Source: Brachycybe producta
Taxonomy: Eukaryota > Arthropoda > Diplopoda > Playtdesmida > Andrognathidae
Length of the DNA stretch: 64,000 nt
Assembly (NCBI GenBank): GCA_036925085.1
Contig: JAUPFP010000008.1
Coordinates: 7,254,777-7,318,776 of the forward strand
Direction: 5' to 3'
The translations under genes were made by a program, and so were the position numbers. Shown in pieces: positions 1 to 64,000 of the stretch. The stretch's first letter is position 1. Every line of letters begins with the position of its first letter. Under the pieces are notes generated by a model. The model saw nothing but the letters and a program-made list of their open reading frames with translations, searched no databases and had not been told where the DNA came from.

Positions 1-901
1 TCGTCCTCACTGTCATCGCCGCTTTCCTTTAAAATCATTAGTAAATTATTTGAGTTGCGATAAAAACAATGAAATATAAGTTAGGTTCGTTTTACATTCT
101 GTAACTCCTCTTCTACTTTAGCCAACGTCAACTCTGATTCGTCTTCGTAGATCACATCCTCGTCTGTCTCTTCTTGAGGATACTGAGGTCTGGAAACACC
201 AAATGGAACTTCAGTTCAAGAATCAATCATTAATTTCACCTTCACGAACCTTTTCCACTTGAACTTTGTAATTTTCAGTGCTTCGTTTGCTAAATGATCT
301 AAGATGATAATTACTTGCTCACCACATCCCTGCTTCAATTTATTTGGTGGAAAATCCACAGAAAAACCCTAAAGTATTGCATTGAAATTAGAATTGTTAG
401 TTTGTTCAAAGTAGAGACTCGTTCTTGTTACTCGCCAACTGTCGTGAGGAATCCAAGATGTTCGAAACAGTGCTGTTGGGGTCGTCAAACTAAACACCAA
501 TGAGACAAGTACACACATTCAACGTTTATTCAACGTAATTCATAACGGGGTAAAAGAAAACCTCTTGAGGGGCGTCAAATGGTTTGCCACATTTTCGAAT
601 CAACCATGAAGCCAGTGTTGAAAATATGTGGAACTGTTCCCCAGGATTTGTCTGAACTGCAAAATAATGCCTGTTTACGAAAGACGTTTATTAGAATTCG
701 TCAATTTACGAGCATGGTCAAGATTTTACACCTGCTGAGTGGTTTCATTCTGAGCTTTCTTACGAAATCTTTGTCGTAGTCAAGGAGTTTCAATTTGTCT
801 AGAAGATCCTCCATAACCACAAAGGGCATAAAAACCAACGCTGGACCTCCATCCGCTTCTTCCACAACAGTCTCTCCATTTCGATGTTTGTCTTCTGTCA
901 T
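1..901 (-). CDS. IFT57: IFT57 (intraflagellar transport protein 57), 5' part, cut by window edge
   Basis: This gene encodes a subunit of the IFT-B complex, which moves cargo along the ciliary axoneme. Exons on the minus strand are 901-732, 670-562, 489-436, 368-250, 189-96 and 26-1, giving about 190 in-frame residues. The start MTEDKHRNGE is followed by FVVMEDLLDKLKLLDYDKDF, then RHYFAVQTNPGEQFHIF, FDDPNSTVSNIL, VDFPPNKLK, LDHLANEALK and ELTLAKVEEE. These follow human IFT57 block by block from its N-terminal calponin-homology-like domain into the acidic linker. The C-terminal coiled coil lies outside the window. Introns are short (61-72 nt). Four of the five are GT-AG. The third, 369-435, only keeps frame and alignment if it starts with GC. 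The ATG at 901 is the first in the exon and matches the family start. An X-box lies 62 nt upstream. Confidence 0.93.
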
Positions 902-963
902 ATTATTTAGCTTTTTCTATAAAAGAAGAATCAAAATTCACATTTTTTAATGTCAACAAAGTC

Positions 964-977
964 GTTGCCATGGTTAC
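964..977 (-). promoter_or_regulatory. X-box (RFX-factor site) upstream of IFT57
   Basis: Read on the minus strand, the 14 bases are GTAACCATGGCAAC. This is a full match to the RFX X-box consensus of two half-sites, GTHNYY and RRNAAC, around a central AT. It lies 62 nt upstream of the IFT57 start codon, in the usual distance range for ciliary gene X-boxes. RFX control of IFT genes is established in animals; binding here is inferred. Confidence 0.75.
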
Positions 978-1383
978 GTCGTTTACGTCTATTGGTTTCC
1001 TTATACTTTCGGATAATTTTGTCCAGTTTACCTAAAGGTTAGTCATTTCTTGGCTAGATGAAGCACCTACCAACGAACATAGTTCACCTTTTTTCAAACT
1101 AAATTTCTATAAAATAATGATAAATTGTGGCCATAAATAGGATTCCTTTGTTGTTAGCATCGAGTGTTCAAGCATGGCGACATCACCATTCAAATCTAAC
1201 GTAAAGACACCATATTAGTACACTTTTTGAGAATACTAAAGTCAAAACTGTGACGTCATAACATTACTATCTAACACGGTCACAGAATAGGGACTTCTCC
1301 TTATTCTGTGCGATAGTTGGAAATTTTTTTTAATTACTTTGGGAAACGTAGAAATCACAAATTTTACGGGACAAAAATATTTT

Positions 1384-1640
1384 TTAGTTTAGTACTCTGC
1401 TAGCAGCCAAATAGGCCTATGGCAGAGGGACATAAAAGTCCACATGCAGCATTGTCAAGCACATATACATACACATATATAAAAACAAAATGAATATACA
1501 AATGTCATTCCCACAAAACAAAAATATTCCCATTCACCATTTCCTCAGGAAGAGAGTTCCATTGTCTTATAACTCTAGGAAAAATTGGACCTAACATTTC
1601 GTGTTATCCGTTTTCTTGTTAACAGTTTCCATTGCATTAT
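1384..1640 (-). mobile_element. LINE (non-LTR retrotransposon) fragment: end of reverse-transcriptase ORF plus 3' tail
   Basis: On the minus strand, 1625-1500 translates as LLTRKRITRNVRSNF and then, after a one-base shift, FPRVIRQWNSLPEEMVN. This is the typical extreme C-terminus of the second ORF of Jockey/CR1/L2-like LINEs. A short AT-rich 3' tail follows, containing GTCCCTCTGCCATAGGCCTA at about 1411-1430. A second copy of that tail lies near 21.6 kb. The fragment is 5'-truncated and shifted, so it is not functional. The LINE clade is uncertain. Confidence 0.7.
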
Positions 1641-2048
1641 ATAATCTTAGATTATTTTCATTATAACCAATAAATATGATTAAATATATATTTCAAATAT
1701 TCATTGCAAAAATTTGCTATTTTAAACTTCTGAACTTTATTGCAAGTTTTCTTCAGCTTGAAAGGAATTTGCCACTTGATCTTCAACTTTTCAACCCTTT
1801 TTTTAATCACACTTTTGATTATAATCATTTTTTAGCTTAAAACTAATCAATTGTGAATATACAGTTGTAACTTATTTTAATCATTTTGATTATAATCTTT
1901 CCAACCCTGATTAATACAGAATTAATTATTCAAAATGAAAACACAAGTATAAGGTACAAAATAAAACATGCCATATTTTTAATATCTTTAAAATGAATTT
2001 ATTTCTTAAACATAATTGTTATATTAATAATTGTTATATTGAATTGTC

Positions 2049-2054
2049 TTTATT
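2049..2054 (-). promoter_or_regulatory. poly(A) signal AATAAA of DTYMK
   Basis: AATAAA on the minus strand lies about 20 nt downstream of the DTYMK stop codon. It is the best-placed cleavage signal for this gene. Confidence 0.6.
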
Positions 2055-2074
2055 CAGTTATGAATCATAATTCA

Positions 2075-3313
2075 TTAGTTTTTAAATAAAGTTTTGATGT
2101 GTGTGTTTCCAACATTGGCAATCACGTCTAAAGCGATCAACATGAGTTCCTCCTGTAATTCCTCACGGCTTTTATCATTAGCATTAATCACCTAGAAAAA
2201 AAAAGCGAACAGAAACAAAATCCGCGCATTAATTACTTAATACTTATCCAATTTCAATTATTTCTCACCTTCCAATTGTCGTCCTTTAAACTGTCATACA
2301 TGTTTCTCACACGCTGCTGAGTCTCTTCATCCTCGTAACGTTCATTTCCGTATTGTCCTCTTTGAGAGGCGATATTGGGACTCACGTCCAAAAAGAGAAC
2401 AACGTCTGGAGCCGGCAATCCAACCTCAGGTTGTTTGCACCAATCTAACTCCATTCCCTTAAATAACCATAAACATGTAAGCAATTTAATTTAAAAGTGA
2501 TATCAACCAACTGTATGTAAGCAAAGGATTTATTTACAGGTTTTGATGCTGAGAATGCAACTCCAGAAAAGGAATATCTGTCTACAATCAATGTCGTGTT
2601 GTCGTTCATCAGCCGTAATATCTTATCTCTAAACGAAAAAGATGGTTGAATTAAAATGTCATTCTATTATTAAGTTCTATTCTTGTTTAGTTGTTTTATT
2701 TTACTTCATTTCCCAGCGATTCGCCGAAAATAACAAATGAATAACATGATCTTCAAATTGTACGGCTTTCGTTAGGTAACTATTAATTAACGAACCGACT
2801 TTAGTTGTTCGATCTGAAATAAGAACCAAAAATATAGCAAGATTCAGAACTTTTATTTGTTTAAAAGTAATTAAGGCCCAAATTCACGAAAGGAACTTTG
2901 ACTTTCATATCTTGAAGTTGAACCTTCTCTAATTGTTTTCGGCATTGAAAACCCTTGTTTTATTGAGTAAACTTGTAAAAGGTTTTTTTGTATGTTAAAG
3001 GCCTTATAGGTCTCATTTACTAATAAAGTTCCTTTCTTGAATTTGGGCCTCTAACGGATGTACCTGGAAAACTTAGAAATTTCACGTTGTGTCCTTTTTC
3101 TTCCAGATTTTTAACTAATAATTTAGCTTGAGTTGTTTTGCCACATCGATCACATCCTTCAAGAACAATAAATGCGCCTCTTTTGTCGTTTTCTGACATT
3201 TTAACTAGGCTGGAATGAAACTCTTTTCTAATATTCAATTTTTGTTCAGAAAAAAATAAACGCGCCTCTTTTGGTACGAAAAACGCGCGCACTTGACGTG
3301 AAACGAATGCCAT
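2075..3313 (-). CDS. DTYMK: Thymidylate kinase (dTMP kinase)
   Basis: The enzyme phosphorylates dTMP to dTDP in dTTP synthesis. Minus-strand exons are 3313-3064, 2813-2705, 2628-2538, 2457-2269 and 2191-2075. From the internal ATG at 3199 the product is 213 aa, close to human DTYMK (212). The P-loop reads [11 protein letters not shown]. The TMP-binding DR motif reads [17 protein letters not shown], and [20 protein letters not shown] and [13 protein letters not shown] (lid region) match the family. All junctions are GT-AG and in frame. An upstream in-frame ATG at 3313 adds 38 residues rich in Arg, Lys and Phe, beginning [20 protein letters not shown]. This could be a mitochondrial targeting peptide, or simply 5' UTR. 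The gene shares a 667-bp divergent promoter with MED17. Confidence 0.95.
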
Positions 3314-3490
3314 ATGAGTTATATGACATCAATGAAACCAAAGGACATGAGATTGACCTTTAATGTTAAAATAATGAAGCGCTGAGCAGGGCATAGTAGT
3401 GTAATTGTATGTACAGGAAGGTTGTATGTATATGGCGTTTTTACTATCGCGCCGTGCGGCTCATTTGCGGGACATCGCGCTTCGAATGTG

Positions 3491-3498
3491 TGACGTCA
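3491..3498. promoter_or_regulatory. CRE-type palindrome TGACGTCA
   Basis: This is a full-length CREB/ATF consensus in the shared DTYMK-MED17 promoter region, about 180 bp from the upstream DTYMK ATG. Function is inferred from the motif only. Confidence 0.45.
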
Positions 3499-3664
3499 TG
3501 TATTTATGGTCTCATTATTTGAGTTTACTGAGCGAAATTGACATAGCTCAGTAGTGTTTGCCGCTCACGCTTAGTTACATATTGAAAAAAAAACTGTGAA
3601 ATGACGTTATTTTGTGTCCACACAAAAACAACTGTGAAATAGGGATAAAACATTTTTTGTATAA

Positions 3665-3689
3665 TATCGATACATCTAACATATCGATA
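3665..3689. promoter_or_regulatory. Paired TATCGATA palindromes
   Basis: Two identical 8-bp palindromes, TATCGATA, lie at 3665-3672 and 3682-3689. Further ATCGAT cores occur near 3917 and 3936. TATCGATA is the DRE core bound by DREF in Drosophila promoters of replication genes. Whether an equivalent factor acts in this organism is unknown. Confidence 0.4.
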
Positions 3690-3980
3690 GTTTGATTTTA
3701 TATATGGAAGCCTATCAAAGACAACCTTTTTGAGATTATTTTTTTAAACAGTTATTTTTCTTAGTAAACGTAATATATTTTTTATAATAATAATATTCAA
3801 GTCAAATTTTCAATCACTATTCATTCAAATTATAATAATATTGAGTATCAATTATCTTCAGATAATATATTGAAGGTGATGTCCCCAATAAGCTTCCGTA
3901 TTAATTCGTTACAACGGATCGATGTTTACCTTACATCGATATGTTTTGATCATCCGGTGTTCGACAAGTACAATTAAAAA

Positions 3981-6900
3981 ATGGCGCATTCTGTGAATGT
4001 AAGCGTTGAAATTGCTTCTGAACATGTTGTTCAGGAAATCACATACGATGGACAGGAGATATATCAACAGTAAGTTTAAGTAAACACCTTTGAGCACTAA
4101 TATTTGTTGTTATTAATGTTGTTTTGTACTTTAAGGCCTCTGTCTATGTCCGAGAATCTGTCCAAGTTAGCGAACAAAATCGACTTCAGCAAAGTTGACG
4201 ACACGGATTCGGTTTCAAAAGTCAAAGAAATCATTGAATCTGGAGACGTAAAAACAGATGATGATGAGTCAGACAAAGAATTGGCACCGTTTCAACCGGC
4301 TTCTTGGCCGTGGGAAACAGTTAGGACCAAACTACGGTAACAATGTACGAATAATCGGCAAATACGCGTTTCATATTCGCGTTTTTATGTTTCAGGAATG
4401 CGTTTACGGAGATCTCGGTTTTGGGAGACGTCCTTAGCATTATTAAGGAGAAGACTTACTTAGTTTTGGATCCTGTTTCACAAGAGAGTGTTGAAGCGAG
4501 GCCATTGGCGCAAATGTTGTCCAAGAAGAAGGTTTAAGAGAGCTGCTGTTAAGCTCCTCGTATATTGTCATGTCATAGTTTGAATTACAGGGATTCGTTC
4601 TTGCCGCTTCTATCCTCTTCAATGGAACCGATCGTCTTCGAATGTCACAGTTTGAAACGAATCGGAGCCGTGGAATGCCGGATTTTCACTTAGAACTTCT
4701 TAGTTTACGACAGAATTGGCGTCTTAAGAAGGTCGGCAATATGATTCTTGGTGATCTCAGCTACAGGACAGGTTCGTTGCAGACATTGCTATATAATTGT
4801 CAAAGTTTAATGGTTTGTTTGTGGTTGACATAGCTGGATCGCGGTTCTGGCAGTCTGGTGTCTTCGAAGTAACAAAGAGCGAAATCGAAGTGAGCCAACA
4901 GCCTCCTACATCGCCGACTTCACCTTCCGTTACACGTCCTCCCAGTTCCTTGAAGGTTACCATTCCGAGTGAACTTGAAGGGATAAGTTTCATACAAGTG
5001 ACCATTCAGAAAGGTTTCTTTTCTTTTTCTTTATTTCTTTCTTGTGTTTTGATTAATGACCAGGGAAACTTGGTGAATTTTTAGATCAAGAAAAGTTGTG
5101 TAGCGCTCGTCTTATGATACCAACGCCTCCGAACTTGCAAAATACTTCTGCTACTAACTGGCAATCAAAGTTGGAGCAGGCTCAGAATGTTTTGTTTTGC
5201 AAAGAGTTGTTTGCTCATGTACGATTCGTTTTCTATTTGGTAACTACATTTAAATTTAGATTAGAACTTAAAATGTTTTTTTTTGTTAAAAAACGTTTTT
5301 AGCTTGCAAAAGAAGCTGTTCAATTACGAGCTGCTATTCCTCATATGGTTGTTGGAAACCAGATTGCGACATCGGTAGTTAATTGTCTGCTTACATTCGT
5401 TTTTGCTTTTTTTCTTGCAAGCAAACTGTTTTTTTTTATGATTTAGTTGTTTCCTGGCATTCAAGTAATCATTGGACTTTGTCATAGTACATCTCAGGAT
5501 AAAAAGGTAGTTTTATGTTTTTAATTCTCATTTTTTTTTAGCAGTATGATGGTTACTTAAATTTCAATACAGTTTGGAACCGTTTAACTTGATATATATT
5601 TTGGTCCGGTCCTTTAGAATAGCACAAAAAAAAAGTTAACACGAAAAAGTATTCTTGTCCCATCCATTTCTTGTAAAACGGTTTCCGCTGTATTTATTTC
5701 TTCGTGCATTTATTATCTTTTTAATTTCTTGTTTGTTAAAACTTACTTTTCATTTATTGTCACGTCAAATATGAAATTTCTGACGAATTTCTCATAGGCT
5801 TCAAAAACCTTAATTTTCTCACCTAAGCGTTTAGATAGAAATGTATGTGGGTGGGTTTTCCCTAAAAAATTCAATCAAAACAATTGGAGATAATTATGAA
5901 TTTGCATATTTTTATCTCTGAAATGAAAAACCTTTTTTAATGTCCAGTTTTGATTAAGCTCAACGTTTTATGAATAAGTTGGATCAAACAGTTTGTAAAA
6001 TTCTGGGGTTCGCACCAAATAATACTAAAACACTTTTCAAGGAGCATTTTAGCTTAGTGGACATTTTAGATTTTCATATAGGTTTTGTCAAAAGTCATCC
6101 CAAAACAGGGGAGAGAACTCCATCTCCTACTTAGTGTTTACTGTTTCGATTTGCTTTCTTTAGCCTCTACCATCTCCACCAAAGACAGATCATAATTACG
6201 TGTTAGAACACTCCTTACACCAGCTTTTACGTGCAATTCACTACTCAAACTCACATCATCCGATGCCACATCCAACAACTGCAACTTTGGGTGTAAGCAA
6301 AAGACGAAGATTAGCCGGACCAGAAGCTCACGACAGAAACATGCTTCTGGAAATGATGAAAAGGTAGTCTCGTCAATGGAACGCTAAAGAAACAGAAATG
6401 GGTTGTTATTGCGTTTTTTTATTAGCGAGACATTATTGGAACAGATTATCAGGCAGGCTCAACATGTTGTTCTGCGGCTCAGGTATTTTTGTAAGGTTCA
6501 AAGGTCACGTTCGAGTTTCAATATTTGAATGGAATTGTCTGTTAACAGAACGATGTACGTAATCGATACATTAGCACGCGAGATCAAAGATCCTCTTATC
6601 GTGGCACACTGGAACAGCCTCAATAGTCCAAATCATAGTTGCGTAAAGATTTACATTGTCACTCATGGTTACGAGACTATATACAGGTGACGACGACATT
6701 CACCTCTCAATGATTAACGATAAGTATTTATTTGCTGTAATCCGATTATGTTTATATTCAAAGAACGTCGCTCATAATTCATGTGAATGAAGTGACTTTG
6801 AGAGCGATATCTAAAGATGGTCGAGTGATGGAAATGTCTTACGAGCCGCAAGAATTGAGAGATCTCATTTTATACATGGTTTTTTAATGCCCGTTTTCTT

Positions 6901-7367
6901 GTACGTTTCTTTTTTCCATAATTGTTTTCTGCTTACAGATGTCTCAGCATCAATTGAACGCGGTTCAATCTTTATCGAAATTGATCGGTTGGCACATTCT
7001 GTCCAGTTGTACACATGTCGGAGTTGGAACAATAGAACCTTTGGCCAACGCGTCTTCAATCATTCTCGCATCACCAGCCGGAGACCGGTCATTGTCGATT
7101 CGACTTAAGAACGGTTATTCGGTAGGGTATTGAATGGTTTTTTTTTCTTCTTGCAGAGTGATTGTGGTAAAGTGCGGACCTCAGACGGGAACTCAAGTGA
7201 GCATTCAGTCGGCCCCAAGGAAGGATTTTTATCCTGGACAGTTGGTTAAGGATATGAGGTGGGAAAACCTTGGCGGTAATTTTAAAGAGGTACGTTGGGA
7301 TAAAATGGAAGGTAGAAATTTTTTGAACAAAATGGAGTTACTTATGGCAAGTTTAACGAATTATTGA
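3981..7367 (+). CDS. MED17: Mediator complex subunit 17 (CRSP6/TRAP80)
   Basis: MED17 is a core scaffold of the Mediator head module, linking activators to RNA polymerase II in the nucleus. Fourteen exons: 3981-4069, 4136-4336, 4396-4531, 4591-4771, 4834-5013, 5085-5218, 5303-5374, 5447-5506, 6164-6363, 6426-6482, 6549-6686, 6764-6878, 6939-7113 and 7159-7367. They sum to 1947 nt, or 648 aa (human 651). Family blocks are all present: PLSMSENLSKLANKIDFS, FQPASWPWETVR, LDPVSQES, LLSLRQNWRLKKVGNMILGD, WQSKLEQAQNVLFCKELFA, IVAHWNSLN, MSQHQLNAVQSL and FKEVRWDKMEGRNFLNKMEL near the C-terminus. Introns are 45-85 nt except intron 8 (5507-6163, 657 nt). The last intron (7114-7158, 45 nt) uses the acceptor AG at 7157-7158; the AG two bases earlier would break the frame. 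The ATG at 3981 follows the divergent promoter. Confidence 0.96.
5507..6163. other. MED17 intron 8, the only long intron of the gene
   Basis: This is 657 bp of AT-rich sequence flanked by a good GT donor and a pyrimidine-rich AG acceptor. I see no gene or recognisable repeat in it. Confidence 0.6.
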
Positions 7368-10300
7368 CTGACTTTCAAAACAAAACATTCATTGTGAGTG
7401 ATGAATTCTCTTCGAACGGCTTCTTGTACTCATCGTTTCGTTTTTATCATCATGGATAAGAGAGCAAATGTCATATGACACGTAACAAATTGGTGCTAAG
7501 TAGATGTCAATTTTCTTAAGACTTTTGACTCTCGTAATGTCGACTGAGTTGGTGATTGATTCCTAGTTGGAGGTGATAATTCATTTATTTTATCTCCAAT
7601 AAGGTTTTTATGGATGAGTGAAACGGTTTGAAATTGATCTGGTAATATAATCATGTAATTGACTCAAATTGAGTATTTTGAATGAAATTACATCTATCGT
7701 TGACATGCATTATTGGTTTAAAAGCTTATTTATTAAAACTTTTTTTTACAAATTCATGAGAGTTGTGGTTTTTTAAGTTTAGCTTCTAATGTCAAACAGT
7801 TGAACGAGAGTTGGCTCATCTCTTAGTCTATGACGTATTTTTTTTTAACCAGGAGAATAGTTGTGTTCAGTTTTTAAACTGGTTTGAAGTGGCTTGACAA
7901 GCTATTGACGAGTCGCCAAATATGTCAAAATTTGACCAATTTTTTTTTAATAACATTCTGTCAATTTTAATTAATGCAATTGTGATGTGATGGCATCTTA
8001 TACATGGCAAGTTATTCAAGCCACTTATAAAAATGCTTAGAAAGTCGATATGGCCACTGTGTCTGTCCACTGATTTGAATAAGAAGGGGTTTTTTGTTGT
8101 TGCTCAACTCTTAATTTGTCAGCAAACATGTTTTACCTTTAACAGATATTTTAACCATATGCTGTTACCGTTGCTCCTTACCTTTTTCTAAATTGACAAT
8201 TCTGACAAGAGTTAAATAACAGATCTCTTTTACATTTTTGTGCAGTATTTTAATGTTTGCTGTCTTTGATTGGGTTTTGCGTAGTATTTTAGTTATGTGT
8301 TGTTGTTATAAAAAAAAGGAAATCTTTGATGAGGGTTAAACGAAATTACTAACAGGTGACCCAACAGAAGAGCTCCATGAAATAAACTACCTTTATTTAG
8401 ATTGTGCTTAATGGGAAACATGCATATCTTTCATTTACTACTATTTATTGTTTAGCGGCTGTTAAGATGCCACTTAAAAATAAGTTCGAACTTTTGACTA
8501 GGTTCGTATCTTTCTGATGAATCTTAACATCATTATTACTTTTGATTTCTCTCTCTCTCTCTCTCTTGTATTCATCATGCTTGTCTTATTTTCTGGTTCA
8601 ACAAGAAAAAAGAAGAAATCAAAGTAAGACGAATGATATGGTAAACAAACAAGGATAATAGGTTTATAAAAGAAAGAAAAAGATTACATTGTGCTCATTC
8701 ATTCAAGAACGAAAGGAACATTTTTTTCATATTTTTAATTTGCATAATTCAACGCCAAAGGAGAAAAAAAGAAAGAATTCTCCTTGAAGTCTTTATAATT
8801 TAAATTAATTACACTTGTCTCTATTTTGTTTTGTAATTTGAATATTGTTTTAACGAGCACTGAATAAGTAAATTGACGTCTACAATGTAAATTACATAGT
8901 GAGAAGAGAGAAAGAAAAAAAAACCATCACAACACAGTAATTAAAAATAATCTATTTTGGTATTTTTAAAATCATGATTACGTTTATATTTCTATCAGCT
9001 GGATTTTATCGGCTTACAACTGACCAAATTCATATAATTGAAAGTAACTTTACATGGATTGAACCTAAAATTATGGGTAAAATGACGTGTTTTAACATAA
9101 ATTTTTTGTAACCTTTTAGGGAAAGTGGTCAAAACTTGATTTTATTTTATTGGAAGTCTCAGCATAATAAATTGTGTAAATTGCAATGTTGGTAAGATTA
9201 GTAGTGGAGTGTACTGAGTAAGTTATTATCAATGTTTTTCAGATGGCAGCAATAGTTCTTGAGAAAACACCCTTACCGCATTTTACCTGGCGTCCCATTT
9301 TACCCCTTTGTCCCATAATCATCTTTATACAGTGGACATATTTCTTTTGTCATCTAGCGTTTTTCAACATAGCTTAAAATAAAACCTTGAAAGAATGGTT
9401 TATTTTAAAATTAGCATTAAATTTATAGATTGCTTTTTTTAACAGTTTCATTTAAATTAAATTTTAATTTTCTTATTTATGTTTGTATAATTTTTAGTTA
9501 TATTGATTCATTTTAATGGTGAAAATGAACTAAATATTTAGTACCAGTTATTTGCTAGGTTTTTTTTAACAGTTAATTAATGAAATGGTCAATATCAGAA
9601 ACACTTGTTTCCTAAACTTGATTAATGAGAGACTAATTTTTGAAACTAAAAAAGCAAAGATAATTTGTAGGATAGTATTTTTTTATTATGTTATTTGTTA
9701 TTGCTGAAGCTGTTGTAACTAATAAATGTTGCAATCGCCAACAAAAAATGATTCCATTCATTGCAAATGAAGAAATTATCCTTTGAGACATTCTAAGACA
9801 GTTTTTTCTTATTTTGATTTGGCTTTTGTGTTACGTAACTCGATTGTTTGTTAAATTTGAAATTCTAGATAGTGAAGGTCTCTCTCTCATTTGCATATAG
9901 GTTAAACTAACTTTGTCACACTTTACTAAAGAATGAAGACGACTAAAATGAGGTCCCCCTTCCCACCGTTTTTCTCTCTCTGCCTTTAAAATCACGCATT
10001 CATTGCAACTTTTTATTTACAATCTTCTGAATAATGGGGTTTTCTTTTATTTAAAAAAAACTCATAAAAATTGTAATCAGTACCCTTGATTGTGCTTTTA
10101 ATTTATGTAACCTGTTTATTTAAAATTTAAATTTTTATTTGGGAGGGGTGGGTGAACTTCGATTTCATTTTATCAACATAACATTACTGGAGTAAATACT
10201 AAATTGCCATTAAAAGTTGATTTTTTTTAAAACTATGCATTATTATCCACTATTATAGTTTCTAAAGCATTTTTAAATCTTTGTTAGTAATCAAAAGTAG

Positions 10301-13300
10301 TCTTAAATGTTGGTCTCGATTTAATTTAACAGTCAGGGGTGGATGGCTAGAGAAAACCGGCCTGGAAGAAAATTATTTACCTGGATTAAAAAAAACCATC
10401 ACCTTATTTTTATTTTCATTAATAAATGAATGCCTGCAATAAATGTGTCATCTTTTGCTATTTTTCACTAGCAACGCGAAGCCAGCAAACTTTTTAAAGA
10501 AAACATACTTTTCTTCAACAAAAAAGTGTCATTTTACTTTCATGATATTTGCTAGTTTTGTGTTCAGTTTTTGTGCATTTTTTAACATGGGCCCTATAAT
10601 GCAAAATCCAGGTCTCAAACTGTGTGACCCTTCGGGAAAATGCCCTATTGACCAGTTCGCCCCTCCCCCGAACTAAGTTTATTTCAAAATTTATCACTAG
10701 ATGTCCCTGTGTTTTGTTATCAGTTTTTCTACACCTGTAGTATAATTTCACTGTAAATTATGGATAGTTATTACTTATTATATTATAGTATACACATTTT
10801 TTGTGGGCTTTTTTTTATCTTGTTCTCTAAGAACTTCTTTCTTGTGTGTTTGTTCGTGTTGGCACGTAGTTTTCCCCTCAGGAGGAATTCCGTGGACATT
10901 TGGGGTGTTTGGCGTCGGCTAGACGCCGAAAAAAATTCTGCTTATAGGCCTAAAAGTTTTTTTCTTCTCTCTGTATATGTAACTTAGGTGGAAGAAGAAG
11001 AAAAAAAAAAGCTTATACACATCTAATGTGATCTTTGAAATAACCACATCCTCCAGGCTTTTTATATCTATCTTGCGTTTTGGTCTTAAACTTTTAAAAG
11101 TTTATATCAACCCTCCTCTTCTCCCCCCCCCCCCCTTCAAATTTCTATCATCGTTTTTGAACTGATGGGAATTATGAACAACGTTTTTTTTATACTGTAT
11201 TTAAAAAAAAAAGTAACGAAACCGTTTGCTCGAAGAAAATAGCTCAAAGGAAATATAAGCACAGTTTATTATAAGGTTTTTGATAATTTTATGTTGGATA
11301 TATTATGTGTGTCTATCTATGTCTTATATAGTAAGGCAGTATTTATCTTTTGAGTCTTGAGGAGAAGAAGAAGAAGATGAAAGAACCCCACCTTTTTTCT
11401 AATTCTTCTTCTTCATTTTTCAAGTTCATTGTCCCAACCAAAATTTGCCAAAAACATTTATCTTGAAATTTCTAACTTGTGTTTACAACCAAAAGGCATA
11501 CGAAAAAGAAGAAGAATGTAGCAAAAAATAGTGAACAAAAAAGTTTTATCTGTTTATTTTTTTTAACCAGGAATTCTTATTCAAACAATGCAAAATTAAC
11601 AAGAAATTAAAGTCGAGAAGGAAAAAGAAAACAGAATTTTATACAAGTTTGTAGATGGTAAATTTACGTTTTATAATTGAAACGTTTTCTAAGCAGTTAG
11701 TGCAAAAATATTCAAATATATAAAAATAATGGAATCGAATGCTAGTTATTTTTCAAGTTCAGAAGCAATGTTAAGTGAAAAAAAAATTGAAAGTGGTTTA
11801 GAAACTAGAACAGTAAAAGAATCACTTCAATAATATTTTTGTTATCTTTAAGTAAAAAATAGACTTTTTTTTTATCACAATTTCAAATTTTTCGTTTTCA
11901 TTATTGCATAAAAATGAACGGCGTCCAACATTGAAAATATTGGTTTGTTTTAAACTGCGCTAAATTGTTTATTTTTGAAAAGATACCATTAAAATATTAA
12001 GTGATTCATTTACTCTTAGTCAAGTTTGTAATTCATTTTCAAGTTTTTTCATAAAGTTATTTTCAAAAAGGCAGTGTAGGCAGGCTTAAACGATGTTTGA
12101 GTGCGATTTTTACTGATAAATACCCTTAAGAGAAAAAAAGGTATTTTGGTGTTTGGATGTTGAATTATGGGCAAATTTAAATTTACATAAAGGACCACCT
12201 CATTGGCTTGAGAAGAATAAAAAAAAAAACAATGGTGATGAGAAACAACTTAAAAAAAAGAGAGAAATGGCCTTTATAAAAATTGTAATGTTAGCAACAT
12301 TTTTAGTAGTGAATATTATGCTGTTGTTTTCTTAAAAAATGCAAGAAAATAACATAGAAATATAACGAGAGAGAGAGAGATGCAGAAAACTAAAAATACC
12401 ACTTTTATTATTATGTGGAAATAAAATGTGGCATTGAATGAATACATAATGTTAAAACAAAAGTTGTCGAGGGTTTTTTTTTGGGGGGGGGGGGAGGAGG
12501 GGGGTTTGATTACATACAATGGTGTCAGGTATATTATAATATGCACACAGGAATTCTATTCTATCAGCATTTTTCCCTCATTGTCATTCAATTCATCATG
12601 TATTCATAATAGAAGATTGGAAATGTGTTAGGCAGGTTGGAAACCTGATGGTTTTTTAAAATTCTATTTGTTGTCTCATTTTGGTTGAATACTTTTATAT
12701 GTTGAAGAGAAAAAAGGTTTAACCTAAAATGCATTCCTTCTAACATAGGTGATGGTTATGATGATGATGATTACCGACAATGGTATTGTGAATGTATGGA
12801 ATTTAAATTGTTTCTGTAATTGTTTTTGTTATTTTTTAGTATTGTTATGAATTATGATAAACGTATTTTTTTCGCAATATTTATGATTATATTATATAGA
12901 AAATCTAGTTATGTATAGATTACAATTCGCACAAATAGGTGTTCAACTACGCGTAAATTGTTATGTAAATGAGTACATCACCCTTTTTTTTTGCTTACTA
13001 ATTGACACTCATTATAGCAGTTTCCTTGCATATTTTTTTTTGGCTTCCTTCTATTTAATATTACGAGGGACAATAATAGGTTATTGAAATTAACAAATAT
13101 ATAAATTTCAATTTTCTTGCCTATATAGCAAGACAATTGAACTCTTTTCAATATGATTTCGATGGTAATTCGTAACGCCAAAAGAATATTATGCATTTTT
13201 AAATCAACTAGACTGTTTAGAGGTTAGTTTTCAAGAACAACTCTAAAAATAATTGCAAGGTTGCACACTTGCTCTTTCTCTATCAGTCTTTGATTAATTG

Positions 13301-16300
13301 TAAGACTTTTAGTCTCTAACGGGCTCGTTAAACTTCCGTAAAGTTACTATCGCGATGGCAGCTTTACAGCAAGATTCAGTTGCAAATTTACAAATTGAGC
13401 AATTTGCTAATCTAATAATATTGCAGATGTTTCGTACACACTTTCTTGCAAGAAAAGGGTGATCTTCATTTCTTTACAATAAATTTTGCATTCAGCATAA
13501 ATAGCCAGTGTGATTGCCACTTGACGTATGTAAGGCGTACTGTATAGGAAGTTTAATGTAAATGTTGGTATGTTTAGCACTTGATTTGACTTAAAATCAT
13601 TAATACGACTCTGTGTGCTAAACTTAGTTGGTATAACTTGCCAATCAATAGAAAAAAATCATTTTTCTCAAGTTACTTTGCAATTTGCATGCATGCGGGT
13701 ACTATTATCCCCAGTACAGTATATTCAATTTAGTTCTTTTGTTCACTTTTAATGGAATTGGTTTTTAAGAGGAACTTGATGCACGTTTTGCATTTTACTC
13801 TTGGTGCTAGTTTTGAACAATGTCACATTCCTTTAGTACCTTTTTTATTTCTGCCACCTGCTACTCATTTTTAAGCAACAAATCCCATTTATTTTCTCTT
13901 GTTTTCTTTTCTCTCTCTCTCTCTTATTATAACATTCCTTAAGAACTAAGCAGCTGCTTAGATTCCAAACACAGAGAAAAGAATTGTTGTTAGCTTTTTA
14001 AGTCATGGATGCCAGGGGCAAGGCTAAAGTCTTTTCAAAAGACATGGAAACCATTTCTAATTTTCTAAAGTATCCGCCCTTTTTTTAATACCTCAAAATG
14101 GAATCTGAAAATCCGAACCAAGCCCCTCGCATCCCTTTTATCTTTTTTTTTATATTGATCTTATAAGAAAAGGCTTAATAGGTCTACTTTATGCATATTG
14201 GGGTTAATTTTGGGAATTTACTGCTCAAGTTAATTTTTTGAAGTTTTCGCTTTTTTTCTTGGAACTTGCTATCGAAACAAGTGATTTGGACTCAGTTTTA
14301 ACTTGTGGCACACAACAGAGCACACACACTAGTGAAGTGCACTTATATTATGAAGTTCTGAACTTACATTTTTTTAAATAGATATTTTGTGCCAATGACC
14401 GCCACGAAACGTGAACCCTTGAGGTTAAAGCAACATGCAAAAAAAAAATGCACATTTAAAGCATTGGCGTTTTTTGTCCACCACCACCACCAGTTTTAGA
14501 ATATTTTTGTTCTTCAAAGCAGAGAGGACATACATAAAATCCAATAGGCATTTCTTATTTTTGTTTGTGAGCGTGCTTGTGAGGGTGGTAGGTAGGAGAT
14601 ATGTTTTCAGTTAAATATGTCCATCCATGGTATGACAGACTAACCTGGTAGAGTTGAGTAACAACTGTGAGTATTAGCATCCACCCACTCACTCATTCGA
14701 GGCCCACCCTTCCAACTTGTATGTAATTTTCTGTATGCGTATAGAGATGATGTCTTTGATAATGAGGGAGGGAAACGGGGATGAATGTGGGGGGGGGCCT
14801 CCACGTGCCAAACATTCTTCAGTTACTGAGGTGTGGGCGAGATTGGAAGTAGGGGAGAAGAACCCTGGAGAGGTTTTTTTTTGAAGGAGAAGGTAGAAAT
14901 ATTAATCACTTTTTTGGTTCCATGGATTGTGGAATTTTTTGGTGGTCTCTCTTTCGCTTCTCTGAACATCATCAGGTGCCAGCCAGGTGTAGAAAATACG
15001 CCCCTGTATAATAACTAACTGACCCTCTCATCATCCTAAAACAACAATAGAATGAAAATGGCGCCAAGTTGTTTTTCTTTTGAAAATTCCTTATGTTGTC
15101 CAGAGATTGTTGTCAAATTGTAGTTAAGAGTATTTGCTCACGTGATTTGTCACTTAAAAAGAGAGTACACGAAAAGGGGCATTTGGGCGTCAATGGGTTA
15201 TAGCTACCTTGCCCTGGGCCATGCCCTGGCCTTTCCTTTTGGTGTCCATCTTCTTCGAATTCCTTCCCTCCCATTTCCCCTACTTCCCTCCCATTTAACC
15301 TACAACATTGTATTTCACTCCCTTTCTATTGTATCCATATGAATACAATGATTTTGAAGGGGTGAGGGTGGTTGGTGAGGGTTCTTAAACAAAAACTTGC
15401 TTATAAAAGGATATACTGTATGTCCAGCAGCACCAAATTCCTTTTTCGCGTGCCTTGAATTCATTTCTACCCCCCAATTCTCCCCTTAACTACCCCCAAT
15501 TTCCCCCCTTAACTGTCCTATCTTTCAATAATATCTCAAAACTCATGTTTGAACCTCTCTCTATAAAACTCCAACTATGTTTCCCCTCTTTTTTATCATT
15601 TTATGACTTACCCCTACAATATTATATTGGAAGGAAAGTTATTCCTATAAGTCCCCCACCACCACTCATGTTGGTTTAATTGACTCTTGTCATTATTATG
15701 ATTATTATTTTTATTATTACCTACTTGTAGTAGTGGGTTACATTTTTTAAGAGAGGAAAAGATTAACATTTTTTTATTGTTGTATATTAAATTTTTAAAT
15801 GGATAAAAGGAGATCCTCAAGTAAGAAAAAAAAACCTCCAACAATTTCAAGGTTGTGGTCTAACTTTTCAAAAGTAACCTTCCCCCTTTTGGCGTTTAGT
15901 AATTTTTTTTTGGTAAAGAAACATGATTGTGAGGAGCCAGTCTTAAGATAATTGCCAATTAAGAATGATGTGACTCATGACTTAAGAACGTCCATAAGAA
16001 AATTTTAACTTTTTTTGGAAAATTCTCGTTTGATTTGCAGGCACGAAAAGAAGAAATTCTGTGCTTTGTACAACACTGTAATTATGATGTACATATATTA
16101 TAGCGTTTAGTTGTTGTAATGCTTCAAGGTATGCACACGCCTTAAATGGTTGAAAAAATAAGTTTCTTTTCATTGAAAAATATCTCTGATTCAAAAAGGA
16201 ATTTTGTCCGATAAACTTGCTCTTCTTATCAAATTTAATGTGGATGACTAATTTCGGAATTGTATAGTAGTGGTAGGGTTAAACGCGCATTCCTATATTA

Positions 16301-16677
16301 TCAAAAATTATCAGTAATAAAATAATTTAGTCATACATTGCAATCAATGTTTGTTTGCTATCTGGTAAGATTAGGTCTAACTGTGATTTTATATTGGAAT
16401 GTGGAGGAGGTTTCACGTATAACTTTTAACCGTAAACTTTAAAGAATTAACATTGGATGCAAACTAATGTACATTCATGCTTGTGTGTGTGTGTATATAT
16501 TGCATGCCAGTTGGTGCTTTATCACAAAAGTGACATGTTTAAATACATTTGAGTTGACTTTGACATTTGTCAATGTTCAGGACAAACAAATGTCATGAAC
16601 CTTTACCAGCTTTACATTGCAAAAAGTTGTAAAATATATAATTCTGTGGTCAAGTCTATTTCGCTCACAGGTTACGA
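7368..16677. other. Gene desert, first part: AT-rich, no gene recognised
   Basis: The sequence after the MED17 stop is the presumed 3' UTR, then about 9 kb of T- and A-tract-rich DNA. All open frames are under about 95 codons and resemble nothing I know. Contents are CT/GA microsatellites near 8550, 12,368 and 13,913, C- or G-homopolymers near 11,127 and 12,484, and a possible hAT remnant at 10,334-10,665. GC-richer patches lie at about 14,580-15,010 and 15,150-15,420. The patches could be cis-regulatory or untranslated transcribed DNA; nothing in them proves it. Confidence 0.6.
10334..10665. mobile_element. Possible non-autonomous hAT-like remnant
   Basis: The left end begins CAGGGGTGGATGG and runs into AACCGGCCTGG. 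The right end is ACCAGTTCGCCCCTC, whose reverse complement starts GAGGGGCGAACTGG. These imperfect inverted ends resemble common hAT termini. I find no clear 8-bp target duplication, so the call is weak. Confidence 0.25.
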
Positions 16678-17045
16678 CCACAGACCATTTTCGGTGGTCG
16701 ATTTCGTCTGCAAAATGATGTTGCAAGACAGGCAATTAGAAAACGGGATAAACAGAAGTGGGCTCCGCCCTTTTTACGACGAACGCAACTTCTAATTGGT
16801 TGGTTATGTAGTCTGACGTCACATGCTCGATCCTTTTCAACGTCGAACCACACAACAAACCAATTAGAAGTTGCCGTTCGTCATAAAAAGAGCGTTCATC
16901 CCGTTTTCTAATTGCCTGTTGTTGCAAAGTGGTTGGTCTGTAGTTGCAATGTATTTGTTTAATGGAAATATTCAAAGCGTTCGGTTTGAGCGACAACTCG
17001 ACTTGATTTTACAGTCGAAATCGACCACCAAAAGTGGCCTGTGTG
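16678..17045. mobile_element. MITE-like element with inverted ends, interrupted by a second element
   Basis: The left end, CAGACCATTTTCGGTGGTCG, is inverted at the right end, where CGACCACCAAAAGTGGCCTG lies at about 17,023-17,042. The terminal match continues inward through the bases ATTTCG. A related copy lies at about 37,090-37,268 without the inner insertion. No coding capacity is seen. Confidence 0.6.
16728..16920. mobile_element. Nested palindromic MITE (193 bp) with 8-bp target duplication
   Basis: The ends CAGGCAATTAGAAAACGGGA and TCCCGTTTTCTAATTGCCTG are exact reverse complements. A second inverted pair (AACTTCTAATTGGTT and AACCAATTAGAAGTT) lies inside. The flanks are GTTGCAAG (16,720-16,727) and GTTGCAAA (16,921-16,928), seven of eight bases alike, which fits hAT-type insertion. 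It sits inside the 16,678-17,045 element. Confidence 0.65.
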
Positions 17046-20000
17046 TTTCAACCATTATACTTTTGTCAACCACACTCTTGAATACAGATTACAGAAGACG
17101 AAAACGTTAAAGAAAATGAGTAACTTGTCAAGAGAGTGTGTGAGTCATTCCTTTTTGTAATCAAATAAACCTTTCTCAGTCACCCTGTATGTTGTTGTAA
17201 TTGCATGGATGTAATTCAGCGTCATCAACACTTGTAGCCCCCTTTGAAATGAGGGTAGCTATTTACGCCTCAATAGGTGGTATTTTGCTATGTCAGAAAA
17301 ATGATAATACAAAAATAAAATTCCCCGTGATTATGAAAGATATTTTTTTTTATTGAATCACACAACTTGCAAGTGAAATTCCTTAGCTGAGAAGAAAAAG
17401 AATCCAAAGAAAAGGTTGAGAAGAAAAAAAAAACGTTTTTTCATTTAGACCATATACCGTATATATTGCATAACGGTAATGATAAAAAAAATTAAGAAAC
17501 ATTATGAAGAAATTGCTAAAGTGCTCTTCTTTTTAGTAATCTTCTTGATATGTATTTTTGTTTAAATTTAATGCAAATGAAGTGAAGTATTCACGGTGTT
17601 GTTTATGCATCACGTATATTGAATTATATATATTGTGTGTGTGCTAGAACAACACAATGATGATGTTTTCATATGTTATTAACATTGCCATGATTCTTTT
17701 TTTTTATTTCTACAATATATACACATAATATAATAGGCCGACATTATGAGCACGGTCGGTTGAATATCAGGTATGTGTGTGCGTGTTTGCATGACGAATG
17801 ATTGGATGTAGATTGTGAGATGTGTTTGAGGCTATACATTCAAGGATTTCTGTAAAAGTTTGCATGTGTGCATGCTGGTATTGTGAGCTTATTGCATGTG
17901 TTTGTGTGTATCTCAATGCATTTTTTTTTTTGCAAACACCTCAAGTTAAAATAAATTGTAGTGACTGTCGAACTTGTAACAAGTGTCAAACCACATTGAA
18001 CTCACACTGGTTCTCGTCTAATCACCAGCATTATGAAATGACTTAGATGTGAGCCCTGATGTTTTTTGCAGCTAAGTTTTCTGCTTGGAAATAACTAAAT
18101 GTGTCTCGGGACTCTCGGCTGACTATTTTCAAACATAGTTAGTTACCTATGTTTTTAAAAACACCACCTGAACAATTTTCTTTTAGCGATCAGTGAGTTT
18201 CGAAATGCACCCTTGTGTTGTTGTTACTCATGATGTATGTTGTAACCTTTTTTTGCAATCTGAGGAATTCCATCACGTAGAATACTGCTTGTTCACACCT
18301 GACACACCACTGACTGCAGTATACATACATATATAGTGAGGACCATGCAAGGTGAGGTTTAAGGAGAAAGGAGGACGAGTTTTTTTTATTTTGGGTAGTG
18401 GAGAGTAGAAGGGGGTCGACTTTTTTCAATCCTCCTCCTCTTTTTTGCGTTGGAATTTCTCTTTCTCTTTGGCTCACCTATTTGCCAAATGACTATCATC
18501 CTTCCACAACTACATATTGAAATAGGGAGGGAGATAGGCAGAACTTTTTTTTTTTGCCCATAATATTTGAATTTGTTGCTCACAACCACCACTCACTGGC
18601 ACTCAGTCAAAGTTTACATTCATTTTGTTGACCGCTGTACAACCAGGTCCACTAGAAGCTTTTTTTTATACTTTGTAAAAGTTTTATCTACGTGTTCTCG
18701 TTTGCTGTTCTTTTTTTGGAATTAATATTTGATTAATCTTTTTTTTTTTGTTGCACCGGTGCCAAATCATTTATTTATTATTATCTAATAGAAGAAAACA
18801 TATATTTGAATGTGTTGTTTTCATTTCTTGGAATAGAATTATTATTATTTATAAGAAAGACATCATTTGAAAACATAGGAGAAGAGGAGGTTTTGTGTCT
18901 TGTGTGGTATTTTTGTTTTCCGGTTGGAATATTTTTTCTCTTTTAAAAGTTTTAAACGTTTATTGATTATGGATTACGAATGGACAAATGCTGACTTGAT
19001 TCGTATTCATCATTTGTAACTATGGAATTGATGACGGATAATAATAATTCAATTTTGAGGTGATTACGAATAGAAATAATATACATTTTTGTCTTCACGT
19101 GGTTTTTAATACTTTTCACTTTTTCAGAACAGTGTTTCCCAAACTTCAGTCATTTGTTTAACATGGTGCCACCACCTGTATAAATTTGACCATTTCAAAG
19201 TACTACCTGTACAATAATTTACTTAAAGATATTGGGGGGTACTTGTGCTTTCATTTAATTTCAGTAATCTCAAATTTTGTTTTATACATTTAACCTGGTA
19301 GTTTGATCGAGTGGCTATATTAATTGTCCTGTTCGGCGAGCAGAGCGAGTTCTGCCACACGTGAGAATTGTTCAGCAAATTTGACAAATAGAAATTCCTT
19401 AGATTCGAATTGTGGTACACCTAAAATAATCGCGTGTACCAACATTGGTGCCGCATACCCATACTTTGGGAAACACTGTTTTGTATATCTTTTTAAGATC
19501 ACATGAATGTGTCATGTTTTCTCACGGTTGTAATATAAGAAAAAGTCTCGATTAAGTGGTAGAATATAATCTAATAACAATTTAGCTAATCAATGTGACA
19601 TCTTATAGTTGGCAATGCTTTAAAATTTAAATATAAAGAAACGGAGGCTATGATATTAAATAAATTTAAAAGTGGCAATTACACTAGCAACATTTACAGT
19701 ACAAGTTGCGAGAGTTTCTTTCTTGCGCTTGACTTGACAGAAAACTATTTTGTTTTTTGCAAGAAATTAGAACATTTTTCTTTTTTTTTTGTTACAATAA
19801 ATCTTACTGTAACCAACTTGGCAATATTAATAGCAAGATTTACTCATAGAAATGTGTGAGACAAATGTTGCTGTGAATTTTTCTTGCAAAAACACGAAGA
19901 TCATCGTTTTCTATAACGTCATAGGTGTATACGTAACTTCTGCAAGCCTTTTAAGAGTAATATATTGCAATAACAATTTATTGTACAACATTTAGCTTTA

Positions 20001-21574
20001 AATTTTGCTGTAAATATAGCTAGAATGATAATTACATTATTATTTTGACTTTGCAAAATGTGGCCTAATAACTCCAAAACAGCAGAGAGACTGTTGTTGT
20101 TTCGCTTTGAAGTAGCCTACAGTAGAATCCAGAATATTTGTTCGTGTTAAAAGAAACTGTTTTTATGCTATTCTACTGCATGGATCGAACCAAAGATGTA
20201 GTCTGTGTTATCGTATTTTTCGTGTTATACGTTTTCCACTTTTATTTGAAATATTTTTGGAATGGTGGCACCGTATATTTTTAATGTATGGGATGGGCCC
20301 ATAAATGGGAGTACTTTTAGTTGAGAAATTGTTTCTTTGAAACGTGATTTTAATTAAAGAGGTAGGTGTGTGTACGCCATGTGGTCAGTTGTATACGTGG
20401 TTGGGGGAAGGACTCCAGTAGATTTCCATTCTTAAATAATTTTTTTTTTCTAGAAACTTTTTTGATATTCTTGCCACATTGTCTGTATAATAATTTTTTT
20501 AAGGCTGTTTTCTACTAAAAAGCTTTGATTTGTTGTTTGTTCTTTTGTCTCCTCCTCTCTTTTCATTCAAGGTTGAAAAACCACACATTTATTTATAATT
20601 AAATCCTTTTTGGCATCAATTTTTATTAAACTTTTGACATCCGTGTGTGCAATTTTTAAGGAGTTTATTGTGTGTGGGAAATTTCTATGGAAGAAAAAAA
20701 TATTTTCTCTTGAGACACTTTTTTCTTAAAATTCCCTTTATATTTAAGTTAAGTTTGCGTTTTAGAAAGTTTAGAAAGAACGAACGGTATTTTTCTCTAG
20801 TGCATTTTTTATTGTTGAGAGCAAAAAAGTTCCCCACATTTTTCGTTTTTTTTTTACTCTCCTCAATTTTGCTTTCTTTTTTTCTCTCCACTTCTTAAAG
20901 ATGTTAGCAGAACAATTTGATGGGAATTCCAGAACTTCACATTTTTTTTGTGTGCGTTCGTTCTTTCCTATTTGAAATAGAGAACAAAAAATTGTAACTT
21001 GTTCTGCTTTAATGGTTTTAAGAGTGTAGAATTTATTTTCTGCACTTTGTGAAAACAAAAAATGAAAATGTTTGTTATTATTAAGTAATATTAAGATTGT
21101 AGATTATAAATTTTTATTGTATTTTTAATATGTTTCCATGGTTTCGACAAAAAAAGGAGGAGAATTTTATTGAAAAAGAAATTCTTTTCTGACGACAAAA
21201 AAGGATTTTGAAAAGTGTTTTCTTTGAAAATATCATTTCAGAAATGATTGTTGATGAAGTCTCATTATGAAGATATTTATTTATTGTTTGAACTAAGAGT
21301 TAAAAGAGCTGAATGTTTGTATGAGCTGCCCCACCTACTGAAAGGTGCGGGCTGTGATGCGTTGAAAAATGCGTTCTACTAAAAAGATTGAGGTTAACTT
21401 TTATTTAAAAGATTTAATTAAGCCAACCTAGTAGTTAATTTTAGTTTAGCTCCATTTGAAAACGACTAAATTAGTAGAATAGTATGATGATAATAATTGT
21501 ACAAGAGATGTTTGAAAAACTTCGGTAATTTAATTTCAAGACAACTGCAGTGACTTTGAATTTTAAATAGATTT
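17046..21574. other. Gene desert, second part
   Basis: This is AT-rich DNA with long T tracts and no recognisable gene. A GC-richer, purine/pyrimidine-skewed patch lies at about 18,390-18,600. Nothing resembles an RNA gene. Confidence 0.6.
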
Positions 21575-21621
21575 CTCTGCAAGCATATCAGAAGGCCTAT
21601 AGCAGAGGGACAGTTTAGTCT
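21575..21621 (-). mobile_element. Second copy of the LINE 3' tail
   Basis: On the minus strand this reads GTCCCTCTGCTATAGGCCTT and ends in TGCAGAG. It shares most bases with the tail of the LINE fragment at 1384-1640. Only the extreme 3' end is present, as expected for a heavily 5'-truncated LINE insertion. Confidence 0.5.
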
Positions 21622-24600
21622 GAAAAGAAGTTCCCTTTAGGAAATTATCTTAGAAACAAACTGCTTTTGTACCCAAATATACTTTTAATAGAAGTTCGTA
21701 ACACCAGAGCAGCTCTTCATTTGTCCATCACTGTGTTTTCTGGAAAAAATAGCAACCTGAAGTATTTAAGTAGTTAGCACATTTTAAAATACAATTACTT
21801 AATATTAATTAGAATTTCAAATTAATCTATTTAAGATAATTTACAAATATAAATAAAAAGTCAAAGAAGTTTCAAATACAGATAAATGTCAATGTGTTAC
21901 TTAATTCCAAAAAAAAAAAGGAAATTCAACTGACAACCCCATTACCAGTTTTTAGCTTAACCTTTTTTAATTTCTTTAAAAAAAGTTTGAATTAATTAAA
22001 AAAAAACATTTGGTTACTTCAAGGGTATTTTTTATTGTGAATGCCAAATGACATTACGTCGGGATAATCAGGTTTAAATTGTCTTTCAAGTTTAAGAAGT
22101 TATGATATGCATAATTATTGCAGTTGAAATAGAAAGTTGGTTACCCAGTTTTATTTGAAACAGCTTTAAGAATAAATTTAATATTATTAAAAACTACAAT
22201 AGTAAATGTTTATTTCATTCATTTACATTTTAAAAATTCTAACATAGTTTTTAAAGAGTATATATAATGTTGATATTTAAAAAAAAAATAAACTTGTAGA
22301 CGTTTTTCACTACAAGCTTGCTAAAAAAAACCTGACCAAGATAAATTTGAATTGTTAAACTTCCATAAAAGTTTATTCTTAAAGATATAGACGAGAAAAA
22401 TTATCATAATACATTGGTAGAAGATTATTTGCTAGGAATGCATTTTCACCAATTGATGCACATGATGCATGTCTATGAAGTGTTCATTGCAATAAGTATT
22501 ACCAAGATACTAAAATTGTATACTGTTCCTACAAATAAAATAGTTTAGCAGTTAGTTATTTTCTTGTAGGCATGATTTAAGTAATATCCAAATATGTTCT
22601 ATGTGGTATAATAGAAAAGGCATACTTTTCACCAGCTGTTGTCACATGTTAAAGCTGAAATTTATTTAGCACATATTCATTTAGGTTTAACAATAAATAG
22701 TTTCTAACATACTTTGCCCACGTTCCTAAAGTCTATGTTAGCAAGTCTCAGTTATCATTATTATTATTGCTAATATATAGAGAACACGCCATTTTTTTGG
22801 TCTGTGTTGCCACGAAAATTAAAAAAAGCTTCGGTTTAAACAATTATTCTAAAGGTACAATTTTTTTTTACATTGAATAATACATTCCTATCTGTTTTAA
22901 AACGTGCATAAGCAATTTATCACTTTATTCAGTTCACTCATCAGTCATCATGTAAAAAACATGGTTCTGAGATCAACCTGTTGACTAGGGGTAAACAGGG
23001 TTACAGTCAGACCTAGTACGAGCCATATTTGTTTATAGCCACATAGCTCTTGATAGTCTATAAAGTTCTGAGTAAAAAGTTGATTCAAACCTTATTTTTT
23101 GGTGTATGTTTAGCCTACTAATATTACGATATGATGGGAAAGTGTTTTAAAAAGTGGATTGGACCTCCCATTTTTGTGTGAAATAAATTTTAAAACGATT
23201 TTACATTCCATATTTATCAAGATTTGTGGAGGTTTAAAAAAACACACATGCACACAAACATGCTTGTTAGTTTCAGAGGTTTTTTTTTTCTAAAAAAAAG
23301 TTTTGTTTAAATTTGGCACAGGACGCGGGACGTCCAACCGAGATAATTCTCATCTGATGTATACGTGTGGTAAAACCATCATCATCATTATTTTGAAATT
23401 TTTCATAGAATCTTTATTAGCAAATCTAAACCAGACCACTTCTCGGTCCAATTTAACTTTTTTTTTGACAGTTGCCTGTGGTGACCGTGTTTGTACTATC
23501 ACTGCTTCTGTTCTTGGATTCATTGCTCAATTTCAAAATTGGGGAGGGGGGGGGGCTACATTCGAAATCTTCTACATTTTTGTTGCAGTGCGACTTGATC
23601 CAGTTGTTGAAGCATTATTACAGTCTGTTAATTACATAATACAAAAAGGCCTGTGCAACAACGAGTAGACACATTATCCTGAATATTTTATTACTTTCAG
23701 GTGACATTTGAAAAATACTACCAGAGCTATAGCTGTTGTATCACATTGTGTAGATGTTGTACTAGAGCTAGGCAGGGCTTCTGCAGGAAATTGACAGAAC
23801 ATCTAAATTTATGTGTAGGAAAGATTTGAATTCGTGAAGGCCTACTGCAGTTAACATGCATCATAGATAAATGCTATGTGATTGGGTCCCATGGGTTATA
23901 ATGTTTGTACTGGCTTTTTATATTGTTTTATGTGCACTTCAACATAGGGTAATAGTTTGAGAATTTAGGTGTAGGATTAATCTTTGTTTGGAAATTACTT
24001 GATAAGAGTATGTTTGGTGTAAAAGTTATTTGAAAAGTACTTTTGACATTTTTGCATTCTAGCACCATAATATGTTTAAAACGTTTTTGATGTTGGTAAA
24101 TGCAACCAGTCTATAACAAAGTTTCTACAGTGCACCAAAAATATGATTTCTCAAAGGCATCCTATGTTTTCTAAGGAAAATTTTCATGTCGCCATATACT
24201 GTTAGTATTATGTCAAGTGCATAATCAGTTTTTTTTCTTTCTCATTTGGATTACACAAGGGAATGTTTGTTGATTGATTGGAAATAACGTATAGTTGCAC
24301 CTCCCCTTCCCCTCCGTGTATTTTCTAATTCTTTCATTGCCATTCTCTATATAATTCCTCCATCTTTCCCTTTCTTACTCTGAAGAAATGGAATTTCTTT
24401 GCCCCCACGCGCCATCCATCTTATATGGGTCATTGATTGATGATGTTCACTTTGCAGGGAGCCAATTTTTGAAAGCCTACTTTTTTATTTGCTGCTCAGG
24501 GTTGCTGTTTTCAATCATAATGTGGGTGGGAGAGTTGCTATTTGGGATGGAATTTCTGTTCTTTTCAATGAGAGGAATGTGTACAAGGGACTACATTTTG

Positions 24601-26962
24601 TACACATAGGATTTCCTCACCCCCTGCTCTTCCCTCCAATATTATCCCCCATTTTTGTGGCTTCTTTTTTTTCCTTCTTTAGTACACTTGAGATGGTTTC
24701 TATGTTGTGTCCACAGTTATTTGTAAAGTGAACAATACCACATTCAGTGTTCATACTAATGATACAAAAGGGTGAGTTTGAGGGACGTGGACATGATTAG
24801 GCACCATCTCGACCCATTCAATGAGGATTTGAGGTGGAGGCTAGCTGTATTATTTTAATGTATCGAGCATGGAGGAAAAACCGAGTGTGCCAGCAGTTTG
24901 TGGAAATTGTGGTAGAGGCTAGATACAAAACTAAAAGCCTCTGCATATGTGCTGAACTGTCAAAAAGTTAGGGGTGCTTAGCAGTTCATGTGTAGTTTTT
25001 GGTGGTTCCTAGTATGCTTTGGTTATAGGACGAGGTGTTGCTTGTTAGAGGCTATCTCGATCTAAACACAGTATTCAATCTATGTGACTGCTTGACCAGT
25101 TCACCTTAATTGTACACAACAACTTAAATTTGATTATTTTTAATACTGCCATAAAAAAGTTTATTTTTCGAGATATCAACATGAAAATACTTTCGCATGA
25201 TTATTTCAATTAGTTTCTCAAAAAAAACATTCAACCTTTTTCTTAAAAGTTGTTGTGTGTTGTTAAAAAGTTTTGACTTTTTTTGTTATAACTTAACTGA
25301 GTCAGGTAATGGTCAGATTTCTCTTTTGTGTCCTTTTTTTAAACTTTTAATTTGGGTGCATTTCTAATGTTCAGCCAACGATTACATACCATCTCCACCC
25401 CCACATCCTCTTCTTTTGTTGTTATCCATAATCCCTAATTTGATCTCAGTCTATTTGAGTGCTTTCAAGGTTAGTAGGTCGGAGGTTCCGCCTCATGAGC
25501 AAAAAATGACACCACCTCCTGCATCTTATAATAACATTTATAAATAAATGAAATATGGAAACATTCATGAGTTGAGAATTTATCCCAATTGAAATTTTTC
25601 CATTTAATTAATTTAAAAGTTAATTCAAAGTGAACAAAATGCAGTAACTGTTAGAAAAAAAAAAGGTGATTTGTTAATAACATTTTGATTGGTTCATATT
25701 AACATTATCGATGACAGAAACACAACTGTGTGCCATCCATGATCCGTCTAGGATCGATTTCATAAATGTATTTGGTTGCAGGCGAAGGTGCGAAGCGTTG
25801 ATGCTTCAAAAAGGTGCGCACAAGAAGGTGAAACGGGTGTACATAGAGGCTAGCTGTAAATTCTCTTTAATTGCTAGATTTCTCCATACATTGTATTTTA
25901 TACAACGTGATGCAGGAAAAAATGCATCTTGTTTAAAAATAAACTTTTAGCAAAAAAAAAAATAAAATCTCCACTCTTGAAATTCTATAAATATTTGTTA
26001 ATAAAATACTAAAGTTAATTTTTACAAATTATTGGTTGAAAATTAATAGCTATTGAATTTTATGTAAATGAAAAGTGCCCATTCTGTTAGCTACGTATGT
26101 TAAATGTTTGCACTTATGAAATTTGTTAACTATACCGGTATACAAAATTGCAAATAATATCTCAAAGTTTCTGAGATATTTTAAATTGCGTTTTTACCTT
26201 TGCTCACCTTGTAAAAAATACATTTTTAAAAAGAGCAAATTTCACGCTTTTGCAAAACTACGGAAGGGAGCAAAACCCCTTTTGTGCTCGTTTTTTTTTA
26301 TCTACTCGTATATGTTGGTTGAAAGAATGTTTTTTTTGTGTGTATATAATAATGCTCGTAGGCCTATATCGTTAAGGGTGTCGTTAAAAAAATAATACGT
26401 TATGTTAGGAATGTTGCCAAACAAGTTTGTGTTTTAGATTTTCAAATGCGTCGTCCTTCTATTAACTTTTAAAATGTTCTTTTTGAATCGCTCTTGAGGA
26501 CTTGTTCTTCTTTTGATGATTATCACTTATTTTTCTATCTCACACACTGCATAGAAATTTATAAGATCTGATGAAATGGATTCCAAAATTAATATGCAAC
26601 CATTGTATATATATCATAGATTAAAAGAAAATAAATGTTGCAGATTTAAAAAAAGTGAGGCTTAATATAAATGTGTTATGTACATTCCTTTCTGCTTTTT
26701 GAGTACAGTCCAAGTTTTGTGTGTTGTTTTTTTTCTTCATAATTATTATTATGGCCAAGATCAAGTTGTGTGTAGTGTGACAAGAATTAATTTTTACTTC
26801 ATTGACTAAAATGTTTTTGAGAGGTTTTTTGTTTTTTGTTTTACAACAACCACAATTAAAATGGATAACAAAAAACAGGGTCATTTGAGGTATAATAGTA
26901 GCCTCTCCCAAATTAATAAAGGGAACTCCTTTTAATGAACATTTTTAAAAAAAAATCATTAA
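21622..26962. other. Gene desert, third part
   Basis: This is AT-rich. The longest open frame (23,303-23,668, 121 codons) crosses a poly-G tract and resembles no family I recognise. A GC-richer island at about 24,290-24,720 contains TGATTGATGATG, a PBX/HOX-like sequence. A partial copy of a dispersed repeat lies at 25,141-25,195, with GATATCAACATGAAAATAC as its core. Confidence 0.55.
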
Positions 26963-27731
26963 TAGGGCGTCCACACAGAATGCAACAAGTGGAGACATTT
27001 TGACCTTCAACAGGTTTCTGCAACAAAATCTTTAAAATGTCTCTAGCTGTTTCTGTTGCACGTCTCCGAGTGTCTTTTTGTTGCTTTGTTTCCATTTTTA
27101 AATTAAAATGTGCAACACGTTAAAACATGTGGGGCTTGATTCTGGATGCTTGGCTAGTGTGGACGGGTAATATACGCTTATAAAAACAACTAGAGACATA
27201 AAGCCTAGTACAGTTTGTGCAATAATCGACGGACACATACGTATTTAGTGACTTGGCAGACACAGCGGCGTGTATCTTGGATACATGTGGCCAGTGACGT
27301 TGAGTGTCCAAATAGAACCCGGTATTGAAAATCATAAATCACAATGAAAATGAATTTCACCTTCAATTAATAAAATCGTTCGTCACTTGTTTGCCTTTAG
27401 GCACAGACTGAGCAATGTTTTTTTTTTCCATTTGAAATGGGGAAACAGAGAAACAAGCGGCTTTTTGATGTCAAGCCGCGGATACTTTGGGTCTTTGGCA
27501 ATGTTGCATTGTATCTGCAAAAACGTGTTCAGTCGCTGGGAAACATCGCTACCAACAATGTTTTCGGCGATTATTGCCCGGTCTGTACTATAACTTAATG
27601 CAACGTGTTTCACCTGTGTGGAAACACTTGTCAGATTTTGTTGCTGTATGTTTTATGTTTTTGGAAATATCTGGAGACATACTGCAACATAAATGTCTCC
27701 ACTTGTTGCATTCTGTTGTATACGCACCTTT
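26963..27731. mobile_element. Inverted-repeat DNA element (about 770 bp), non-coding
   Basis: The left end runs GGGCGTCCACACAGAATGCA into ACAAGTGGAGACATTT. The right end has the reverse order, AAATGTCTCCACTTGTTGCA, then TTCTGTTGTATACGCACCTT. The terminal inverted match is about 40 bp, and further weaker inverted pairs lie inside (for example TTGTTGCAGAAACC-like blocks). No transposase frame is present, so this is a non-autonomous element. Confidence 0.6.
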
Positions 27732-28477
27732 AGAAAAAAAAAAAACTCAATCTATGTAGTGTTTTTGTTGAAAGATTAATTTGCTCGTTTAAATGTCATC
27801 ATTCCGGAAATTGACTATTTTTAAAAAAAAAAAAAAAAAAGATGGGCGTGTCTAGAAACTTTGTTCTTTCTTTTCTTCCATTCATTTCTGGGCTCAGGAA
27901 TTTCAAACATGTTTGTGTCCATTTATTTAATTTTTTCCTCCCTTGCTTGGCTTTGGAATTTCGGTCACTAACCATCTACTATAGAGAGAGGGTGTCTTTT
28001 TTTAATAGAATATTTTTGAAGAAAAAAAAAACAGGTACAAGCCAGCTATATAGTCATCAATTTTATGTTTTCCCATCTATTTTTTTTTTCCTCATCGTGT
28101 TTGATTTTTAGACAAAATATTTTTTTTTTTTAAAAAAAGAAGTACAATAAAAATTGAAAAGCAAAAAAAAAATGTTGCAATTTTTGCGAGTAGTTATTTA
28201 AATTCAAACATGTCTTCCAAACTGGTGGATTGCATTGTTTTGTAAATAACTGTTTGAAATTCTATGGCATATCCTGTGTGTGTTTTTTTTTTCTTTGTGA
28301 AAATTCCTATCTAAAGGTGTCACCATGTGTACATATAAAATGTAATATATACAGGGTGTTATTATTAGTAACTGTTCATATTTTCAAATTCTTGTTTAGT
28401 AAGAATCTGAAAATATGGAGTCACTTTTAAGTTATTAAGTTGGTTTATATAATAAACAGGGTGATTTTCGAAGTCGG

Positions 28478-28846
28478 TTTATTCTGTCTTTTGTGAGCAA
28501 AATTAAAGAGAAACTAGAAAGTGTTTTAAAAACTAGAATTCCTATCCCACTAACTTAAAGGTATTTTTATATTGATATATCTTTCAAAATAATTTTTTTA
28601 ATAAACAAAAATTAAAAGTTATCGTCTGCTTTAAAGCTGGACAATTTTCAAACTGCCATAAAAGGTTTATTTTGAAAGATATCAACATGAAAATACCGAA
28701 TTAAGTGATTGATAGCTACCGTAGTTCTCAATCACTTAATGGGGTATGTCAAATAAAGAGAAACTTGAGTGTTTTAAAAACTAGAATGGTAGCTCAGCTA
28801 CGCTAACACTTTCAAAGTTTCTCTTCATTTTTCATTTAAAAGATAG
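28478..28846. repeat. Dispersed AT-rich repeat, family A, with direct and inverted internal copies
   Basis: GTGTTTTAAAAACTAGAAT occurs twice (near 28,521 and 28,769), and CTTTCAAAGTTTCTCTTCAT near 28,811 is partly its inverse. The core TTGAAAGATATCAACATGAA at about 28,672 recurs in FRMD6 introns and in the desert at 25.1 kb. It looks like a MITE family without coding capacity. Confidence 0.5.
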
Positions 28847-31038
28847 AATCATCAGATTTCGAGAGGCGTGTTCACTTTATGGCTAAAGAAATAATAGCCT
28901 CTAACATGCCTCTAGAGTTGAAAAGTGTAATTCCCGTTTCAGGTTATTATGTTATAATACACCCTGTACAGTATATTGACATAATGTTGGTGGTGCCAGT
29001 GATAATAGTACCACTACTTTTAATGACAATTATTATCATTTGTCGATTCAATAGTCTGGAATTCATTTTATTTGGCACCATTTTCTGCAGCCATCACGTG
29101 ACTAAGACACATACAATTATTATGAGGATGAGCAGTAGGAAGATGATGATGATTAGCTTAATTTTCGAGGGCGTTCTCTGTGATGTCAAAACATTTCTTT
29201 TGTTCTTTTTCAAAAAGAAAGAGAAAAAAAAAAATTGAGTTTCACTAATTTTAACTTGTTTTTCTACTAACTGCATTCTTTTCACTAATTACGTGTTCTT
29301 ATAATAGGCTGTTTTTTTCCTCTTATATACTTAATTGCTAGTTTCCATTAAAACTGTTTCACAATAAATTTTTTTTAAGTGATTCATTGAAAAAACGTTG
29401 ATTACAATTTTTATAAAAGAAATTTATTCTATACAAATTCTTCAGTGAAGAGGTAATGATCGATTTATTTAAATAAGAACAAAAGAGAGAGAGGGCGTCG
29501 GGTAGTTTTACTTAAAGCTGAATATGCATGTTTTTCAGCTAGTGTTCTGACATCCACTTTGCCTACCTTATCTTGCTTCAGCTGAATAGTTTCATCTTCA
29601 GCACAGTAAATTTCTGCTTCAGCTCACATTTGTTTTAGAGTAGTATGCAAGTAGACATCTTCTTAATCACTGATAACCTATTATACGCGTTTTCAGCGGG
29701 GCATACTTATTAAGCTCATTCTGTGTACAAGTTAACATTCCAGGTATATGTGTAACACTTGGGCTGTGTTTTCATCAAATAGGCTACACTATGACAAGAA
29801 ACTGATCGGTGCATTTGCAATTTGCTAACTACCAAAGACCAACCAGAACGTTTTGCAAGAAGATAGTAATAAGGCTCATTTACATAATCCAACCAGTAAT
29901 CATGAGTTCACATGTTTTAACAGTTTTTTTAGGATGTTGGCTAGTTTTAAATACAGTTATAATTAGTCAAACTTTAGTGTAATTGGTAAATTTTTATGTG
30001 TTTTAAACATCCAAGAAATATTTTCTGAAAAACAGTGTTGCATTCAATTATTAAATATCATTTGTTATGGCACTGCAATTATAGTTACAAATGAACCCTT
30101 CAATCATGGATTTTGAGGGTCAATACCCACGCTTTGCCCATAACAAATGTTTACACCATTTGTTAGCTTAAACTTTCTCTCCAATATGTTCACCTTAAAA
30201 CTTGTGCCATCATTACAAAATCTATATTCGTTCGACATAAATCTTATTTTCTTATCTTTTCAAAAAATCTTTCGTTGTTTTTACATTCTATAACTTTCAA
30301 TATTATATGTTTATTTTTGAAATATAACAACCAATATTCATATTTCACCGCCTTGATGTAAAAAATTCATGGTTACAACAAGATAGATAGTGATTATGGG
30401 TATTTAACACGAATGTTTTAACGAGTATATGGGAAGGTAAAAGGTCAAAGCGAGCTGCAGCAAGCAGGCTTGAAGTTCTTCTGGTTCTTGAACGTGCCTC
30501 TTATTATATGGGTGGGTGAGGTGGTCATTGCTTTTTTTTTTTTGGGTGGGTTGGTATGATGGGCGTTGTGCCACATTCTTGCCTTGACCCCTGCGTGTCA
30601 AATGCATAGGAATCCACCATCTCCATCTTCTTTTCAGGCTTCTTTCTGAGAGTGGTTGTTTGCATTTACAGTACATAGGGAAAAGATACTATACCGTACT
30701 TGTGTGTAGTTTAGTTTGCACAATGTTTTCTCTCTTTCAGTCTTTCTTTCTTGAGTGAAAGCAGTTTGGCTGCATTCCATCCTATCAAAAAGAGCATTCA
30801 AATCTATCAAATGACTGGACACTTGCTTGGTTTCAGTTGCAAACTCGACCTTCTATGGAAGGCTCAATGTCGATTTGAAGTATTGTATTACTACTTTAGA
30901 TTCCGGATTGGAAAAATGGACCTCCTTCTCTACTTCTGTAGTACTTTATATACTGTAGATGCTGGTTTTTTTAATGCTTATAGAAGTTATAGATAATGCG
31001 TTCTCAACAGGTTACCACTCAAAACAATTTCAATAATA

Positions 31039-31063
31039 GTGTGTGTGTGTGTGTGTGTGTGTG
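31039..31063 (+). repeat. (GT)n microsatellite
   Basis: About twelve uninterrupted GT dinucleotides. Confidence 0.95.
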
Positions 31064-34000
31064 AGCAAGTAAACTTCCACATGGCCCCTTTTGCAAACAA
31101 GATATTTTTTTTTTCGAAAAAAAAAGGGCAAAACAGTTTCTTCATAGGTGCTTCTAAGTTAGAACTCATATGAATCAGTTTCAAAAAGCATTTGGAACGT
31201 GTTGGTCGTAGTTTATTTAACTATATTGTTAAGAGCACGTTGAATCCCAATTTCCCGCTTCCTGTCGTTGGATAATTTTGACATCCTAAATGGCTTTCAT
31301 GACTGATGATGAGCCAAAGAATGTTTACCAATGATTCTCTGGACAGTAACCTGAAAAAAAAAACTTGTAAATAGTCAAGCAACAAGTCAAAATTCTCACT
31401 TTTATTCGCTACATGTCATTTTGTGTGTGCGTGTGGTAATGATTCTGATTATCTGATTGAGTGATCCCTTATGTGAAGTTTTGTTTCAGGTAGGCTAAAA
31501 TATAATTATATTACCTTTAAAAATTGTATTGAGTATGAATGTATGGAGATTCTGGCAGTGGTCCTATTGTGATAAAAAATGTGGACCAACATATGGTCAT
31601 TGTGTTAGAAAAAGATAAGTTTGTGATTAGTTCTACATGTAATTGTAGCAAACATTAATTCAAGAAGTTTTTGGTCACAATACTATTTTATTGTTTGCCA
31701 AACAAATATACTCCGCGAGTTGTGTCAGTATTTGTAAATGGTTACTGGCGTTTGGCTTATATTGCTGATGTCGGTGAAACTTGCTGAAATGTGACTCCTG
31801 TAGAATTAGGTGCGAATGCGACTGAATGGCTGCTGTCTTTAATTTTAAGTTGTTCAGTTTAGAGTGACCAATAGAGCTGGTCTTGCTCATCAAAACACTA
31901 CGAAGACCAAAAGCCACCGTATTCAGATCTGGAAAATATAATAAAATATAGAATATTTTAATGCAAAAAAAATGTCAAAAAGTTTCTAGAGATGTACTTT
32001 GTTAGTTGCAGAAGTGTGTAGCATTTAGGGTTGTATTCTTAATGTTTACTAACTGCAAGAAAGTCAATGCTATAGCTATTGCTAAGCTCATCTACTTTGC
32101 ATAAAACTTCCTATGAAGAAATTTCATACATCTAGTACTAGTTTGACATATCGCACAATTAGAAACCATTAAGAATGCAACCATATTTCGAGTTATTAAT
32201 AATTTTGTTGTTCTAACCAGTTCCATTTTTCTAGCATTTGGAAATAATTTAATGAAAAAATATTCACATTAGTGAGTGAACATTTATTGGTTTGGATTTG
32301 TTATTGTGTAGGACGGACTTATCAAGGCTCACTTCTGTTTCATAGTTTAAATTTTGTTGTGAGGGAATAAATACCTTGCTTAATAAAAATACATGTAACT
32401 TGTAGGCTTAACTTTCTTATTGCTATTGGATTATCCATGAAGAAAAAACAACAGAACCTTGAGCCATTCATTTATTATGCTGCTGATGAACACACTCTTG
32501 AAATATTTTATCAGAATATATTTTTTGTGTTAATGATATATGCTAATTAATAATGATTATGAATGAATCAAAATAGAAAAATATAAAGTTTGTTGTCATC
32601 CTCTCATTTTTTTTACTCTTGTCAGTAACTGTTCATAATCATTTTATGGAAAAAATGTGGTTAGCAATTGGGTGTAGTAGTTATATTAAAATGTGATAAA
32701 TCTCTGCAGTTAATACGGTATGCCCCAAGAACTAAGGCATGTTAGCAAAATATACAGTGGTGAAGCTCTATCGCTTAAAAATAATTATCTCAGAAATTAA
32801 ATTCTAATGCACACATTTAGAAAATCAGTTGACTGTTTGCAACATATTAAAAGTACTTGACAAAATGAAAGAAATTTGTAAATTAAAAAGTTATTGAAAT
32901 TTAAAAATTGAGGCTTTAAAATTTCAATTTTTTTTTTTGGAGTTAAACATTTAAACATTTTGTTTTAAACATTATTCTTTTTGATATGTTGTTAACAGCT
33001 ATCTTAAGTTTCAAATGTATAACTTCTATATTTGCTTAACACCCAAGTTTTGATAATAGGAAAGGTTTCTGGAACATATTGTATAATATATTAGATATTG
33101 ATTTAAAATTGGAAAGGTTCAATCAAGAAAGGAAACGATAATAATTTTGACAGTGCTGTTAATTTACAATAAAACGCTGGCTGCCAAACATTTGAATATT
33201 CTTGTGGAAAAAACATGTAAACTGTGTGTCCACATAAAAATGAACGTTTGCAAAATGTTTGGCAAACGTTTGGGGTTGGTGTGAATGACGTTTTTAACGA
33301 TTTCGTTTCGATAATTATTGTTTGTCGATTTAAATCTAATATAAGCTGTATATTAATCAACAATTTTTTTTGTATGCTGGCTTTCAATTAATTTTTGACT
33401 GAACGTTTGATTGAATCAACTGTTAGCACAAGTAAAGCATAAAATACCAAAACATAACAAACACATGACATTTACGTCATCAAAGTAATAAAAGTTTTTC
33501 TCTCAGTCTACTACGACAATGAAACACGTTGAAATCTTGTGTAATATAACGCATTTTATTGAAATTTGAAATTTTAATTATCGATGCATATTAATTACAT
33601 TTAGGTAATAATGTTTCAGAGAAAGAAATGATTCGCCTTGTCAACGTTTGGCCTCATGTGTTGTACATATACTTTATTCTTTCTATAGTTCAAACTAAAA
33701 AAAATGATTTAGTTGGCGCCAAAAAAGAGATATACCTTGCAATTCATGGACTATTAAATATTTTGGCAAACACATTGCGAAATGTTCAATACGATGGCCA
33801 ATTAATAAGATTGGAATTTTTTTTTAGAATAATAGTTTGTGACTTGTGTTAATTTTAATCATTTCAAAAACGGATGTATTATGTTTTTTCTTAGTTTTTT
33901 TTTTCATGTTGGCATCTGTTTTAATGTAAATTCCAATTTGAACTTTCTTCGTCCACAAGTCTAAATTGTGATTGGGCGATTTTATATCCTGTTGGCTGCA

Positions 34001-36785
34001 AATGGAAGAAGAATAAAAAAAAAACATGGCAATGATTTCTAAACATCCGGTATTACATGTCAAATTTCAATCATTAAGTTGATGAAGTGGAAAAACAATT
34101 AATAATTTGCCTGTCATATGTTTTTAAAATTTCATTTAAACAATTATTTATTTATTCAGAGCCAATGTTCTATAGTTTCTTTTTTTAAATGTCACATAAT
34201 AATAATTGTTATTCTTATTATTATAATTAGTGTGGGTCCTCATTACAATAAAATTGTGAAAGTATAATATCTTATATATGCTGTATGTGGCCGTTACGAG
34301 ATTATGAGCTAGATGTGACAGTTTACTGTCATATAACAGTCTTATTACTTATCTGTAGTGGGCAGTTCATTGAAGTTTTTCTTAGTTTCTAAATTAAAGC
34401 TTTTACAATTATAAACATTGCAATTTTCTTTAGCTCGAAGTGTGTGTTAGCAAAATTAGCTAGATTAGTGCAATTGTTCTGTTTTTGTTGTTGCTGCAAA
34501 ACTTGCAAGCTTTCAGGTTAGCTTTTAGTCAGTTCGATGCTTGTTCAGCATATTTGGTAACAAACATATTTATTGGTTTAGTATTTACCTAATAAAATGT
34601 GATCATTCATATAAGATTAGCAGAAGTGTAATCTAATTTAGAGGTATACAATTATTTCTACTGATTTTCTGGTAATTTAATCATTTGTTAGGTGAAATTT
34701 AGAGAGAGAAATAATGTTGATATGTTTTTGTTATTTGATGTTATCAAATATGTAGACAATATTTGTGATAAAAAGTGAGATGATGCAGTTGTGGAATCGT
34801 TTTCATATATCTTCATCAAAATAACATAGCCAGGGTTGCGTTTCCTCCTTTCCATCCTTCATGTTTATATATTGAAAATATGTTTGAACAATTGGAATGC
34901 AAGTTAGTTATAGTCCTACTACTGCATATTATCAATATATCCAACGTCATCAAAAGTGAAAATTCTTCCATTGTTTCAAATGTTATTTATTAAATATGGG
35001 AGAGGAGGATATAGAGGTTGGGCTTTTTTTTGTTATAATAATCATGATATTGAAGTTCCTAGTTTTGACCTTCTGCATTATTATGAATTATAATATTTAA
35101 ATTTATACACTTGTAAAAAGTATTTTTATGATAGTTTGAAAAAAAAACACGAGAGGTACTTTTTTTCCTTCAGGTATTATCCTCATATTTTTTGAAGTAC
35201 CGAATGAGATTTAGACAGTGACTTTTACCATTTTGTGCTAAATGCATCCATTATAACATTTAAAACCTCCCTTTTCCCTTTAACACACACTTATAAGTTA
35301 TAACCTCCTCCTCTTTTAATATAAGATTGTTAAGTTGTAAGAAAAAAGAAAGCCGCAAAAATACAATTAAGACTTGTGTGGAATTCAGATTGTGGAATGT
35401 TGCTATTTATTTGTTGACAAGATATCAAATTGTATCGACCTGTATTTTTTTATCATTACTGATTTAAAAATAGGACAAAGTCCAATGGACCAACCCAGAT
35501 ATATGGAATACATTTTTTCATAACCAATACAAATAAGTGTTTGTGTTACAAATAGTTCAGGAGAATATGAGATAATTTTAGTTAGATATTTTTTTAATGA
35601 ATTTTGGTTTGTAATTTTAATATACAAAATAAGTAAATTACGGTGCAGGACTTTTTTTAATTAATTGTGAAAAAAAAAATTTTATATTTTAAGTGAAACT
35701 GAAGAGTAACGAAATGGAATAATGTTATTTTATGACTAGATACTTGAAAATAAAACGTTCTTATGGCATTTTAAAAGGTCGATTTTAGTTATTTATGAAC
35801 GTATTTATTTTTCAAATTTTCATAATTTTTTTTAAAAATTTTGTCATCAAAATATCATTATTATATTCTTTTATTTAACTATAGTTTTAACTCAACTTTG
35901 AATTTCTTTTTTACAGTACAGTATAGTCATTTCAAGAAGAAAACTTGCCACTTGAACGTAAATTTGAACTATTTTAAAGTATAGTTTTGTGAAAACGGTT
36001 TGTCTATGTTAAAACCATTTTTAAAAGGTACAACTTGGTAGTTCAAGTACCAAATTTTCTTCTTTAATTTTGGTCTTTAGTTGTTACTTCTCTATCAGAT
36101 TCTATTCTCACTCTATAATGTTTTTGCTTCAATATCTGGTTACATCTTAATTGTTTTTATTAATTTATTAATGTGACATTGTCTTTTTAAAAAGAGAAAT
36201 TATCTTTTTCAAAGAATGGTTCTTCTATCTTCTGTTAATATTATTAAGAGTGGAATGTAGTAATTATTTTAAAAATAGGGTCAAAACCATGTACGCCGTA
36301 TGTGCTAAGTTGGTGGTAACCTAGCAAAAAGTTCTACTAAAACCACTCCTCCTTTTTTTTTCGTCTTTCCCAATTTCCTTTCTCTACTTTTAATTTGACG
36401 TTTACTTTTTAAGTGAGTGTATGTGAATTTCACAAAGAGCTTTTGATGATGGCTCAAGTTATAATGTGGGACTTTTTTTTTAAAAAAATGGGACAGATTT
36501 CGCTTCAATGTGTGATAGCAATTGGAAGTGTTTTATATGCTGTGGAATGACATTCCACATTCTTGTTAATGAGGACACACATACTAGAAATATCTCTTTT
36601 TGTGTATGAAGTAACCACCACGCTTTTTTGTATTCGACTATATTTTTTAATATATCCATATTTATGATGTGTTTGGTTTTCATTTTTTTTAGGTTGTAGT
36701 GTTGTTTCAAGAGACGACTCCCACTCGTTTGTTGTGGTGTCCTGGTCAATCAGTGGTCAGGAGGTTTAATTTGCCAGCCTGAGCA

Positions 36786-39700
36786 ATGCGACAGTCCTGT
36801 CAGTGGGTGAACACATCTTGCGGCAGCCCTTTACCGCCTGGCAAGAAATACGTTGCAGTACAATTACTCACCAAAGAAACCCTCTATTGCACCGTAGAGG
36901 TACGAAATTACATGAACACAAAGATTATGACTTTATAATTTTTTTTTAAAAATAAAAACCAAACAAAAATATCAGAAGCAATTAGTTGGATTTAAATGAA
37001 GTGGTTTCAAAATAGCCACAAATTACTCACTACAACAGGGAAATATTGCATATAAACATAAAAAAATGTTTTAGGGTCTTGGCACACAGACCACATTTCG
37101 TGGTCAATTTGGAGTGCAAAATAAAGTTGCAGTTGGTAGAGTTGTAGTTGCAACGTGGTTGCAATATGCGTTTTTTATCGATAGATTCGAAGTGGTCGGT
37201 TTTTTACGACATTTGGCTTCATTTTGCAGTCGAAATCGACCGTCAAAAGTATTTTGTGAATTTCAAAACTCTTAAAAGTAAAAATATTAAAATTGGGTTG
37301 GCCACGTTTGTGACGTCACACATAGCCCTGCTCAACTATAAAAATTCCTGACACGTGTTTAATTTGTACAAACAAAAAAACATGTAACGTAATTAATCGA
37401 AATCTTTCCAAAAATTACTATTTTAATAAAATAAAAATTGAAACTATTATCATTGATTTTTTTTAACTTTTATTTTTAAAGAAATCACGTGAAATTTAAA
37501 TGGCGTTTTAAATTACGCAACTCAGAAGCATATTACTAAAAATACTACGACGATTTATTTGGTTCTGTGAAAAAAAAACGCACAATATAAAAGCTCACAC
37601 GAAAATTGCGCACAAAAAAAACCTGGTGTCAAAAATGTGGACAGGGAAAATTGCTCACACCGAAAAATACCCACACAAAAAAATACGCACATAGAAAAAT
37701 TCTCGTATTGACAATATTATAAAATAGTTTTTTTTTTACAAACTGCCCTCCTAGACCCCCTGCAACAAGCTTAATTTAATACTCTTTCATTCATGTGCGT
37801 ATTTTTCTTATGCGCATTTATGACAGTGGGCTTTTTTTCGGTGCGCAATTTTCATGTTGTTTTTTTCCATGTGCTTTTTTTTTTCTGGTCACCAATTTAT
37901 ATAATTGTTAATAATACAAGTTGCGATTTTTTCATTTTTATTTTCTAGACTAAAAGTCGTGTCCAACTCGTTTTTGATCAAGTGTCTTCGTATTTAGGTT
38001 TAAAGGATGCTGAACTTTTTGGATTAGCTCTGCTTTCGGGTATAGTAGGCCTAACATTTTAAAATTGATCTTTTATTGTTTACGAAGTTGTATTTCCGGT
38101 TAGAAACTGAATGAATGTAGAATTAAAGGTGTGTAGAGAGGGTAAAAATCTGCAATAATAAAATTAATAATTTAATGATTTGTAAGTTTGAGTTTTTGTA
38201 AATACAGGCACAGGAAATGACATAAAATTTAGTATTAGGTTCATGTTTATTTTTAAATTCAGAAGATTCAGAGAGAAAAAAAAACTTGACACTTGAAACT
38301 TCAAATTGAATCCTCTGTTCAGGGGTCCAATACAGAGGTACAACGTAAAAAGGTGTTTTCTATGTTGAAATCGTGTTCAGAGGTTTTTTTTTTAAGTTGA
38401 TGCTTTAATATTAGTCCAAGTGTCCTTCTTGAATATGTTATATTTTTTGTTAATTACACCTCCTGGGCTGAAAAAGGACCAAAGAGATTTTAGATTTTCA
38501 TTGGTTCTCACGCCGTTCACTTTTCATTACCCTGGGAAAAAGGGTGGGGGAAGGAGAGGAGAGGGGCCACTTTGGGTCACTGCACCCATCGGAGAGAACG
38601 AAGATCCCACATTTGGAATGCCATCCGACGTCCATCCCACCCCTTTCCCCCCTCGTTTCACTCACAAAGTCAATGAATGAATGATTGATCAAAATTATTT
38701 TCACCTTTTTTAAAATTAATGTTTTTTATTTTTTTTTGGTGATTTTTTTTTAATTTAGATGGAGAATATCTGTTTTTGGATTTAAATATTAAACTGTCAA
38801 AATTAACTTCTAAAACATGGAAATCGCAGAACAACCACGTTAGTAGAATTTTTTGGTATTTCATTTTTGAACATTGTGGGAAAAAAAACAACTACATGTA
38901 TTTTTGAATTTTTAAACTTATAAGTGTAAGTGAAAAAAAACGTTCATAGATGAGTTTCACGACAATATTTTTAAAAATAAACTTTTTATGGAACTTTGAA
39001 ACTGATTTATTTTTCAGCTTAAAATTTTTTTTACACAGAATTCTTATTTATTATGCATTCAAAAAGTAACGCCAAAGAGACAATAAGTGTTGAAAACTAG
39101 AACTTTAAATATAGTATTTTCATGTTGATATCTTTCAAAATAAACTTCATATAATCATAAATTATAAATATGTCTACTTAAAGTTGGTTCATTTTCAAAA
39201 TACTTTTTAAGTAATTTCTTTACTTTTTCTAGTTTTTAAAACATTTTTAAAGTTGTTTTCAAAACGCATGTTATTCAGAGTTACGGTTATATGCTGTAAA
39301 AAGTTTATTTTTTTAACGATATATGGTCATAAAAATATATGTAGATTGCATTCACTTCTCAAATGATGTGCACTGTGTTAAAAATGAACAATAAAATGCA
39401 CATTTTGTTTTTGTCGTTGCCAATTTCAATGGAGGTTTCAATTTATTTTTAAGGGTTTGGACAGCATTGGGCGCACTCTTCTCAGTTTGCACCTTCGCAT
39501 CCAGTACTATGTCGATTGTCCGCTGTTGGTGCGAGACAAGCAAACGAGGCATCACTATTTCCTGCAGCTAAAGAGCAGTTTTCTTCGACACTGCCAAGCA
39601 TGCTCGGAGGAACGGTGCTTTCTTTTAGCCGCTTGTGCTCTTCAAGCCGAAGTAGGCAACTACAACGATGACAGGCACCACAACAAGCATTACTTCGAGC

Positions 39701-42700
39701 CTACGGATTATTTTCCTTCTTGGGTAAGCACAACGTTTGTGCATTTTTTCTATCTTCTGTCTTTATTTTTAAGTTTAAATTTTTTTTTTGAATATTGTTG
39801 TAGATCTTGGAACGTTTAGGCGAAGACTATGTCGTTCAAAACGTTCCGTCGATCCACAAAGATTACGTTGGTTATAGCAAAGGAGAAGCGGAAATGGCAT
39901 TCATCAAGGAAGCGTCGGTGCCGGACGCTCCTCATAACTTGCATGTTTATAAACTCAAAAAGAAGAAGAACGATCTCCTCGGCTCTGTTTGGCTTGCAGT
40001 CTGTTCGAAAGGAATCGAGATTTACGAAGTGAATTTTTTTTTTTTCTTCTTTTAACTTTTTGCAATTATTGAAATGTGTCGTGTTTGCTGTAATGAAGCT
40101 TTTTTTATCATACAGAACGGCGGTACCTCGAGCCCAACGTGGAAACTTGTCTCGACGTTTTTATGGGCAGACATTGGAAAACTTTATTTTGAAGTAAGTT
40201 TTATAAGAATTAGTTAATTTGGCACACTTATGGCTGCATTTTGCACGGGTGGTGGTGTGATTAGAAAACTTCGTTTACACGTTTTCAAAAGAACTTTATG
40301 AAGAATTTGAAAGGGTGTTATAATCTAGAAGTTTAACGTAACATAAACATGTTGACATCATTTTTCATATATTTGCATGAGATTTTTGTCTAAAAAATTT
40401 AAAATGAACTTTTTATGACAACTTTAAATTTTCTGATTTTGCTTTAAAAAGAATTTTAAGAAACAATTAAATGAGTTTTAGAAACTCGAAGGGTAATGTG
40501 ACATACAGCACAATCGTTTATTGTTCGATTGGTCCAAAAGTGCTGTATCACAATCAAGATTTGATTGGTTTCAAACTTGATATCAACATGAAAATACCTC
40601 TTATAGCAACATTCATTTTTTTTATTAAAAAAAAAATAAATTGTTATAGAAGAAAAAGGCCTGGTAAAATAAACTTTTATAATCAAATGATTTTCTAGCC
40701 AAGGATAATCTCTGTGGAATTTAACATCAATTTAATTGGTTCCATATAGAAAAAGAAGTTTGAAATACGTGCGGTAACATATTCGGATACAAGGAAGTTT
40801 ACTTACTTTACTGGAAACGACGACAAGTCGAAGCACCTTTTGTATCTTTGTCGTGCGACGCATCAGTTCAATCTTGCCATCCAGCCTCGAGTACAGGAGT
40901 TGAAACGTCTAGAATCAGAAGGTTCTGTACATTTTGTTGACTGTATGTGGTTTATGTTCTTTTGTACCGTTTTTGATTGGATTAGTTACTCTGGCTATGT
41001 AAAGCCAGAAAATATAAAAACAACACAAATCCTAATATGCAATTAAGCAGCTGGTATCAATTGATAAGATTTGAATTTGAATAATTTGTAATTACTTTAC
41101 AAGCAACTATAAAAAATTTATGCTTTGTCATAAACACCTATGAATTCCACAAAATATTGTTTTTCATTCAATGAATCCTTTGGAAGTGAGTTTCGTTGTC
41201 GAGTAAGTGTTACAACAAACGAAGAACAATATTCATCTGTTTGCGGAGAAATCGTTTAATTTTTTTTAGGAGTGGTCACCCATTCCCAAATATAATGCTG
41301 GATCACGTTTACCCGAAGTTGGTTTCGTTTGAAAATATTTGAGACTAAATTCTGACTGTTTTACAAGTAAATTGTTCTACCCGAGAGCTATTGAGATCAT
41401 TTATGTTACACTTTCATTATAGCTGTATTTACCACAAGCAAATTTGGCAGTCCTACGTTGCTTTATTCAATCGATTGAATTAATTCGTTTCTACAAAACG
41501 AACGAATGCTATAATGTTTGCTTTCGTTTTCTCTTACAGAAAAGAAAAACTACCGTGAATTGTATATCTATAGCGATACATCGGATTTGGAGTGGGAACA
41601 GGAGCACGGACCTTTAGTAATGTCTCTTCACGATTTTAACACGCTTTCAAAGAAAGGCAAAGTTCCAAATGACCAGAGGACTTCTGTAATTAGCAATGCT
41701 AGTTCTGCAACTACGTCTGGTATTGTTAGTGATCGCGTCCATAGTTTGGATGGCAGTGAAGACGAAATGGAACTGAGCCGAGAGCCTTTGGAGAGTCCGC
41801 AGCCACCATCGGAGCAACTATTAAAAGGTGAGTTCAGTCAATTACGGTTGATTTAAAAATGTTTTGTGGAGAATTTTTGAATATTGATGTCTGTATATTT
41901 CTTATGCAAATTAAAAAAAAAATAAAGTTGATTTTAAACTATAAAAATTAGAAACGATTTTTGTATCATTAACATTTTTGAAAAACATTTTTTAATAATA
42001 GTTGAAAAAAGGCTACATTTTTATTTGCTTTTAAATTAGCCAGTTCTCATCCACAGTAAAAAGTTTATTTTTAATGATATCGACTATTGATTATTTGCGG
42101 TTTTTTCTTTCTCTCAGTTGCTGCGGAACACGAACTGCAATCAGATGTGTCTAAACTGCCATCACCTGGACCATTGAGGAACGCTTTGTCCGTCGATGAT
42201 TTTTTATTGCCATCTCCACTAGTTTCTACGTCACCGTGTTTGCATGATGAATGTGGCCACAGTTCGTCGTCCGAGAGGAGCACATCCACTGTTCGCTCAT
42301 GTTTCTCTCTAGTCAAATCCGAAACCGTCGCCGCTGCCGCCGTTGCTCCAAAGATGATGACTGTTTCTCACCACTCTGCATCCACCTCTGACACGTTTAG
42401 CAGCTTCGATCACAGTTACACAAGTAGTATCGATTCTTCGACGACGAATGCAGCATCCGGAGCAGATCAAAACTCTCCCAAATCAGCTCCGAGGCCACCT
42501 CAAAGAAGTTCGGAGCATTTCTTGAAACCTACTACATCTCCGAGTGGTTTCGCCACTGTTCCAAATTGCTCTCTCAATGATAATTCTAAGTTATCCATGC
42601 GTTTCGAGACAATTTCACCACTAGTGCCTCGTGTGGTTCAGCAACCGTTTGCTTCCAATGGTGCACATTCGTGGTCGTCGAAATGTAGGTTTTCTCAGGA

Positions 42701-45014
42701 AGGTGCAGGTGTTCCCATGGGTCTTGGGAGTTCGATTTACAATGCGCGCATGTCGAGTACAAACGTAAGACCCGTGGGGCTTCAAGGCAACCTTTACTTT
42801 GCTCAGCACCCGGTTTCTCACTGTCGGACGAGAATTGGCGTGTCATCACTTTGTAGAACTAACGGAAACTTAAGTTCTCCGGGACAAAGGCTTCCATTGT
42901 CTAAGTTTGCCGCGATACCTAGACGTCTGTCGTCCAATGCGGATTTCGTGCCAACTTGGCTCCACTCTACAAACAGTAACTTACTGACATATGGAAAGTC
43001 GGTTTCTGTTCCGAATGTAATCGGCGAAAACGAGTGTTTGCCACCGTGTGCAGTCGCCACTTTTCCTCCGCCTGCAACGTCCGCTTATCGAAATGGATAC
43101 TTTTGCGAAGAGGCTTTACCTCTGTATCCGCACGTGCCCATTTCGGTCGCCACGGCTAAGACGTCTCGAACTTATCACTGGAGCGTGCCTAACTCTTACG
43201 TCAAGGAGAGGGACTTACTCGCGTGCTATCCAGACCTTCCAATTCCTCCACCAAGGGAGTTCGCCTGTATTCCTCCACCGCCTCCATATCGCAATCCTCT
43301 GAGGACGACACACAACAACAGCAGCAGCAACAACAACAACACTTTGACTTCTGTCATTTCCGATTTTATACCTCCACCTGTTGGTTTTAATCAAGATGGT
43401 GTTGCTACAATAAGGACACAAATCCCTTTGCAAAGGACTTTGTTACCAATAAAGGCAAGATCGGAGGATAACATTCTACTGCAGGGTGGTTCATCTTCGG
43501 TTTGTTCGCTACTGCATCCCAATAGAAACCATTTAGAAGGAAAAGAATGCAGTATGTCAGCGGTTTCTCCTCCATGTTATGGTTCCAAGGTAATTTGTTA
43601 TTATTGCATCAGGTTTCTGTTGTTTTACAATACCGGAGATTTTGACAGCGAAAATTGTTGAAAAATTTCAATTGAAATTAAAGTGGTTTTAAAACTCCCT
43701 CGCGAACTCTGTTTATTCGGGCTTTCAGGCACAAAATGAACACGAACTTGAAAGTATTATAGTGGGTAGTTCAAGCACTCAAGAGGGTATCTTTCAAATA
43801 CACGTTTTATGGCAGTTTGAAAAGGACCCAACTTTAAAAAATCATGCTTATCAGTCACGATAGCCTATGTTTAATTAATTGTAAATAAAAAGTTTACTTT
43901 GAAACACATCAACATGAAAATACCCTTAAGTGATTGAGCTACTCTTCTAGTTTCTAAAACACTTTGTAGTTTCTTTTCATTTTATTCTTGATAGACATAA
44001 TACAGTGTAAAAACGTGCGTTAGATAAATTGCAAACAATTTGAAAGTCTAAAATGTTTGCATTTTTTAATAAAAGGAACAAAAAACGAAGACAAGAAAAC
44101 AACTGCAACTTGTCGCAAAAATATATTAAATAAGTATGTATTTGTAATAAGTTGACTAAAATTAGTGAACTAACCAAATTTCAAATCAAAATTTTTAGTT
44201 TTTGATGTCAATTGGTTATACAAATGATACCAAACACGACACCCATTGGTCCTACCATATCTCCTGTTCAGCGCAATGAATCAGTTTCCCTTTAACTGTT
44301 ACTTTTTATTGCAGTCATATTTTATTCCGTTTGTTTTCTAATTTGACGTAGGTACCCGTTGATAATCTTGCAGCGAGGAAAGTTCCACTGTCCATTCGTG
44401 TTCAACGTAGTGCATCGAGTGTAACTTCAAATGTACAAAGTAGAGAGGAACTTTTAGATTTTCAGAAACTTCGAGAGCGAAGCAGGCATCTAGAGGTACC
44501 TCTCATTACAGCCCTGTGTAACGATCGGACACTCATGGCGCTGCCTGAAAGTTGTGACCATCAGCACAGTGCAACTGTTGATTCTCGACGTCTCTCCTAC
44601 TGCCCACCGCCTTCGGCAAAGGTGGCAAGTGTTCCGTCTGTTGGACGGCCTTTGAGTTGGCATGTAGATAGTGGATTTGGCAGTTGCGGTGGTGAATTGG
44701 TTGGAATGGTCCGAGTGCCGTGCACTATGAATAACAATTATCTTCAGGCAAGTGCACTGGTACCTCCCGCACTTGGTTCCTCAACAACAGGAAAGTTTAC
44801 ATCGCAAACGTTCAATTCCCCTGTACTATCGGAGATAGTTCACGGACAATCTACTAATGTCCCTGTGGCATCTACTATGTCTTTTGTAACCAATGCCAGA
44901 AAATCAGCAGGACCACTTCAACACTTTGGTCGATATGCTGTGCCGTCATATCGTGGCATAACCTTGGACACTTCTGAGAATGGTTCCTCCAGTCGAATGA
45001 CAAGTCTACAATGA
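36786..45014 (+). CDS. FRMD6: FERM-domain protein of the FRMD6 (Willin)/Expanded type
   Basis: This is a cortical FERM protein; in flies Expanded, and in vertebrates FRMD6, act upstream of Hippo/Warts signalling. Exons: 36786-36899, 37949-38039, 38759-38838, 39454-39723, 39804-40028, 40116-40193, 40750-40921, 41540-41827, 42118-43589 and 44352-45014, totalling 3453 nt or 1150 aa. FERM F1 is about residues 20-115. F2 (CFLLAACALQAEVGNYN, HYFEPTDYFPSW) is about 135-235. F3 (GSVWLAVCSKGIEIYE, FLWADIGKLYFEKKKFEI, KFTYFTGNDDKSKHLLYL) is about 245-340, followed by EKKNYRELYIYSD as in human FRMD6. The remaining 800 residues are Ser/Pro-rich and probably disordered, with PPPY at 827-830 and PPCY at 924-927. 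Human FRMD6 is about 620 aa and fly Expanded about 1430. The ATG is preceded by an in-frame TGA, so this is the likely start; 5' UTR exons may lie upstream. Confidence 0.9.
37090..37268. mobile_element. Uninterrupted copy of the 16.7-kb MITE family, in FRMD6 intron 1
   Basis: It begins CACACAGACCACATTTCGTG and ends around TCGAAATCGACCGTC, imperfectly inverted like the ends at 16,678-17,045. GTTGCAGTTGGTAGAGTTGT in its middle corresponds to the region where the other copy carries the nested element. Confidence 0.5.
37560..37905. mobile_element. Inverted-repeat element in FRMD6 intron 1
   Basis: ACGAAAATTGCGCAC on the left is inverted as GTGCGCAATTTTCATGT on the right, with further ACGCACA/TGTGCGT pairs. 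Its middle contains AGACCCCCTGCAACAAGCTT (about 37,753), which is shared with the element at 45,772-46,094. It is non-coding. Confidence 0.45.
39062..39245. repeat. Family A repeat copy in FRMD6 intron 3
   Basis: GTATTTTCATGTTGATATCT at about 39,115 is the inverse of the family core seen at 28.67 kb. It is followed downstream by CTAGTTTTTAAAACATTTT. This marks a copy in reverse orientation inside the intron. Confidence 0.5.
40200..40749. other. FRMD6 intron 6, containing family A repeat sequence
   Basis: GATATCAACATGAAAATACC at about 40,579 is the family A core. A decayed inverse lies near 40,340. The rest is AT-rich with no gene. Confidence 0.45.
43720..43985. repeat. Family A repeat copy in FRMD6 intron 9
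   Basis: ACATCAACATGAAAATACCC followed by TTAAGTGATTGAGCTACT and CTAGTTTCTAAAACACTTT matches the 28.5-kb copy in order. An inverted GTATCTTTCAAATACACG block lies at about 43,787. Confidence 0.5.
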
Positions 45015-45439
45015 GGCCATGATCATGGATTGTCATATAGCGAGGGAGGAAGGCTTGTTCTTATCGATTTCCCAGTCTCTTATCTAACAACTGACTTGGA
45101 CGTGCATTGGCCATGTAGTACATCATATTACGTGGAGTTAATGCCATATTATTTATTATCATTTCATTCATCCATTTATCTTTTTAAACGAACTTTCTCC
45201 AAATTGGTTAAATTTTTAAGCAAGAGTGTGTAAATATGTGTTCATTTTCTTGAATTGTATTTTTGTATATATAAGTTTGATAAAAATTATTGCAAGATTT
45301 TTTTCGTTTTTCACTTTTTTCGTTATTACAGTAATGGCAAAATGAATAAGATATGCCTGACATAATACTGAGCCAGCATTCTACATTGAATGAGCAGATA
45401 AAACGCCCACTGTCCCCTGAATATCTCAGGATTTTTTCA
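45015..45439 (+). other. Presumed FRMD6 3' UTR and flank
   Basis: This is AT-rich sequence after the stop codon. No canonical AATAAA is seen before the inverted-repeat structure begins; AATAAG occurs near 45,338. Nothing else is recognised. Confidence 0.4.
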
Positions 45440-45560
45440 TTATCTGACATTTTTTACTTTTTTGAATTTATGGGCTTTTCTGGTCCTTAAACGTCTGTTG
45501 GGGCCCCTCCTGAATTTGTTTCAGTGCTTTTCAGGACATTTAGATTTTCATTTTTGGTCA
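45440..45560 (-). repeat. Outer inverted repeat, left copy
   Basis: It contains TTTTTACTTTTTTGAATTTA, GGTCCTTAAACGTCTGTTG and TTTCAGTGCTTTTCAGGAC. The same blocks appear in reverse complement and reverse order at 58,780-58,895. Further partial copies of the same sequence, in both orientations, occur at about 45,585-45,650 and 46,497-46,790. Confidence 0.65.
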
Positions 45561-45650
45561 TTTTTTTTGGAAAATTTTCAAAAAATGCCATAAATGGAAA
45601 GACTTCTAGATGCGCTGAAAAGCACTGAAATGAACTCAGGAGGGCCCAAC

Positions 45651-46488
45651 CAGTGGCGTAGCTAGGCTTGGTTGCGCTCCCCCGCCGCGTAAAACTTTGC
45701 GCCCCCCCCCCCGTGGCTGCTTAAAACGTTGCGCTCCCTTTAAGTCCCCCTCCACTTAGCCTCATACTGGGGGGAGGTGCTATTTTGATGAACGGCGGAT
45801 CAGTAAGAACAGTCGGAAGGTTAGGTTTAGTAAAACGAAGCTTGTTGCAGGGGGCCTGGGGGGCGCAGCCCCCATTTTTTTTAGCGTTATTAAATCAAAT
45901 TTGTCCATTTTTCCGACCGTTCCTCCCATTGAACAAATTACAGAACAGTCGGAACAATGGACTAATTTGATTTAATAATTCTTTAAAAAAAAAAGTCGGG
46001 GTCTGCGCCCCCAGACCCCCTGCAACAACTTAATTTTACCGACTGTTCGTACCGTTTTTCGGACCTTTCCGCTGTTCATCAAAATAGTACCCCCTATAAA
46101 AATTTCTAAGCACAATAAACGAAATGAAAGTCGATTTATATTTGAAAATAACTGAATAAATTAAGCGAGTGATTCGGAATCACTTGCTTAATTTATTCAA
46201 TTATTTTTGAAAATACATCGACTTTCATTTTGTTTTTTGCGCCCCCAAACTTCCTGCGCCCCCCCCCCCCCCCGCAGTTGCGGGTCTGGTGGGTCCCTAG
46301 CCACTGCCCGCCCCTCCCATGAATATTTACTGGTGCAACTATGTAGTTTTTAAAAGTAAATATTAAATGAAAGTCGATTTATTTTCGAAAATAAATCGAC
46401 TTTCATTTTGTTTTTTGCACCCCCAAACCTGCTGCGCCCCCCCCCCCCCCGCAGTTGCGAGTCCTGCGGGTGCCTAGCTACGCCAGTG
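45651..46488. mobile_element. Non-autonomous hAT-like element inserted in the left shoulder, with 8-bp target duplication
   Basis: The left end is CAGTGGCGTAGCTAGG and the right end is CCTAGCTACGCCAGTG, which are inverted apart from the outermost bases. It is flanked by identical GGCCCAAC at 45,643-45,650 and 46,489-46,496. The interrupted host repeat resumes cleanly after the right duplication. There is no transposase frame. The right end is duplicated: GCAGTTGCGGGTCTGGTGGG (about 46,275) and GCAGTTGCGAGTCCTGCGGG (about 46,451) each follow a C-homopolymer. Each also follows a palindrome containing TCGACTTTCATTTTG. Confidence 0.75.
45772..46094. mobile_element. Inner inverted-repeat element within the hAT-like element
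   Basis: GTGCTATTTTGATGAACGGC on the left is inverted as GCTGTTCATCAAAATAGTAC on the right. A second inverted pair inside is TTGTTGCAGGGGGCCTGGGG against AGACCCCCTGCAACAA. The core palindrome is built around TTATTAAATCAAATTTGTCC. It shares a central block with the 37.6-kb element in FRMD6 intron 1. Confidence 0.5.
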
Positions 46489-46789
46489 GGCCCAACAGAC
46501 TTCACAGGACCATAAAAACACATGAATTCAAAAAGGAAAATTTTTCAAAAAATGACAAAAAATGAAAGTACTCTAGATGCGCCAATAAGCACTAAAATTA
46601 ACTTGGGCCCAACAGACTTCAGAGGAATGTAAAAACCCATCAATTCAAAAAAGTAAAAATTGTCCAAAAATTGAAAATTTTACAAGCCCAAAAGTAAACA
46701 TTCAAAAAAGTAAAATGTTTCAAAAAACGAAAATTTTTCTCCTGAGTTCATTTTAGTGCTTTTCAGGGATGAAGACTCATTTTTTACTG

Positions 46790-46967
46790 TCGAAAAAGCG
46801 TCGGCCGATCCCGGTCGGTTAGGACCCGGCATGGGATGGCCAACCCCGGGCCCACGTTTGACCAACCGTGGTCATATGTGGACCGACCGTGGTCAAAGGT
46901 GACCACGGGGCCATACGTTGGGCAACGGTAAAAAGAGTTACGCCTCAGGGGAGTAACCCCCCCCCCC
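46790..46967. other. GC-rich spacer with repeated GACCACGG palindromes
   Basis: The sequence between the outer repeats and the left array contains CCAACCGTGGTCA, CGACCGTGGTCAA and GTGACCACGGGG within about 70 bp, plus CCGATCCCGGTCGG. It ends in a C11 run directly abutting the first 23-bp unit. I do not recognise it, and it has no obvious counterpart at the right border. Confidence 0.5.
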
Positions 46968-49590
46968 GCCATTTTGTGTCCATTTCGCCGCCATGTTGTG
47001 TATTTCGCCGCCATTTTGTCTGTTTTCGCCGCCATTTTGTCTGTTTTCGCCGCCATTTTGTGTCCATTTTCGGCGCCATTTTGTGTCCATTTTCGGCGCC
47101 ATTTTGTGTCCATTTTCGGCGCCATTTTGGGTCCATTTTCGCCGCCATTTTGGGTCCATTTTCGGCGCCATTTTGTGTCCATTTTCGGTGCCATTTTGTG
47201 TCCATTTTCGCCGCCATTTTGTGTCCATTTTCGCCTCCATTTTGTGTCCATTTTCGCCTCCATTTTGTGTCCATTTTCGGCGCCATTTTGTGTCCATTTT
47301 CGCCTCCATTTTGTGTCCATTTTCGCCTCCATTTTGGGCCCATTTTCGGCGCCATTTTGTGTCCATTTTCGGCGCCATTTTGTGTCCATTTTCGCCGCCA
47401 TTTTGTGTCCATTTTCGCCTCCATTTTGTGTCCATTTTCGCCTCCATTTTGTGTCCAATTTCACCGCCATTTTGTGTCCATGTTCGCCGCCATTTTGTGT
47501 CCATGTTCGCCGCCATTTTGTGTCCATTTTCGCCACCATTTTGTGTCCATTTTCGCCTCCATTTTGTGTCCATTTTCGAAGCCATTTTGGGCCCATTTTC
47601 GCCGCCATTTTGCGTCTATCTTCGCCGCCATTTTGTGTCCATTTTCGCCACCATTTTGTGTCCGTTTTCGGCGCCATTTGGTGTCCATGTTCGGCGCCAT
47701 TTTGTGTCCATGTTCGGCGCCATTTTGTGTCCATTTCGCCTCCATTTTGTGTCCATTTTCGCCGTCATTTTGTGTCCATTTTCGCCGTCATTTTGTGTCC
47801 ATTTTCGCCGTCATTTTGTGTCCATTTTCGGCGCCATTTTGTGTCCATGTTCGCTGACATTTTGTGTCCATTTTCGCCACCATTGTGTGTCCATTTTCGC
47901 CACCATTGTGTGTCCATTTTCGCCTCCATTTTGTGTCCAATTTCGCCGCCATTTTGTGTCCATTTTCGGCGCCATTTTGTGTCCATTTTCGGCGCCATTT
48001 TGTGTCCATGTTCGCCGCCATTTCGTGTCTATCTTCGCCGCCATTTTGTGTCCATTTTCGGCGCCATTTTGTGTCCATTTTCGCCGCCAATTTGTGTCTT
48101 ATTTTCGGCGCCATTTTGTGTCCATGTTCAGCGCCATTTTGTGTCCATGTTCGGCGCCGTTTTGTGTCCATGTTCGCCGCCATTTTGTGTCCATTTCGCC
48201 TCCATTTTGTGTCCATTTCGCCTCCATTTTGTGTCCATTTTCGCCGTCATTTTGTGTCCATTTTCGCCGTCATTTTGTGTCCATTTTCGGCGCCATTTTG
48301 TGTCCATGTTCGCCGCCATTTTGTGTCCATTTTCGCCACCATTGTGTGTCCATTTTCGCCTCCATTTTGTGTTTATTTTCGCCTCCATTTTGTGTCCAAT
48401 TTCGCCGCCATTTTGTGTCCATTTTCGCTGCCATTTTGTGTCTATTTTCGGCGCCATTTTGTGTCCATTTTCGCCGCCATTTTGTGTCCAATTTCGCCGC
48501 CATTTTGTACATTTCGCCTCTATTTTGTGTCCATTTCGCCTCTATTTTGTGCCCATATTGCCTCCATTTTGTGTCCATTTTCGCCTCCATTTTGTGTCCA
48601 TTTTCGCCTCCATTTTGTGTCCATTTTCGCCTCCATTTTGTGTCCATTTTCGCCGTCATTTTGTGTCCATTTTCGCCGCCATTTTGTGTCCATTTTTGGC
48701 GCCATTTTGTGTCCATTTTTGGCGCCATTTTGTGTCCATTTTTGGCGCCATTTTGTGTCCATGTTCGCCGCCATTTGGTGTCCATTTTCGCCGCCATTTT
48801 GTGTCCATTTCCGCTGCCAGTTTGTCCATTTCGCCAGCATTTTGTCCATTTCGCCTCCATTTTGTGTCCATTTTCGCCGCCATTTTGTGTCCATTTTGTT
48901 GCCAATTTTGTGTCCATTTTCGCCGCCATTTTGTGTCCATTTTCGCCGCCATTTTGTGTCCATTTTCGCCTCCATTTTATGTCTATTTTCGCCGCCATTT
49001 TGTGTCCATTTTCGCTGCCAGTTTGTCCATTTTCGCTCTCATTTTGTGCCTATTATCGGCGCCATTTTGTGTCCATTTTCGCCGCCATTTTGTGTCTATT
49101 TTCGCCGCCATTTTGTGTCCATTTTCGCCATCATTTTGTGTCCATTTTCGCCGCCATTTTGTGTCCATTTTTGGCGCCATTTTGTGTCCATTTTTGGCGC
49201 CATTTTGTGTCTATGTTCGCCGCCATTTGGTGTCCATTTTCGCCGCCATTTTGTGTCCATGTTCGCCGCCATTTTGTGTCCATTTCCGCTGCCAGTTTGT
49301 CCATTTCGCCAGCATTTTGTCCATTTCGCATCCATTTTGTGTCCATTTTCGCCGCCATTTGGTGTCCATTTCGTTGCCAATTTTGTGTCCATTTTCGCCG
49401 CCATTTTGTGTCCATTTTCGCCTCCATTTTATGTCTATTTTCGCCGCCATTTTGTGTCCATTTTCGCTGCCAGTTTGTCCATTTTCGCTTCCATTTTGTG
49501 CCTATTATCGGCGCCATTTTGTGTCCATTTTCGCCGCCATTTTGTGTCTATTTTCGCCGCCATTTTGTGTCCATTTTTGCCGCCATTTTT
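46968..49590 (-). repeat. Left arm: tandem array of the 23-bp unit (about 114 units)
   Basis: The unit on the minus strand contains ACACAAAATGGCGGCGAAA. Variants replace GGCGGCG with GGCGCCG or GGAGGCG, and a minority of units are 22 bp. On the plus strand this is read as GCCGCCATTTTGTG. A block containing CATTTCGCCAGCATTTTG recurs about 480 bp apart (48,828 and 49,306), so the array has local higher-order duplication. Confidence 0.95.
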
Positions 49591-50588
49591 GTTTTCCATT
49601 TTTTGCCATTTTTTTCATTTTTTCATTTTTCCATTTTTTCATTTTTTCTATTTTTTCCATTTTTCCATTATTTCCATTTTTTCCATTTTTTCTATTTTTC
49701 CATTTTTTCCATTATCTCCATTTTTTCCATTTTTGCCATATTTTCATTTTTTCCATTTTTTCTTTTTTTTTCCATTTTTTCCATTTTCTCTATTTTTCCA
49801 TTTTTTCCATTTTTTGCCATTTTCATTTTTCCATTTATTCTTTTTTTTGCATTTTTCCATTTTTTCCATTTTTTTCATTTTTCCATTTTTTCATTTTTTT
49901 TTTTTTTTCCATTATTTCCATTTTTCCATTTTTTCCATTTTTTTCATGTTTTCTATTTTTTCCATTTTTCCAATTTTCCATTTTTTCCATTTTTTCCATT
50001 TTCTCTATTTTTTCCATTGTTTCCATTATTTCTATTTTTCATTTTTTCAATTTTTTCCATTTTTTTCATTTTTCCATTTTTCCATTTTTTTAATTTTTCC
50101 ATTTTTTCATTTTTTCCATTTTTCCATTTTTTTCCATTTTTTTCATGTTTTCTATTTTTTCCATTTTTCCAATTTTCCATTTTTTCCATTTTTTCCATTT
50201 TCTCTATTTTTCCAATTTTTCCATTATTTCTATTTTTCATTTTTTCAATTTTTTCCATTTTTTTCATTTTTCCATTTTTTCATTTTTTCCATTTTTTCCA
50301 TTATTTCCATTTTTTCCATTTTTTTCATGTTTTCTATTTTTTCCATTTTTCCAATTTTCCATTTTTTCCATTTTTTCCATTTTCTCTATTTTTTCCAATT
50401 TTTCCATTATTTCTATTTTTCATTTTTTCAATTTTTTCCATTTTTTTCATTTTTCCATTTTTCCATTTTTCCATTTTATCCATTTTTCCATTTTTCTCAT
50501 TTTTTCCATTTTTTCATTATTTCTATTTTTTTCATTTTTTCAATTTTTTCCATTTTTTTCATTTTTCCATTTTTCCATTTTTCCCATA
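49591..50588 (+). repeat. Inner tract, left side: (TTTTTCCA)n-type low-complexity repeat
   Basis: About 1 kb is composed almost only of CCATTTTT-type words separated by T runs, with scattered CATGTTTTCTATTTTTTCC blocks that repeat every 150-200 bp. It appears derived from the 23-bp unit by loss of its CG-rich half, since CCATTTT is common to both. Confidence 0.85.
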
Positions 50589-50590
50589 AT

Positions 50591-51247
50591 AGAAAAAATG
50601 GAAAAAAGAGAAAAAATGGAAAAAATAGAAAAAATAGAAAACATGAAAAAATGGAAAAAATGGGAAAAATGGAAAAATGGAAAAATGAAAAAAATGGAAA
50701 AAATTGAAAAAATGAAAAAAATAGAAATAATGAAAAAAATGGAAAAAATGGGAAAAATGGAAAAATGGAAAAATGGAAAAAATGGAAAAATGGAAAAATG
50801 AAAAAAATGGAAAAAATTGAAAAAATGAAAAAATAGAAATAATGGAAAAATTGGAAAAAATAAAGAAAATGGAAATAATGGAAAAAATGGAAAATTGGAA
50901 AAATGGAAAAAATAGAAAACATGAAAAAAAATGGAAAAAATGGAAAAAATGGAAAAATGAAAAAAATGAAAAAAATAGAAAAATGCAAAAAAAAGAATAA
51001 ATGGAAAAATGAAAATGGCAAAAAATAGAAAAAATGGAAAAATAGGAAAAATGGAAAAAATAGAAAAAAAAGAAAAAATGGAAAAAATGAAAATATGGCA
51101 AAAATGGAAAAATGGAGATAATGGAAAAAATGGAAAAATGGAAAAAATGGAAATAATGGAAAAATGGAAAAAATTGAAAAAATGAAAAATTGAAAAAAAA
51201 ATGAAAAAATGAAAAATTGAAAAAAAAATGAAAAAAATAGCAAAAAA
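50591..51247 (+). repeat. Inner tract, right side: (TGGAAAAA)n-type repeat, inverse of the left tract
   Basis: The words switch abruptly from CCATTTTT to ATGGAAAA at a spacer of about 10 bp (CCCATAATAG, near 50,583). The right tract is about 340 bp shorter than the left. Confidence 0.85.
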
Positions 51248-53159
51248 ATGGAAAACAAAAATGGCGGCAAAAATGGACACAAAAATGGCGGCGAAAATGG
51301 ACACAAAATGGCGGCGAAAATAGACACAAAATGGCGGCGAAAATGGACACAAAATGGCGCCGAAAATGGGCACAAAATGGAGGCGAAAATAGACACAAAA
51401 TGGAGGCGAAAATGGACACAAAATGGCGGCGAAAATGGACACAAAATGGCGGCGAAAATGTACACAAAATGGCGACTAAAATGAACACAAAATGGAGGCA
51501 AAAATGGACACAAAATGGCGGCGAAAATGTAAACAAAATGGTGCCGAAAATGGACATAAAAATAATAGCGAAAATGGCGGCGAAAATGGACACAAAATGG
51601 CGGCAAAAATGGACACAAAATGGCGACAAAAATGGACACAAAATGGCGGCGAAAATGGACACAAAATGGCGGCGAAAATGGACACAAAATGGATACAAAA
51701 TGGCGGCAAAAAAAGACAAAATGTAGGCGAAAATGGACACAACATGGCGGCGAAAATGGCCACAAAATGGCGCTGAAAATGGACACAAAATGGCGGCAAC
51801 AATAGCAGTAAAAATGGACACAAAATGGCGGCAACAATAGCAGTAAAAATGGACACAAAATGGCGGCGACAATAGTGGCGAAAATGGACACAAAATGGCC
51901 GCGAAAATGGACACAAAATGGAGCCAAAAATGGACATAAAATGGCGGCGAAAACCGACACAAAATTGTGCCGAAAATGGACACAAAATGGCGCTGAAATG
52001 GACACAAAATGGCGGCGAAAATGGACACTAAATAGCGGCGAAAATGGACACAAAATGGCGGCAAAAATGGACACAAAATGGCGGCGAAAATAGACACAAA
52101 ATGCGGCGAAAATAGACACAAAATGGCGGCGAAAATAGACACAAAATGGCGACTAAAATGAACACAAATTGGCGGCGAAAATGGACACAAAATGGTGGCA
52201 AAATGGACACAAAATGGCGCCGAAAATGGACACAAAATGGAGCCGAAAATGGACACAAAATGGAGGCGAAAATGGACACAAAATGGAGGCGAAAATGGAC
52301 ACAAAATGGCCGCGAAAATGGACACAAAATGGCGGCAAAAATAGACACAAAATGGCGGCAAAAATGGAGGCGAAATGGACACAAAATTGCGGCGAAAATG
52401 GACAAAAAATGGCGGCGAAATGGACACAAAATTGCGGCGGAAATGGACACAAAATGGCGGCGAAAATGGACAAAGAATGGCGGCAAAAATGACGGCGAAA
52501 ATGGACACAAAATGGAGGCGAAAATGGACACACAATGGCGGCGAAAATGGACAGAAAATGGCGGCAAAAATGGACCTAAAATGGCTGCGAAAATGGACAC
52601 AAAATGGACACAAAATTGTGGCAGAAATGGACACAAAGTGGCAGCGAAAATGGACAAAAAATGGCGGCAAAAATGGACACAAAAATGGCGGCGAAAATGG
52701 ACACAATATGGAGGCGAAAATGGACACAAAATGGCGGCGAAATTGGACACAAAATGGCGGCGAAATTCGACACAAAATTGCGGCGGAAATGGACACAAAA
52801 TGGCGGCAGAAATACACAAAGTGGCGCCGAAAATGAACACAAAATGGCGGCGAAAATGGACACAAAATGGTGCCAAAAATGGACACAAAATGGCGCCGAA
52901 AATGGACACAAAATGAAGGCGAAAATGGACAAAAAATAGCGGCGAACATGGACACAAAATTGCGCCGAAAATGGACACAAAATGGCGCCGAAAATGGACA
53001 CAAAATGACTGCGAAAATGGACACAAAATGGAGGCGAAAATGGACACAAAATGGCGCCGAAAATGGACACAAAATGGAGGCGAAATGGACACAAAATGGA
53101 AGCGAAAATGGACACAAAATGGCGCCGAAAATGGACACAAAATGGCGCCGAAAATGGAC

Positions 53160-54865
53160 ACAAAATGAAGGCGAAAATGGACAAAAAATAGCGGCGAACA
53201 TGGACACAAAATTGCGCCGAAAATGGACACAAAATGGCGCCGAAAATGGACACAAAATGACTGCGAAAATGGACACAAAATGGAGGCGAAAATGGACACA
53301 AAATGGCGCCGAAAATGGACACAAAATGGAGGCGAAATGGACACAAAATGGAAGCGAAAATGGACACAAAATGGCGCCGAAAATGGACACAAAATGGCGC
53401 CGAAAATGGACACAAAATGGCGCCGAAAATGGACACAAAATGGCGACGAACATGGACACAAAATGGCGCCGAACATGGACACAAAATGGCGCCGAAAATA
53501 GACACAAATTCGCGGCGAAAATGGACGCAAAATGGCGGCGAAAATGGACACAAAATGGCGCCGAAAATGGACACAAAATGGTGGCGAAAATGGACACAAA
53601 ATGGCGGTGAAGATAGACACGAAATGGCGGCGAACATAGACTCAAAATGGCGGCGAAAATGGACACAAAATGGCGCCAAAAATGGACACAAAATGGCGTC
53701 AAAAATGGACACAAAATGGTGCCAAAATTGAACACAAAATGGCGGCGAACATGGACACAAAATGGCGGCGAAAATGGACACAAAATGAAGGCGAAAATGG
53801 ACAAAAAATAGCGGCGAACATGGACACAAAATGGCGCCGAAAATGGACACAAAATGACTGCGAAAATGGACAAAAAATGGAGGCGAAAATGGACACAAAA
53901 TGGCGCCGAAAATGGACACAAAATGGAGGCGAAATGGACACAAAATGGAAGCGAAAATGGACACAAAATGGCGCCGAAAATGGACACAAAATGGCGCCGA
54001 AAATGGACACAAAATGGCGCCGAAAATGGACACAAAATGGCGACGAACATGGACACAAAATGGCGCCGAACATGGACACAAAATGGCGCCGAAAATAGAC
54101 ACAAATTCGCGGCGAAAATGGACGCAAAATTGCGGCGAAAATGGACACAAAATGGCGCCGAAAATGGACACAAAATGGTGGCGAAAATGGACACAAAATG
54201 GCGGTGAAGATAGACACGAAATGGCGGCGAACATAGACTCAAAATGGCGGCGAAAATGGACACAAAATTACGCCAAAAATGGACACAAAATGGCGTCAAA
54301 AATGGACACAAAATGGTGCCAAAATTGAACACAAAATGGCGGCGAACATGGACACAAAATGGCGGCGAAAATGGACACAAAATGAAGGCGAAAATGGACA
54401 AAAAATAGCGGCGAACATGGACACAAAATTGCGCCGAAAATGGACACAAAATGGCGCCGAAAATGGACACAAAATGACTGCGAAAATGGACACAAAATGG
54501 AGGCGAAAATGGACACAAAATGGCGCCGAAAATGGACACAAAATGGAGGCGAAATGGACACAAAATGGAAGCGAAAATGGACACAAAATGGCGCCGAAAA
54601 TGGACACAAAATGGCGCCGAAAATGGACACAAAATGGCGCCGAAAATGGACACAAAATGGCGACGAACATGGACACAAAATGGCGCCGAACATGGACACA
54701 AAATGGCGCCGAAAATAGACACAAATTCGCGGCGAAAATGGACGCAAAATGGCGGCGAAAATGGACACAAAATGGCGCCGAAAATGGACACAAAATGGTG
54801 GCGAAAATGGACACAAAATGGCGGTGAAGATAGACACGAAATGGCGGCGAACATAGACTCAAAAT
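53160..54865 (+). repeat. Higher-order repeat (about 0.6 kb, 26-27 units) in the right arm
   Basis: Marker variants such as GCGGTGAAGATAGACACGAA recur at about 53,604, 54,201 and 54,821. GACAAAAAATAGCGGCGAAC recurs at 53,180, 53,799 and 54,398, and at 52,928 in a shorter 252-bp step. The spacings are close to multiples of 23. Confidence 0.8.
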
Positions 54866-55599
54866 GGCGGCGAACATAGACTCAAAATGGCGGCGAAAAT
54901 GGACACAAAATGGCGTCAAAAATGGACACAAAATGGTGCCAAAATTGAACACAAAATGGCGGCGAACATGGACACAAAATGGCGGCGAAAATGGACACAA
55001 AATGGCGGCGAACATGGACACAAAATGGCGGCGAACATGGACACAAAATGGCGGCGAACATGGACCCAAAATGGCGGCGAAAATGGACACAAAATGGCGG
55101 CGAAAATGGACACAAAATGGAGGCAATAATGGGCACAAAATGGCGCCGAAAATGAACACAAAATGGCGGCGAAAATGGACACAAAATGGAGGTGAAATGG
55201 ACAAAATGCTGGCGAAATGGACACAAAATGGCGGCGAACATGGACACAAAATGGCGCCAAAAATGGACACAAAATGGAGGCGAAAATAGACACAAAATGG
55301 CGCCAAAAATTGACACAAAATGGAGGCGAATATGGACACAAAATGGCGCCGAAAATGAACACAAAATGGCGGCGAAAATGGACACAAAATGGACAAAAAA
55401 ATGGCGGCGAAAATGAACACAAAAATGGCAGCGAAAAAAGACACAAAATGGCGGCGAAAATGGACACAAAATGGAGGCGAATATGGACACAAAATGGCGC
55501 CGAAAATGAAAACAAAATGGCGGCGAAAATGGACACAAAATGGCGCCGAAAATGAACACAAAATGGCGCCGAAAATAAACACAAAATGGCGCCGAAAAT

Positions 55600-57560
55600 G
55601 GACACAAAATGGCGGCGAAAATAAACACAAAATGGCGGCGAAAATGGACACAAAATGGCGCCGAAATTGGACACAAAATGGAGGCGAAAATGAACACAAA
55701 ATGGAGGCAAAAATAGACACAAAATGGCGGCAAAAATGGACACAAAATGGCGGCGAACATGGACACAAAATGATGCCGAAAATGAACACAAAATGGCGCC
55801 GAAAATGGACACAAAATGGCGGCGAAAATGGACACAAAATGGCGCCGAAAATGGACACAAAATGGAAGCGAAAATGGACACAAAATGGCGCCGAAAATGG
55901 ACACAAAATGGCGCCGAAAATAGAGGCGAAAATGGACACAAAATGGCGGCAAAAATGGACACAAAATGGCGGCGAAAATGGACACAAAATGGAGGCGAAA
56001 ATGGACACAAAATGGAGGCGAAAATGGACACAAAATGGCGGCGAAACGGCCACAAAATGGAGGCGAAAATGGACACAAAATGGCGGCGGAAATGGACACA
56101 AAATGGCGCCAAAAATGGACACAAAATGGAGGCGAAAATGGACACAAAATGGAGGCAAAAAATGGACACAAAATGGCGGCAAAAATGGACACAAAATGGC
56201 GGCAAAAATGCCCACAATGGCGGCGAAAATGGACACAAAATGGCGGCGAACATGGACACAAAATGGCGGCGAACATGGACACAAAATGGCGGCGAAAATG
56301 GACACAAAATGGCGCCGAAATTGGACACAAAATGGAGGCGAAAATGAACACAAAATGGAGGCAAATATAGACACAAAATGGCGGCAAAAATGGACACAAA
56401 ATGGCGGCGAACATGGACACAAAATGATGCCGAAAATGAACACAAAATGGCGCCGAAAATGGACACAAAATGGCGGCAAAAATGACCACAATGGCGGCGA
56501 AAATGGACACAAAATGGCGGCGAAAATGGACACAAAATGGCGGCGAACATGGACACAAAATGACGCCGAAAATGAACACAAAATGGCGCCGAAAATGAAC
56601 ACAAAATGGCGCCGAAAATGAACACAAAATGGCGGCGAAAATGAACACAAAATGGCGGCGAAAATGGACACGAAATGGCGCCGAAAATGGGCACAAAATG
56701 GAGGCGAAAATGGACACAAAATGGCGCCGAAAATGGACACAAAATGGAGGCGAAAATAGACACAAAATGGCGGCAAAAATGGACACAAAATGGCGGCGAA
56801 AATGGACACAAAATGGAGGCGAAAATGGACACAAAATGGAGGCGAAAATGGACACAAAATGGCGGCGAAACGGCCACAAAATGGAGGCGAAAATGGACAC
56901 AAAATGGCGGCGGAAATGGACACAAAATGGCGCCAAAAATGGACACAAAATGGAGGCGAAAATGGACACAAAATGGAGGCAAAAAATGGACACAAAATGG
57001 CGGCAAAAATGGACACAAAATGGCGGCGAACATAGACACAAAATGATGCCAAAAATGAACACAAAATGGCGCCGAAAATGGACACAAAATGGCGGCAAAA
57101 ATGCCCACAATGGCGGCGAAAATGGACACAAAATGGCGGCGAACATGGACACAAAATGGCGGCGAACATGGACACAAAATGGCGGCGAACATGGACACAA
57201 AATGGCGGCGAAAATGGACACAAAATGGCGCCGAAATTGGACACAAAATGGAGGCGAAAATGAACACAAAATGGAGGCAAATATAGACACAAAATGGCGG
57301 CAAAAATGGACACAAAATGGCGGCGAACATGGACACAAAATGATGCCGAAAATGAACACAAAATGGCGCCGAAAATGGACACAAAATGGCGGCAAAAATG
57401 ACCACAATGGCGGCGAAAATGGACACAAAATGGCGGCGAAAATGGACACAAAATGGCGGCGAACATGGACACAAAATGACGCCGAAAATGAACACAAAAT
57501 GGCGCCGAAAATGAACACAAAATGGCGGCGAAAATGAACACAAAATGGCGGCGAAAATGG
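55600..57560 (+). repeat. Second higher-order repeat block (about 0.92 kb) in the right arm
   Basis: Marker variants such as AAATGACCACAATGGCGGCG (56,480 and 57,396) and AAATTGGACACAAAATGGAG (56,318 and 57,234) recur about 916 bp apart, near 40 units. A further partial copy starts at about 55,668. Confidence 0.75.
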
Positions 57561-58779
57561 ACACGAAATGGCGCCGAAAATGGGCACAAAATGGAGGCGA
57601 AAATGGACACAAAATGGCGCCGAAAATGGACACAAAATGGAGGCGAAAATGGACACAAAATGGAGGCAAAAATGGACACAAAATGGAGGCGAAAATGGAC
57701 ACAAAATGGCGGCGAAAATAGACACAAAATGGAGGCGAAAATGGACACAAAATGGCGGCGAAATAGACAAACTGGCAGCGGAAATGGACACAAAATGGCG
57801 GCGAAAATGGACACAAAATGGCGGCAAAAATGGACACAAAATGGCGGCAAAAATGGACACAAAATGGCGGCGAAAATGGACACAAAATGGAGGCGAAAAT
57901 GGACACAAAATGGAGGCGAAAATGGACACAAAATAGAGGCAAAAATGGACACAAAATGGAGGCAAAAATGGACACAAAATGGCGGCAAAATGGACACAAA
58001 CTGGCGGCGAAAATGGACACAAAATGGAGGCGAAAATGGACACAAAATGGCGGCGAAACGGCCACAAAATGGAGGCGAAAATGGACACAAAATGGCGGCG
58101 GAAATGGACACAAAACGGAGGCGAAAATGGACACAAAATGGCGGCGAAAATGGACACAAAATGGAGGCAAAAATGGACACAAAATGGCGGCGAAACGGAC
58201 ACAAAATGGAGGCGAAAATGGACACAAAATGGAGGCGAAAATGGACACAAAATGGAGGCGAAATGGACAAAATGCTGGCGAAATGGACAAACTGGCAGCA
58301 GAAATGGACACAAAATGGCGGCGAACATGGACACAAAATGACGCCGAAAATGAACACAAAATGGCGCAGAAAATGGACACAAAATGGCGGCAAAAATGAA
58401 CACAATGGCGGCGAAAATGGACACAAAATGGAGGCGAAAATAGACACAAAATGGAGGCGAAAATGGACACAAAATGGAGGCGAAAATGGACACAAAATGG
58501 AGGCGAAAATGGACACAAAATGGCGCCGAAAATGAACACAAAACGGCGCCGAAAATGGACACAAAACGGCGACGAAAATGGACACAAAACGGCGGCGAAA
58601 ATGGACACAAAATTGCGGCGGAAATGGACACAAAATGGCGGCGAAAATGGCCACAAAATGGCGCTGAAAATGGCCACAAAATGGCGGCGAAAATGGACAC
58701 AAAATACTGGCGAAGAGCCAGTGGCGTAAAAACCCATAAATTCAAAAAAGTAAAAACTGTCCAAAAATGAAAATATTCC

Positions 58780-58895
58780 AAAAAATGAAAGTCTTCTAGA
58801 TGCCCTGAAAAGCACTGAAATGAACTCGGGAGGGCTCAACAGACTTCGGAGGACCTTAAAAACACATAAATTCAAAAAAGTAAAAATTGTAAAAA
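58780..58895 (+). repeat. Outer inverted repeat, right copy
   Basis: It carries GAAAAGCACTGAAATGAACT, CAACAGACTTCGGAGGACCT and TAAATTCAAAAAAGTAAAAA, the reverse complement of the blocks at 45,440-45,560. A partial extra copy of the last block lies just inside, at 58,737-58,757. Confidence 0.65.
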
Positions 58896-59180
58896 CAATG
58901 AAATTCTCTTGGAATTAAATAACGAAGTAAAAACTTACTTGTATCCAAAAGATACGTAATTGAGTTTTAGATGTTTGACATCTTATTGGATGATTAAATA
59001 AATTCATAAGTTTATTCCATTTGTCTCATTAATCTCAATTTCATATGACAAGATATATTGTAATGAATGTTTCCTGTGTTTTGCAATACATCTTTATTGT
59101 ATTCGTATGAACAACAAGCATTCATCGCTGGCTGCCCTTATAACACACACACACATATAATGTGCATGTAGTTAGTCAAG
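58896..59180 (+). promoter_or_regulatory. Upstream region of the CCBE1-like gene
   Basis: These 285 bp of AT-rich sequence lie between the inverted-repeat structure and the CCBE1-like ATG. A CA repeat and TATAATG-like sequence at 59,146-59,163 lie within 40 bp of the ATG. No other motif is clear. Confidence 0.35.

Positions 59181-64000
<4,820 letters not shown>

Follow-up and report, generated by a model that had tools for sequence, protein, structure and literature searches.

In the window analysed here, a stretch of 64,000 nt from Brachycybe producta, a block of short repeats, 11.7 kb long, separates two animal genes, with the upstream stop codon at 45012–45014 and a collagen/EGF gene on the far side; the repeats reverse direction at an inverted duplication in the middle of the block. 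We consider that this block is probably satellite (minisatellite) DNA that grew in place and contains a central head-to-head inverted duplication.

Opposed arms and the axis

The opposed repeats are real. A sequence-only reading of the same DNA had described opposed tandem arrays, opposed inner tracts and a narrow axis near 50,586, all of which were recovered, together with inverted outer repeats, which hold only in part. TRF reports 115.9 copies at 46966–49602 and 325.7 copies at 51245–58705 for the arrays and 9-bp units at 49592–50587 and 50588–51255 for the inner tracts, and the orientation switches sharply at 50587/50588, the left edge of a 72-bp spacer (Table 1). The motif GCCATTTTG occurs 61 times forward and never in reverse in the left arm, and 0 and 175 times, respectively, in the right arm. 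CCATTTT, a core found twice per 23-bp unit on the same strand as in the inner tract of that arm, gives forward/reverse counts of 156/0, 54/0, 0/32 and 0/455 across the four segments, so that none of the core motifs counted in arms and inner tracts is wrongly oriented. The arms are very unequal, with 2.6 kb of 23-bp units on the left vs. 7.5 kb on the right, or 3.6 vs. 8.1 kb when the inner tracts are included, and a single locus is known.

Table 1. Features of the repeat block and its flanks (positions in the window)
Feature	Position	Strand	Basis
Outermost left outer-repeat copy (~130-bp unit)	45431–45566	-	blastn with right-flank monomer, 79%, 139 columns
First part of plus outer-repeat copy	45580–45650	+	87% to monomer positions 44–114
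838-bp hAT-like MITE nested in outer repeat	45651–46488	.	ends and 8-bp duplication, internal inverted repeats
Remainder of split plus copy and second plus outer-repeat copy	46489–46690	+	self-match, blastn
Two outer-repeat fragments: plus 46700–46737, then minus 46739–46785	46700–46785		blastn
GC-rich leader between outer repeat and satellite	46786–46965	.	sequence
Left arm, 23-bp satellite CCGCCATTTTGTGTCCATTTTCG, ~116 units	46966–49602	+	TRF, orientation counts
Left inner tract, ~9-bp units	49592–50587	+	TRF, alignment
72-bp spacer of inverted duplication, right-arm orientation	50588–50659	-	79-bp exact inverted match
Right inner tract, inverted copy of left tract	50660–51255	-	alignment and shuffle control
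Right arm, reversed 23-bp satellite, ~326 units	51245–58706	-	TRF, orientation counts
Right-flank outer repeat, one partial and one full copy	58727–58903	+	self-match, blastn

The flip is an inverted duplication, which continues 300–400 bp into the satellite. An exact inverted match of 79 bp (50509–50587 / 50738–50660) reaches the axis, while the maximum in 200 shuffles was 65. When 49578–50587 is aligned with 51269–50660, identity is 97.9% over 584 aligned columns, a value that depends on cheap gap extension, with ~2% substitutions and 12 gap openings, among them one large gap of 397 bp (positions 49884–50280 of the left tract have no counterpart in the right one) and others of 9–17 bp. The mirror score of the inner tracts is 908, whereas shuffles of unit order (n = 200) averaged 693 and peaked at 730; this control begins 14 bp apart from the 97.9% alignment on each arm. 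Shuffled tracts reach up to 93.8% identity under the same scoring, with about 32 gap openings vs. the 12 observed. Identity falls to 88.5% by local alignment (about 80–85% in other registers), and equal 596-bp arms give 88.3% over all columns and 93.8% without gaps; the evidence for a mirror copy is the alignment score, not the identity. Further, the window contains only two copies of the 27-bp junction of satellite and tract, one at 49578 (+) and one at 51243 (-). Beside this shared junction, the mirror order of the satellite exceeds all 270 overlapping controls at 60, 100, 150, 200 and 300 bp, still exceeds 268 of them at 400 bp, and is not above them at 600 and 900 bp. The demonstrable inverted copy is only about 1 kb beside the axis.

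As in satellites and minisatellites, the 23-bp units run head to tail and carry higher-order or block duplications, and the block repeats of the left arm are unlike those of the right. The left arm has a ~452-bp (20-unit) periodicity, unit identity at lag 20 being 0.165 vs. 0.050 expected; its exact self-matches do not go beyond 110 bp, which is inside the range of 100 shuffles (maximum 132). The right arm contains large block duplications, with exact blocks recurring at shifts that include 597/620, 824–916 and 1217 bp and exact self-matches of up to 509 bp vs. a shuffle maximum of 119. The two arms resemble each other in unit-variant frequencies (r = 0.91 over 69 states, drawn from 23-bp pieces only, 94 of 117 on the left and 281 of 330 on the right). 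Comparison of the whole arms by gapped BLAST was uninformative (1492 observed; mean 1483 and maximum 1535 in 60 shuffles), and the colinear score of 3529 is only slightly above its shuffles (n = 25, mean 3472, maximum 3527). The longest exact match between the arms is 83 bp, a length reached by 60 of 300 shuffles, and the 54 matches of at least 60 bp are above all 300 (maximum 45). A search for the 21-bp satellite core gave no exact match in viral and prokaryote contigs, which is uninformative on the host genome, and a full-text literature search found no paper for three satellite strings.

The arrays contain open frames of up to 1,468 aa, because the 23-bp unit is stop-poor. Coding function was considered and rejected, since the stop counts are those of chance: over three frames of the C-rich strand there are 1 stop on the left and 12 on the right, with simulated means of 1.05 (95% range 0–3) and 9.8 (5–17) for arrays built on 94 and 281 units without indels. 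Of two array frames searched with Pfam, the right-arm one had a single sub-threshold match (AsiA) and the left-arm one had none. Likewise, an RNA gene was rejected, with no Rfam family at gathering score and no tRNA.

Outer repeats and edges of the block

The outer repeat is present in both orientations in the left flank and in plus orientation only in the right flank. On the left, the copy farthest out runs opposite to the right one, as first described (45435–45566 vs. 58903–58770, 136 columns, 78%), but the copies adjoining the satellite are direct repeats (46513–46676 vs. 58727–58903, 177 columns, 77%). Direct pairing is not clearly favoured by identity: of the left copies, the two in plus orientation are 86% and 79.5% identical to the full right copy, and the inverted one 79.2%. 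The second left plus copy is 94% identical to 58727–58776 over 49 columns, and the plus copy that starts at 45580 is split by the MITE and resumes at 46497. The ends of this MITE, CAGTGGCGTAGCTAGG and CACTGGCGTAGCTAGG, match at 15 of 16 positions, and GGCCCAAC flanks it on both sides as an 8-bp duplication; we take it to be hAT-like from its duplication length and TIR style. The 10-base form of its end string is present in 22 papers, the 12- and 16-base forms were absent among the 20 listed, and the string was not located in the available passages of a MITE paper (PMC2997013).

The GC-rich leader has no counterpart in the right flank, and no self-match in the window (E 1e-4, 46962–58712 masked), and neither Rfam nor tRNA searches matched it. 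At 60–300 bp, mirroring of the outer arm edges does not exceed controls (the observed score is equalled or exceeded by 46 to 221 of 270), and no conserved inverted terminal sequence of the kind expected of a Foldback element adjoins the arms. The string TTACGCCnCnGG is inverted at both outer satellite edges with 10 of 12 positions matching, which 1 of 100 shuffles reaches (uncorrected for looking). The outermost outer-repeat copies stop at neighbouring positions of the unit (50 and 46), and 7 of 10 ends of outer-repeat unit stretches lie at positions 44–55.

At the edges tested, no target-site duplication of 7–10 bp, as Foldback elements would leave, was found above chance. The best duplication is 4 bp both at the outer-repeat ends (TCTC; at least 4 bp in 153 of 200 random placements) and at the array edges (178 of 200), 6 bp in a looser search of the outer-repeat ends, where 89 of 200 random placements reach 7 bp or more, and 5 bp at the leader start. 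In two ranges without control, the 7-bp string GTAAAAA is found at 46928–46934 and 58726–58732, with the repeat boundary not matched on both sides, and the flanks share up to 14 bp (46702–46715 / 58742–58755) because the adjoining outer repeats are direct; none of these shared strings of up to 14 bp coincides with a repeat boundary on both sides.

Probable growth in place

Taken together, we infer the following order of events and mechanism of the flip. The starting point would have been a one-strand array in which a CCATTTT-based 9-bp tract lay beside the 23-bp satellite. A single event could then have copied the inner end, the junction and at least 300–400 bp of satellite in inverted orientation, leaving the asymmetric 72-bp spacer, either through fold-back priming from a 3' end that had broken or stalled, the right array being the parent, or through the joining of two sister ends whose trimming differed by 72 bp. 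Afterwards, slippage and unequal exchange would have altered each arm separately, and arm lengths and block periods would therefore differ. Besides the mirrored inner tracts, the exact inverted match at the axis, the shared junction with its mirrored satellite order, the similar unit variants, the differing block repeats and the CCATTTT core common to unit and tract, we counted in favour of growth in place the unmirrored outer edges, the lack of an above-chance duplication at the edges tested, the direct adjoining repeats and the chance-like frames. Counted against it were the inverted outermost copies, which end at near-equal unit positions as transposon termini might, the presence of TTACGCCnCnGG at both edges, an identity not clearly favouring direct pairing, and the dependence of the 97.9% on cheap gap extension.

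Inversions occur inside human alpha satellite. Strand-switched satellites resemble the block in that a tandem array reverses at a sharp point and each side is homogenised separately, whereas the block differs from alpha-satellite inversions in being a short-spacer inverted duplication on a simpler 9-bp tract, within 11.7 kb between genes. No strand-switched satellite like it was found in the available passages of two papers (PMC4316633; PMC12058530), and a review of transposon-born repeats lists MITE-derived satellites (PMC9659126). In what appears to be a satellite inverted duplication, the switch point at 50587/50588, the spacer of 72 bp and the junction common to both arms can still be read here, and the locus can therefore be used to study how tandem arrays switch strand. 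It is also useful for separating satellite palindromes from the Foldback elements that they imitate.

Less likely readings: transposon, artefact or functional element

Alternative to growth in place, the block might be a non-autonomous Foldback-like DNA transposon comparable to Tetris or Tm1, with tandem units inside its TIRs, one arm expanded to satellite length and the transposase supplied in trans. We regard this as possible, though rather unlikely. The block does have long inverted repeats that hold short tandem repeats, with mirrored homology confined to ~1 kb beside the axis. Of Foldback-like anatomy, the inverted tandem arms, the unequal copy number and the different inner domain are present, but terminal inversion adjoining the arms and a 7–10-bp duplication at the tested edges are not. 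The sequence-only reading took the block to contain no transposase, and at E 0.1 none of the 8 frames that we scanned within it and nearby gave a transposase domain. The arms, in which tandem units are combined with a distinct inner domain, the possible short inverted end TTACGCCnCnGG at both edges and the inverted outermost outer-repeat copies argue for such an element, whereas the best duplication of 4 bp at the edges tested is at chance level, the leader is on one side only, and the outer repeats adjoining the arms are direct, their shared strings of up to 14 bp neither showing nor excluding an insertion.

Described elements share several of these traits. Tetris of Drosophila virilis, as described, resembles the block in its tandem repeats within inverted arms, its distinct inner domain, its lack of coding capacity and the growth of its arm repeats into satellite-length arrays (PMC4079207). 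However, its TIRs (up to 1,735 bp) include a flanking domain of up to 866 bp and the copies described have 8–10-bp TSDs, whereas the block has no inverted flanking domain adjoining its 3.6- and 8.1-kb arms and no TSD at the tested edges. Tm1 of root-knot nematodes (Mutator/Foldback; PMC3169594) likewise has short tandem units (13–15 bp), a purine-rich inner motif and, as is also reported for Galileo, unequal unit numbers per arm; its TIR pairs average 93.15% identity, comparable with the inner arms here. Unmirrored edges alone do not exclude a Foldback element, because Tm1 is described with asymmetric motifs outside the inverted repeat. Tm1 also has end motifs of 7 bp, TSDs that are mostly 9 bp long, many copies and a group that encodes a transposase, features not found for the block in the window. 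Galileo (P superfamily; PMC3573991) resembles the block in its long inverted repeats, some with variable numbers of internal tandem repeats, but in D. mojavensis its TIRs measure only 18–1,250 bp, the tandem unit of its F subfamily is about 210 bp long, and 7-bp TSDs in most copies and a known transposase are reported for it.

It is doubtful that the block is a giant Foldback-type transposon of a non-insect animal, with arms that are full satellites (~116 and 326 units), a simpler 9-bp core and no unique terminal domain; if this were true, a mobile element would itself seed satellite DNA at new sites. The sequence-only reading took a Foldback element outside insects to be new, but such elements have already been named in rye, Arabidopsis and sea urchin (PMC4079207) and, as Tm1, in root-knot nematodes (PMC3169594).

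We give little credence to the flip being an assembly artefact, in which a palindromic chimaeric read or a mis-joined repeat would hide an array that truly runs in one direction. Long-read libraries are known to produce inverted chimaeras, and exact blocks of up to 509 bp are hard to assemble. However, a simple read chimaera should give a near-perfect mirror, whereas the mirror arms differ by 2% substitutions, the 397-bp gap and inner-tract gaps of 9–17 bp; the arms also differ in block structure, and the flanks and genes differ on the two sides.

The block presumably lacks a cellular function. It is very improbable that it is a hairpin RNA giving small RNAs or a cluster of YY1/Pho-like sites upstream of the collagen/EGF gene: 728 nt at the axis do fold as one DNA hairpin at -315 kcal/mol (mean of 20 shuffles, -124), and the window holds 131 copies of CAAAATGGCGGC, a string that we take to resemble the YY1 consensus closely, every one of them in the satellite arms, but a T-rich tract next to its complement folds well regardless of use, and unit positions 2 and 23, the most variable (26–33% non-consensus in 23-bp units), fall inside CAAAATGGCGGC.

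Opposed arrays and the inverted core

The sequence-only reading had proposed opposed 23-bp satellite arrays with opposed inner tracts between them, and this arrangement is borne out by the coordinates from Tandem Repeats Finder (TRF; see table) and by motif counts that are one-sided in each arm. GCCATTTTG occurs 61 times forward and never reversed in the left arm (0 and 175, respectively, in the right), while CCATTTT, which is present twice per 23-bp unit and also, on the same strand, in the inner tract, gives forward/reverse counts of 156/0, 54/0, 0/32 and 0/455 over the four segments. The base bias reverses along with the orientation, the left inner tract being 67% T and 0.8% G and the right 68% A and 0.9% C. 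A further string, CAAAATGGCGGC, close to the YY1/Pho consensus, has 131 occurrences in the window, all within the satellite arms (46966-49602, 51245-58706).

Features of the satellite block and its neighbourhood
Feature	Position	Strand	Details
Thymidylate kinase match	2257-2490, 3023-3328	minus	Pfam, above cut-off
FERM match, weak	39804-40052		Pfam, below cut-off
Outer repeat, left outermost	45431-45566	minus	
Outer repeat, first left plus copy	45580-45650, resumes at 46497	plus	
MITE	45651-46488		838 bp, nested in first plus copy; ends CAGTGGCGTAGCTAGG / CACTGGCGTAGCTAGG, inverted 15/16
Outer repeat, second left plus copy	to ~46690	plus	
Outer-repeat fragment, left	46700-46737	plus	
Outer-repeat fragment, left	46739-46785	minus	
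23-bp satellite, left arm	46966-49602		115.9 copies; TRF
9-bp tract, left inner	49592-50587		unit TTTTCCATT; TRF
9-bp tract reversed, right inner	50588-51255		TRF
Reverse complement of 23-bp satellite, right arm	51245-58705		325.7 copies; TRF
Outer repeat, right	58727-58903	plus	
Calcium-binding EGF match	61874-62122		Pfam, above cut-off
Collagen match	63180-63539		Pfam, just under cut-off (26.9 vs 27.2 bits)

At its core, the block holds an inverted duplication. Between the inner tracts, exact inverted identity extends for up to 79 bp (50509-50587 vs 50738-50660), the left copy ending at the axis where orientation switches (50587/50588), and no more than 65 bp was attained in 200 shuffles of unit order. 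In a global alignment, 49578-50587 and 51269-50660 have 584 aligned columns, of which 97.9% are identical, and 12 gaps are opened, the longest (397 bp) corresponding to a left-only stretch, 49884-50280; without the long gap, identity is 88-89% of columns. The mirror alignment scores 908; when the unit order of the left tract was shuffled 200 times, scores averaged 693 and never exceeded 730. Since shuffled left tracts still attain 93.8% identity, yet with about 32 gap openings, it is the score and the gap number, not identity, that carry the evidence. The window contains just two exact copies of the 27-bp satellite/tract junction, one in each arm at mirror positions, and from there the mirrored order continues into the satellite: at 60, 100, 150, 200 and 300 bp the true partner was better than 270 of 270 controls (overlapping windows of the right arm), and at 400 bp better than 268, whereas at 600 and 900 bp it was matched by 96 and 196 of the 270. 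Around the axis, 728 nt form one hairpin.

A 72-bp spacer (50588-50659), oriented as the right arm, separates the mirror arms. Together with a left mirror arm starting exactly at the switch, it is the product expected from fold-back priming or sister-end fusion. A 3' end may have folded back and primed on its own strand, in which case the right array would be the parent, or two sister ends, unequally trimmed, may have fused; each would yield an inverted copy.

Divergence of the two arms

Slippage and unequal exchange after the flip may have produced the unequal arm lengths. The right arm contains exact block repeats of up to 509 bp (maximum 119 bp in 100 shuffles), at shifts of, for example, 597/620, 824-916 and 1217 bp. 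In the left arm, units recur with a period of 20 (~452 bp), with unit identity of 0.165 at lag 20 vs 0.050 expected, the best among 40 lags; its longest exact self-match, 110 bp, is not beyond its shuffles (maximum 132). Unit-variant frequencies are alike in the two arms, correlating at r = 0.91 across 69 non-consensus states (pieces of exactly 23 bp, 94/117 left and 281/330 right), and therefore the arms come from one pool, or exchange is ongoing. The outer arm edges are not mirrored above controls, the observed score at 60, 100, 150, 200 and 300 bp being reached by 46, 221, 118, 71 and 161 of 270.

Outer repeats and the Foldback comparison

The outer repeat has a unit of ~130 bp. Inverted outer repeats had been described at both ends of the block, which holds for the outermost pair alone. 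Since the left plus copies lie next to the satellite and the right copy is plus too, the satellite-adjoining repeats are direct (77% over 177 columns). The outermost pair ends at almost identical unit positions, 50 and 46, as would be possible for termini, an agreement tempered by the fact that unit position 44-55 holds 7 of 10 ends of outer-repeat stretches. Pairwise identities are mixed. With the full right copy, the first left plus copy shares 86% of 124 columns, the second plus copy 79.5% of 117 and the inverted copy 79.2% of 125; with the partial right copy, the second plus copy shares 94% of 49 columns, the inverted copy 88% of 49 and the first plus copy 81% of 47. The GC-rich leader (46786-46965), which separates the satellite from the left outer repeats, has no counterpart in the right flank. 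The outer repeat also has a small palindrome of its own (45497-45650, self-inverted, 78% over 164 columns), both halves starting at unit position 44. The MITE is flanked on both sides by an 8-bp duplication, GGCCCAAC, and holds three self-inverted stretches.

The best match for a target-site duplication (TSD) was 4 bp both at the outer-repeat ends and at the array edges, and at least 4 bp was reached by 153 and 178 of 200 random right-flank placements, respectively; at the leader start the best was 5 bp. With looser search settings, the outer-repeat ends yielded 6 bp, where 89 of 200 random placements reached at least 7. The 7-mer GTAAAAA is present in both flanks (46928-46934, 58726-58732), the left one not at a repeat boundary, and the up to 14 bp that the flanks have in common (46702-46715, 58742-58755), inside direct outer repeats, are part of the outer-repeat similarity itself. 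The edge 12-mers TTACGCCTCAGG (46938-46949) and, in reverse, TTACGCCACTGG (58729-58718) agree in 10 of 12 positions, equalled by 1 of 100 shuffles, and weakly hint at a transposon. The right satellite edge (58718-58729) has a MITE-like end string, CAGTGGCGTA, with a similar one, reversed, at the left edge (46938-46949).

In the published accounts, Tetris has terminal inverted repeats (TIRs) with a flanking domain and TSDs of 8-10 bp (PMC4079207), Tm1 carries end motifs that are short and asymmetric, with TSDs of 8-10 bp in 45 of 53 complete elements (PMC3169594), and Galileo TIRs in D. mojavensis span 18-1,250 bp (PMC3573991). The locus resembles Foldback elements in its ability to fold, as a single hairpin around the axis, but differs in two defining features, inverted termini adjoining the arms and a 7-10-bp TSD. 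Of the proposed Foldback-like structure, the opposed arrays and the axis thus stand, whereas transposon membership is less likely, with the adjoining repeats direct and TSD matches at the outer-repeat ends and array edges at chance level. Most likely, the block is a satellite that grew in place and whose core was inverted-duplicated, and the locus provides a readable example of strand switching inside a tandem array.

Gene neighbourhood

The window looks like animal DNA. Upstream of the block, an open frame stops with TGA at 45012-45014 and may form a single gene with the FERM match; downstream, frames near 59200-59780 are rich in cysteine and, with the EGF and collagen pieces, look like one gene, which we take to be of CCBE1 type. 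The satellite block sits between these upstream frames and the EGF/collagen pieces. Another dispersed repeat occurs in both orientations (28480-28747, 43788-44002, 39113-39199, 25138-25190), one copy adjoining the upstream-gene coding frames, and self-inverted stretches lie elsewhere in the window at 16721-16927 and 62539-62644.
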